Positions 1 through 64,000 of a DNA stretch of 64,000 nt are shown piece by piece. This DNA comes from Arenicola marina (lineage: Eukaryota > Annelida > Polychaeta > Arenicolidae), in the NCBI GenBank assembly GCA_964019135.1, contig OZ025263.1:30379639-30443638 (forward strand), read 5' to 3'. How positions within the stretch are numbered: position 1 is the first letter of the stretch; every line of letters begins with the position of its first letter. A program made the position numbers and the translations under genes. Under the pieces are notes generated by a model, which ran no database searches, was not told where the DNA came from, and saw only the letters and a program-made list of their open reading frames with translations.

Positions 1-376
1 CTCCCCTAATGTCGTGCAATGGCGACCTGCGTACCCCTTACAGCTCCCACAGCCCCTCGCCGTCCACTACCCCACTCAGGGTCCCGCCCAGCACCTCACG
101 CTCTACCCCCCGCTGAACCCCGCTGCGTCCCACGCCCGGAGCGCCCCACTCAACCTCACTGGGAACCCCCCGCACCACCCTCAGCCAAGCCCAACCCGGA
201 GGCCCCCACAAAGCCCTGCGCACAACAACGCCCCGGCACCCGAGCCAGCTGAGAACTTTCGACGGGCACCTATTCACCCTCCTCCTCTGACCGTGTCCGC
301 CCGCCCCCGGCACCCCCCACCTACCCCCGACCCCCGACCGCACTCTCTGACCCCGCGCTGTGCTGCTGGCCCACAG

Positions 377-551
377 GAAGTGACGTCATCGCGGTGCGAG
401 GACCACGCTGATGTTGTGAAGGAGCTGGATCCTTTGGCGAACGCCGATGCCCCGACCACCCTGGATCCGCCCCTCCGACCCCTGCCGCCCCCTATCGAGC
501 CCCAGAAGGCGCCCAGCGCCAGGCTGGCAGCCATTAAAGCCGTCAATGAAG
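377..551 (+). CDS. TAX1BP1: TAX1BP1-like gene, third-last exon
   Basis: It follows a pyrimidine-rich stretch and CACAG, and ends in GAAG|GTAACG, leaving one base of a split glycine codon. It encodes an acidic stretch followed by a proline-rich one (PLRPLPPPIEPQK) and ends in AAIKAVNE. No domain is recognised. Confidence 0.6.
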
Positions 552-1844
552 GTAACGTGGGTGGTGGGTTGGGGGGGTTGAGGGGGGGGGGGGCGGATTT
601 GGCAGAATAGGGGGTTTTAATTAGGAAAATTTGTATTTTTGTCAAAGTGTGCATCGGATTAAAAAAAATGCACCGGGAAGACTATATGACGTCACTTTGG
701 TCGCCCCGTCTCAGCGCGAACTTTTGTTTTGTCGTTGTTTCCATGTACTAGCAAAACTGACGGGCCACAAGTAGGGTTTAAAGTCTGTTTTTGCAGTAAC
801 TCCTGATATGTGGGTACATTTAGATGCGTTCTCCCCAATCTCCTTTCTCACGTCATCGATGACATGACATGATCAATATAAATGAATAACGCCAGAGTAC
901 ATGTCCTTGAGTTACGTTGTTATGTCTCTGTCGTTTGTCAGGCCTCACGTTCGCCTTGCTGGAGAAGCGGCGCACCGACAGAGACACGGACAGAGAGACA
1001 GCCAGTGACGCCGACAAAGTGACAGCCGACTCGGCGACGGACGCCACGTCAGCCGTCAAGCCGTCGGCACCCGACGTCGAGTCGCTGGACGGGGACGAAG
1101 ATCGGTTAGTAGATAAACTGTGTATCATCTCCATAGCTTAATAACCGCTTATTAATCGACGTTAGTCGTTAATGCAAACCTCGCATCCAGAGGTCATTGC
1201 TGGAATGAAAGAAGAAAGTATCCTTGTTTTTAATCGTAATTTATTTTCTATGGTAAAAATTGTTATTGCAATTCAACTAATTTTTATTGTTATTAAAATT
1301 ATTGTTATTATTAAAATGTGTTAGTAATGGTGTTATTAAAAATGTGTTATTAATAGTTTTATTTAAAATGTGTTATTAATAGTGTTATTAAAAATGTGTT
1401 ATCAATATTGTAATCTGTTATTATAAATTATAAATTATTATTAATATTATTGTTGTTAATTTTATTATTAATTATAATATCAATATTATTGCTATTAATA
1501 TTATTGTTATTACGTTTGTTATTATTAGTAGTAATGCATTAATGGTTATTAATATTAATGCTATTAATATTATTGTTGCCGAAATTATTGTTATTAAAGT
1601 TTTGGCCACCTCTGTTTTGCCCGCTGAGTACAGGTTCCAGGACGCGCCTGGGGAGCCTCAGCGTGTCTGTCCCATCTGTACGCTCGCCTTCTCCGGAGAC
1701 GCCTCGGAACGAGTCGTTCTGGAGCACGTGGAGACCCACATCGGAGCCGTGTGTCCCGTCTGCTCCGTCCAGTTCGAGACGGACTTCCCGCCCGCGATGT
1801 TCGCCGAACACGTCCAGAACCACTTCAATGACTTCGATGACTAG
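377..1844 (+). CDS. TAX1BP1: TAX1BP1/CALCOCO-like autophagy adaptor, 3' end of gene (three last exons)
   Basis: Three exons join in frame: 377-551, 942-1104 and 1634-1844, with junctions GAAG|GTAACG, TCAG|GCC, ATCG|GTTAGT and ACAG|GTT. The last exon ends at TAG (1842-1844) and encodes two successive C2H2-type fingers, each with a CPIC or CPVC knuckle followed by HVETH or HVQNH, then a short acidic tail. Paired C-terminal fingers with HVxxH spacing are the hallmark of TAX1BP1, where they bind ubiquitin and myosin VI; single-finger relatives such as CALCOCO1 and NDP52 fit less well. The two upstream exons encode a proline-rich and then an acidic, low-complexity linker. The coiled-coil and SKICH parts expected upstream lie outside the window. 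The frame is also open before 377, but the C-rich tract ending in CACAG at 376 looks like an acceptor, so I start the exon there. Family placement is fairly secure; exact orthology is an inference. Confidence 0.75.
942..1104 (+). CDS. TAX1BP1: TAX1BP1-like gene, second-last exon
   Basis: The acceptor is TTTGTCAG and the donor ATCG|GTTAGT. The exon begins GLTFALLEKRRT and then runs through a polar D/T/A/S-rich linker ending DGDEDR. The phases at both ends fit the neighbouring exons, which is the main support. Confidence 0.65.
1205..1600. repeat. AT-rich simple-sequence block in the last intron of the TAX1BP1-like gene
   Basis: Degenerate ATT/TTA repeats fill most of this intron, including several copies of GTGTTATTAA-type units between 1,310 and 1,400. 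The contrast with the GC-rich flanking exons is sharp. Confidence 0.7.
1634..1844 (+). CDS. TAX1BP1: TAX1BP1-like gene, last coding exon with two zinc fingers
   Basis: It encodes 69 residues and a stop. Finger 1 runs from VCPIC to HVETH and finger 2 from VCPVC to HVQNH, with FNDFDD at the C-terminus. Human TAX1BP1 ends in the same finger pair (CPLC...HVESH, CPMC...HVQTH). The exon is GC-rich and sits directly after a 400-bp AT-rich block. Confidence 0.8.
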
Positions 1845-2070
1845 TGGGTGCGCAGCGCTTGCTCGCTTCCTTTTTTTGTTTTTCGGTATTTGTTTGTTGT
1901 GTTGATTTTGCTTTTTTCCGTATCAGTATGTGTGCGCGAGGCGGTGGCAGGTTCCTATGCCTTGTGTAAACGTGGATTTTATATTATTTACAAAAAAAAG
2001 GGCACATTTAGGGGCTTGGGGAAAGGTTGGGACAGGTCCAATTCGCGGTGCCATGTGTAAATAATAAATA
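1845..2070 (+). other. 3' UTR and polyadenylation signal of the TAX1BP1-like gene
   Basis: A canonical AATAAA lies at 2,063-2,068, about 220 bases after the stop codon. No other hexamer lies nearer to the stop, so this is the likely 3' end. The cleavage site itself cannot be seen. Confidence 0.5.
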
Positions 2071-2077
2071 GATGGAT

Positions 2078-2230
2078 GAGGAGTTGGGGCGGAAGGTGGA
2101 GTGAATTTCTTCAACTTCGACTGAGACTGTCTTGGAGAGTGAACAGAAAGGAGGAGTTGGGGTTAAAGGTGACAATCTGAGTGAATTTCTTCCACTTCAA
2201 CTGAGACTGTCTTGCAGAGTAAACAGGAAG
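2078..2230. repeat. tandem duplication of about 75-80 bp
   Basis: Two copies start at 2,078 and 2,151 with GAGGAGTTGGGG. Both contain GTGAATTTCTTC and end in GAGACTGTCTTG and a GTAAACAGGAAG-like segment. The copy boundary lies just past the presumed polyadenylation site of the upstream gene. Confidence 0.8.
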
Positions 2231-5200
2231 GAGAACTGATATAGTGTTGTGTGGCACTAGTTAGGTCCCGTCCCGTCCCTGATGATTTCTGACAGAGTGT
2301 TGTCCCAGCGCCGTGGCCAACAGTCCCTGGCCCACTTAGCGCCTATGTATTGAATGGACATCTTCATCTGAAGAAACACGTGGACATGGGCGATAATAGG
2401 TGTAAACATGCAGTTGCCGTGTGGCAACGGAATATAATCAGTACAGATGAATATCTTGTTTTTGATCCTACGTGTAGTTATATGCAACCAGTATAACAGC
2501 TTTTGGTGGACATATTTGGGGCAATCAGTAGAATTTATGTCCTTGTTTTGTGTGCACAGCTGACGATCATATTGAATTGAAGATGGCTTGAATTCACCGG
2601 CAGGATGCAAAGGCACGAAAATGACGCTTATTCAAGTGATGCCATCTGGTGGGTGAAACTGAACGTCTACTATTGTGTAATGCTAATGAATATTCATATA
2701 ACCGGATGAAGTTGTTATGTATAGAGTCGGTGGTCTTCAGATGTTATAATGTTAGGCAACGTGGCTTGAACGATTGCTGGGAGATTATATTGGGGAAAAG
2801 ACCTCTCTTTTTTGCAATCTGAAATAGTGAATTAAAGAGCATAGAACTGAGACAATTTAATGTGAGGCGTTGCATTGCCGTGGAGCCTATGGACTCGTCA
2901 ACTTGGGCGTAAAACATCATGATCCCTTTTCTTCGTGATCTATAACAATCTGTATTAGTATGAATGTCTGTTCGGTTATTTACCTTCAACAACTATTGAT
3001 ACTGCAGGACCTGTCTGTATATATTTGAATACAATACTTCGCCTTACGAAAGAGTGAACGAAATATTGTAGTGTTTGTCAGAAGTAAGTTTCCAAGCAAA
3101 ATTTTGACAAATTTCGTCGATTGGGTTTTCGATTTAGTTACTCGTTTTGCCGCCAGCCTCCCAAAAGTAAGCTCGACAACCTTTTCAACTTTTGTTATTT
3201 GTGTCGATCTACGTTGATCTCAAAACGCTGGTTAATAATATTTTTATACTAAGCCAATTTAATTGCTATATATTCGTACTATTGTGGCGCGACCACGAAA
3301 GGCCGCCTTACTCTTCTGTTAGGCTTGTTTTGGAATTGCTTGATAGGAAATGATGATATATTACGCAGTTGAATCGCATCGATTGATTTTGACCTTTATT
3401 GGAGATCGATCGTTCCAGGTAGTTCAGCTCCATTATTGACTGCATCAGGTCTGGGTGTGAAGCATCATTGATGGGTATAATACGAACGTATGACTATGAT
3501 ACTATGTCTAATACCAAGCAGCCATATGCTAGACGGTGTATTCTATCGTTTATTGTACCAAATATTGTTATTTATCCAAGATTTCACATGTTACTCTGAG
3601 GGATCTGTCAGATTATGATAATGTTTTTTTGTTTCCGTTATGTCTAAAGTACGGAACTGGGCGTACAGACGTGCAACACGACACGGAACGGTTGATATAT
3701 CAATGTAATGTGCATTTTATTTTGCGTACTATATCTGAATGATTATTGATTTATTATCCCCGTCTCGAGTGGGTGAGACCGACGCGAGAGGTGACATCGG
3801 CTTGTCCTGTATGATATAGTTATGTAGTCGGGACGTCGGCCCTGATGGCGAAGCGAATGAGTGTGGAGTGGGGATGAGTCGAACGAGACGACGGCTTGTC
3901 AATGAGTCCTTCTAAAGCAAAATAAAGATTACACATATATTTATGTGGAAGTATCTCCGAAGAATGCTTCCAAGTGATTAACGACATTTGAACAGTATAT
4001 ATCTGATAATTAAATAAAAAGTAAAATCTTTCTTCCAGCTAGTCGCTCTGTCCCAACTAAAACTAGTTCCAATTTAACCATCCAAATAGCCATTATACGT
4101 CAACATTTAATCCCATCGTTATCTGTAAGTTTGGATCAGTTCTATCTTATGTTATATTAACCGTTATATTCATTTGGTTTTTATACCAATTTGAGGCCAT
4201 ATTATCTGCATGAACCATGAACACTTTTGTATGATTGCCTTTGTAATCGATTTTTGGTCAAACGCGCGAAATAAAACTTCCTGTTAATTAATTGGACCTA
4301 TATTTCGCTCAGGCTCTTCAAGGTAAATAGCCTTCAGTATATATGCCCCCAAATGCCAAGCTGTGAACCCCAAGGTACTATGAGGAATGAACGACCTCTG
4401 CCGTCGGGAGAGTGAAATGTAGTGTGTTTGGCGCACCAATACGTATATTATATGACGCAATGCACACTGATTACGGCTCACGCATTGCAGCCGATTTCTG
4501 CAAGTCATTCCAGCGGTGTCCGTAGAGCAGGAGGGCGGGAGGTAGGGCAGGGCATGACGCTTGTGCAGTGTGTATGCATACATTTTCTTGTGAACTATTA
4601 TCTACTTACGATGACTAACTTTGAATGAACACAATAAAGTACTTGCTTGTATACAAACCAAACATGTGTGGGATTTGTTTGTACAAATAGCCGAAATAGA
4701 TCGGTCGTTGGTGAGAGGTGAGGGGATGCGTTATTAGACGGCTTCATACCTGAAGACGAGTGGTGATGACCATCACAGGAGTAGGAGCGGCATATCTCAT
4801 TTGACTTTGCGAAATAGGCGATCAAAGTCACGGGTCACTTCCCCGCTCTATATGAGAATCAGGAGCCGACGTTGTGGACAGGTAGATAACTAAACGAATC
4901 AATTAATCGGTTGCAGGTTCGAATCCCCCCACTGTTAAGTCCTAATTACGCGGAAATCAATCATTATCATGAATAAATAAATACGAAAACATGAAACTAG
5001 CCCAAATGCAGATTTTTGTCATTCCCTCCCAGTGTGATACAGGTATATGCAAGGAAAGTGGCCTTTATTTATAAGACATCGCTAAAATACGGACATTTTT
5101 GTTCTGTTTGCCAGTGAAGTCATTATCGATTTCACAAGATCAGAAGACAATGCGTCCAATAAATGTCTCGTTTTTTTTGGAAGAACCCGTGGGCGACATG

Positions 5201-6575
5201 CAGCTTTAATTACTTTCGCACAGATGAAAGAAAATAAATAGAACACAAGGAAACATTTGCCTCCAGTTTAATGGCCTTAGATTCACAACAATTTTAATCG
5301 CTCACGAAAGGAGATAGAATCACGATTTCCCTGGACATCTATTCACAGACAAAGTTTCCACACATGGCGGCCCCAAAATAACAATACATATACAAACTAA
5401 TCAGATACCTCCATTTTATTACGCACTCTCCAAAAGGTATGGGGCGCATGAAAAAAATATTTATAACATATAACATCTATATAATTTACAAAAACCCGGG
5501 TTTTTTTATCGTTAGAGCGCAAACAAAACCAGTTTAAAAGCAAAACAGGATATATGCACACGATTTAATCGCTGGCATCACTTACCAGGGCACGACTTAC
5601 TCAGAAGTGAAACGGAGAATCAATCATACTTGACATGCATCCATTCTACATTCAACAAATACGCACCCCTCAGATAAAGATACTTAATCAAGGTTAACCT
5701 AATCACACTGTAATGCTTCATCATATTGACTTCTGAATATTGTTATGTTGCTTCTATCATGATATCCCACTTATATCTACGTAAACATCTTATCATCCCT
5801 TGAAAACAGCAACGCAATCTTAACTTACGTCACGTCCGAAACGTCCGAATATTTAGCAAACAGATATCAGGGGCAGTATTGAATTGCTTTTACCTTCATT
5901 CAATAAAAAAAAAACTAAATTCATCTCAATCGCATCTACCATCCTCACTATGGCTATTGGTGCTTTCCTACCACGGAGCTACTACCTTCATTTATTCATC
6001 AAGGTTCATGATTTCAGGTCTCGGAACCAGTTTTTGAGTTTTCTCATTAACAGACCTATAATAATCGTTATCAGTGGTGAGAATGGGGACGATCTATGGC
6101 ACCATCATACCCATTGCGAACTACATGTAGCACACACACATATATATAGGTTTTTATGTAGCCGTTGGGCCCAGCTTTCCACCGAGAATGCTGCCACGGG
6201 ATGACACTGACTGGTTAAAACCACAGAGCCTGAGATACGTCGGTGAGATTTGACCTTTCTAAGAATTGACTTCGACGGATCATACATGTTTATAGCGTGA
6301 AAGTCACAAAGACAAATGACCACAAACTTTGAAGAAAAAGTACATAATTGATTCTTGTAATAAGATAAAATAATATGAGAATTCCGATTGCTTTCACGCT
6401 ATGTAATAACAGTTCTAAAATGGTAAACACGGGTCGATCTAAGTAGTCCAGCCTAAGTTTGTCCTGATCGACGCCAGAAAAAAAGTGACTTTAGAATGGC
6501 GCACAAATACCTCCCACACAGACAGGGGTCAAGAGTTTGTATTATAGTCCAGACCATGCAACCGGAAGTGCGGAA
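2231..6575. other. intergenic stretch, no gene recognised
   Basis: AT-rich unique sequence without a recognisable exon, RNA gene or intact transposon. A B-box-like motif (GGTTCGAATCCCC, about 4,918) suggests a worn tRNA-derived SINE piece near 4,880-4,930, but no A-box or tail could be placed with it. Confidence 0.5.
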
Positions 6576-6576
6576 G

Positions 6577-7128
6577 ACGTTCTGGCCGGCTCCCGTGCAG
6601 ACATTCTGGCCGGCGCCCGTGCAGACATTCTGGCCGGCGCACGTGCAGACATTCTGGCCGGCGCACGTGCAGACATTCTGGCCGGCGCCCGTGCAGACAA
6701 TCTGGCCGGCGCACGTGCAGACATTCTGGCCGGCGCACGTGCAGACATTCTGGCCGGCGCCCGTGCAGACATTCTGGCCGGCGCACGTGCAGACATTCTG
6801 GCCGGCGCACGTGCAGACATTCTGGCCGGCGCCCGTGCAGACATTCTGGCCGGCGCCCGTGCAGACATTCTGGCCGGCGCACGTGCAGACATTCTGGCCG
6901 GCGCCCGTGCAGACATTCTGGCCGGCGCACGTGCAGACATTCTGGCCGGCGCACGTGCAGACATTCTGGCCGGCGCACGTGCAGACATTCTGGCCGGCGC
7001 ACGTGCAGACATTCTGGCCGGCGCCCGTGCAGACATTCTGGCCGGCGCACGTGCAGACATTCTGGCCGGCGCACGTGCAGACAGTCTGGCCGGCGCACGT
7101 GCAGACATTCTGGCCGGCGCACGTGCAT
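6577..7128. repeat. 24-bp GC-rich minisatellite, about 23 copies, with tandem CACGTG sites
   Basis: The unit is a 24-mer containing TTCTGGCCGGCGCACGTGCA. It is nearly perfect; the chief variation is A or C in GCGC[A/C]CGTG. About 15 of the 23 units carry A and so contain the palindrome CACGTG. Because the period is a multiple of three, several frames on both strands stay open, but the resulting repetitive peptides (FWPAHVQ and similar) have no gene-like features. Confidence 0.95.
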
Positions 7129-7490
7129 TAGTCCTACTTTATTTTCCTTATTAATAGGACCTAAATTGTATCATTGTGACCCAGGAAGACTTGTGTGGAA
7201 AAAGTGCCTAATTGTCATTTTCATACGCAGGTCAAAGTTCGGAAGCTTTCCGGTAACACCATATATGGCACAGGTCACGTGACTTCTCAGGAATGACGTC
7301 GGCGTCTCATTGCTAACCTTTCTCTAACGACACGGCGAAGCGCATTCAGCATCAGTACTTAACATCTTGCTCAATCAAGATAAACCGGCGCTCAGAGGTC
7401 TTTGTGCGTATGTCACAACCGCTCATATACCTCACACTGTGAAATGGGACCACTGAACACGTAGACTAGTGCTGAAGATATCCTATCCCA
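7129..7490. other. unique sequence between two minisatellites
   Basis: No gene was recognised. It lies downstream of STT3B and may hold part of its 3' flank. Confidence 0.4.
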
Positions 7491-7491
7491 T

Positions 7492-7676
7492 AAGAAGCGG
7501 TATTTATTACTCAATCGAATCGGTATCTAGTGCTCAATCGAAGCGGTATTTAGTGCTCAATCGAAGCGGTATTTAGTGCTCAATCGAAGCGGTATTTAGT
7601 GCTCACTCGAAGCGGTATTTAGTGCTCAATCGAAGCGGTATCTAGTACTTAACCGCAGCGGTATCTAGTGCTTAAC
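7492..7676. repeat. 23-bp minisatellite, about 8 copies
   Basis: The unit is AATCGAAGCGGTATTTAGTG followed by CTC. A minus-strand AATAAA (TTTATT at 7,503-7,508) falls in the first copy and might serve as a polyadenylation signal for STT3B about 0.8 kb after its stop; this is tentative. Confidence 0.85.
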
Positions 7677-8319
7677 TAGACATTACATTAACGCATAATC
7701 GGCTCTGAAACGACGTGGGCCGAGGACTAATTATGTACTGTGCCATGTACTAAAAGTCTTCCCCATCAATGACGCATCATCCTGAATAGCTTTACTTACG
7801 ATGTACCTAGCCACGTGGTGTCCAGTGACAAACACCAGAGACTCCGGGAAAAGGAAACGCCACATCACATCAAACGTTTGGTTGATCACGCTATTGAATC
7901 TGACCACTGATCCCCTCTCCCCCACACCACCCTCTAAGGTCGTATCCATACACGCAGCATATATATTTCACCCTGGTTATTTGTATATAATACTTCTTTG
8001 TGCATTGAGAACATCTACACACTGCCCCTTAAAGTCAAATAGCATGCCTCCTTCCTCTACTGTTGCACTCACCCTCACCCTCAACCGTCCCCAAACCCCA
8101 CCCGCCTCCCCACACTCAACAGCCGGCTTCCAAAGCTCATACGTCGGACGCCAAGAAACACACAGATGCACCAACAACACTTACCCCTGCGACCACGATT
8201 CAAACACTTATCACCAAATGACTTGAATACAATTAACTGTCTAACTGCAAATTGGGTCCAAAAACAGAGCCAGTCAACTGGGAAGGAGGGGGAGACAGAC
8301 AGAAGTGCGCATGCGCCAA

Positions 8320-8427
8320 TCATTTGCGTGTACCCTTGCTTCCGGTTGATTTTTTGCTGCTCTTGGATCGCTTGCCTTTGACTACTTTAGGCTGGTGCTT
8401 TATACTTCCCTTCTTCTTTCTACTAGT
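8320..8427 (-). CDS. STT3B: STT3B coding exon 18 (last)
   Basis: Acceptor CCTTTCAG|ACTAG. It encodes 35 residues starting [20 protein letters not shown] and ending TGSKGTRK, then TGA at 8,320-8,322. The lysine- and serine-rich composition matches the C-terminal tail of vertebrate STT3B, although the sequence there is poorly conserved. Confidence 0.85.
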   Translation of the reverse strand, partial: TSRKKKGSIKHQPKVVKGKRSKSSKKSTGSKGTRK

Positions 8428-11400
8428 CTGAAAGGCAAAGCAAAAAATACAAAATGATACGAAATGTCAATTTGGGTACCCGCACGCCACTCATTGCAAG
8501 GCGCGTGCGGATAGTAGTAACAGTGGATGCACTTGCACCAACATAACATCATTATATCAGTAAACACCCAAGACTTAACATTGTACACATGGATCAACGA
8601 CATCGACGGCATTTTATGTACACAAAGTCTAGCTTAATTTAATAGTACATACTCCGGATTATCCTAATTGTCATGAAAACTCATGCGACTCCAGTAACAT
8701 AACTGGCTTCGAACCGTTTCATCTGGTGCTTGTTTCATATCTAAAGCCATTGTATTGTCTCGAAGAAGTGTTCTCGGCCATTTGTGCAACATGAGGAATA
8801 AATCGTCCAAGAACACTTCTCCGAGACAATACAATGGCTTTAGATATGAAACAAGCACCAGATGAAACGGTTCGAACCCACAACCTGCTGATCTCCGGCT
8901 AACTGAGCTAGGGAGGCACTACTCGTGGATTGACAGGACTCTTTTCTTCCAGACTGATTGACCCATTGACTGACCTTTTCTTCCAGACTGATTGACCCAT
9001 TGACTGACCTATTCTTCCCCACTGATTTACCCACTGACTGACCTTTTCTTCCACTGATTGACCCATTGACTGACTTTCTTTCAGACTGATTGATGTATTC
9101 TTTCAGACTGATTCACCCATTGACTGACCGTTTCTTCTCGACTGATTGACCCATTGACTGACCTATTCTTCCCCACTGATTCACCCATTGACTGACCTAT
9201 TCTTCCCCACTGATTCACCCATTGACTGACCTTTTCTTTCAGACCGATCGACCCATTGACTGACCTTTTTTGATATGACCTTTTTGATTGGTTTCTTGGC
9301 GACGCCGGTCGACTTCTGGCGGTTCTCCAGGTCCTTGACCTTGTAGATGCGCACCAGCCAGTGCTCCGTCGTGTACGCCTCCTCCAGATGCGTCAGCTCG
9401 AAGTTCTTGTGGCCGATCTCGGCGTTCCGCGTCCGGTCGAAGCCAGCCGGGGTGCGGAAGTCAAGCTGGAGGAACGTAGGGGGTCAAAGGTCAATTGTTA
9501 AAGGTTAAGGTCGGAGGGGGTGCAGAAGTCAAGGTGGAGGAACGTAGGGGGTCAAAGATCAATTGTTAAAGGTTAAGGTCGGAGGGGGTGCCGAAGTCAA
9601 GCTGGAGGAACGTAGGGGATCAAAGGTGAAAGGTCGAAGGTTACAATCTCAAGGTCGGAGGGGGCGGGGGGGCGGAAGTCAAGCTGGGGGAACGTAGGGG
9701 GTCAAAGATTACAGGCCAACATCGGAGGAGGTGCGGAAAACAAGCTGGAGGAAGGTAGGTGTCAAAGGGTAATTGAAGGGCACGAAAAAGTAAAGCTGAA
9801 GGAACATAGGGTTCAAAGGGCAATTGTTAAAGGTTAAGGTCGGATGGCGTGCAGAAGTCAACAAGAAGTATAGGTGGCCAATAGTCAAGATTGAAGGGCG
9901 TGAAAAAGTAAATTTGAATGAACATAGGGGTTAAAGGTCAAGGTCGAAGGGCGTGTGGAACTAAAGCTGGAGGTCGGTCGCAGGCCGGTGGGGAGCTTGT
10001 CTCCGGTCAACCATATTGGTAAACGATATGAAAATGCCTCTTTTTATCAACGGCGAAGAGGAAATCAATTACAGGTATAAACAGAAACACTGCACGGTAT
10101 AAAATACGAAACAATCCAGCTTCGAAAGCGTACCTTAATAACATGACGGAGGCTGACACAGAAAGATAACATATACCTGTAGGTTCCTGTTACAAACAAA
10201 TTATAGTTGATAGTTGCAGCGAGGTGCTTCCAGACAGTTCACTAAATTAAACTTTTCAGTGTTCAGCGTCTTTGCGTCTTCCAAATAACTTAAATTTAAA
10301 CATTTAAATAAGTATTGATACATATTATTACTATGCAATTCTTTGTTTAAATATTTCAACAGATCAACATTTAATTATTTCCATAAAACTTCGATAATAA
10401 GTATGTCAATATATACGTGTAAACATATAGCGGGACGGCGTTGTACCTGTAGTTCCCCGAAGCGGTAATAGCTCAGCTTGTACATAAGGCAGTTGAGGAG
10501 AGTGGGGGAGCCGGCCGAGTCGACGCGGAACTCACCCTGGGGCGTGAAGTAGTCAGACTCCTGCAACAAACACACGCCGCGTCAGTGTAACTCACGTATT
10601 ACTCACGCCTAACGCCAACAAACACACGCCGCGTCAGTATAGCTCACGTATTACTCACGCCTGGCGCCAACAAACACACGCCGCGTCAGTGTCTCAGGTC
10701 ACCTTTAATCATCCATCTAAATGGATGGTTTAGTTAGGTCGTGTTATAAGAATTTTAGGCCACCTTTAAGCCCACATATGAATGGATGGCTAGGTCGTTC
10801 AGTGGTCGTTCTGCCATGTAAGGGCGAACCATTGTTTCAGCATAGCTCATGTATTGCTCACGCCTAACGTGTATTACAATAATACATTTTCTACGATGCA
10901 ATGAACGATCCCTGCCACTCACCCGGATGTCCTTGGTGTGCCCCCCGCCCCCTCCCTCCTTACACAATGAATGATCCCCACCACTCACCCGGATGTCATT
11001 GGGATGCCCCCCCCCCCCTCCCTCCTTACACAATGAATGATCCCCAACACTCACCCGGATGTCATTGGGATGCCCCCCCCCCCCCTCCTTACACAATGAA
11101 TGATCCCCAACACTCACCCGGATGTCATTGGGATGCCCCCCCACTCCCTCCTTACACAATGAATGATCCCCACCACTCACCCTGATGTCATTGGGATGCC
11201 CCCCCCCTCCCTCCTTACACAATGAATGATCCCCACCACTCACCCGGATGTCCTTGGGATGCTCCCCCCCCCCTCCCTCCTTACACAATGAATGATCCCC
11301 ACCACTCACCCGGATGTCCTTGGGATGCTCCCCCCCCCTCCCTCCTTACACAATGAATGATCCCCACCACTCACCCGGATGTCCTTGGGATCCTCCCCCC

Positions 11401-14400
11401 CACCTCCCGCCTTACACAATGAATGATCCCCACCACTCACCCGGATGTCCTTGGGATGCTCCCCCCCCCCTCCCTCCTTACACAATGAATGATCCCCACC
11501 ACTCACCCGGATGTCCTTGGGATGCTCCCCCTCGGCGATCCGGACCATCCAGAGGAACTTGTTGATGTCGTCTCCGGAGTAACCGATGACGCCTCCGAAG
11601 ATGACGAGGACATAGTCCACGTCCAGGGAGCGCATGATGTCATAGGCCGCGGACTCGTTGGAGGACATCGCCTTGCCCACCTGCCAGGGGACACATCACA
11701 CCAGGTTATATATCACATCAGGGTACACATCACACCAGGTTATATATCACATCAGGGGACACATCACACCAGGTTATATATCACATCAGGGTACACATCA
11801 CACGAGGTTATATATCACATCAGGGTACACATCACACGAGGTTATATATCACATCAGGGTACACATCACACCAGGTTATATATCACATCAGGGTATACAT
11901 CACATCAGGGTACACATCACACCAGGTTATATATCACATCAGGGTACACATCACATGAGGGTACACATCACACCAGGTTATATATCACATCAGGGTACAC
12001 ATCACACCAGGTTATATATCACATCAGGGGACACATCACACCAGGTTATATATCACCTCAGGGTACACATCACACCAGGTTATATATGACATCAGTGTAC
12101 ACATCACACCAGGTTATATATCACATCAGGGTACACATCACATCAGGGTACACATCACACCAGGTTATATATCACATCAGGGTACACATCACATCAGGGT
12201 ACACATCACACCAGGTTATATATCACATCAGGTTACACATCACACCAGGTTATATATCACATCAGGGTACACATCACGCCAGGTTATATATCACATCAGG
12301 GGACACATCACACCAGGTTATATATCACATCAAGGGAAACATCACACCAGGTTATATATCACATCAGGGTACACATCACACCATGTTATATATCACATCA
12401 GGGTACACATCACACCAGGTTATATATCACATCAGGGTACACATCACACCAGGTTATATATCACATCAGGGTGCACATCACACCAGGTTATATATCACAT
12501 CAGGGTACACATCACACCAGGTTATATATCACACGAGGTTATATATCACATCAGGGTACACATCACACCAGGTTATATATCACATCAGGGTACACATCAC
12601 ACCAGGTTATATATCACATCAGGGTACACATCACGCGAGGTTATATATCACATCAGGGTACACATCACGCCAGGTTATATATCACATCAGGGTACACATC
12701 ACGCCAGGTTATATATCACATCAGGGTACACATCACACCAGGTTATATATCACATCAGGGTACACATCACACCAGGTTATATATCACATCAGGGTACACA
12801 TCACACCAGGTTATATATCACATCAGGGTACACATCACACCAGGTTATATATCACATCAGGGTACACATCACGCGAGGTTATATATCACATCAGGGTACA
12901 CATCACACTAGTTTATATATCACATCAGGGTACACATCACGCCAGGCTATATATTACATCAGGGTACACATCACGCCAGGTTATATATCACATCAGGGTA
13001 CACATCACGCCAGGTTATATATCACATCAGGGTACACATCACACCAGGTTATATATCACATCAGGGTACACACCACAAATAGGTTATATATCACATCAGG
13101 GTACACTTCACAAATAGGTTATATGTGTATATCAAAATAGGTTATATATGTATATCAAAATAGGCTATATATTTCACCAGGTTACATATCAGGCCAGAGT
13201 ATACAACAGTTGGCAGAACATCCGCAAGTACAGCGCTAGTGGCTCAAAGTCATAATTAAAGAAGGACGGTGGCAGATTTCGGGAACGCAGTTTAGCCGGC
13301 TACGGGGCTTTGTGGGCTACAATCGCTCATCATTTACATAGTAACTTTAGCCGACTAGGCCCCGCAGCCGGCTACACTGCGTTCGTGAAATCCGCCACTG
13401 GTGTCTTGGATCACATTTGTGCATGCCAGCGGATAAATATATTAGGAGGCGCAGGGCTCTATCAGCTCTACCACACCAGCATTGCTATTGTCCTGAGCTA
13501 CTCACCAGAGCTATGTGACTGTTGTTCCAAGTGTTGTTGTCGACTAGCGTGGTTTTATTGGCCATGCCCGCTATCTGATAGCCGTAGTCCCACCAAGACA
13601 TGACGCGTGCCTGGTCCTCAGTGTTCTGTCGCAGCCAGTAGTATGCCTCGCGGAAGTCGTCCAGGATGTTGCGGGTGCTGCAGGGAAGAGGAAGTGAAGA
13701 AATGTCAGGAGTATTTTTACCTACTTTTATAGACATGAACGGATTTTCTTTTCTTTTGGTGTGCTGTAGGGAGGAGAGAGCGGCGAAATGTCAGTTGGTT
13801 GTATATTCAGGTCACTTTTAGCCAATTCTGGTCAAATGGAAAAAGGAAGAGTAGAGCTCTTGGGTTTTAATTTATTTAAGTCACCTGTTTGTCTACCCAT
13901 CACGTTGGTGGGAAATAAAGATCAAATCAGTAAGATCAGTAACCCCCTAATCTTTGCGGAGCCATGTCACCGGGGTAATCCAGTACTCTTTGCGAAGAAC
14001 ATGGGATCTTTATCCTGCAACCACACTCACCAATCCACGTCGGAGAAATGTCAGGACATCAGGAGTGTTTGCAGCCACTTTTTTTTTACACATGAAAGGA
14101 TTTTATTTTGTTTTAGGCCACTAATGTGCGCATGGAATAATTTTTATGGGCGTTTTGGTCACTTTGGTGAAATAAATATCTTGTCCTTTTATGCAACTAA
14201 AACAATGCTCTTGACACATGGGATAACAGGTTTGAGGATTCCCCAAAAATACGTCAAATCTGCTGTCAGATAGTCTTCTTTTGGGCCTCTTTGCTACTAA
14301 CATTGTCAAATAATCATAACATAATCCATAATTATAGTCACTACAGATTGCGGGCCAGGTTTGTCTCCCTGCCTGTACAGCCATCAGGACATACGATAAG

Positions 14401-17400
14401 ACATGTATCCGGATGAAGACTACAGACAGGGAAGTTTGCTGTCCCTGGGTATAGCGACACACCAGAGCCACAGAGGTCATCTCCGGCGTGCTATTAACCC
14501 AGGATGGAGAGCTTCGCGCCGCGTGCCAGTTACACACGAGAATGACATGACGAAGGCTTGTCATGGCCAATATATAGCTACTGGGACACAATGGTTGGTA
14601 ACCGATGTGTCCACACCAATGATGAATGGATGGATGACACGGTGTGTAGGCCACCTGCGTGTCCACGAAGGCAGGAACACATAGACCCAAGGAACCTCCT
14701 GACATTAAAATGAGATGAATTGATTAAACGGTCCCGGACACAGCTGGGGTTTAAAGCCGCAACCTGTTGTCTGCAGTAGAGTGCGCTATAACTTCGACAA
14801 CGTTTAGCTCCGTACTAGAGATGGAAAATTGTAAGAAATACAATTTCGGTTGCAGACCACAAGGCCATGCGCACTGTAAAGCTTAGAAAGTATCAAGTCA
14901 TGTCAGACCCTCGTTTGAATGAGACATGGGGTTACCCTCACCCCCACCCCCCACCATCGCCTCCCATGGCATGGCTGTAAGCTTCCTTTACCAATCTTAC
15001 ACCCTTGTCCTGTGTCTCCACCACGAAATATACCATAACAAAATATTTTTTTTGTGAGTTTTGGGCTGCTTTTGTTGAGCCAAAAAATAGGGACAAGAAG
15101 ACTTCAGGGATAATGAAATGGGGTTGGATGACACACAGCTAGTGAGGCTGCCTGTATACAGTGAAGGGTGTTTGTCTCCGCCGCCTAGATCACAAAGTCC
15201 ACGCACAGGACTCGTGTGTACATGGGAGGAGTGAGATCTCTCTCCCCAGGAACGCTGCACACCAGGGCACACGGGTAGCCACTGGCATGATACTAGCTCA
15301 AGGGTGAACGCCTAACATTGCTGGTAAATACAGGACACTAGCTCCAGGGTGAACGCCTAACATTGCTGATGAATACAGGACACCAGCTCCAGGGTGAACG
15401 TTTAACATTGCTGATAAATACAGGACACTAGCTCCAGGGTGAACGCCTAACATTGCTGATAAATACAGGACACTGGCTCCAGGGTGAACGCCTAATATTG
15501 CTGATAAATACAGAACACTAGCTCCAGGGTGAACGCCAAACATTGCTGATAAATACAGGACACTGGCTCTAGGGTGAACGCCTAATATTGCTGATAAATA
15601 CAGGACACTAGCTCCAGGGTGAACGCCTAACATTGCTGATAAATACAGGACACTAGCTCCAGGGTGAACGCCCAACATTGCTGATAAATACAAGACACTA
15701 GCTCCAGGGTGAACGCCTAACATTGCTGATAAATACAGGACACTGGCTCCAGGGTGAACGCCTAACATTGCTGATAAATACAGGACACTGGCTCCAGGGT
15801 GAACGCCTAACATTGCTGATAAATACAGGACACTGGCTCCAGGGTGAACGCCTAATATTGCTGATAAATACAGGACACTAGCTCCAGGGTGGACGCCTAA
15901 CACTGCTGATAAATGCAGGACACTAGCTCCAGGGTGAACGCCTAACATTGCTGATAAATACAGGACACTGGCTCCAGGGTGAACGCCTAACATTGCTGAT
16001 AAATACAGGACACTAGCTCCAGGGTGAACGCCTAATATTGCTGATAAATACAGGACACCAGCTCCAGGGTGAACGCCTAACATTGCTGATAAATACAGGA
16101 CACTGGCTCCAGGGTGAACGCCTAACATTGCTGGTAAATACAGGACACTGGCTCCAGGGTGAACGCCTAATATTGCTGATAAATACAGGACACTAGCTCC
16201 AGGGTGAACGCCTAACATTGCTGATAAATACAGAACACTAGCTCCAGGGTGAACGCCTAACATTGCTGATAAATACAGGACACTGGCTCCAGGGGGAACG
16301 CCTAACATTGCTGATAAATACAGGACACTGGCTCCAGGGTGAACGCCTAACATTGCTGATAAAAACAGGACACTGGCTCCAGGGTGAACGCCTAACATTG
16401 CTGATAAATACAGGACACTGGCTCCAGGGTGAACGCCTAATATTGCTGATAAATACAGGACACTAGCTCCAGGGTGAACGCCTAATATTGCTGATAAATA
16501 CAGGACACTGGCTCCAGGGTGAACGCCTAACATTGCTGATAAATACAGGACACTGGCTCCAGGGTGAACGCCTAACATTGCTGATAAATACAGGACACTG
16601 GCTCTAGGGTGAACGCCTAACATTGCTGATAAATACAGGACACTGGCTCCAGGGTGAACGCCTAATATTGCGGATAAATACAGGACACTGGCTCTAGGGT
16701 GAACGCCTAATATTGCGGATAAATACAGGACACTAGCTCCAGGGTGAACGCCTAACATTGCTGATAAATACAGGACACTGGCTCTAGGGTGAACGCCTAA
16801 TATTGCTGATAAATACAGGACACTGGCTCCAGGGTGAACGCCTAATATTGCTGATAAATACAGGACACTAGCTCCAGGGTGGACGCCTAACACTGCTGAT
16901 AAATACAGGACACTGGCTCCAGGGTGAACGCCTAATATTGCTGATAAATACAGGACACTAGCTCCAGGGTGGACGCCTAACACTGCTGATAAATACAGGA
17001 CATAGGCTCCAGGGTGAACGCCTAATATTGCGGATAAATACAGGACACTGGTTCTAGGGTGAACGCCTAATATTGCGGATAAATACAGGACACTAGCTCC
17101 AGGGTGAACGCCTAACATTGCTGATAAATACAGGACACTGGCTCTAGGGTGAACGCCTAATATTGCTGATAAATACAGGACACTGGCTCTAGGGTGAACG
17201 CCTAATATTGCTGATAAATACAGGACACTGGTTCTAGGGTGAACGCCTAATATTGCGGATAAATACAGGACACTAGCTCCAGGGTGAACGCCTAACATTG
17301 CTGATAAATACAGGACACTGGCTCTAGGGTGAACGCCTAATATTGCGGATAAATACAGGACACTAGCTCCAGAGTGAACGCCTAACATTGCTGATAAATA

Positions 17401-20400
17401 CAGGACACTGGCTCCAGGGTGAACGCCTAATATTGCGGATAAATACAGGACACTGGCTCTAGGGTGAACGCCTAATATTGCGGATAAATACAGGACACTG
17501 GCTCTAGGGTGAACGCCTAATATTGCTGATAAATACAGGACACTGGTTCTAGGGTGAACGCCTAATATTGCGGATAAATACAGGACACTAGCTCCAGGGT
17601 GAACGCCTAACATTGCTGATAAATACAGGACACTGGCTCTAGGGTGAACGCCTAATATTGCTGATAAATACAGGACACTAGCTCCAGGGTGAACGCCTAA
17701 CATTGCTGATAAATACAGGACACTGGCTCCAGGGTGAACGCCTAACATTGCTGATAAATACAGGACACTGGCTCTAGGGTGAACGCCTAATATTGCGGAT
17801 AAATACAGGACACTAGCTCCAGAGTGAACGCCTAACATTGCTGATAAATACAGGACACTGGCTCCAGGGTGAACGCCTAATATTGCGGATAAATACAGGA
17901 CACTGGCTCTAGGGTGAACGCCTAATATTGCGGATAAATACAGGACACTAGCTCCAGAGTGAACGCCTAATATTGCGGATAAATACAGGACACTGGTTCT
18001 AGGGTGAACGCCTAATATTGCGGATAAATACAGGACACTAGCTCCAGAGTGAACGCCTAACATTGCTGATAAATACAGGACACTGGCTCCAGGGTGAACG
18101 CCTAATATTGCGGATAAATACAGGACACTGGCTCTAGGGTGAACGCCTAATATTGCGGATAAATACAGGACACTAGCTCCAGGGTGAACGCCTAACACTG
18201 CTGATAAATACAGGACACTAGCTCCAGAGTGAACGCCTAACATTGCTGATAAATACAGGACACTAGCTCCAGGGTGAACGCCTAACATTGCTGATAAATA
18301 CAGGACACTGGCTCTAGGGTGAACGCCTAATATTGCTGATAAATACAGGACACTAGCTCCAGAGTGAACGCCTAACATTGCTGATAAATACAGGACACTG
18401 GCTCCAGGGTGAACGCCTAATATTGCGGATAAATACAGGACACTGGCTCTAGGGTGAACGCCTAATATTGCGGATAAATACAGGACACTGGCTCTAGGGT
18501 GAACGCCTAATATTGCTGATAAATACAGGACACTGGTTCTAGGGTGAACGCCTAATATTGCGGATAAATACAGGACACTAGCTCCAGGGTGAACGCCTAA
18601 CATTGCTGATAAATACAGGACACTGGCTCTAGGGTGAACGCCTAATATTGCTGATAAATACAGGACACTAGCTCCAGGGTGAACGCCTAACATTGCTGAT
18701 AAATACAGGACACTGGCTCCAGGGTGAACGCCTAACATTGCTGATAAATACAGGACACTGGCTCTAGGGTGAACGCCTAATATTGCGGATAAATACAGGA
18801 CACTAGCTCCAGAGTGAACGCCTAACATTGCTGATAAATACAGGACACTGGCTCCAGGGTGAACGCCTAATATTGCGGATAAATACAGGACACTGGCTCT
18901 AGGGTGAACGCCTAATATTGCGGATAAATACAGGACACTAGCTCCAGAGTGAACGCCTAATATTGCTGATAAATACAGGACACTGGTTCTAGGGTGAACG
19001 CCTAATATTGCGGATAAATACAGGACACTAGCTCCAGGGTGAACGCCTAACATTGCTGATAAATACAGGACACTGGCTCTAGGGTGAACGCCTAATATTG
19101 CGGATAAATACAGGACACTAGCTCCAGAGTGAACGCGTAACATTGCTGATAAATACAGGACACTGGCTCCAGGGTGAACGCCTAATATTGCGGATAAATA
19201 CAGGACACTGGCTCTAGGGTGAACGCCTAATATTGCGGATAAATACAGGACACTGGTTCTAGGGTGAACGCCTAATATTGCGGATAAATACAAGACACTA
19301 GCTCCAGGGTGAACTCTCATCCAATGGGGTTAAACAGGGGTAAAATACAGATGCCACACAATTATTATTTCTCTTGATATCGCTGGAAAAACCCATTACG
19401 AAGTACCGGTAACGTACTGTAGATGGAGTGACTATGAACCGTGGGTTAGGGTTGTCTCCCTGCCTGTACAGCCATCAGGACATATGATAAGACATGTATC
19501 CGGATGAAGACTACAGATAGGGAAGTTTGCTGTCCCTGGGTATAGCGACACACCAGAGCCACAGAGGTCATCTCTGGCGTGCTATTAACCCAGGATTGGT
19601 CGGTTTAAGTAGGATAAGGTAAGATAGTTTTTTTTTTTTATTTAACGCCGGTATATAAAAGTCAACAATAAACATTATCACAAGAGCTATTGACCGACAA
19701 CGATAAAAAAAAGATGAGTTGATGAGATAAATGTACATATGATAGCGAAATATGATAATGAAAATATAACCACCGACCGACGCTATAATCTCTGTAGGTC
19801 ATATCGCTATAATCTCTGTAGGTCATATCGCTATAATCTCTGTAGGTCATATCGCTATAATCTCTGTAGGTCATATCGCTATAATCGCTGTAGGTCGTAT
19901 CGCTATAATCTCTGTAGGTCATATCGCTATAATCTCTGTAGGTCATATCGCTATAATCTCTGTAGGTCATATCGCTATAATCTCTGTAGGTCATATCGCT
20001 ATAATCTCTGTAGTTCATATCGCGACGATGGAAGGGGTTCAGGTAGAAATGAGCCATTGTCTCCCTGGGAGCAACATCTTACTTTTTGCGCAGAAGAACA
20101 GGGGACTTGTCTTCACAGGTGGGATTTGAACCACGCACCGGCCGCTTGGGCTGCCTCATGCTCATGTTTATTCAACTGGTTGGTAAATGAACCGGTAGAT
20201 AAATCCCGATAGGCGGGGGAGTGACACTTACCCGTCGTGTCCGTAGAAGGCCAGCACGATGGAGGGGCTGGAGAGAGGGGGGGGGGGGTGACACTTACCC
20301 GTCGTGTCCGTAGGAGGCCAGCACGATGGAGGGGCTGGAGAGAGAGGGGGTGCAGGGGGGGTGACACTTACCCGTCGTGTCCGTAGGAGGCCAGCACGAT

Positions 20401-23400
20401 GGAGGGGCTGGAGAGAGGGGGGGGGGGTGACACTTACCCGTCGTGTCCGTAGGAGGCCAGCACGATGGAGGGGCTGGAGAGAGGGGGGGGGGTGACACTT
20501 ACCCGTCGTGTCCGTAGGAGGCCAGCACAATGGAGGGGCTGGAGAGAGGGGGGGGGGGGTGACACTTACCCGTCGTGTCCGTAGGAGGCCAGCACAATGG
20601 AGGGGCTGGAGAGAGAGGGGGGGGGGGTGACACTTACCCGTCGTGTCCGTAGAAGGCCAGCACGATGGAGGGGCTGGAGAGAGGGGGGGTGGAGGGGGGG
20701 TGACACTTACCCGTCGTGTCCGTAGGAGGCCAGCACGATGGAGGGGCTGGAGAGAGAGGGGGTGGAGGGGGGGTGACACTTACCCGTCGTGTCCGTAGGA
20801 GGCCAGCACGATGGAGGGGCTGGAGAGAGGTGGGGGGGGTGACACTTACCCGTCGTGTCCGTAGGAGGCCAGCACAATGGAGGGGCTGGAGAGAGGGGGG
20901 GGGGTGACACTTACCCGTCGTGTCCGTAGGAGGCCAGCACAATGGAGGGGCTGGAGAGGGGGGGGGGGGTGACACTTACCCGTCGTGTCCGTAGGAGGCC
21001 AGCACAATGGAGGGGCTGGAGAGAGGGGGGGGGTGACACTTACCCGTCGTGTCCGTAGAAGGCCAGCATGATGGAGGGGCTGGAGAGAGGGGGGGTGGAG
21101 GGGGGGTGACACTTACCCATCGTGTCCGTAGGGAGGCCAGCACAATGGAGGGGCTGGAGAGAGAGGGGGGGGGGGGTGACACTTACCCGTCGTGTCCGTA
21201 GGAGGCCAGCACAATGGAGGGGCTGGAGAGAGGGGGGGGGTGACACTTACCCGTCGTGTCCGTAGGAGGCCAGCACAATGGAGGGGCTGGAGAGAGGGGG
21301 GGGGGGGTGACACTTACCCGTCGTGTCCGTAGGAGGCCAGCACAATGGAGGGGCTGGAGAGAGGGGGGGGGGGGGTGACACTTACCCGTCGTGTCCGTAG
21401 AAGGCCAGCATGATGGAGGGGCTGGAGAGAGGGGGGGTGGAGGGGGGGTGACACTTACCCGTCGTGTCCGTAGGAGGCCAGCACAATGGAGGGGCTGGAG
21501 AGAGGGGGGGGGGGTGACACTTACCCGTCGTGTCCGTAGAAGGCCAGCACGATGGAGGGGCTGGAGAGAGAGGGGGTGGAGGGGGGGTGACACTTACCCG
21601 TCGTGTCCGTAGGAGGCCAGCACAATGGAGGGGCTGGAGAGAGGGGGGGGGGAGGGTGACACTTACCCGTCGTGTCCGTAGGAGGCCAGCACAATGGAGG
21701 GGCTGGAGAGAGGGGGGGGGGGGGTGACACTTACCCGTCGTGTCCGTAGGAGGCCAGCACGATGGAGGGGCTGGAGAGAGAGGGGGTGGAGGGGGAGTGA
21801 CACTTACCCGTCGTGTCCGTAGGAGGCCAGCACGATGGAGGGGCTGGAGAGAGGGGGGGGGGGGTGACACTTACCCGTCGTGTCCGTAGGAGGCCAGCAC
21901 AATGGAGGGGCTGGAGAGAGGGGGGGGGGGTGACACTTACCCGTCATGTCCGTAGGAGGCCAGCACAATGGAGGGGCTGGAGAGAGAGGGGGGTGGGGGT
22001 GACACTTACCCGTCGTGTCCGTTGGAGGCCAGCACGATGGAGGGGCTGGAGAGAGTGGGGGGGGTGACACTTACCCGTCGTGTCCGTTGGAGGCCAGCAC
22101 GATGGAGGGGCTGCTGGAGAGAGGGGGGGGGGGTGACACTTACCCGTCGTGTCCGTAGGAGGCCAGCACGATGGAGGGGCTGGAGAGAGAGGGGGGTGGG
22201 GGTGACACTTACCCGTCGTGTCCGTTGGAGGCCAGCACGATGGAGGGGCTGCTGGAGAGAGGGGGGGGGGTGGGGTGACACTTACCCGTCGTGTCCGTAG
22301 GAGGCCAGCACAATGGAGGGGCTGGAGAGGGGGGGGGGGGTGACACTTACCCGTCGTGTCCGTAGGAGGCCAGCACGATGGAGGGGCTGCTGGAGAGAGG
22401 GGGGGGGGTGACACTTACCCGTCGTGTCCGTAGGAGGCCAGCACGATGGAGGGGCTGGAGAGAAAGGGGGGTGGGGGTGACACTTACCCGTCGTGTCCGT
22501 TGGAGGCCAGCACGATGGAGGGGCTGCTGGAGAGAGGGGGGGGGGGGGTGACACTTACCCGTCGTGTCCGTAGGAGGCCAGCACGATGGAGGGGCTGGAG
22601 AGAGAGGGGGGTGGGGGTGACACTTACCCGTCGTGTCCGTTGGAGGCCAGCACGATGGAGGGGCTGCTGGAGAAAGGGGGGTGGGGGTGACACTTACCCG
22701 TCGTGTCCGTAGGAGGCCAGCACGATGGAGGGGCTGCTGGAGAGAGGGGGGGGGGGGGGTGACACTTACCCGTCGTGTCCGTAGGAGGCCAGCACAATGG
22801 AGGGGCTGGAGTAGGCATTGCTGGTGACCCAGGTGCAGTGGACGGCGAAGAGCATCAGCATCATGAGGAGCGCCACGACCACGATGCTCTTGATGTTCAT
22901 GCCCACGCCCTCCTCCTTGGGACGGTCGTCCTTCGGCTTCTTCGTCTTGCCAACCTGGTGGGGGACGGTGGGGGACGGTGGGGCGTAGTCAGGTGGGATA
23001 GGGTAGGGAGGGGCGAGGTGGGATGGGGGGAGGGAGCGGGGGGGGGGGGAAGCGGGACGACAAAAGAAAATAGGACAACTTTAATTCATGATATCGTCAC
23101 GAAGGTTAAAGGTCAACACACGGAGCCAAAACAGGGTCACGTGATACAATCCAGGTATTGAATCAACATTAGCGGAAAAACGAGGAAAGACCTTTAATTA
23201 ATTGACGCAAATAAATGAGTAAATATATCCCCAGGAGGGATCAGTGCGAAATAAAAGAAAAATGCAATCGCTTTATCGCCTAATCGTAATGTAAATAAAT
23301 CGCCATGACCTATAAAGGAGCGATTATACAAATGATCAGAAATGTTCATATAGGGGGAACAATCTGTACTATTATTGAGACCGCAGTTAAGTTATATCTC

Positions 23401-26400
23401 AAAGAAAGCTGAGGATCCTTGTGAAAGGATTCTAAATGACGAGCAAGATATATATGCAGCATAAAATAAGTTACCGGAACATTCTGCAAAGGATAAAACG
23501 TTTCGCGCTGGGCGAACGTACATCAAAGGGTAAATATCAAACACTGATTTCAAGGCTGTTACTGTTTTGCCTTCAGCATGCAACACCCAGTCCAGGACTA
23601 ATTAACATCAATCACGCAACACGGATTAGTACGTTGACCATGACCACCATGCAATTTGTCCATTCTATACAGGGATTGTGATTTTGGGTTTTTTAGGCCG
23701 CTTGTGTGCACATATGGGTTAATATTCGAGCCAAGGAACCTGACCTGGGGCAAAGCGAGGAGTGGCAGGAGAGAACCATCCTCGGACGCCGAGCATCATG
23801 GGAAGGGTCGCACCTAGGAACGGTTTGACTGATTAGTTTTTGGTTGGTTGTATAAGAGCGCTCGCCTTGAGTACTCTGGCTACCTGAGAGCCTAACGGCA
23901 CGTGGATCGGTGGTTCGAGCCCCGCTGTGGCCATGTCTGTGTGGTCGCAGGATAACGATCACATTTCCTTCTTCGAAAAGAGTAGGGGGTGACCCCCGGG
24001 GACATGGCTTCACTCTTCCTTCCTTCTTCCATTGACGCGATATGACCACAAGTGGTTAAAGCGTCCTGAATATACAGCCAACCTAGCTGGGACCCGCATT
24101 GAGTAGAACGCACATACCACAGACGCTTGGATTTTCGTCGCTTTGATTGTCAGGATTGTTTTTCCATGCTACGGTACACCATTGTAGAGCCCACGCTTAC
24201 TCATTACTCAAGCCTATTATGTATATCATTTACTCCATTACTCGATTTAGTGGACCCCAACACAGAGGATTGCCTGAGGATAGCTCACGTATTACTCTTT
24301 CAGCTTTACAACAATAAATGATTTGTAAACTATAATTTAGAAGGTAGACGGTTTCTTCTCTACATGTGATAATGCCTAAGATATACACCTATGTTGAGGG
24401 TATGTCCAAGTACAGACCCCCCCACCCCCTCCAGTCCTGATTCAATCAGATCTATACTACATATCTACAAAATGTTAAGGCAGATTCCAACCAAAAAGCC
24501 CACAGTTAGACTAAAAGTACTTGTAATAAGACCATGCAGCTAAGACCAAACAATCAACCCTAAAACCAAAAAAGGGTACATCCGAAAAATAAAACAGGTG
24601 ATGTGAAGCAAAGTCATTTTTTGTGTAAGATATCCATATTTATATTTTTTGGAGGTAAATACATCCCTGTTGTTTTAGTGCTGGGAAAGACTTCGAGGTG
24701 ATAACCAATGAAAGGCCAGTAAAACAGTGACTGTGACATTTTCACCCATGTACCACAACCAACGGCTGCTAAACCAAACCCCACACCGCATTGTGGACAC
24801 AAACAGGGCCACTAAAGGAAATCCCACCACCGTGGTCCAGTATCTATATATCAGTTAATGTTGGCATGAACGAAGGCCACATATAAACGCTAAAGCACAG
24901 GGTCGTTGTTAAAACATGTAGAGGATTTGGGTAGGATCCTGGTTTCAAAGTACAGCGCTAGCATCCTTTAAGGCAAAGGAAGGTAGAGGAGGGGGGAGGG
25001 TAGATAGAAGGAATGGGTGGGGGGGTGGATGTGGGTTTAGGTCGGGGTGGTGGAATACATTTATCCCAACTATAAGGTGAGCAATCGATGCACAATAATG
25101 GAGAGCAGTAGGTGAGATAGTTACCTCGAGCCCTTGAGAGCGCTCACTGGGGTCGACCTGCATAGTCACAAGGAAACAGACACCTTAACAACACTGGCGG
25201 GGGTCAAATCAAAATATTATATAGTCGGGTCAAAGGATGTATTCTCCTGGCATTTCGGATCCACCAACGAAGTTGCTTGCATAGTAAAGTGGGTTTTTTT
25301 AAACAGAAAGGTATTGATAGATGTCCCTATCGTCTATAGCAAAGCTGAGTAGATATGGGTGCAAACAATATATAAAGGTATCAGAAAAAAACGTGAAAAC
25401 ATTAAATGCAGGTAATAATTTAAATAAATATGCCAATCAAAATGAATGGATCACACCATGCTGAAAGTGTAGCAGAGTTGTATTAGAATATAATTTCACT
25501 TGACTCGAGGTTTCATTTCACTTTGAAGGTGAAGTACAGTTTATGAAATATGTTTAGTACAAAGGAAAGGAATTGGCACTCAGCCATAAATCGCAGGCAG
25601 GGATGAATTCAACTGCAACAGGTGAGTTGAAATTCTTAGATATACCTAGCAACAGGTTTTTCGTGTCACAAAACAAAAAACTGGTTAAAAACACGCTTTC
25701 TGTGTGCAAACCTGGTTAATTTAAATGATTAAATAGAAATTATGGCTCACTCAGGTTTTTTATGATTTTTCGGGAGAGCGAAAAACTGATGTATGCATAA
25801 ATGAAATCGGAACAAAATTGCGAACTTTCAAACATTAGAAAAAAAATGTTGGAGAGGTGGGTTGAAAAGCAGTCGAATAGACTAAAATGCGCGCACTATT
25901 TTAGTGGAGAGTTCTCATCATTCACAAGCTGATATAAATATGACATGTGCTTTATTTGCCTCAGAAGGAAGTGTGTCTCGAGTGTAAACTGCAGGCAAGG
26001 GTGACCAACCAACGCATAGGATCACTTGAAATCAATTGAAATCAATCACCTCATATGTCAGTAACGGCAAAGTAAATGACCCCATACCGCTTAAATGGCT
26101 GATAAACTAGCTTATATGGGGAGGGGGTCGGGCAGAAAATCAATAGGACTGTCTCTCAAGCTCACGCTTTTGTCACATATTGAACTATCAACAGTTGCAC
26201 GTCACGACGAGTGGGGGAGCGAACACAGACATCTCACAGTGTCGACATGCCGGTAACAAACAGCAAAGACTCTTCGGACATTCGTCACAACGTCAGCACT
26301 GGGCACGGTAACAACAAAAAGGGTGAAACATGCCGGGGTGGTGGCGGCGGCGGTGGCATAGCTTCGTGTGGTAACTAAACCAATGAGTGTTATCACTGGC

Positions 26401-29400
26401 AGAGCGTGGGGGGGGGGCGGGCGGCGCGGGGGGAGTGAGGAGTGGAGGGGGGGGGGGCGAGTGGTGGCAACATGCCGTATTTCCTTAACTACCTATTACT
26501 AGCATACATAATACACTGACAACAATACCAAGAGGGTGTGTGTGTGAGGGGAGGGGGAGTGGGAGGGGGGGGGGATACACAACACACAAGGAGTGGGAAT
26601 ATAACAAGGCCGTTATTAGGGTTTTTAAACACTGTCAAGGTACCTCCTTGGGTCGGTCACTATCCGAGCTGTCCAGCTGCGAGTTACTTTGCTGCTGTTG
26701 CTGTTGCAAGGTATTATGGGAATGTTTGCCCTTTTTGACCTTGGCGCGACCGCTGCTGCGTCCATTGGCCGGTTTGGCGACGGTCGTGATTTGGACCTGG
26801 GGTCCGTCGGTGCAAAGGTTAATGGTGATGCAGTGTCCGGTTAATCAATTTGGAATAATTCTCATTAACTATTTAATCAATTTCAACAACCCGACACACT
26901 AATTCTAAAAAAAAATCTTGAAAATACGAGCAAAAGTGACGTTCTACTAAAATTATTCTGATGTTTTAAAATTGAGAAAATTTCACGTTACATGACATTA
27001 AACTGAAATCTTGAACTCTATAAATACCACAAAATTCACGTCCCATTGAAAATATTCTGATTTGTTTTAAAACTGAGAATATTCGCGTTACATGATATTT
27101 CAATGCAATACTTCGGGCCTTCGGCAATGCATTCAATAAGGAAACTTGTCTCAAAACCATGTCTAACTTATAACTGAAAATCCATTACCACACCGGACAT
27201 ACTAAGTGCGTGGCCTCACAAAGTAGTGACGTTCTACCCAACACAGTGAATGACCTCATAAAGTGGTGCCGTGGAGCGCTACCCAGAAGAGTGTCACACA
27301 CTGAATACCATTGCCTAAGTAAATATGTTGCTTGTGTGCACAGACAAGATGATAACGTGTACATGTACTACCATTATTATGCGGCCACTAAACACGGAAG
27401 AATAACACAAGAAGCCAACAAAATGCCAATTCGTACACAGAAAATGTTCCTCCACAATACATCCATGTATCAGCAATTACAACGGTGTGAGATCTGCCAA
27501 AATAACAACAGATATGTCTTCAACCTCAGGCACGATTAAAATGATAATGTAACCGAGCTGGGTGGATGACTGAGCTAATACTGGAGCACAAAACGACCGA
27601 TAGTATAGTTGGTAAGAAGGACCAAGGAATTGGTGACGATTCTGATAGGGACATACAGGCCGTCAATTTGCCAATAGTCATCAAAAGACTAGGACAAAAA
27701 TTGTTTGTTTTTTGGTCAAGTAAAACTTAAGATAAATATGCCAAATTTGTCCCCATGCGACTCGTACAAATGAGGCTTGGTTAGCGGACTTATCTATGGT
27801 TTAGGAAACAGTTCATGGATGGGTTTTGGTACGTTTCACCTGACAGCCCGGCTATGTTACGGTCACCATGTTGGCAATATATCGATTTCCTTGGTTAGGC
27901 GACAGGTAAAGATTACAATAGGAGTGTGGGCCAGGAGAGCCACGTGACCGTGACGAGCCAGGCAACCATGACGACGAGTCACGTGACCGAAACGAGTCAT
28001 CACCGTGGCGCCGTCTACATTATGAATTATGTATCAGGTAAAACGAGTAACAGATGTGTGACATCGAGAGAGAAAGAAGCTATGGAGATGGAGAGGAACA
28101 GGGGAACAGAAAGGCAGGGAGAGAGACACGAGAGACAGAAAGAGAAACGTATAAATAGGCCATGGGAGAGAGACACATAAGAAGATGACAAAGAGAAGGA
28201 AGAGAGGAAAGAGAAAGACACTAAAAAATACAAAAAAGGCCGTGACGAAAGTGAGAGAAACAAAAAGCGGGATAAAAGGAAGGGACAGAGTCATTAGATA
28301 GAGCCACATGCAGCCAGTCGGCGAGAGATACAGAGAGAAAACAGATACGGTTAGAAAGAGATACAGATACAGATAGTGAGCTATACAGATAGACATAGAT
28401 AGAGGTGGAGGGATACAGATAGGAAAGCTTACAGACACTGATAGAGATAGAGAGATACAGATAGGAAAACTTACAGGCACAGATATAGAGATGGAGAGAT
28501 ACAGATAGGAAAACTTACAGGCACAGAGATAGAGATGGAGAGATACAGATAGGAAAACTTACAGGCACAGAGATAGAGATGGAGAGATACAGATAGGAAA
28601 GCTTACAGACACTGATAGAGATATACAGATAGGAAAACTTACAGAGATAGATATACAAATACAGATGGAGAGATACAGATAGGAAAACTTAGAGGCACAG
28701 AGCTATACAGACACACAGCTATAACTGGAGAGACAGGGCGAGGCCGTGCAGAGGCGAGGCCGCGAGGTGGCGCCACTCACCTTGTCGTAGTACTTGTCGT
28801 TGCGCTCCTTCTCGTCGGCCTCCTGGAGCGACGGTTTGCGGCCCTCGTCCTTCAGGTAGATCTCCAGCGTCTTGGAGAAGGCGATGGACGCCAGGACGCA
28901 CACCACCGGGGTCAAGGTCAGCATCAGGCGCACCATTACGCCGGCGAAGTACACGGCGCTGATGGCGTACAGCAAGACTGTGAAGAGAGGGGCGTACAGT
29001 TATGGCGTACAGCAGGACTGTGGAGAGAGGGGGCATAGTGATAGTACAGTCATGGCGTACAGCAAGACTGTGGAGAGAGGGGCGTACAGTTATGGCGTAC
29101 AGCAGGACTGTGGAGAGAGGGGGCGTAGTGATAGTACAGTCATGGCGTACAGCAAGACTGGAGAGAGGGGCGTACAGTTATGGCGTACAGCAGGACTGTG
29201 GAGAGAGGGGGCATAGTGATAGTACAGTCATGGCGTACAGCAAGACTGTGGAGAGAGGGGCGTACAGTTATGGCGTACAGGGATGGCCTTCACCAGGACT
29301 GTGGAGAGAGGGGGCGTAGTGATAGTACAGTCATGGCGTACAGCAAGGCTGGAGAGAGGGGGCGTACAGTGATGGCGTACAGTGATGGCGTACAGCAAGA

Positions 29401-32400
29401 CTGTGGAGAGGGGGCGTACAGTGATGGCGTACAGGGATGGCCTTCACCAGGACTGTGGAGAGAGGGGCGTACAGTAATGGTACAGTGATGGTACAGTGAT
29501 GGCGTACAGTGATGGCGTACAGCAGGACTGTGGAGAGAGGGGCGTACAGTAATGGTACAGTGATGGCGTACAGCAGGACTGTGGAGAGGGCGTACAGTGA
29601 TGGCGTACAGCAGGACTGTGGAGACAGCGTGCAGTGATGGCAGATACAGTGAGGATGTACAGCACACTTTTTGAATAAATTCGCAAAATGTAATTACAGA
29701 AATGAACTTCGTAATAAGTTTGTCCATAAAAAAAGATCATTCGATAATTAAAAAAGTCACCAGATAGCAACACCACTCACTGAAGACGCGTTCGTCGTTG
29801 ATGTCCTTGATGACGAACCAGACGCCGGCGGGGAAGACGCAGACGAGGATATGAAGGTCAAAGAAGAAGGACACCCACGTGGTCGGCTGGTGCTCGGAGA
29901 CGGAGGCGATAATAGGGATGTGTATCTTGGCGTAGCCGGTGTCCCACAGGGCGTAGAAGCGACCGCTCCACGGCGCGATGAAGCCTGAAACACGTATGGA
30001 TGTCACCTAAATGTCGAGCGTCTAGAGTCTAGAGATCCATGATCAAAACTTTACATGCAGCATTTTTCCCCCAAAAAATATTTAATAGTGTTTTAAATGC
30101 ACTTGAATAATGTATTTGGATGGAGGGGAGGTGTGGGGGGGGGAGGGGAAGGTCAGTCAAACCGAAATGCGACATTTATGTCCACCGGCGTGATGGTATC
30201 AGACACGTGACAGGCGATTAGATGCCAGTTATGGTAGGGAGATCCTATACAAGGCCGGTAAATTAGTTGGAACGCTTAACAAATTTTTAAACGCCACTCA
30301 GCATTATTTTCATTCAATTTAGACGAATTGGATCACTACAGTAAATGGTTCGTGTGAGTCGTACGTGATCTATTTTGAAACAATGGCTCTAACGCGGAAG
30401 AACCAAATACAAATCAAATACTGAGGTATCTGAGATATAAACCGAGTTCAATGAGGCATCTCATGTAGCTGGGCAGCCACGTGTATCTGGGGAAGTTACG
30501 TGATTCTCATGTATCTGGGGAGCTATGTGTATCTCATCCATCTGGGGAGCTATGTGTATCTCATGCATCTGGGGAGCTATGTGTATCTCATGTATCTGTG
30601 GAGCTATGTGTATCTCATGTATCTGTGGAGCTATGTGTATCTCATGTATCTGGAGAGCTGTGTATCTCATGCATCTGGGAAGCTATGTGTATCTCATGTA
30701 TCTGTGGAGCTATGTGTAACTCATGTATATGGGGAGCTATGTGTATTTCATGTATCTGGCAAGCTACGTGTATCTCATGCATCTGGGGGGCTATGTGTAT
30801 CTAGGAAGCTATGTGTATCGTATGCATCTGTGTGTATCGCATGCATCTGTGTAGCTATGTGTATCTCATGTATCTGTGGATCTATGTGTATCTCATGTAT
30901 CTGGAGAGCTGTGTATCTCATGTATCTGTAAAGCTATGTGTATCGCATGTATCTGGAAAGCTACGTGTATCTAATGCACCTGGGGAGCTATGTGTATCTC
31001 ATGCATCTGGGGAGCTATGTGTATCTAGGAAGCTATGTGTATCTCATGTATCTGGAGAGCTATGTGTATCGCATGCATCTGGGGAGCTATGTATATCGCC
31101 TGTATCTGGGGAGCTATGTGTATCGCCTGTATCTGGGGAGCTATGTGTATCGCCTGTATCTGGGGAGCTATATGTATCGCCTGTATCTGGGGAGAGCTAT
31201 GTGTATCGCCTGTATCTGGGGAGAGCTATGTGCATCGCCTGTATCTGGGGAGAGCTACGTGACCCGGTCTGAGGGGCCCAGGAGGGAGGTCACGGAACCT
31301 TACCGGCGTATGTGAGGCCGACGACCGCGGAGAAGACGAGCGCGCCGGCCGCAACCACCGCCAGGATGAAGAAAGTCCGGAACTCCGACTTCGTCATGCC
31401 AGCCTGGATGAACTTGAGCAAGGCGAAGGCGTGCAGCAGCAAGAACACACCTGTAAGGAGGTGGATGTACTTGAGGATTTTGTCCACATGATGGGGGAAC
31501 TGGGTTACAGAAATATCCTTGGACAATGACTTGGGGTTGGATGACCCGCCCAAGGATGACTGAATGAATGAAACAATCGACAGATCAAATTCTCATAATC
31601 CGTTAACGATATCCACTGTCATAAAAGTTAATAATACATTTCATGTGATGCAAACAACAATTGTACAAGTAGTCGGTTAAAGACATACTTTATGCAAAAC
31701 GGAAAGTGAAAGTGGAATTCACTACCAATATGCCAATTATGGGTCGACATAATAGTTGCATGTATAACGATTGTCTTACCAGCAGAAGCCATATGTTCAC
31801 TCGTCCTTATTGGTTGGAATCCCACAAATGGTATTTGCATGGACATCACCAGTCCGAGGATGAAAAATGAATTGTAGGCTGCAAAGAAAAATTAAAATGT
31901 TAAACAGAAGGGAGATAATAAACTGATATTTTTTAGAGATTAAATGCTAAGTTGCGGCAGAGCGCCTGTATCTTGCACCTCGTGTGCCTCATTTTTTATA
32001 TTTTATTAATGGACAAAAACTCACATTTTGTTAGTCATGATAAATGAGATAAATCCTTATTCAATAGGAGAACATTGTATTTAAATCCACAATAAACATT
32101 AGCACATGCTCGATTGACAGACAATAATCAATATATTAATAGCAGTAGGCCTAAGGTGTCTAGACTATCAGACGGATGGTGTTTCAAGCCACTTTTGTGC
32201 ACACACGGGCTAAACCGGGCACATCGAATCCCTACGAACATTGAGCGGACACGGCTCCACGCTCTCTGATCTCGCGACCACGGTGGCTCCCGTCACTGAT
32301 CAGATTGGTTGGTTCGTTGTATATTCAGGACGCTTTAACCACATTGGTCATATCGCGTCAATGGGAGAAAGAAGGGAGAGTTGAGCCATGTCCCCGGGGG

Positions 32401-35400
32401 CAAACCCCTACTCTTTGCGAAGAAGGACATGGAATCTTTATCCTGCGACCACACAGACATGGCCACAGCGGGGCGCGAACCACCGATCCACTTGCCGTTA
32501 TTTACGCTCTCAGGTGACCAGAGCACTCATGGCGAGCGCTCCAACCCACTGAGCTACCGGGCCGGCCCCCGTGACTGATCAGAAACAAGGCCTTCTGTTT
32601 GTTTGGCCTGCAGTAGATGTGGACTCACCGACGTAGATTCTCCTGGAGAAGCGGCCCATCAACAGAAGTACAAACACGTGCAGAGGGATGAGGTTAATGA
32701 TAAAGACGTAACCTCCCCACGCCGATACCTTAAACAAACAGTCGCAAATAAATGTGCAATATTACTATTTAATTCATACTTCATTAATGACACGACATGT
32801 GTGACCAATTGAACGGAGTAATGTAATTTGTTAATTTTAATTTTAATTAAATAATTTGTAATTACAACTATGTAATTCATACTTAATTAATGGCACGACA
32901 TGCGTTACGAATTGAATGCACTGTAGTTATCCCCCAATCAGGCCAAGTAACCCGTGGTTAAACAGAGGTTAAATTATTGTTAACACACAATTAGTAGCAC
33001 AAAATATTATAACTGCAATAGTAATACTATAGCCTCAACTGTTCTCGCAGGCTTCTTACCATATAAAAATAAGAAAGAGCAGTCATAGCACCCCAGTATA
33101 TAGTTCCTGTCTTCACTGCTTTTATCTGAAAGCACGCAAAACCCATGATTAATCTCAGGAAAGACGGTTACCAGAACAATGTGAACTTGAGCTGAACAAA
33201 CATATTTATTCCAAATCAATCCACGAGCGAACTGTTTTTATCACACTAGAGATGGGGCGCAAGTTCACAACGTTCTGGATATTATCACTGAAGCGCAGTA
33301 TAAATAAGGTGAAACAATTAACATACAAAAAATGGTTGATTCAAAAAAATATATCAAAGTCTTTCGAGTCCACATTTGGCAGAGCTTAAAAATTACAAAA
33401 ACATCTTGGATATTCCTTTTTGTTAAAAATATATCACACAAGACTTTATACAGTGATAAGTACACATGAACTAATATATTATGGTTAAAGTCTCATGCAC
33501 TACTGACGAGATGTGCCCAGAATAGGGATAACTTGATTTAATTACAGACCTTGTAGAGGCGACGGCTTCGGTACTTACCCATAAGTAATAGGTCAACATC
33601 AAGGCAAATATTGCAATGCCCTCATTGTCATAGCTTCCAGCCACAGATCGACTGATATAACCAGGGACTGAAATAACAATGGGTGGAACGTTGCTTCAGG
33701 CCAGCTTCATGCACATATGGGCGTCAACGGGCCCAGGAAGTCACCCAGGATAATGAAATAGATGACATGCGACATAATTTCCAAGCATGATCCATGTTTA
33801 AACATCTCTAACCTATTACTCTGTGCATTCGCTTTATAACTTTATTTAAGTAACCATTCTTCATTTATATAGCCGAAGTAATTATTGATTAATTATCTCA
33901 CAATTAAATATCTCGAAATTTAAATTCCATCCTAGTTATCAAACCAAAGCCTTCATTTTTCATTTCATGAAGAATATCAATATAGAGGTAAGTAGTACCG
34001 ACTTTATTAAAACACGCAAAAACAATTTTTCTACACTAAATAATGAGGAAACTTACCAATGGCTATAAAGCAAGCTGCAAAGAGACCGGCTCCAGAGTTC
34101 CATAACTCTTTGGTGAGGAAGTATGTTGACAGTGAAGTCAAACCACTAAAATTTAGGAAAATGCCAGTCAGTGAGTATATTATGCGCATGGCATAATCTC
34201 ATTTAATCTTTTCTTAAAAAGTAGGTCACAAAATACTTTTTTATGCCATAAAATTAAGTTTCTGAAAAGCTTCAAATGCATATTACCAGGTATTATACAC
34301 TTAGTTTATTTCGAATAGCATTTACTTTATCCAACATTTTTTTTCCCAGAAAACAGGGACTCTTTATCAAAGTAAGTGTTGTCGATACTATGAGAAAGCC
34401 AAATCCAACACCGACAAAAAGTTAAGAAAAGCAAAGGTTTTTTTTCAATTTTTTGTTGTTTTTGTACCTACCTGAATATAGGGGCGAGAAATACACAAAT
34501 GTCTCGTATGTGGATAGGAATGTTCAGAGTGTGTAATACAGTATGTATGGCCCCGGATGTCACCATCAACCCGGGGTAGACCTGCCAACGAAAAACAGGT
34601 ACACATTAAATAACACACAGTTTCCCTTAAGAATCGGTAAATGAATTCAACCCATCTCTTTATGGTAATTCATAGTAATTGGTTGTAAAGTAAGGACGCT
34701 TGAACCAATTCGGGTCATATCGCGTCAACGATAGAATGAAATGGTCAGGGTCAAGGGTTATGTACCCAGCGTAAAAACATATTGAACATGCCTGCCCATT
34801 AGTGTTTATCTGCATGACCGAGCGCCACACAGACAGGTGTTCTGACACATGCACAGAATCCCGAATACTCCACTGGCTGGATCAATAAAACCTCCAGCAT
34901 GACCAACGATGAAGATACAACAAATCAATGTGACAGGTGTTGTATGAATGGAGCCAGACAACCACAAAAGATGGTTGGACACTGATATGAGCAGGCGAAA
35001 AATAATTAAATCGGTGATCAATTTAAATGATGCTGATATGGATTTCACCCATTGGAAATATAACAGGCGGACAGGTGTTGGAATAACTAGGTTTTAAAGT
35101 GCATTTACATAAAATGACAAGGAAATCCTATTTCATGTGGCTCAGAATTACGATCAAGGCACTTTTATGCAGCATAAAATTGCTTTAGTACATTTACATA
35201 AAATATGTAAATATGCATGCTAAGCGGGAGTGAGAGTATGTGGGAGTGACAGTGATGTTAAACACAATTTTCACTAATTTGTTGAAGTCCTTAGTCACCA
35301 GTCTAATTCGTTTTTACTTACTAAATGTCAAATAGGGTTTGGAATTGTGATATACAATTTTATAGCAAGATTATTTGAGCTGACCCAAATGTCTTTACAT

Positions 35401-38400
35401 ACGGAATTTTCACCAGTGAATTGTAGGAGACATCAAGACATATCCTTGAGTGCCTGACTATGTATTTTCTTGCATGCAGATCCATACACACTCCAGCCAA
35501 AATCTAAGTTGGATCTGATCAGATCCCAAAAGTATTTCCAATCAGTAATGGCCAGAACTTAAATATATGATATTGAGTACCGGTATCTTGAACGCATTTT
35601 ATTTTAAAATATTTGAAGAGTGGGAAGAAACTGTCTGAAAGATTTATGTCAAGGACAATTCTAAGGAATTTTTATGAGGGTTTGCATAAGACAGGGACAT
35701 CTTTATAGTGCTTTTTCTTCCACACACCATCATCCTTATGAGAAAGGTCACACTTGTTCTATTGTACTTACAGTTCCACCAACAATCCTGCCGAGTGGAT
35801 ACCAAGCTCTCTCATCAAACCAGTTGAGGAAGTTGTAGAACCCATGGTTCACCATATAATGTGTGGCTCTGTAGTTGAACCTGAAACACACATGATAAAT
35901 ACAAGATTACCATAAAAGTTCAAGGTTTCCATATCTTGCCTTGATAGCATAGTGATGAAAACATGTATGAAAGCTATTGCAATATATTTTCTTGGTATTT
36001 TCATACTTCAGTACCTAGTACTTACAATTCACTTTTTTACTTCATCTGTTTTTCTTTACATTCAACAGATACTTCCTGCTACACTTTTGGCTCTGCACTT
36101 GCATCCCTTACAGTATATATGGCACCTCCCCTCTATGCAGTTCTCCCCTACATATTTCACATGTATCGACAGACACTAAACACAATTGTTGTTGTGTGAA
36201 AACCTACATAAAATAAATCAGATCATTCTACTCTATGAAATATGGTATGTAAATTAATTCCTGCACATCAAATCATTGTTTTATATTCCATTCAATGAAT
36301 GCCAGCTAAAAAAACCCACATTTAGAACCCACAAAATGTATTATTGTAGTAAACATTAGGCATGAGTAATATGTGAGTTATGATGAAACAATGGTTCACC
36401 CTTACATGGAAGAACATCCATTAAAAGTGGGTCCTGCTCTCAAAGTCTCAATGAGAGTTAATTTCATTACTTAGAAATCAAGCTGTTCCACAGACATGAT
36501 AAACACCATGCACAAAGGACAACACAAGTTCTTCCAGTCAAGAGTCAATTAGAATGGCTCCCAGGCCAGGTTAGCCACAGATAAGCAAGGAGATATATGC
36601 CAGTCAATTGCATACCAGCAGTTGCCACAACTAATACCAATTCTCTAGAGATATTACCATCTTGTCAAGTATCAGACCAGCTGGTGGCTTTCTAATGACA
36701 ATGACTGGACACTTATATCAAGGTGTTGCATCCTACCAGATTAGGTTACATTTTGTTCAAGGCTATTTCTTGAGTCATGCCTTACCATTACCACCTTCCA
36801 CGATTCACGTGAAAAATCTGGCAAAAAAGCTAATAATAACAATAGAGCTTTCCATTGGTTGGTTAATTATTTATAAGGAATATTATATCACATTTCAATA
36901 TACTAAACAACTACCGGTAACTGGTAGTCACCACAGACAGTTCTCATAATCCCTCCCTGTCATACAGGGTATTAGCCAGAATATTTTTTGGCCAGCCAAA
37001 ATTTTGGCTGGTAACAATAAGTGTTCACATCAAATCTGAGCACTATGATTTTCTTCTAAACCTCTTAACTTTCTCCCATTGGTTCCCATTATAAGGAAAA
37101 GGCCTGAACTGCAGTTAGACCTCTATTCCATATAACATATATACAAGGAGACCCAAAGCCTGCATTTTATATTCTGCAATGCAGTCAGATATCAAATACT
37201 CTGAGCCTACCACAGCTAGCTGTTTTAAGACATTAATGTCTCTTTTTTTTAAAGCCAAACTCACCCCTGATTGTAAGCTTTATTTAAACCATAGCTGCTA
37301 CAGAAACTTTCAGAATATGGAATTATTATTTTGGCTGATTAATATTGTAGACGAGATTTGGTATTCTGAGTTGGTGAAGCATTGTTTCATACAGCAAACT
37401 TGCGCTTGCTGGTCAGGCACAGACATTAACTTTGGATGTTGCTTGCGCAGCCAGGCATGTGGTGTTGAGATTGAGCTGCCCCCATAAAAATCTACTGGTC
37501 CTACCAAATTGAGAAGCGACTATGTTGATATGACCAATACACAATGCATTTATTGCATTATTTACAAAGATTTCACTGATTGTGCAAAGTCATCTTCCAA
37601 CAAGCTAGCACCTATGACTGAGCGCTTAGTTTTCCGTTGTTATATTGACGAGGCCAAAAAAATGAAAGCTACTGTGCATGCATTTATTGTTCACATTGAT
37701 CAGTGCCTGCAGGTTGTTTGTTCAGTGTAACTGCTGAACATTGCTGATTAGCAAGAGATGGCAGTTTAGATCTTTACCCACCCTGTCAGGCATACAACCA
37801 GTAATTCAACCTGTCCGGCAGTCGGTTATGTCTCTCCTTGCTGGTTAGTCCCATATGAGAAAGTCTCATATCCACAAGCAGGAAAGGCAGGTATAAGATT
37901 TATTTGCATGGGTTACTAAGTGTTTTTAACACTACAACAGTACACAATCATATAAACGTTATATTGACTGTCAGACCTGAATGCATATGACCCAGAAAGT
38001 GATCACGCTTCTGTCAAATTAATTGACATTAGACTTTCTAAAAGATATCATCGTAATCATGGAGACTTTGAAATATAACAAAGCAAGTTGTAAGATATAT
38101 GCTGAACTATTGCCACACTCAAACAAGTTTTCCCCATCAAAACCACTTCTTGCCACGCATGTTTGAGCATTGCAGTATAGGCTTTAATGGCTAGGACATG
38201 TGGCATTATGGTGTGAAACTGACCATGTCACTTGGGGAACCAACAATGTCATATGGGGCTACTTGCTGGTTTTGTAACATCCAGGCCTTCTGTCATGGTC
38301 ATATATGACTAGGTATAACCTTACTTGATATAAATTCAACAAAGTATTACATTATTGCAACTAAGAAGTCATTATGATTCAAACTAATTAAAAAGCATTG

Positions 38401-39830
38401 TCACTTCACATGTATAATTTATATATTTACTTTGTCTGCATGTATATTAAGGTTCAGGGTAATTCACCAATGTAATTCGGGTACGCATCCTGCATCATTT
38501 ATTGCATACAAAATTCAAAAATGCCACATTTCATTAAGCTGTGAGGGGACATGGGGATGCATCATCAATATATATGAACAGCTGGGTGTGAGAGGGGTTT
38601 CTCTATTCACAATTAGAGCCTGAAGTCATATAGGAATAAATTGGCCATGATGACCTAAGCATGCTAGGGTCAGCTGTTCCTGGGCTCGCGCTAGGATATT
38701 TTTTTCATTAGCCAATTTGGCTAATTCAGTGGAAAAACATTAGCCAAAATTAGCCAAATACATCTTTGAGGATTTTCTGGTTCCATTTGTTGAAAAAAAC
38801 ATGAATAAAATGTGTTTGTAGTTGAAATTTTATATTCGCCATTTTGGCGAGTGTCCAGGAAGTTCTTATCGCCAAATCCCGAATTTTCTCGCCAAATGGC
38901 TATTGGCGAATGCTAACGCGAGCCCAGTGTTCATAATGCAATATATGTTAGAAATTATAAGTAACTAGGTCTAGGTACTAACTATCCAAAATTATTTTAT
39001 ATGTAATTATATAAGGTAGGATTTTCCTTCAATTGAAATAGCATACAGACTACGCAATGATGTCCCATTATTTTTCAGGTATCCCATAATTTTAAGGACA
39101 TTGGCATACCTGCTCTAGTTTCGATCTACAGTTTATAATAGGGCGATGTTAAAAACAGTGGTATATATGGATGGAGTACCCTAATGGAACGTATATCAGG
39201 TCCCAAACTTGCTGCACTGTTACCAAAGGCGAGAGCAATTTGTATTATACAATGTTACATGATGGAGCTAAGTGTATGTGAAACTGAAATTCCAGAGCCT
39301 ATAGCATAGCCCTAGTAAAGTAGCAGCGGTCCAGGCACAGCACAGACACAGTGACAAGACACTTGTCACTTGACAAGTCAATATCTATTTACACTCACCG
39401 ACTTACAAGGGCCAGGGTCACACAAATTGCAGTTTTAAGTTTAACCTCCGAGTTAGAACTTCAGATTATTCTAACGTTCCACTACAACCACTCTTGAATA
39501 TGCTACGGTTGGCATGGTTAGAGCTCCGTAGTACGTTGTTCAATAACAAGGAAGGAGCTTAGTTTAAACGTGCAAACCGGGGATTTGTATCTGCAGATTA
39601 TAGGCCCATCTGTGCAGAGACGGCCGTTTACAAACTGACCCACACTGATTATGTTCTTACCAAGGATCGAACTCGTGAATAATGCTCTCAAAGCGAATAA
39701 CTGCAAAGAGGCGAGAACTGAACCCTGCGAGCCATGCTAGCGTCAAGACGAAGAAGATGATCAGGCTTTTCCAACCGCCTGGATTTGACAGGGCGGTGCG
39801 AATGTGATCTGCCCTCCCGGTGTCCGCCAT
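8320..39830 (-). CDS. STT3B: dolichyl-diphosphooligosaccharide-protein glycosyltransferase catalytic subunit STT3B
   Basis: STT3B transfers the dolichol-linked glycan to asparagine in N-X-S/T sites in the ER lumen, as catalytic subunit of the OST complex. Seventeen exons join at GT-AG junctions into 777 residues plus stop. Visible landmarks are the EL1 metal-binding motif HEFDPW (D55), the second acidic motif GSYDNEG (D173, E175), the SVSE loop before HQPTTW (354-357), WWDYG (550-554), the sequon cluster DNNTWNNS (568-575), the DK motif DINKFLWM (617-624) and a lysine-rich tail. The N-terminal half is the multi-spanning membrane domain. The family normally has 13 membrane segments and human STT3B has 826 residues with a longer N-terminus. 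[20 protein letters not shown] and the long TM12-TM13 linker favour STT3B over STT3A. An in-frame TGA two codons before the ATG and A at -3 fix the start. The 3' half is packed with minisatellites at splice sites. Confidence 0.95.
8708..8876. repeat. 70-bp snap-back inverted repeat in STT3B intron 17
   Basis: The arms 8,708-8,777 and 8,807-8,876 are reverse complements with about two mismatches, separated by 29 bases. Both arms contain TTCGAACCGTTTCATCTGG near their outer ends. The structure lies within the transcribed intron of STT3B. Confidence 0.92.
8865..8925 (-). mobile_element. tRNA-derived SINE head (fragment)
   Basis: Read on the minus strand, TAGCTCAGTTAG (8,899-8,910) is an A-box and GGTTCGAACC (8,869-8,878) a B-box at tRNA-like spacing. 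The body continues into one arm of the adjacent hairpin, suggesting two SINE copies in opposite orientation. Confidence 0.6.
8938..9264. repeat. 34-bp minisatellite spanning the exon 17 donor, about 10 copies
   Basis: In the sense (minus) direction each unit reads through AAAAGGTCAGTCAATGGG. The copy at 9,264 provides the true donor AAG|GTCAGT of exon 17. Most of the distal copies keep AAG-GTCAGT. Units vary between about 23 and 35 bp. Confidence 0.9.
9265..9465 (-). CDS. STT3B: STT3B coding exon 17
   Basis: Acceptor CCTCCAG|CTTGAC, donor AAAAAG|GTCAGT. It encodes [20 protein letters not shown] through [17 protein letters not shown] and a basic stretch. Both splice junctions belong to minisatellites that run outward from the exon. 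Confidence 0.95.
9450..9975. repeat. about 69-bp degenerate minisatellite spanning the exon 17 acceptor, about 9 copies
   Basis: In sense direction the unit contains TACGTTCCTCCAGCTTGACT, which is the end of intron 16 and the first codons of exon 17. About five of the distal copies keep the CAG. The remainder of the unit is intron sequence rich in GGTCAAAGGT-type motifs on the + strand. Confidence 0.85.
10447..10560 (-). CDS. STT3B: STT3B coding exon 16
   Basis: Acceptor GTTGCAG|GAGTC, donor CTACAG|GTACAA. It encodes [20 protein letters not shown] and [18 protein letters not shown], a luminal-domain segment nearly identical to human. Confidence 0.96.
10564..10692. repeat. 52-bp tandem repeat abutting the exon 16 acceptor
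   Basis: CAACAAACACACGCCGCGTC recurs at 10,564, 10,616 and 10,668. The first copy begins three bases upstream of exon 16 and supplies its pyrimidine tract. A weaker partial copy (AGCTCATGTATTGCTCACGC) lies near 10,843. Confidence 0.85.
10905..11530. repeat. about 65-bp minisatellite spanning the exon 15 donor, about 10 copies
   Basis: In sense direction the unit joins the last codons of exon 15 (EHPKDIR) to GTGAGTGGTGGGGATCATTC and a purine-rich stretch. The exon-proximal copy at 11,506 is the real donor. Nine decoys follow at intervals of about 65 bp, nearly all with CGG|GTGAGT intact. Distal copies drift to HPNDIR. Confidence 0.95.
11507..11680 (-). CDS. STT3B: STT3B coding exon 15
   Basis: Acceptor TGGCAG|GTGGGC, donor CCGG|GTGAGT. 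It encodes [40 protein letters not shown] and [18 protein letters not shown], including the DK motif. The exon 3' end and donor are repeated ten times downstream, and a 34-bp array abuts the acceptor. Confidence 0.97.
11683..13140. repeat. 34-bp minisatellite abutting the exon 15 acceptor, more than 40 copies
   Basis: The + strand unit is GGTTATATATCACATCAGGG followed by TACACATCACACCA. The array fills most of intron 14 and ends within a few bases of the exon 15 acceptor, so it must supply that acceptor's upstream signals. Looser AAATAGGTTATATATGTATA units trail to about 13,190. Confidence 0.97.
13506..13677 (-). CDS. STT3B: STT3B coding exon 14 (WWDYG active-site motif)
   Basis: Acceptor CTGCAG|CACC, donor GCTCTG|GTGAGT. 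It encodes [20 protein letters not shown], then [20 protein letters not shown] and [17 protein letters not shown] recognises the +2 Ser/Thr of the acceptor sequon. Two sequons in DNNTWNNS match the self-glycosylated region of eukaryotic STT3. Confidence 0.98.
13940..14040 (-). mobile_element. SINE fragment, same family as the copy at 32.3 kb
   Basis: GTCACCGGGGTAATCCAGTA and CTCTTTGCGAAGAACATGGG with TTTATCCTGC and CCACAC match the body of the better preserved element at 32,304-32,567. Neither end is clear. Confidence 0.6.
14366..14800 (-). mobile_element. SINE-like dispersed repeat
   Basis: The segment 14,366-14,505 recurs at 19,455-19,597 with about 95% identity by eye. The other end, near 14,750-14,795, reads on the minus strand like a tRNA-related promoter (AGCGCACTCTAC). 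The family assignment is tentative. Confidence 0.5.
15295..19318. repeat. 45-bp minisatellite, about 89 copies, 4.0 kb
   Basis: The unit is CCTAACATTGCTGATAAATA followed by CAGGACACTAGCTCCAGGGT and GAACG. It fills much of intron 13. Because 45 is a multiple of three, the minus strand stays open for 1,340 codons (repeat [15 protein letters not shown]). Part of the array has a higher-order period of 990 bp (22 units): 17,401-17,970 is nearly identical to 18,391-18,960. Confidence 0.98.
19455..19597. repeat. second copy of the dispersed repeat at 14,366-14,505
   Basis: It shares TGCCTGTACAGCCATCAGGA and the following 110 bases with the first copy, in the same orientation. The two copies flank the 45-bp array. 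Confidence 0.85.
19780..20025. repeat. 24-bp minisatellite, about 10 copies
   Basis: The unit is TCTCTGTAGGTCATATCGCT followed by ATAA. One copy has CGCTG for CTCTG. It lies in intron 13 of STT3B. Confidence 0.95.
20212..22815. repeat. about 68-bp minisatellite spanning the exon 13 donor, about 38 copies
   Basis: In sense direction each unit carries CCCCCTCTCTCCAG, then 36 nt encoding [12 protein letters not shown], then GTAAGTGTCACC. The copy at 22,770 is the real exon 13 end. Length varies with the G/C run (about 65-74 bp), and some units have CAGCAG in place of CAG. The donor GTAAGT is intact in nearly every copy. Confidence 0.98.
22770..22954 (-). CDS. STT3B: STT3B coding exon 13
   Basis: Acceptor CACCAG|GTTGG, donor GACGG|GTAAGT. 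It encodes a lysine-rich linker ([20 protein letters not shown]), TM13 and the start of the luminal domain ([12 protein letters not shown]). The last 38 nt and the donor are amplified into a 2.6-kb tandem array; the copy at 22,770 is the one fused to the rest of the exon. Confidence 0.96.
23800..24090 (+). mobile_element. tRNA-derived SINE, same family as the copy at 32.3 kb
   Basis: On the + strand it has a B-box-like GGTTCGAGCCCC near 23,912, the body segment with GGGGACATGGCTTCACTC and the 3' end GCGTCCTGAATATACAGCCA. The 5' head is diverged. It lies in intron 12/13 of STT3B. Confidence 0.7.
26644..26796 (-). CDS. STT3B: STT3B candidate cassette exon 12 (51 codons, phase 0-0)
   Basis: Between a CCCCAG acceptor and a GAG|GTACCT donor, 153 nt stay open in the frame that both neighbouring exons require. 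The peptide begins [20 protein letters not shown], is lysine-rich, has a run of six glutamines and ends [10 protein letters not shown]. That ending resembles DDRPKEEG in the next exon. It would sit in the cytosolic TM12-TM13 linker, where human STT3B has extra acidic and basic sequence. Skipping it also gives an open frame, so it may be alternative. Both splice sites are weaker than those of the other exons. Confidence 0.5.
28060..28700. repeat. purine-rich tract and 44-bp minisatellite in the intron after STT3B exon 11
   Basis: GA-rich simple sequence (28,060-28,280) passes into units of the type GATGGAGAGATACAGATAGG followed by AAAACTTACAGGCACAGAGATAGA. There are about six recognisable units from 28,400 to 28,700. 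Confidence 0.85.
28781..28977 (-). CDS. STT3B: STT3B coding exon 11
   Basis: Acceptor CTTCACAG|TCTTG, donor GACAAG|GTGAGT. It encodes [20 protein letters not shown] through [14 protein letters not shown], then a charged cytosolic linker ending NDKYYDK. Its acceptor and first codons are repeated about 14 times upstream (28,960-29,640). Confidence 0.96.
28960..29640. repeat. minisatellite spanning the exon 11 acceptor, about 14 copies
   Basis: In sense direction units read CTCTCTCCACAG followed by TCCTGCTGTACGCCATAAC. This is the intron end plus the first codons of exon 11 (LLYAI). The copy at 28,977 is the true acceptor. Unit length varies from about 36 to 60 bp. Confidence 0.93.
29781..29984 (-). 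CDS. STT3B: STT3B coding exon 10
   Basis: Acceptor TTTCAG|GCTTC, donor CTTCA|GTGAGT. It encodes [20 protein letters not shown], then [16 protein letters not shown] and [18 protein letters not shown]. The SVSE tetrad (354-357) is the eukaryotic form of the substrate-binding motif of the flexible EL5 loop. Confidence 0.97.
30470..31262. repeat. 27-bp minisatellite, about 29 copies
   Basis: The unit is CTCATGTATCTGGGGAGCTA followed by TGTGTAT. It fills much of intron 9, ends about 40 bases from the exon 9 donor and includes no splice site. The period of 27 leaves open frames (CISCIWGAM) on the + strand that I regard as accidental. Confidence 0.95.
31304..31450 (-). CDS. STT3B: STT3B coding exon 9
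   Basis: Acceptor TTACAG|GTGTG, donor GCCG|GTAAGG. It encodes [20 protein letters not shown] and on to VVGLTYA. A 27-bp minisatellite ends about 40 bases beyond the donor but does not include it. Confidence 0.94.
31780..31878 (-). CDS. STT3B: STT3B coding exon 8
   Basis: Acceptor TTTGCAG|CCTAC, donor GCTG|GTAAGA. It encodes [20 protein letters not shown] and [12 protein letters not shown]; the [19 protein letters not shown] string is nearly identical in human STT3B. Confidence 0.96.
32304..32567 (-). mobile_element. full-length tRNA-derived SINE in STT3B intron 7
   Basis: On the minus strand it starts with a tRNA-like head (GTAGCTCAGTGGGTTGGAGC, A-box) and has a B-box-like GGTTCGCGCCCC. It ends in CCTGAATATACAACGAACCA and an AACC-type tail. 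It is flanked by a 15-bp target-site duplication, CCCGT[C/G]ACTGATCAG, at 32,289-32,303 and 32,568-32,582, with one mismatch. The length is about 264 bp. Confidence 0.9.
32629..32728 (-). CDS. STT3B: STT3B coding exon 7
   Basis: Acceptor TTTAAG|GTATCG (a weaker AAG acceptor), donor GTCG|GTGAGT. It encodes [20 protein letters not shown] and [13 protein letters not shown]. Confidence 0.94.
33060..33125 (-). CDS. STT3B: STT3B coding exon 6
   Basis: A 66-nt exon with acceptor TTTCAG|ATA and donor TATATG|GTAAGA. It encodes [20 protein letters not shown] and YM, in register with human VKSVKTGSVFWTMCCCLSYF. Confidence 0.93.
33579..33667 (-). CDS. STT3B: STT3B coding exon 5
   Basis: Acceptor TTTCAG|TCCC, donor TATGG|GTAAGT. 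It encodes [20 protein letters not shown] and [10 protein letters not shown]173 and E175 of SYDNEG correspond to the second catalytic acidic motif of STT3. Confidence 0.95.
34057..34145 (-). CDS. STT3B: STT3B coding exon 4
   Basis: Acceptor TTTTAG|TGGT, donor CATTG|GTAAGT. It encodes [20 protein letters not shown] and then LFAACFIAI, a membrane segment. Confidence 0.95.
34472..34581 (-). CDS. STT3B: STT3B coding exon 3
   Basis: Acceptor GGCAG|GTCTAC, donor TTCAG|GTAGGT. It encodes [20 protein letters not shown] and then [16 protein letters not shown], ending inside a serine codon. It matches the human segment VYPGLMITAGLIHWILNTLN. Confidence 0.95.
34680..34765 (-). mobile_element. SINE fragment, same family
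   Basis: GGTTGTAAAGTAAGGACGCT and TCATATCGCGTCAACG match the 3' part of the element at 32.3 kb. The rest is missing. Confidence 0.6.
35772..35880 (-). CDS. STT3B: STT3B coding exon 2
   Basis: Acceptor TTTCAG|GTTC, donor AACT|GTAAGT. It encodes [20 protein letters not shown] and then [16 protein letters not shown], a segment conserved in STT3 proteins just after the first luminal motif. Confidence 0.95.
38680..38927. mobile_element. MITE-like element in STT3B intron 1
   Basis: It is 248 bp with terminal inverted repeats CTGGGCTCGCG[C/T]TAG and a matching 5-bp direct repeat TGTTC on both sides (38,675-38,679 and 38,928-38,932). The interior has short internal inverted motifs such as TTAGCCAA and TTGGCGAA. 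It has no coding capacity. Confidence 0.75.
39661..39830 (-). CDS. STT3B: STT3B coding exon 1
   Basis: It starts [20 protein letters not shown], continues with TM1 and ends in HEFDPW, the first catalytic acidic motif. The tryptophan codon is split TG|G. The donor is CCTTG|GTAAGA. An in-frame TGA at 39,834-39,836 lies just before the start codon. Confidence 0.95.
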
Positions 39831-39900
39831 GTTTCACAGCAGTCTGATCAACGCTCGCCACGTTTTTTGGGTTTAGCCAATCAGGGAGCGGCAAACTGGG
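39831..39900 (-). promoter_or_regulatory. STT3B: STT3B 5' UTR and proximal promoter region
   Basis: Directly upstream of the ATG lie an in-frame stop codon and, at about 39,872-39,880, AGCCAATCAG, a CCAAT-box-like element. No TATA box is visible, which fits a housekeeping gene. The transcription start itself cannot be placed. Confidence 0.4.
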
Positions 39901-42900
39901 CCAAATTGTTTGAACCTTCGACCTATCAATGTCACTTCCCGCTTGCTATCGCAGGCTTCGTTCGCTAGATGGCACTGCGAGTGAAGTGGTTGAACTCGAA
40001 CTTGTCCCGCTGGTTTTGTTTCGATGGATCACTTTAAGTTTATTCAACACATTATCGGCCACAGCAACGTTGTGTATGTATTATAAAAGAGTAGACCAAA
40101 TGTGTACGAAAGCTATATCTGAACAGCATTTCGCTGACGTGTAAAATTCGAGCATTTTCCTTGAGATCAAATGAGAACGGTAGCCTACGTGCTTCCACAT
40201 TATGAAAAGTTTGATATGGGGTGTAAGTGGGGGTGAAGTTCAAACCCTCAAGACACCATAAGGGAGAGTCAAAATATAGTTCCGAGTTTAAATTTTCATC
40301 GGAGTTTACAGTACATATATTTAAGCTTATGCATATAATTTTAACCGTTGGAAAAACAAAAATAAATATTATGCGCGAAGCAGACAGGTTTTGGACTGAA
40401 CCAATGTCCGGAAAAAATATAAATTTGCATCCACGGGAAATCCCCAATTATCCGAACGCCAGAGGAAGACTGCCGCATTCGCCGTGTTCGACCGGGGGGT
40501 TTGGGGACGTTATGATTTAGCACACTATTAACCGTATTAAAGATACACGTGTTCGACCCGCCCGCCCCCCACCGCAAGGTCGCACACACCATCCAGTTCT
40601 GTTACATATGTAAGCGGCTACATATAGTCCAGAGACTAGACCCCGGTTATAGTTCCATGCTTGATAGCTTCTTATATCTCCGCGAACAATGATAAATGTT
40701 TGTTAAAAAAGTAATATACTATGTTTATCATTTAATATCATTTAAAAGGGAAGTGCGGAGAACAGACGGTGCACAGTGGGTAAATAACCTGTATTTATAT
40801 GTATACATTGAATAAAACTTTATCTTACCTTAAATTTACACAGTGTCAATGAGAGTAAAGTTCCTGCCAATAACCCGACACACTGCCATCTTATGTTGAA
40901 TTTGACATTCAATGGTCTCGTTCCGCACAATAAGACGCAAAGAGTTTACAATGAAGCCTATCATGATAGAGATATGCCTATGCATATGATATATATTTGT
41001 AACGAAATAGAAACAATTAATTTGTTATGGGATCCTTAAAATGGTTAACGCATTAAATACTTTAAACCAGTCGACGTTTCACTCCTTAACATATCCCTAG
41101 CTGATTCGCATAATGCGATCATCGAGTCGCATATCGAAGGAAGGCAGACCATTTCAGCCTCAGCAAAGCCCACCACCACGGCCATGTTGTCATGCAATCA
41201 CCACCTTTCACAACATCTCGAGCCAACAGAGAGCATTGCCATTGCTATGTGATTAAATAACCTGGACTGGGTTTGGTGGGGGGGGGAGGGGGGGGGGCGA
41301 TTGGGCAAGATTGCAAATATATATACAGAGACAACTTAATGCTCAAACATCTGTTTCGTGGCCGCCAACGGGATCCAGGTAAGCTATGTCATTTGATAGC
41401 TGTTGATTATTTTGGCTCTGCACCTCACGGAATCTGAAGGCCGAGATACGATGCATGAGAACAGTCTGAGAGTGGTGGGGTTGGGGGATCACGGATGCAC
41501 GCACACCTGTCATAGAAAATGACGCCTGCGCTGCATGTTAAATGCAGGGACGTAATGTATAATTATCTTGCATTTCCTTGCCGAATTCCGTAATTTGTCT
41601 GATGAAAGGCTGCCGTCTAGACGGCGAGCCAGTTAAAGTTACCCACGTGCACTTATGACTAAGATTGTGTTAATTTTATTGCGCTCTGACTCATATACGT
41701 AATACATAGATACAACTATACAGTTCCACGTCAAGCCTGCTGAATTGGGCTATATTGGGCTATATTGGGCTATAAAATTGATAAAAAGCATGGACAGTTT
41801 GGAAACAAATGTGATACCTCCTCCGCATCCATTCGAAAATTATCCCCCCATTCCCACATATGTAATGTCAAATTTAATCACTAGTCAGTGATATAAAACG
41901 CGTTGAATTGCTTCAACGTCATAAAGTACAGCGATTGTGACCAAGAAATGTAACCCCACTTAATCCTGATATAATGTTTTACAAATCCATGTTATGGCGA
42001 ACTTAGGGGTTGGGGTAATGGGCGGGGGATCTAAATTAAGATTTCTATTCCAATTGAACCTATTCCGCTTAAATACTAATCACACTGTCAATAATATACC
42101 CCTTTACATTTTAGGGCTTGCTAAGAATATTATTTGATGACTAAAACACTGACGTCTTACATTTTTTCATGTCTTATGCCGACTGAGTCCTGGCTAATTA
42201 CATTGATTGGTTTGTGATTGCGGATAATCAATTATACTGTGTTTTTTTTAATCTCTAATCGTGAACTATATGCATTGGGGTTTACTTCTCGCGGTCTTGC
42301 ATTAACCATGCTGGACAACAACAATGTATCAATCCTAGGCACACACGCGTTTGAACCACGCGACGACCTAACCAGCATATATATCGGCATCTATAAACAT
42401 ACACTGACTACAAACAGCGTTCTGCGTGGAAAGCTACGCGATGCTCAATTATAGGAGACATATAAAACTGAGCGGTGGGAAGTCGAAAGACCCCAATGTA
42501 CTGGCCGTAGACGGCGTATTACACCTGCGTCTAATACGTCCATGGCCGATCTTTTTTAAACTGGATATTGGCAGAAGTAAGGCAATGCCCATCTTGTTGT
42601 AACTTAGGAAAAATGTAACCGGCATCAACTGGAGCTTCAAAGCCGGTCTGCAATAGAAGGTCACTCACGGCGTGCACTGACTCCTTGGAGGCAGATATCG
42701 ACATCTGGATCGCCTCAGATACATCGGGATGTATCCCGGGCAATTGGGCCCCGGATCACGCTGCGCCCTGAGCCGGGATCCGGAATTCGTCAACAACTGG
42801 AACTGGTTTATAGACTGAGTTGCCTTTTTGCCAACATACACCAGCTGTCGTAGATCCCAGTATATACATATATATATATAAGTCCAAGTAACCAATTTTC

Positions 42901-43640
42901 CGATTCACCACGTCTTAAAAGAGAAAAAAAACAACCCGTCGTTATGTCAAGATCGAGGGTTGGGTTGGGAGGGAATTACTTAAATTGATTATTTTTTAGC
43001 TGTGATTGGATTGGGAAAGTAATTGTTCGTCCCCGGTTGTTGTTCCGTTCCGCTCGCTGTGGGTGTGCCGGCCCATGAGCTTTACCACATGCATATGCAT
43101 AATTTAAACCAGTCTTAAAGCCACATATACACCACTCTAGCTGAACTATATAATAATGACCTTCATTAATGTCATCGATATCTTCGCTTATATTGTACGT
43201 CATTGGGAGGGGGCGCGATGCCCGGAGGGGGAGGGGGGGGGTAACTAGAGGTGCCTCTGCATGGGAGCCCCAAAATCGTATCCAGCCAAATACCAAAAAC
43301 TGAGATGTGTAAAATTAGGGCCCATCCAAGTACCAACGGAGAAAGCTGCACGACTTTGGCAGAATCTATTATGACGAAATTCCTTAGGATTGGCCCTTTT
43401 CCAGCTTGGAAATTGAGCGGATCCAGAGGCGTACCAACCGCATAGTATATAATGTAAGACCGATTGGCGTACAAAATGCACGAAAAAGACCTTTTCAGCG
43501 GCACGTCCCCAGCAGTAGTCAATTACCTTCAGTTAATTTATATCCCCACCGGGGGTTAGGGGGGGGGGGGGTGGGCGACGAAGGCGGCGATTTCAAGTAA
43601 AGTTTATTCTGTGGCGACACGTTAGCATTTGAAACCATCT
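39900..43640. other. upstream of STT3B, no gene recognised
   Basis: Mostly AT-rich unique sequence. A G run lies at 41,277-41,300 and a short tandem TTGGGCTATA repeat at about 41,744-41,775. Short open frames here look accidental. Confidence 0.5.
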
Positions 43641-43647
43641 TACTGTG

Positions 43648-43942
43648 TTAAGCCCTGTCCAGACAACACGATTTGACCCATAGATCACGCTTATGGGCCA
43701 TGACCTATTGACAAACCCATAGACTATCATATGACCCACAGGGTTTTGGTAATAAGGATGGGACCAATGGGATAATCTCACGATGCATACAGTGATGTCT
43801 CACGGGTAAAAAAAAAACTCAGCAAAGGCCTATGGGACAAACCTATGGGACAGACCTATGGGACAGACCTATGGGACAGACCTATATGGCAGACCTATCG
43901 GACAGACCTATGGGAAAAAACGACCATCTGGACAAGGCTTTA
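43648..43942. mobile_element. MITE with internal tandem repeat
   Basis: Terminal inverted repeats are TTAAGCCCTGTCCAGA and the complement of CTGGACAAGGCTTTA. Inside, GACAGACCTATGG-type units of about 15 bp recur six or seven times (43,835-43,915). There is no open frame, so the element would depend on an enzyme made elsewhere. Confidence 0.7.
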
Positions 43943-46900
43943 GATGAACCGCACGTTTTTTAAAATTAAAAAGTGCTTCATGATATGCCATAAGTAAGGC
44001 TTTATGGCTTAAGATGCATCCATTGAAGTGCTCACTATGATATCCACCCACCAGGTGTCTGTCTTGATAGTATATACACAGCAAAATAAACCAACGATAA
44101 AAATATTACCCTGCTGGAATAAAAACACGTCGCGCTTGATCTGTTTCCACGTGTATACTTCGAACAAATCTATGTTAATACTTTCTCTTCTCCTTCCTAA
44201 TATGGCACGTATTCTGGGTTCTTGGTAAATAGACTATCGCCAGTATACATCTGCATACCACCTGGTCTTGATTTTCCTGGCGTTCCGTTATGCTTTTTGG
44301 CTCAGTTCAATGTCGTTCTTTTTCTATAATGCCATTATCTGTGTCGATGTCGGTTTTTGGGATCTTCAGTGTCGGAATATGGGGGTCAATATCGAACATC
44401 GATTTTTCAAATATGTATGCCTGTGTCACGTGTCGTCATTTACCCCTTTTAGATCCCTATTTTATGGGCGCCAGCCACTTCCATTAATTTTTTACTTACT
44501 TTCAGTCACTTCCATGCGCCATATTGTCTCCCCATCTCTATCGTTCTGTTAACATTTTCTCTGGACCACTTTGTATTTGTTTCCTTACAGGCTCCTTGAT
44601 CTCCGTTCGCTTGGTCGCCATGGTTACATTGTGCCCTCTGCCGGGAGATCCATTCTTGCGGCTTGCGTCAACGTGCTGACGTCACCACAGATGTTGTGCC
44701 AGTATGGCCAGTATGTGTGTAGATATTTTGTCCCAATGGACGCTTTAATTATGTTTGCACTGAATTCTAGCATCTGTAATAGAATTGTTGTGGCATTTTG
44801 TACGCGAAAATCTACTTAATGGACAGAATGAAGTGTGTGTGTGTGTGTGTGGGGGGGGGGGGGGGCAGACTCCTCAACCTACACAAATAAGATATAAGAT
44901 CAAAATGATATAAGCCGCATAAAGGCCCTTATTGAATATTTGTCGAAAATGCGTCGTCAAGAAAATACAAACACTCTCACATATAAACCAAAGCTCCTCG
45001 CTGAACTTGATCTGGCTTTAAAGGTAAAGGATCGAAAAAAAGTAGTTACTTCTTCCAGCATTTTCACTGCCAAACCCAAGTCGTTCCTATTCCGCTAAGT
45101 ATTGCTGTTAGCACCAAAGCAACTCAATATCATCGAGCAAAGCCATGTTTACGGGAAGTAAAAGCCATTGCCAAGTAATAGTAAAAAAAAAATGGGCAAA
45201 GCATCCGAAAGGTAAAAATATAGCATGGTATTATGATTTCGCCTATTTGTTAATTGAAATATGCGGCACGAGCCCGCAAAAGTACATACCAGTATATTAT
45301 GTAACATGTCTGCATTTGAAGATATCGCGGCCGGTATGTTTCATTAAAAAATGTAACTTTTGGGAAAGAACGTTTGTTGGTAAATCCACATATCTTGGCT
45401 TACTATTAGTTACCTCCAGTTCTGTGGCTGTAGAACGGGCCTGTCAGATTTTTGCCTGTCCTACAGCCACAGAACTGGGGCTAGCTATTAACCATATATA
45501 TAGCGTAAACATAACATAACGGTGGCCCTAAAAAAACAAAATTGAGTTATCTATTGATATATGTATAAGTCTGAATTACCCCAGTCTGTGAGTCATGAGC
45601 AACTTGTACATATATACAAGCTCACAACGGCAAAGGAAACGGAACATAGTTCCATGGCGGCCCATTTTATGTACAACGACTCTGTGGCAATGTCTTTCAG
45701 GGAAAAGATCCGAGCGGATTTTGTTTGGAGGTGAGAAATCCAGATTTTCGAGGTGAAATAGGACGGAAGAGGCTTCACCATGGTGCCCCCCCCCCCCCCC
45801 CACCAAACCAGGCAATGTAATACGTACCCACCCTCCTCCCCCACCCCTCCGTCGGGTCAAATTCACTCAGCGACGAGGAAAAATCGTCAGCGAAAGGCAG
45901 AATCGCTCAGCGGAGAGCAATTCACTCAGTGTAGAACAGAATTCCTCAGCGGAGAACGGAATCCTTCTGCGTGAAGTTTCGTCGTTGTACACATCTGCCA
46001 CAGTCGATACCACGTTTATAGACAATTTTGTCTGGTGCCAACAGACCGATCCATACTCCGACACTAAACATGAGTATGACATTGACAATCATGATGGTAG
46101 GTGCAAGTGAGAAGTACTCATTTCTGAAACTGACAAAAAAGTTACATGCTGCCTTGTTTGTCCGATTTGTTTGTCCGACATAACGCACGTGGAAGACCTT
46201 TTTCTACCAGATGATTGGATAAAAGCGACAGTGACCAAAGGGAATGATTGACAGCCTGGATCGGTCTATTATTACCATGATAGCACCCAAGAACAAGGTC
46301 GAAATTTCAGTTTATGTGCATCGGTCAAGGTAGATAAGAGCACTGTCTCGGGGGGGGGTGGGGGCTACCCTAGGGTGGGGGTACCCCATTACTCATTTCA
46401 GAGAAAGATATACGGGCTCCAGAGTAAGGGTTCATATTCATTAATCGTGCTTAGCGTTAAATAGAACATTTATCGATAGATTATCGACCTCAAAATAGAA
46501 CAGTTCACCCAACTGGTGGATTTGCCGAATAAATGATATTGAATATGATTTTTTAGGATCATGAGCACTACGACAAATAGTTGGAGAAGCTACGACAGAA
46601 AGGCGTTTTTCGTATGTAGCTTAATTACGCCATTGTTATGAATACGAGCCATGATCTATACCTGCACAAATCGAGGCATTTGCACATGTGGGCCTTGAAC
46701 CCAAACATCCAGGGTATGTGTATAAGCGTTATTAATACACACTGTGTAAGATGCTGTAACTATATTGAGTGAAAAAAAACACACCAGAGAACACATTGTA
46801 GAGGAGGTAAGATTAATGTTTCTTGTCGTCCTAGTTGAAGACTTTAGTTAAAGGGTGATAGATAACAGTGTCATTCTGGTATGTAGTTACGTGTCTATCT

Positions 46901-47090
46901 CCATACCCCGTGAATCAGTCCGCAAACATGTAGGGAACGGATGTCAGGATGAATATAGGCTACTTTTGATGACATTGATGAAATGGTTTACTATCCAGTA
47001 GCCAGCTGATAGATATGCAATACACCTTCTCAATGCCTCACCCACCAGCATGTTGTTGCCATAAGAATGCCATATCAAACTCATATGTGT
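43943..47090. other. no gene recognised
   Basis: Unique sequence with a GT/G microsatellite at 44,834-44,866 and an 18-bp perfect hairpin at 45,416-45,478. Open frames of up to about 120 codons here show no recognisable family. Confidence 0.5.
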
Positions 47091-47255
47091 ATGGTAGCAT
47101 ATCTCGCTATCTCGCATTCTCGCCTGACACAAAAAGGGGCGAGATCGGAGGCGCGGGCGAGAACGCGAAATTACTCTCGCCCTCGCTTTATCGCGTTCTC
47201 GTGATCTCGCTATCTTTCTTTCTCTCGCATTCGCGAAACCGAGAGAACGAGACAG

Positions 47256-47435
47256 CAGGGGCGGATCTAGAAATTGGCCAAGGGGGGGGGGGGGGGTTGC
47301 TCTTCGAAAATTTGCGACCGGGGGGGGGGCTCTGTGAAAAACTTGCGACCGGGGGGGGGAGATGTTTGGAGAAGCCGACTTTAACAGTGTATGTTCAGGT
47401 TCCCCCTTAACCCCCCTCCCCTAGATCCGCCCCTG
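47256..47435. mobile_element. MITE, CAGGGGCGGATCTAG family, copy 1
   Basis: Perfect 15-bp terminal inverted repeats CAGGGGCGGATCTAG and CTAGATCCGCCCCTG enclose 180 bp. Interior landmarks are AAACTTGCGACCGG and GACTTTAACAGTGTATGTTC, shared with copy 2. Confidence 0.85.
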
Positions 47436-47565
47436 TAGACATGGCGGGAACGCCAAATCGCAAAACGTGACACTGAGAGATTGAGAGATCGCGAGGACGA
47501 GACCGCGAGAAGGTGAGGGCGAGATCGCAAAAATTCCAGGGCGAGATTGGAAAAAGTAAGGGCGA

Positions 47566-47748
47566 TATTTGGTTGTATATTCAGGACCACTTTTGGTCAT
47601 ATCGCGTCAACGAGAGAAGGAAGGGAGAGTGGAGCCATGTTCCCCTGGGTAATCCCGTAATCTTTGCGAGGAAGGACATGGGATATTTATCCTGCGACCA
47701 CACAGACATGGCCACAGCGGGGCGCGAACCACAGATGCCGTTAGGCAA
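47566..47748 (-). mobile_element. SINE fragment, same family as the copy at 32.3 kb
   Basis: It matches from the 3' end (GGTTGTATATTCAGGA on the + strand) through CATGGCCACAGCGGGGCGCG. The 5' tRNA-like head is missing, as expected for a truncated reverse-transcribed copy. Confidence 0.8.
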
Positions 47749-47892
47749 AGCAAGGGTGATACTAATCTCGCTTCTCTTGATCTCGCGTTCTCGTCGCGCG
47801 TCCTCCCGATCTCGCCTTCTCGCCCGCATATTCGGTCACACGAGTTCTGCCTTGATAACGCACCTTTAAAGTCTTAACTTGTCTTAAAGTAA

Positions 47893-48200
47893 TTAACTTG
47901 TATTGCAAATACACACCGTGGAAGTATGGCAAGCCGTTTTATCTTCAAATACGCACCGTTCAAGTATGGCAAGCCCATTTATCTTCAAATACACAACGTG
48001 CATCTATGGCAAGCCCATTTATCTTCAAATACACACCGTTCAAGTATGGCAAGCCCATTTATCTTCAAATACACAACGTGCATCTATGGCAAGCCCATTT
48101 ATCTTCAAATACACACCGTTCAAGTATGGCAAGCCCATTTATCTTCAAATACACACAGTGCAAGTATGGCAAGCCATTTTATCTTTAAATACACAGCGTG
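47893..48200. repeat. 40-bp minisatellite, about 7.5 copies
   Basis: The unit is CACACCGTTCAAGTATGGCA followed by AGCCCATTTATCTTCAAATA. Variants ACGTGCATC and CCGTTCAAG alternate in consecutive units, so part of it has an 80-bp higher-order period. Confidence 0.95.
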
Positions 48201-48554
48201 GAAGTTGTTTCGGGCTAATGTGCGCCTCCCCTAACTCTGCCACATCACCATAGCGTCAATCTTCCCCGTTTTCAGTTTTTTTGGCCATAAAAATGAACTT
48301 TATACAGTTAGAATTATTTATCTCTATAAATGTTACTTCCCCCCTCCCACTCTATTTGAGTGGCAGTTGCTGGGGTCACTATTATGGTCAGGTAATGCAG
48401 GGTAGGCACCCTCTCCCCTCCCCTATCCCTCCCCTACCCCGCTCCCTTCCATTCTTCCCGAACTTTGCTACAATCTTCTCCCTTGTCGTCACGTGGTACT
48501 AAGGTTAGCATTGTGGTCTTCTCAAGCGAGTTGGCGTGGCCTCATCCACCCTCA

Positions 48555-49596
48555 ATATAAACGTCCAGGTATTTGGTTTCCGTAGTTTCCAGCGGCCCAA
48601 TGCATAATGAGTATCATCAATCAAAACAACAAACCACGTGGTTGCAAGATAAACGACAATAATGAAAATCCTGCGTGAGCGGCCGGAGTTGATCGAACCC
48701 AGCATACCGAGGCAGTTTAAAGGCGGCCTGTTCAGCATAATAGCCCCCCACCCCCCCCCCCCGCCACCACTCCACCACTGAACTCGCTGATATATCGCAG
48801 TAACATAAACTAGAAATGAAATCGTAAATCTGGAATCTGCATGCACGCCATGGATGCTGTCACGACGACAGGCGAATAGGAAAACGCGTTCATAAAACGA
48901 TGTTAGAAGAAGAAGAAAACAAATCTGATTGATAGTTTCCTCCGGGTAAATTTTCCCCGAGGAATGCTTTATGACTGATGTGTAGTTCTTTCCAGTCTTT
49001 GACCCTGGTGAAGATAACTGTCATACGCCAGACGCCGAAGGTCACTCGAACGCCACGTCTTCCTCCGCCAGGATCTCTGCAACACGAGCGCCTCGCTGCG
49101 GCCGCTGCTGGAACAATTTTCTTTTTTTCTTTCCTCGGGTGAACGTGTAGGGGGAGGGGGCGGGGAGTTGGACAGGACATACCGCCTGCAGTATCAGACA
49201 CCGCCAAGTATTGTTGTCAAACGTCGGCTCGAGATACAGATACACAAAATAGTGTTTATATTTCCCAAATGATCTGTTTACGGCTTCCATCTAAGTTGGC
49301 CACTCAGCGTATTGTGGTCAATACGTACACGACTGCAGACATGTTCTCTCTTACTTTGACTCCGTGTGAAGCAACGGCAGCACCGAAAGTCCTCAATGTG
49401 TTGCTTTACCCTTTGACAGTCACTGTGGTTAGATGTAACTTTTTACGACTTATAACTGCGTCTCTCACAATTTACCACAAACACCAATGTTTATACCTCC
49501 TTGTGTAATCCTTACATGCACGTTTGGCAACATTTCCAGACTGTACTTTTATGACGCGTCTCTGCCGAGGTTTTAATGGCCTAGGGGTTAATGTTA
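48555..49596. repeat. left arm of a large inverted repeat
   Basis: This segment of about 1.04 kb returns in reverse complement at 51,159-52,139. The outer end is ATATAAACGTCCAGG. The inner end is GGCCTAGGGGTTAATGTTA. Identity is high by eye, with length differences mainly at C runs and around the TATA-rich part near 48,790. Confidence 0.93.
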
Positions 49597-51158
49597 CGAG
49601 CACCACGTAAGGAGCTGGTAAACGTGGCAGGGGAGGTGGTAAATGCCCACCCCTCTCTTCCGTCCCCAATATTGGTGTCATAGGCCACGGGTGTCAGGGT
49701 GCAGACTCGTGACCGGTGGGTCTGCAGCTACGCGCGCTTGGCAACTCAGCCAGGGAGACTTCCACTAACGAGGTGTTGTACGCACGTAACAGCCTCATTT
49801 AGGCTCAATAAACGCGTTGAAAATAATATGACCCAAATGGCCGCTTATATTCATCTCTGACATTTCTTTGAGGGTATGGCTCAGCAGCCGCGCCTACTCA
49901 ACTCCTACCCCAGTCGGAGAGGCAATCCCCCCCCCCCACCACCCCACCCCTGCCAACCCCCACCCCTCCCCCTTCCCCCCTCCCCCCCACGCCAAATGAT
50001 ATAGGCTTCACCATGACTAGCACAGTCAGCAGCTTTAACATGTGCGTCTGGCAGCAAAACGCAACACAGGCTTGAAGGGCGCGTACCAATCACTTCCTCG
50101 CAATCGCCTACCGAGAGAAAGGCAGAGGCAGAGATCGAGTGAGAGGAGGGAGGCTGGGGTGTAGAAAGAAGAAGAGAGAGCGAGGTGGTTGGGGTGGGTG
50201 TGGAGAGGCAGACAGAGGAGGAATGTTGAAGGGGAGGGTGGAGGCAAGGGGAGACTTTGGGAGGGGATGGGGAGCGAGTGTGAGTAAAGGCTGACGCGTG
50301 CATCCACCCAGCCCAAGAACCGCATCCTTCCTAGCCAACAACCCTCTCCACCATCCTCACGGCAAGGCTCCCTTACGCATGTCCCCAACACCCTCTTTAC
50401 CTCTCTCGTTCTCATTACTCTCCCATTGCCACACAGCGCCCCAATCCCCACACCATTCACCGACCTTCCCACCCCATTCCACTCCATCGATACCCCTCCC
50501 CTCCCCACACCACCCCTCCCTACAGCCAACCCACCTATCCCTCAGCCCCACACCATATACCAACCCACCCAACACCTCCCCACCTGTGTTCCCACCCCTA
50601 TCCGTACAGCCCACCCTAGCCCACCACGCTAGCCTGGCTCATCACGGATTCCCTGCCCCCCCCCCACCCCCCACTCTCCCTCTCTGGCTCCGGATTGGCC
50701 GTGGTCCCCCGGGGCTTGGGATCCATACTCCGGACACCGACACGGACCCGTCAGTAGTTCGGGATCGCGGCCAGTGGCAAGGAGACGAGACCAACCCAGA
50801 GAGCTGTCATCCGGGGAGACCATCGCAGGTAAGGACCACTGGGGTGGCAGCCACCCACTTGTTGAATAATAACGTGTCGACACGCTTATACGGCATTGAG
50901 TCGCTGTGACCTAGTGCAGTGACCAACCCGGGATTCTATTTTATGATGGACTATGCCGTTTAATTCAATTTTGGTGACCGACGACTTTAAACCCTTAATC
51001 TTCTTTACTAGTAAAATTCTCAGTTCACGATCAATAAAAAGCCGGATCACGACGGTCGGCTAATATCTCATTTCCAGTTCCAATTATCTTCCTCGTTCCA
51101 GTTCACGGTGAAATGAAAAACGAAAATACCCCTTGCCCCCCCCCCCCCCACCCACTTC
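49597..51158. other. spacer of the large inverted repeat
   Basis: It contains C- and G-rich simple sequence (49,925-49,995; 50,420-50,690) and unique DNA. A consensus donor, CGCAG|GTAAGGAC, lies at 50,827, but no exon of a known family precedes it. I see no transposase. Confidence 0.5.
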
Positions 51159-52139
51159 TAACATTAACCCCTAGGCCATTTAAACCTCGGCAGAGACGCG
51201 TCATAAAAGTACAGTCTGGAAATGTTGCCAAACGTGCATGCAAGGATTACACAAGGAGGTATAAACATTGGTGTTTGTGGTAACTTGTGAGAGACGCAGT
51301 TATAAGTCGTAAAAAGTTACATCCAACCACTGTCAAAGGGTAAAGCAACACATTGAGGACTTTCGGCACTGCCGTTGCTTCTCACGGAGTCAAAATAAGA
51401 GAGAACGTGCCTGCAGTCGTATATTGACCACAATACGAGTGGCCAACTTAGATGGAAGCCGTAAACGGATCATTTGGGAAATATAAACACGCTATTTTAT
51501 GTATCTGTATCTCGAGCCGACTTTTGACAAAAATACTTGGCGTGTCTGATACAGCAGGTGGTATGTCTTCATTAACTCCCCGCTCCCTCTCCCTACACCT
51601 CCAACAAAGGAAAAAAAAAATAGTTCCAGCAGCGGCCGCAGGGGGCGCGCGTGTTGTAGAGACCCTAGCGGAGGAACCCCTGGCGTTCGAGTGACCTTCG
51701 GCGTCTGGCGTATGACAGTTATCTTTACCAGGGTTAAAGACTGGAAAGAACTACACATCAGTCATAAAACATTCCTCGGGGAAAATTTACCCGGAGGAAA
51801 CTATCAATCAGATTTGTTTTCTTCTGTTCTTCTAAAATCGTTTTATGAACGCGTTTTCTTATTCGCCTGTCGTCATCTTAGCATCCATGGAGTGCATGCA
51901 GATTCGAGATTTACCATTTCAGTGGTGGAGTGGTAGGGGGGAGGGGGGGCTATTGTACTTCACAGGCCGCCTTTAAACTGCCTCGGTATGCTGGGTTCGA
52001 TCAACTCTGGCCGCTAACGCAGGATTTTCATTATTGTCATTTATCTTGCAACCACGTGGTTTTGTTGTTTTGATTGATGATACTCATTATGCATTGGGCC
52101 GCTGGAAACTATGGAAACCAAAGGCCTGGACGTTTATAT
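51159..52139. repeat. right arm of the large inverted repeat
   Basis: Reverse complement of 48,555-49,596, ending GGCCTGGACGTTTATAT. Both arms carry a short related open frame (MEAVN-SFGKYKH), which reflects the duplication and not a recognised protein. Confidence 0.93.
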
Positions 52140-52499
52140 ACTATTTCACTACGGGTTAAACGTCATACAGTTGCTGCAATTTTACTCCAATGGGGAGAGG
52201 TGGGGTGGGGGGGGATTGTAGGCTTTAGCCTTGTTTTTACAATGTGCAATGTGGTATTTATACACCTGGTGAACATTGAAACATTGTTTCGTACCTGTTA
52301 TTTAGCTGATCATTTTGGCAGCCATTTGTAAAGACCTCGCTTTTCTCTTTGGTGAAGTACGATTTTGTGAGTGTCTTAAGACCACACGTCGCTTCGACCG
52401 GAAACTGATAATTAACAAATTGGTAAGAAGCCCTCATGGCAGACACCTTGTTTAAAGCCTGCGCGCTTGCCGGCTCATGTGTTTTTTGGCTTGCTCGTC

Positions 52500-53110
52500 T
52501 GCAAGGCAATGGCTAGACCAAGTGAAGTGTTTAGGCCTGCTTGTCTTCATGGTTTTGACCGGCTCGACTGCTCGTCTGCAAGACTTTGGTCGGACCGACT
52601 GCTCGTCTACACGTCTTTGGTCGGACTGACTGCTCGTCTACGAGGCTTTGGTCAGACTGAGTGCTCGCCTACAAGGCTTTGGTCGGACTGACTGCTGGTC
52701 TACAAGGCTTTGGTCTGACCGACTGCGCGTCTACAAGGCTTTGGTCGCAGTGACTGCTCGTCTACAAGGCTTTGGTCTGACCGACTGCTCGTCTACAAGG
52801 CTTTGGTCAGACTGACTGCTCGTCTACAAGGCTTTGGTCGGACCGACTGCTCGTCTACAAGTCTTTGTTCGGACTGACTGCTCGTCTAGGAGGCTTTGGT
52901 CAGACTGAGTGCTCGTCTACAAGGCTTTGGTCGGACTGACTGCTGGTCTACAAGGTTTTGGTCAGACTGAGTGCTCGTCTACAAGTCTTTGGTCGGACTG
53001 CCTGCTGGTCTACAAGGCTTTGGTCAGACTGACTGCTCGTCTACAAGGCTTTGGTATGACCGACTGCTCGTCTACAAGGCTTTTTTTTCGGACCGACTAC
53101 CCGCCTACAT
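52500..53110. repeat. 31-bp minisatellite, about 19 copies
   Basis: The unit is CTCGTCTACAAGGCTTTGGT followed by CGGACTGACTG. It is moderately diverged, with edges blending into unique sequence. Confidence 0.93.
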
Positions 53111-53699
53111 CTGCTGTATGGCAAGGCATTGGCCTAGATAATTGCAGACGAAGAAAACGTTGCTTAATTACCGAAGTGGTCGGTATTTAAAACAGTCGTC
53201 GATCATGCTGTGTTTTACGCAGCGCCACTTATGGCGATCGTACTTAATTTTCTTGGGGTTGATGTGTTAATCTTTCATGCAGGTGGATGATCTGTTTTTC
53301 TACCCATCATCTCGATATTTATCAGGTTTTATATTTGCCTACAAAATAAATGTGTAAATAAGTGTGGCAGAATACATGACGTTCTATTGATCTTACGTCC
53401 TTTTTCGTTTTGAACCAATCCGATAGTGCGAACAATGATGGAGTGTGTAACTTGGCGAAGGGGGTTTCCTTTCGCTCCTACCCGCAAGGAGTAGACGGCA
53501 GTGTTTTTTTGGATATCCGAGGAACAATTTAATTAGACCGCTCACCGCGTGTATTCATGAGCGTCTGCTTTTGATTTTCATCTGCCGCTCTCCTGAATAT
53601 CCTAGGCGAAAAAAATGTTTTTGCCTCCAATTATGCCACCCATCTGACGAACAACTTGTCAGCCATCGCGTAGGCTACCACTACCCTCATATGCCATGT

Positions 53700-53945
53700 T
53701 TTTGTCCCCCCCCCCCACCCCGACCCACGCCGCCCACACCCGTTCATCCTACTCCTTTGCCGTTTGGGTCTTCCCTTTTCCCCTACCCAGCCCCCCCCCC
53801 CACCAACCCTCTTCTCCCTACCCAGCCCCCCCCCAGCACTTTTCCCCTACCCAGCCCCCCCAGGACTCTTCCCCTACCCAGCCCCCCACCCCTCTTCCCC
53901 CTACCCAGCCCCCCGTCTCCGATACCCCAACCACCCCCGCCCCCA
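53700..53945. repeat. C-rich low-complexity tract
   Basis: CCCCTACCCAGCCCCCC-type units recur at irregular spacing, C-rich on the + strand and G-rich on the minus strand. The proline-rich open frames over it are a composition artefact. Confidence 0.85.
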
Positions 53946-54637
53946 CCTAGGTACCTTGGGCAGCCGTTCACCTACCTGGGCGAGGTCCCTCCCCATGTCA
54001 AGGGGAGGGCGTAGTGTGTTTATGATTGACCCGACGGCCACACCGCGCCATTCGTGATATCCATAGCGTTCTGGCCTTCCCACAACAAGGTCCAAGCACT
54101 GTAAGAAATATAAACGAATCCTGTAACCGCCCCCCTTTGGTCTCCCCACCTCCCCCCCGCCTTCCGCGTCTCACCCCCACTCCCTCCCTCCTACCGAATG
54201 TATGCCAAAACAAACCAAACCTCGTCTCCGATCTCGTTTAGCCGTATTCCTCACCGCGAGATGGCACCACTGTCAATAAGCCTCACCTGTATATGATGTC
54301 CGTGTTCTGCCTTGTCCCGTCGGTGGCTTGACGGCATACCGTAGCAGACACGTCCGGGACGCCATGCGTTATAGGGTGTGGAATCCGAAATAAGACGATA
54401 CCTGTTACCTTAACATATCTGCCGTCTATGCTGTTTTTTCTGTTGGGTTTATAGACGTGAAGCTAGGACCAAATATTTAGTCTGTTGGATCGTATGCAAC
54501 AGCTGCGCATAAGGTTAGGGCATACCTTATTGTGACTTCAATGCAGTGTTTTTGTGTTTAGTGTGTGTACCTGTAGTTTATTTTACCGAAATAGGCATGC
54601 CAGCATAAATTTATTGGTGGAACCAAGCTCTTGATTT

Positions 54638-54803
54638 TGATTGGTTGGCTCAGTGTATCACTCTGCTTGGATTAGCTCGCTCATAAGATCTCTCGATTTT
54701 TATTGGCTCGCTTATCAGATCACTCGATTGTGATTGGCTCGCTCATCGGATCATTCGATTGTGATTGGCTCGCTCATTAGATCACTTGATTGTGATTGCC
54801 TCG
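54638..54803. repeat. 31-bp tandem repeat carrying inverted CCAAT boxes, about 5 copies
   Basis: The unit is TGATTGGCTCGCTCATCAGA followed by TCACTCGATTG. Three to four units keep ATTGG, the complement of CCAAT. Confidence 0.85.
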
Positions 54804-57180
54804 TTTACGGTTCATGGAAAGTACCGATGAGAATACTGCGTGAAGAGGCCCACAACTTTGACCAACGGCGATCCTCATCGTATCTCGGATATCGACATGA
54901 GCACGGTTATGTGTCAGTCAAACTAATGACCGGGACATATCGAGGACTAAGTAAGATTAATAGTTTTGTTGTAACCGCCAGGGAGCGTGTTAGCCTGGCG
55001 TGATCAATGATGGTTGCGGTGGAGGGGGCTGGAGTATTCTCTCAAGTCCCCCATCAGCTTCGCAGCCTGGCCGCCTCTCACGTCTAACCCCTGGGCTGCT
55101 GGTTCTTTGACCCCCGGCGGGACGGGGTGGGGGGGCTGGCGGGAGGTGGGGGGACTGGCGGGGTAAGGGCGGGAGGGGTGGTGGGGGGGGGGGACGGGCG
55201 GGGTTAGGGGAAAGGGAGGCTGTGGAACTTGGGGCTGATCCAGAAGATCGGCTGACGGACAAAGAGGGAAGAGCTCGCCGCTTAATGGAAGTCCAAGAGG
55301 GAGGTGCCATGTAGCTTAGCAGGGAACACGGTCGAAACAAGACCAGGGAAACAACTCCCATTGCATAGGTTGAGAGCGTTGTTTGTTTATCTTGCTCGGT
55401 CAGGTTGTTTGTTTGCTGTTTGAACTACGGTCTGGTAGCGACCTTGGCTAAATGAGTCCCCCTTAGATGGAAACACAAGAGGCATAACCTCGGGCGGAAA
55501 TGGCTAAAAACGAGGCGTCTTACGTGGCATCGGTAACGCATGCCAGCCTTGCGCCCTCTACTGTGAGACGGAGGAATGATCTGCCTCTGGATAGATCCAG
55601 ATTGTGTTATGACGTCTCGTCAAGCATCGTCTCTAATGAGGATCCGTGTGATTCCCGAATTCGATGGTGATGTAAAAAAATCCCAAGGCAAAGATTGCGG
55701 CGGCTTCGGTGTCAACCTATAAGATCAATACACCTCTTCATTTGCTTACGTGATGCAAGAGAAGCAATACGTTTGTTCTCGCCATCCGGTTTTGTCTACT
55801 TGATATCCAACATTGTAAACGCTCTTTGATCGTGCTCACAGACGGAAATTTTGTATTTTTGGCCATTATTGGCATGAAACAGAGACCTAATAATATGGAT
55901 ATGTTTTCCCTATTGGTGGTCTTATTGGGGTGTGCTGGCGTGTGGCAAGATTTCTGTATTTAGATCTATATCCTGGGTGGGCCAGAATAACACCATTCAA
56001 AATCTATAGAATTAGCCCACCATATATTTAGACACAGGCACACGTTTATAGGCAGGCTTCTTGGTAATACAACCCGAATCAGCTGTTTGTTTATATAGAA
56101 TAAGAGAAAGGTGAGCAAGTACCATGGACGGACTGCCCGTGATTTTGAATTTTTTGCTGTTATTTGTGATACAAATATCCAGGAATATCAAGCTCGTAGC
56201 AGATTATACGTGTTTTTCGTTCTCTTCGAGATCTTTCTTATCCTCACTGTTTCTTTCAGTATGTCTCTATATTTCCCCTCTCCCATCTGCCTCTCACTTT
56301 CCCTCTATAGTTCTGTCTCTCTGTTTCATATGTATCTCCCGGTCTCACTTCTGTATCTCTTGATCTTTTCCTATCGCTCTCTGCCCCTCACTCCCTCGCT
56401 CACTCTCTCTATCTCTTTCTCACCTGTTCCATCACTCTCGTCTCTTCTCTCTCTCCTACTTGCGCACGTGTCTTTCCGTTGCTATCTCCCTTATCTCCTT
56501 AGCTACCCCATTCCTCGTGATATCACACAGACTACATTAACCTGGAAGTATAAATACTTTTCTATTGATTTCCATGCGTCTCTTAATGGACTAAAAGCTT
56601 CCCTAATAGCTAACCACGATGATAACTGCGCACCGCTGTCCGGCGTCCATTAAAACCAGAGGTTTTTCAATGAAGGGTGCCAGGGACATCTCGCAGGCTT
56701 CATCTTCTTGGAACACACGTACCTATAAAACCACACGCCACTTTGGCTATATTCAAGCCACTTACCCATACAAAATCATGGCAGCCTATCTTGGTTTTTT
56801 TTAATGTTCGCTTTGCAGCGGAAGCGAGACATACAAACACTAATGTTACAAGATTTTGCTCAACATCCAATAACAAAGAAAATGTTCAGTTCTTCGAAAT
56901 CTATATTTGTCCGCTTTGGGGGGCTTCACAAATTAACCTCAAGATACAGGTAACATCTTGCATATCTATCAAAGACGAGTGGTGAACTTTTACTGTGTGA
57001 AAGTTTCTTCCAGTTCACTTGTTCGTTGAAAGAGTTCGCTGAAGTAAAGGTTACTCATAACTATTTTATTTCACTATTTTATTAAAACATCCGTACATAG
57101 ATTATACATAACTTACATATTTCTCGTATTAATACCAATTACGTTTATAATTCCTCACACAAACGTCACCTTTAAGAAGA
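54804..57180. other. no gene recognised
   Basis: It holds a G-rich tract at 55,100-55,200 and a C/T-rich tract at 56,230-56,470, whose 180-codon open frame is explained by pyrimidine bias. Nothing else was identified. Confidence 0.5.
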
Positions 57181-57189
57181 TGGTGCCCT

Positions 57190-57300
57190 GCTTGATGATC
57201 TGCCCAGCTGGGCAAGGTCAGGGTCACGGTCACGGAGTTGCCTCCCAGCTGGGCAAGGTCAAGGTCACGGTCACGGTCATGGAGTTGCCTCCCAGCTGTG
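57190..57300. repeat. two-copy tandem repeat rich in GGTCA half-sites
   Basis: CAGCTGGGCAAGGTCA followed by GGGTCACGGTCACGGAGTTG is duplicated at about 57,206 and 57,250. Copy 2 has AAGGTCAAGGTCACGGTCAC with a further GGTCA. Confidence 0.8.
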
Positions 57301-58529
57301 GTATGTCTGTAACGAACGCACCAAGGGGTTTGCACCTGTGTATAGGCGCTTACTGTTACTCCATGGCTTGGTCTTGCTTTTAACATACTGGGTCCCTCCA
57401 AAATTCGTGCTGGTCATACATCGCCTGGGTTCCGCCTTTAACAAATGCCATTGTCGCAAAATAAATTTGGAGTCCTACAACTACTTTTTTAAATATTTTT
57501 TTTTCATCATACTTTATTTCTCATACAATTGTTTTTATCAAGCTCGCGGCTTGGCAAGAGCGCTATAGGGGTGGGGTACAAGCGTGGGGAGGGTGGGGGG
57601 CGGCAAGCGCAATTGGAGAGGGACCGCCCACGACGCGCACCTGCCGATGTTTTGTCTTTCTGCCTTATGGTCTCTGTCTTGTTTCTCGATCATCTACCCG
57701 CATGGGGGGACGGGGGGGGAGGGGGGGGGGGAAGAAGGGGGCAAGGCCAAAGGGAGGGGGAGGGGGCGTGCAAGTTGTCCCCAACAACGTTCTGTCCTTC
57801 ATCCTTATTAAATGGCATTGAATCCGTGACCGTGTGTTAAAGTTGCATATCGAGCTCTTTCCCGCCAAAACGAGGTCAAAATACAAATAAGAATCAATCC
57901 TTGAATTCGTCAAGATTTCTTTTGTCTATACTCCACCCATGCCAGCCTGCAAAATAGAGTCTCTTAGCCTCGCCCGTGATATCAATTTACCAAAGTTTTC
58001 AGTTTTAAACTTAGTGGCAAACGTCATCAGTTTGTCTGCTTCGCGATCCCTCGTTATAAGTAGCAGTGCCGCGCCACGGTTCTGTGGTTTCGCGGGGGGA
58101 CAGACACGTTTGCCACATTACCGCCGATAGGGCGATGTTTATCAGGTTTCTGATTATAGAATGAAACAATCGAGGAATCACGTGGAACACGTGACAACTG
58201 TTATAAATACCATAATGCGTTGCGTTTTAAAAACCAATTCAGTCTAATTAGTGTTTGTCCATTAGCGCAGACGATTTCGAATATGGCATGTGCATGTAAA
58301 AGAAGCAAACACTGCACGCGACTGTCCAGACTGAACTAACATACCAAAGTAACATTTTGACCTGCACAGATTTCACCAAAGGAACAATCGGTTCTTATCA
58401 CAGTCCCCCCACCGCGCTAAGGTTAGAGTTAGGGCTAGGGGGGAGGGGAGACTAAAGGAACGAAGGATGAGGAGGGGCTGCGGTGGGGGGGGGGGGGAGG
58501 TTTCCAGCAAATAGCAAGTTCAACGTGTA

Positions 58530-58741
58530 CAGGGGCGGGTCTAGGAATTTGCCAAGGGGGGTGGGGGGTGCTCTCTGAAAACTTCCGACCGGGGGTATGG
58601 AGTGTGCGCTCTGAAAAACTTGCGACCGGCGGGGGGGGGGGGAGATGCTCGGAAAGGCCGACTTTAACAGTGTATGTTCAGGTTCCCAGGGGGGGGGGGG
58701 TGAAACCCCCGTAAGCCCCCCCCCCCTTAGATCCGCCCCTG
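58530..58741. mobile_element. MITE, CAGGGGCGGATCTAG family, copy 2
   Basis: Terminal inverted repeats CAGGGGCGGGTCTAG and TTAGATCCGCCCCTG enclose 212 bp. The interior shares ACTTGCGACCGG and GACTTTAACAGTGTATGTTC with copy 1. Confidence 0.85.
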
Positions 58742-59139
58742 TACGGTAGCAATATAGGCCTAAGTAGGTTTTTATTTGCAAGCAGGCATAATAAATGCTT
58801 TCCAGAGAGTGTGATCGACAGTCACGGTGAAGTTAAACATAAAATTCAGATTAAACTGGATCCAGCGGATCCAGTGAGTGTGTGAGAGGGGGGGCGGGGG
58901 GGGGGGGGCACCCTGTTGACACCCAAATCGTCATATGGAGCGCCACCCATGTGAATTCTGGGTCTGCCCTTGCGACAAACCGCACTGTTAGGCCAAGTCC
59001 GGGCCCAAGTATACCAACATGACAATGCCGAACTGGCACAAGGTATATGCATGACCCATTAGGCTCACCGCCAACCAACCAAATTTAGCTTCAGCATGCA
59101 GTTAGTTAACTTCTCTTATACATGGTTCAGTGGGTCAGA

Positions 59140-59535
59140 AGATGGCCTAGATGGATGATAGAGTAACAGGCCTAGCTAGACAATGAGACTAATAGGCCTA
59201 AACTGACAGAGTAATATGCTTAGATGGACGATAGAGCAATAGGCCTAGATGGACGAAAGAGTGATAGGCCTAGATGGACCATATAGTGTATGATAAGCCT
59301 ATATGGACCATTGTGTAATAGGCCTAGATGAACCATAGGGCAACAGGCTTCGATGGACGATAGAATAACATGCTTTGACGGACGATAGAGTTATAGGCCT
59401 GTATGGACCATAGTGTTATATGTCTAGTTTGGACCATTGTGTAATAGGCCTACATGGACGATAGAGTAATAGGCCCAGAGGTCTAGAGGGACCATTGTGT
59501 AACAAGCCTATGTGGACCATAGTGCAATAGCCAAA
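59140..59535. repeat. about 27-bp degenerate minisatellite, about 14 copies
   Basis: The unit is ATAGGCCTAGATGGACGATA followed by GAGTA. AGGCCT and GGACCAT/GGACGAT alternate throughout. No coding capacity. Confidence 0.85.
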
Positions 59536-62500
59536 TGTTTATCAACTGACGTCTCCTTCTCGAGACAGAACGACATCCCGTTTTCAAAGGGTACTCCGAG
59601 GGGTGACACCCAGTTTGTATTTAAAAAACGTCTACTGGAGTCATGCGCCTTCAGCAAATAGCCTTGAATTGTCGCGTGATGGATGGAGCATCTAAACAAA
59701 CCAGACAGACGAATGCTTAAAAGTTCAAACTAACAAAACCAAGATCGGGGCCGCTGGTTTTGGCTTGACATGCACGCACCCGTAGACCGTAGACCGCCGA
59801 GCAATATGGCCCAGCCCCCCCCCCCCCCCCCGCACCCCCATCCTCTCCCCTCCAACCCTCCCTTTCACAGGAGCTCAGTTCAGCGGGTTGCCAAAAAAAA
59901 ATCGCCATTTCACCCTGGCGTCACACGTTCCTAGCCTTTGAAATCAAAACAGTTTGCGCTTCAAATTGCCCAGGCGACAGACAGACCGCGCACTGTGGAG
60001 ATCTAGTCAGTAGTCTGTCTATGTAGCCTACCATGGATGCTGTGCGACTATGTGTCAATTCTCGCTGGATACCATAGTATAAACAGAGTGCGTATCCGCT
60101 GGAGATGCGCTGTGCCATATTAGACAGACAGCGTGTCTAGAATATTAGTAACAACGGTGTTGTTTTGTCACCCACGGACGTGTTTGTCGACCAGGTTATA
60201 TATACAACAGGGACGGATAGAATGACCCAGCCTTATACGTGTGTATTTCACGTGTATCGCGTTACAATAGTGACCCCGTGACGCGTCCTGGAAATATTAC
60301 CCCACATACAAGGTATTATACGTCCAATATAGAGGAGGATCAGTATATTTCAGCGCAGGATCACTGTCTGGGAATGTACGCGCTGTATGACGTATAGCCC
60401 GGCGACAGAAGCCCCGTATGTTGACAGACTGCCTTAGAATTGGTCTGTTCACTGGAATTACTACCAGTTGACTAGTAATTGATCGCTTTGCACGGGTAAT
60501 CAACCCGCTTGCGGTGACTTTACGAGTCAATTCTATCGCTTTATTGGTCCGAGAACGAGCCAGACGGCTAGCCCGTAATTGGTTTCATGGATCTGCAAGA
60601 CGATATATATAAAATTTGATTACTATTCGGACCACCTATTTTAGCGGTAAGTATCCACCACCGGTGTTTTAATATAGGATTATATCATTTGGTGGTTGAT
60701 TAACTGAATGCTTGGCCAATATTGCTTGTCTCATTCGGTTAAAGTTGGATGTGAAGTGCAGAGGGAGTAGATGCATCTGAAGCATATAAAACAAGATTAG
60801 ATACAACAGACGCATAAACGAAGACATACAACCATAAACGACGTTTAACCCGCAAATAGATGAAGTTTAACCAGAAATATATGTAGTTTAACCAGCAATA
60901 GATGTAGTATTAACCAGAAATAGATAAGTTTTAACCAATAATAAGTCCAGGCTCGCGATATTGTCCCGTCGCAGCGTTGTTTTTTGCGACTTGTCCTCAT
61001 ATATGACGTCAATGGGTTGGTTTATGTGCTTAGACTTACCGTAATGTCTGTACGTGGTATGGTAGATCTCAGACTTGTCGTCACCATACGTTGTAACGGC
61101 TATGTTGTAAACATGACAATGGGACTACACCAAGCATATTTGTCCTGAATATAAACTCTCTGAAACTGAATACAAAACAGACCACTCGACATTCGGCAAA
61201 GCCATCATTCTGCTATCGACCGGAAGATATAGAATTTGCAAACATTGTTTGCATTCCTGAACCAAGAATTTCTAGTGCCTTGCTGTGTTTTTTCTGTTTG
61301 TCTACAAAACAAAATATATCGCCAGATACTCAAAACTCAAATTACTTACGTGAGTCTGAAGATGGTGGTTTTACTTAACGTGTCGAAGGTTCAGAGTCTG
61401 ACTGAAGTTTAATCTGGAGTGTTCGCAGACATATCTGAGCGGTGGCTCTTTAGCGTCTTTTTGCGATCTCTTCCCCTCGCATTCTCGCCCTCGCGAGAAT
61501 AAGAGCAGGCGAGCGGCACATATATAGCTCCATATGCGTTGGTACACCGTCTTGTAGATATAAATTATCTGTTTTTACAATGAGTCGAATAAAATAAGAT
61601 AATAGGCTAGACTTCGCAGGCGGTATGAAGTATTTTTTGTGCATGAATGTGACTTCCTTTGCCCAGCGTGTCTTAGCCAACATATCGGTAGAGGGGGTTG
61701 CGGGGGGGGGGGGGTTGTTCGGGGTCACTGCCCCGACCCCTGAAGCATTGTTGCAAGGGATCCCGGATTTTGTCCAAACGGGGGTGCGTGAGAGGTGGGG
61801 GCTTTTGAATGTCTTTCTCGCGTGCCTCGATGCCCCCCTCCCATGGCCCTTCCCTCTTTGATCACCTGATGCATCACGGGATATATGTATGTGCTCAACG
61901 TGCAGCATGTGGCCGGGTGATCTATCCGTCCGCCCTGTACCCATACCTCAACATCCCTCACCCCCGCATCCGTCACCCTCGGGGCTGATAGACCCGGGGA
62001 TAGACCATACATCAACATCAGTACTCAGCGGATGTCAGACCAGACAGAAGTTGTTAACCTTTGACCTATATAACAACAGGTTGCTTGTGGGTGATATACG
62101 ATGCAGGTGTTGAATTTATTAACAAAAAACAATATCGCTCTATACGCTTACAGGTTATGAAAAATAGGGTAGGCTAATTGTTGTGGTACCAGCCTATGCC
62201 CCCGCTACGGATACGTTGCAACTTTCATCTATTCCGTCATATTTTTTGCCTGACGCTGATTGATCATGTAACTCTGTAAGCCATGATCTTACACTGCTGC
62301 ATGTTGCCATAGTGATATTGTATTTAAGTGAGGAAGAGAAATTACCATTTTAAGATTGAAGAAGCTACTCTCTAGCTTTTATACGATTCATCTGTGCTTA
62401 GACTATATTGCTTCATTTCAGAACACAAATATCAAAGCTAAATATTGCAATGTTGTCACATCGTACCTCCGCAGGAATGCAGCCCTTGTAAATACCGTTA

Positions 62501-62681
62501 TGGTAACAATCAGCAATGTCACATAAAGCAGTGGTGAAGGAGCCTACTTTTGTTTGCATACTGATGCCCCGAGAGCCGTATGTTGTGTGCTAGCTGGATC
62601 TACTGGGTGTGCGGTATGGAGTGGCATAGTGATTACTGTAACAATGGAACGATTAAGTTCGCAACAAATCACGCTAGTCCG
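59536..62681. other. no gene recognised
   Basis: Mostly unique sequence. TATATATAAAAT (60,604-60,615) lies about 30 bases before a strong donor-like AGCG|GTAAGTAT (60,646), and a four-copy AGTTTAACCAGAAATA repeat lies at 60,845-60,945. No protein-coding exon could be tied to them. Confidence 0.45.
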
Positions 62682-62873
62682 CAGGGGCGGATCCAGGGGA
62701 GGGTAGTCCCGGGGGTCTCCCCCCCCGGGGTCTGCCCCCCCCCCCCTTTTTGAGGAAGAATGCCAGTCGTGGCCTCTCTCCCACCTGGTAGTTTTCAGAG
62801 CACCCTCTCCCCTCTTCTGCCCAGTTTCCAGTGGACTCACTCCCCCTTTTCAAATTCCTGGATCCGCCCCATG
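62682..62873. mobile_element. MITE, CAGGGGCGGATC family, copy 3
   Basis: Terminal inverted repeats CAGGGGCGGATCCAGG and CCTGGATCCGCCCC are present, and GTTTTCAGAGCACCC matches the interior of copy 2 in reverse orientation. AGTCCG occurs on both flanks and may be a target-site duplication. Confidence 0.75.
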
Positions 62874-64000
62874 AGTCCGGCCTTTAGTTAGGTCATAAAC
62901 AATCACAGTGACGCGTTTCCGGTAGCAGTCAAATGAGAGCTGTCGCAATGGTTTGTGGGATGGGTGTGCGCCATGTTTGATTTTAGTGCGTTACCTCCCA
63001 TAACTTCAGTAACTGGAATATACTCAACGCCCCATGTGCATAGCTCCTAAGGAACAGTGAGAACTAACGCTAGCATAGAGATGCTACCGAGAGAACGTAA
63101 AACAACCCATATGGTCTTCTGTGGTTCAAATCAAAACTGACAACTAGACTTTTTGTTCATCATCGGCTCATAACTTATCTTTAGCCTAGCGACAGGTCAC
63201 CTATTTAACCTGAAATTTAACCCCATGACCGATTATAGTTTTTCCGGTGTGATTTATAAGTGAACCGCACCCTAAACGCCGAAAGAGACATAAACAACTT
63301 AAAACATACACGTCGAGGAGATGGTCGTACCAACTGGTTCGGTTATCGTTAGATTTTTGAAGCCGAAGAATTGTCAAGCATATTCTTTTTACTCGGCCAA
63401 TTTTCTTTAGTGTGGTTAGGTAAGGAGCTATAGCTCCATAGCGTGTAATTCGCCTACACCGCGCAATCACAGATCCATAGCTAGCACACAATAGTCCATT
63501 GTGCTTTCGCGTTTCGCCTTGGCTCTTGTATTGTTAAGTGCTGTTCACCTTCAGGGCTTGGGTGAGACGTTTCATCCCTAAACTTGTCATTGCCTTGCGG
63601 GTAAACGCCCTTATTTCAGTGTCTATTAGAACTCGCTGGCACTTCTTATCGCTCCATCCTGCTCCGGCGCTCGTCCTTTGTTCAAAGAAGTGGAGAAAAC
63701 AGCACCGTCGCCTTCATGCCATCTAATCTATAGTAGACGGGTACAATCTGCCGTGGCCATTTTCTCAAGTGACAGATATACCTACCCTGGTCCGGCGGAT
63801 AACCTACATAGCGATTGCAACATTACGCTGATGTTTTGGCAGACTCAGTGGGCGTTGCTGATAGCCTACTTAAAGGTAGAGCAGGGGATATAGCAAATAT
63901 TTCTGATCGGTCAACTGTGAAAAACACAATAGCCCACTTACAGGTACATAAGGAAAGTGCTCTTATCGTTGTGATTGGTCAGCTGGAGATTCCAAAAATA
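62874..64000. other. no gene recognised
   Basis: Unique AT-moderate sequence with short open frames of no known family. Confidence 0.45.

Follow-up and report, generated by a model that had tools for sequence, protein, structure and literature searches.

The closest precedent for the repeat described here, a tandem array of an exon end and its splice donor in the annelid Arenicola marina (array 12D), is the splice-donor minisatellite of the human gene IFI6. The IFI6 repeat is shorter and has fewer units than 12D (about 12 bp, some 26 copies), and human introns arising from tandem arrays were reportedly described by Zhuo et al. in 2007. For IFI6, two downstream repeat units are described as being used as donors, giving three mRNA species (PMC4526556); the downstream units of 12D likewise carry extra splice donors but, unlike those in the IFI6 description, each unit also has a C/T tract and an AG, extension of the exon stops at once and several edges of the gene bear arrays. 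In duplicated human genes, too, internal tandem repeats have been described where exons and introns meet, and these can alter splicing and create introns (PMC2812944). 12D resembles them in being of minisatellite size and in lying on an exon-intron boundary, whereas the human repeats are given as averaging 30 bp in 4 copies and as compared with transcripts, 12D being a ~68 bp unit in 38 copies known from genome sequence.

Intron gain through a tandem duplication crossing an intron-exon boundary has been reported (PMC4974935), and in that case, as presumably in 12D, a boundary-crossing duplication brings splice signals into a new context; the reported event, however, is one duplication giving a new intron, while 12D consists of many copies inside an existing one. 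Exon-like units within a long intron are common to 12D and to the decoy exons of retained introns, which are presented as single exons with tested function (PMC12017769), 12D being an array of candidate decoys. In annelids, earthworm metallothionein genes are described with minisatellites in intron 1, with monomers averaging about 180 bp (PMC12783039); large intronic arrays are thus shared by these genes and the present one, but the description of the earthworm monomers does not present them as copies of splice junctions, as the units of 12D are. Among the open-licence papers listed in literature searches, titles and abstract openings gave no account of several edge-anchored minisatellites within a single gene.

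The exon 12 donor array of STT3B

The window, that is, the whole stretch of 64,000 nucleotides analysed, carries on its minus strand an STT3B gene, encoding a protein-glycosylation enzyme (oligosaccharyltransferase catalytic subunit). A 264-residue piece of the predicted protein has human STT3B as its best PDB match (6s7t, 517.8 bits vs 382.6 for STT3A), the WWDYG motif is present, and in a protein tree the neighbour is Capitella with weak support (83/43), the top identity being 86%, from which the gene was judged to be probably annelid. Exons were modelled by tblastn with the Capitella and Owenia STT3B proteins, and the coding sequence is in frame over 16 exons; no last coding exon could be located. 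Exon numbers refer to coding exons of this model and would be shifted by a 5' UTR exon; the exon bearing the array, number 13 in the original prediction, is here the 12th (22954-22770, minus strand), with a CAG acceptor, a GTAAGT donor, in-frame coding sequence and a phase-2 end (GG|C). Its presumed used donor is the nearest one, with its first base at 22769 (minus), and reading past it meets TAA immediately (HDG*). The downstream exon 13 (13506..13677, minus) starts C|ACC CGC and encodes WWDYG, and intron 12 between them measures 9,092 nt, more than any other of the 15 complete introns.

The presence of an exon-end/donor tandem array in STT3B was confirmed. In array 12D (20215..22811, minus) the final 36 nt of exon 12 and its GTAAGT donor stand head to tail 38 times, each ~68 bp unit comprising CCAG, the 36 nt exon end, GTAAGTGTCAC and a C/T tract. 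Tandem Repeats Finder returned 37.9 copies with 91% matches over the same interval, and segmentation by an exon-internal anchor gave 38 units of 64-74 nt, with GTAAGT in 38/38 units and CCAG in 37/37 spacers, in agreement with the unit first proposed. The distance from CCAG to donor is 36 nt in 31/38 units, 39 nt in 6/38, owing to an additional CAG, and 37 nt in 1/38. Unit 1 is the exon's own end, leaving 37 extra copies, and the array has one end within the exon and the other in unrelated intron. The CCAG of each unit has its counterpart in the TCC AGC codons of the exon and is therefore probably exonic rather than intronic in origin. Higher-order periodicity within 12D is weak (best lag 6, 9/32 unit codes equal). 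No match to the unit was found in viral and prokaryotic contig collections (0 matches, a search of little information from which records near the own genome were possibly left out), and no Rfam families or tRNAs were found in a search of the sequence.

As head-to-tail copies of a unit of 10-100 bp, 12D is a minisatellite, and in starting at an exon end and repeating its donor it has the structure of the IFI6 type. Placed in silico between the flanking exons, 36 of the 37 extra units, each with an acceptor, a donor and a length divisible by three as in a cassette microexon, keep the frame and are free of stops, and the 37-nt unit shifts it. The proposed 12-residue insert is predicted from 24/37 units and would precede WWDYG by 28 residues, as had been announced. 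Likewise, the donor of one unit lies 28-37 nt from the acceptor of the next, and 93-110 nt if one unit is skipped, which agrees with the expectation that at least one unit must be skipped. Since unit 2 would need an intron of 28-37 nt after the exon's own donor, the ~37 potential microexons of the original prediction come to about 35 actual candidates.

Arrays on other exon edges of the gene

12D belongs to a set of tandem arrays on exon edges of STT3B, all on the minus strand. Array 14D (10899..11531) holds 10 copies, its own and 9 more, of a 66 bp unit with the exon 14 end and its GTGAGT donor, and array 11A (28962..29641) holds 13 copies, its own and 12 more, of the exon 11 acceptor with the first exon bases. 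Array 16A (9449..9627) repeats the acceptor of exon 16 together with the bases that open this exon, with two more copies upstream at 9695 and 9756, and array 16D (8941..9269) runs from the exon 16 donor with 34-bp units carrying GTCAGT, 9 in all, whose exon-side similarity is short and A-rich, giving 0 extra copies at the 22-mer threshold. Three further edges are adjoined by arrays and not copied: array 14A (11685..13065, 34 bp x 40.6) lies 4 nt from the start of exon 14, array 15A (10564..10690, 52 bp x 2.4) is a duplication of the tract immediately before the CAG of exon 15, both with units devoid of exon sequence, and the short repeat 12A (22957..22983, 10 bp x 2.7) lies within the tract of the exon 12 acceptor. 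Counted as edge 22-mers, extra copies number 37 for 12D, 12 for 11A, 9 for 14D and 4 for 16A, with 0 at the other 27 edges. Units with acceptor and donor together were not found in number in the seven edge arrays other than 12D. The item of the original prediction makes no mention of these other arrays.

In total, tandem arrays touch 8/31 exon edges, all of exons 9-16, and 5/31 edges lie inside arrays. When arrays were placed anywhere in the gene, a mean of 1.43 edges was touched and 0/5,000 placements reached 8. Several introns are nearly all array, which makes this null too easy; a null keeping arrays within their own introns, with 20, 40 or 60 nt of permitted overlap with exons, was therefore run, and the excess persisted: means were 1.29, 1.99 and 2.5 edges, and at least 8 edges were reached in 0, 1 and 0 of 20,000 placements. 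For the edges inside arrays p was 0.006 under the first null and 0.0008, 0.011 and 0.037 under the second, the excess thus weakening at 60 nt of overlap; these p values assume independent arrays and come from one gene in one assembly, which may not generalise. As the model lacks its last exon, the far end of the last intron was fixed manually at 5000.

The touched edges lie in a distinct half of the gene. Over exons 9-16 (9265..31450, minus), about 50% is tandem array and third-position GC is 409/465 (88%), as against 0.4% array and 145/277 (52%) over exons 1-8 (p 1.5e-26, post hoc). Richness in G/C runs sets apart the five arrays that cover edges, with |G4Hunter| values of 0.53-1.06 vs 0.02-0.37 for the eight other arrays of at least 100 nt in the gene (exact rank p 0.0008, post hoc); 14A and 15A, which only abut edges, have low values.

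Origin and possible use of the repeated splice sites

The arrays are, in our judgement, best explained as minisatellites that began with duplications spanning splice junctions, in a half of the gene that is GC-rich and unstable, with the splice sites carried along as passengers, and we consider this explanation likely. For 12D, a founding tandem duplication would have brought CTCCAG of the exon up against the C-rich beginning of the intron that follows, each copy then holding exon end, donor, C/T tract and AG, and slippage with unequal exchange would have amplified it to 38 copies. Such exchange would have shuffled the variants, so the founding duplication is not directly readable. The array would be young and neutral, its splice signals mere passengers, and mRNA would normally be made from the donor nearest exon 12, because any extension of the exon meets TAA at once. 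The same process would have affected the other junctions of STT3B in the GC-rich, array-rich half. The driver is probably either G/C runs beside exon edges, stalling replication or repair, or frequent recombination of the segment; a section heading of one published survey, which confines G4 enrichment at splice sites to vertebrates (PMC9065059), counts against the explanation.

The original prediction left recent expansion or selection as causes of the conserved AG and GTAAGT, and selection on the splice signals is not evident: variable columns number 0/11 in the donor vs 5/36 in the exonic part (37 units, Fisher p 0.32). The 38/38 intact donors would, on the other hand, also be expected under selection for use, which counts against mere passengers.

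That the array serves as a reservoir of frame-preserving microexons, some transcripts including a single 36- or 39-nt unit, or several that are not neighbours, and so gaining the 12-residue insert or variants of it shortly before WWDYG, appears unlikely, even though its anatomy and frame hold. The splice signals are strong: scored with matrices from the gene's own 15 donors and 15 acceptors, most unit donors and acceptors rank among its best, and by leave-one-out score the unit donor comes first among 16. The unit acceptors have a median score of 10.3 (range 3.6-12.4, all 38 counted, with the exon's own CCAG), above that of 13/15 real acceptors and of 99% of 1,415 other AGs. Among the eight edge arrays, 12D alone combines strong acceptors with strong donors in number, and skipping one unit leaves the intron of 93-110 nt noted above. 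Set against this, a fit of phase is expected by chance in 1 of 3 such duplications, and an insert at the exon 12-13 junction was seen in 0/214 STT3B relatives from other species, drawn from the best 120 of 7,515 and the best 120 of 2,043 matches, none apparently from the source species. Coding constraint among the copies was not seen either, 3/5 variable exonic sites being nonsynonymous and one unit frameshifted, although a young array could be used yet leave no trace of it. The finding of several exon-edge arrays in the same gene favours a general process of expansion over a special microexon device.

It is improbable that 12D acts as a decoy-exon or U1-trap array, in which donors and acceptors of the 37 extra units recruit U1 and U2AF unspliced and, by slowing or retaining intron 12, tune STT3B output. 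Human decoy exons in long introns are described as recognised by splicing factors, rarely included and promoting intron retention (PMC12017769), and the longest intron of the gene does hold the many strong pairs of 12D, but the other edge arrays are devoid of such pairs (19 GT and 1 AG scoring at least 5 in 14D, 11 AG and 2 GT in 11A), so that a decoy action would be the by-product of one array. That the assembler invented or multiplied the copies is very improbable, for although long homopolymer C tracts and many arrays make the window difficult to assemble, the units vary in spacer length, CAG duplication, bases and mosaic order, which an artefact is unlikely to create, and the flanks are unique and the coding sequence intact, the copy number being that of the assembly.

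Possible meaning for intron growth and new exons

A wider reading, tentative and on balance doubtful, makes splice junctions themselves hot spots of tandem amplification in the lineage. G/C runs beside edges in a recombining segment of rising GC would repeatedly duplicate donors and acceptors, enlarge introns from the exon edge outward and create reservoirs of pre-phased cassette units. Some of these units, those of 12D among them, may be spliced at low level or act as decoys setting STT3B output, and individuals would differ in copy number. The GC3 step coinciding with arrays in one gene suggests a local domain of recombination or repair that could be mapped.

A minisatellite built of splice junctions is an example of how introns may grow longer at their ends, and of how a conserved core gene can contain dozens of strong splice sites in competition. 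Two old questions become testable at one natural locus, namely what decides the spliceosome's choice within a row of identical donors and whether new exons and introns are supplied by tandem duplications that span splice sites. Array 12D lays dozens of ready-made, frame-preserving mini-exons in an intron, and its growth is probably a matter of repeat expansion, not of purpose.

Exon 12 of STT3B and its amplified donor

STT3B is encoded on the minus strand of the window, and a 264-residue piece of its protein scores 517.8 bits against human STT3B (6s7t) versus 382.6 bits against STT3A. The gene model, built from tblastn with the Capitella and Owenia STT3B proteins together with splice-site inspection, runs from 39830 to 9265 and comprises 16 coding exons, open and in frame, with AG before 15/15 acceptors and GT after 16/16 donors; the final coding exon was not found in this model. 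Among the matches listed, Capitella teleta was the best named full-query one (82%), and a tree of 31 proteins put the window protein next to that of Capitella, at low support (83/43) and with 86% identity between them; an annelid source is probable. On the plus strand, 1434-1844 appears to encode the C-terminus of an autophagy-receptor zinc-finger protein (Pfam Zn-C2H2_12), convergent with STT3B; an AT-rich array (1258-1597) coincides with this segment or immediately precedes it.

The array at the exon 12 donor (array 12D; 20215-22811, minus strand; 37.9 copies by TRF) was segmented by an anchor inside the exon part, independent of the donor. This gave 38 units, with GTAAGT in 38/38 and CCAG in 37/37 spacers, the first copy being the exon's own end; the roughly 37 extra exon-end units of the original prediction are thus borne out, on an exon end as claimed but on coding exon 12 of the 16-exon model rather than exon 13. 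The CCAG-to-donor length is 36 nt in 31 of the 38 units, 39 nt in six and 37 nt in one.

CTACTCCAG stands directly 5' of the exon's final 36 nt, whereas each unit consists of a C/T tract, mostly CTCTCTCCAG, followed by the 36-nt end and the donor; the terminal unit passes into GTAAGTGTCACTCCCCCGCCTATCGGG, presumably the old intron. The founding duplication would have fused the C-rich intron start to exonic CTCCAG, which would account for the presence of both C/T tract and AG in the units, and the acceptor-like AG would then probably be exonic in origin, from codons TCC AGC.

Splice signals were scored with position-weight matrices from STT3B's own sites, a small set of 15 donors and 15 acceptors. 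The unit donor had the highest of 16 leave-one-out donor scores. Across all 38 CCAG sites, that of the exon itself among them, the median acceptor score was 10.3 (range 3.6-12.4), which exceeds 13 of the 15 real acceptors (leave-one-out) and 99% of 1,415 other AGs.

Arrays at other exon edges of STT3B

Arrays of period at least 9 and TRF score at least 50, with overlapping rows merged, numbered 18 from 5,000 to 40,500. They touch (within 5 nt) 8 of the 31 exon edges, namely the acceptors of exons 11, 12, 14, 15 and 16 and the donors of 12, 14 and 16 (hence 11A, 12A, 12D and so on), against a mean of 1.43 under random placement across the gene, where none of 5,000 placements reached 8; five edges lie inside arrays versus 1.26 expected (p 0.006). 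Because several introns are nearly all array (664 of 803 nt in intron 10), a second null was added in which every array was confined to its own intron, with intrusion into exons of 20, 40 or 60 nt allowed and the end of intron 16 set by hand at 5000. The 8 touched edges then compared with means of 1.29, 1.99 and 2.5, a count matched by 0, 1 and 0 of 20,000 placements, and the 5 edges inside arrays with 1.0, 1.73 and 2.26 (p 0.0008, 0.011 and 0.037). Restricting the test to arrays of 100 nt or longer, 13 in number, left 7 edges touched (p <=0.0001) and 5 inside (p 0.0004 to 0.015).

Edge 22-mers (<=4 mismatches) are repeated 37 times at 12D, 12 at 11A, 9 at 14D and 4 at 16A, where one copy has lost its AG; no such copies were found at the remaining 27 of 31 edges. 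Units of 16D carry GTCAGT and share little exon sequence, while 12A, 14A and 15A adjoin an edge or tract, their units lacking exon sequence. When AG and GT sites scoring at least 5 were counted, with matrices that include STT3B's own sites, 12D alone among the eight edge arrays had many strong acceptors and donors together (43 AG, 38 GT); the others had 1 and 19 (14D), 11 and 2 (11A), 0 and 18 (16D), 2 and 0 (16A), 0 and 26 (14A), 1 and 1 (15A), and none of either (12A). By eye, the exon 13 acceptor region (13620-13800) seems to occur again, in diverged form, 86 nt further upstream (CTGACATTTC...CCCTACAGCACAC); this may be an ancient duplication of the splice site that escapes the repeat-finder threshold. 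Away from any edge, intron 12 holds a 45-bp unit repeated 89 times (15292-19314), with one minus-strand frame open for 1,343 codons.

The regional tests were post hoc, conceived after the pattern was seen. Touched edges number 8/16 in exons 9-16 versus 0/15 in exons 1-8 (p 0.002), and arrays occupy 50% of 9266-31450 versus 0.4% of 31451-39660. Third-position GC rises from 145/277 (52%) in exons 1-8 to 409/465 (88%) in exons 9-16 (p 1.5e-26), a jump inside STT3B (9265-39830) that coincides with the onset of dense arrays. Absolute G4Hunter scores are 0.53-1.06 in the five edge-covering arrays versus 0.02-0.37 in the gene's eight remaining arrays of 100 nt or more (edge-abutting 14A and 15A among the eight, five shorter arrays left out; exact rank p 0.0008). 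These observations are consistent with duplications being seeded by G/C runs next to exon edges, in a segment that would be GC-biased, recombining or fragile. One survey reports about threefold enrichment of G4 motifs near splice junctions, and one of its section headings confines this to vertebrates (PMC9065059), which counts against such a G4 association being general in worms.

Use of the exon 12 units

Column variation was scored in 37 of the 38 units, the indel-bearing one being left out. Variable columns were 5/36 in the exon part and 0/11 in the donor (Fisher p 0.32); the five variants are ATC/ATT, GTG/ATG, TCC/TTC, TAC/AAC and CAC/CAT, three of them amino-acid-changing, and a sixth (GAC/GAT) is confined to the left-out unit. 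The near-complete conservation of AG and GTAAGT, for which recent expansion or selection had been proposed, is real; given no significant donor excess, the intact signals are, as far as sequence can tell, what recent amplification alone would yield. Array 12D is rather likely to have no selected function, the exon-proximal donor being spliced and the units being passengers.

The predicted use of units as 36- or 39-nt cassettes between exons 12 and 13 is unlikely. Placed there in silico, 36 of the 37 extra units are in frame and stop-free, as had been claimed, one instead shifting the frame; 24 of the 37 would give the 12-residue insert originally proposed and the other in-frame units close variants. 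As also anticipated, neighbouring units are too close for an intron: a unit donor lies 28-37 nt from the next unit's acceptor (93-110 nt with one unit skipped), so adjacent units are not both usable with introns of ordinary size. The insert was absent from 214 listed STT3B relatives (from the best 120 of 7,515 and the best 120 of 2,043 protein matches), apparently all of species other than the window's. Their AYSSPS-to-DDFREA region, with 215 occurrences, has a 12-residue spacer in 214 and 11 residues once (P0046). In P0001 (Mytilus coruscus STT3, 942 aa) the region before WWDYG is present twice, both with the normal spacer, possibly a gene-model or assembly duplication.

Read-through past the first donor adds HDG and an immediate stop, so that of these outcomes full-length protein would come only via that donor, whether or not an in-phase cassette is included. 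A decoy or intron-retention effect of the units, by analogy with the model of PMC12017769, is somewhat less likely than cassette use.

Splice-associated minisatellites are a known kind: in human IFI6 a minisatellite supplies multiple donors, two downstream units being used to give three mRNAs (PMC4526556). Where exons meet introns in human genes, internal repeats can give rise to alternative introns (PMC2812944), and in potato tandem duplication across a boundary has been described as a route to intron gain (PMC4974935). In C. elegans, one minisatellite is found more often than expected close to regions of alternative splicing (PMC4039745), and earthworm metallothionein introns contain minisatellites (PMC12783039). 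What is new is the large number of phase-matched cassette units and the occurrence of an edge-anchored array set in one gene; no such set turned up in the open-licence papers searched (weak evidence of absence).

Strong donors in series, such as the units supply, compete, those nearer the acceptor often being favoured; some cost or low-level misuse is therefore plausible. The STT3B array locus is thus a good natural test of competition among strong serial donors.
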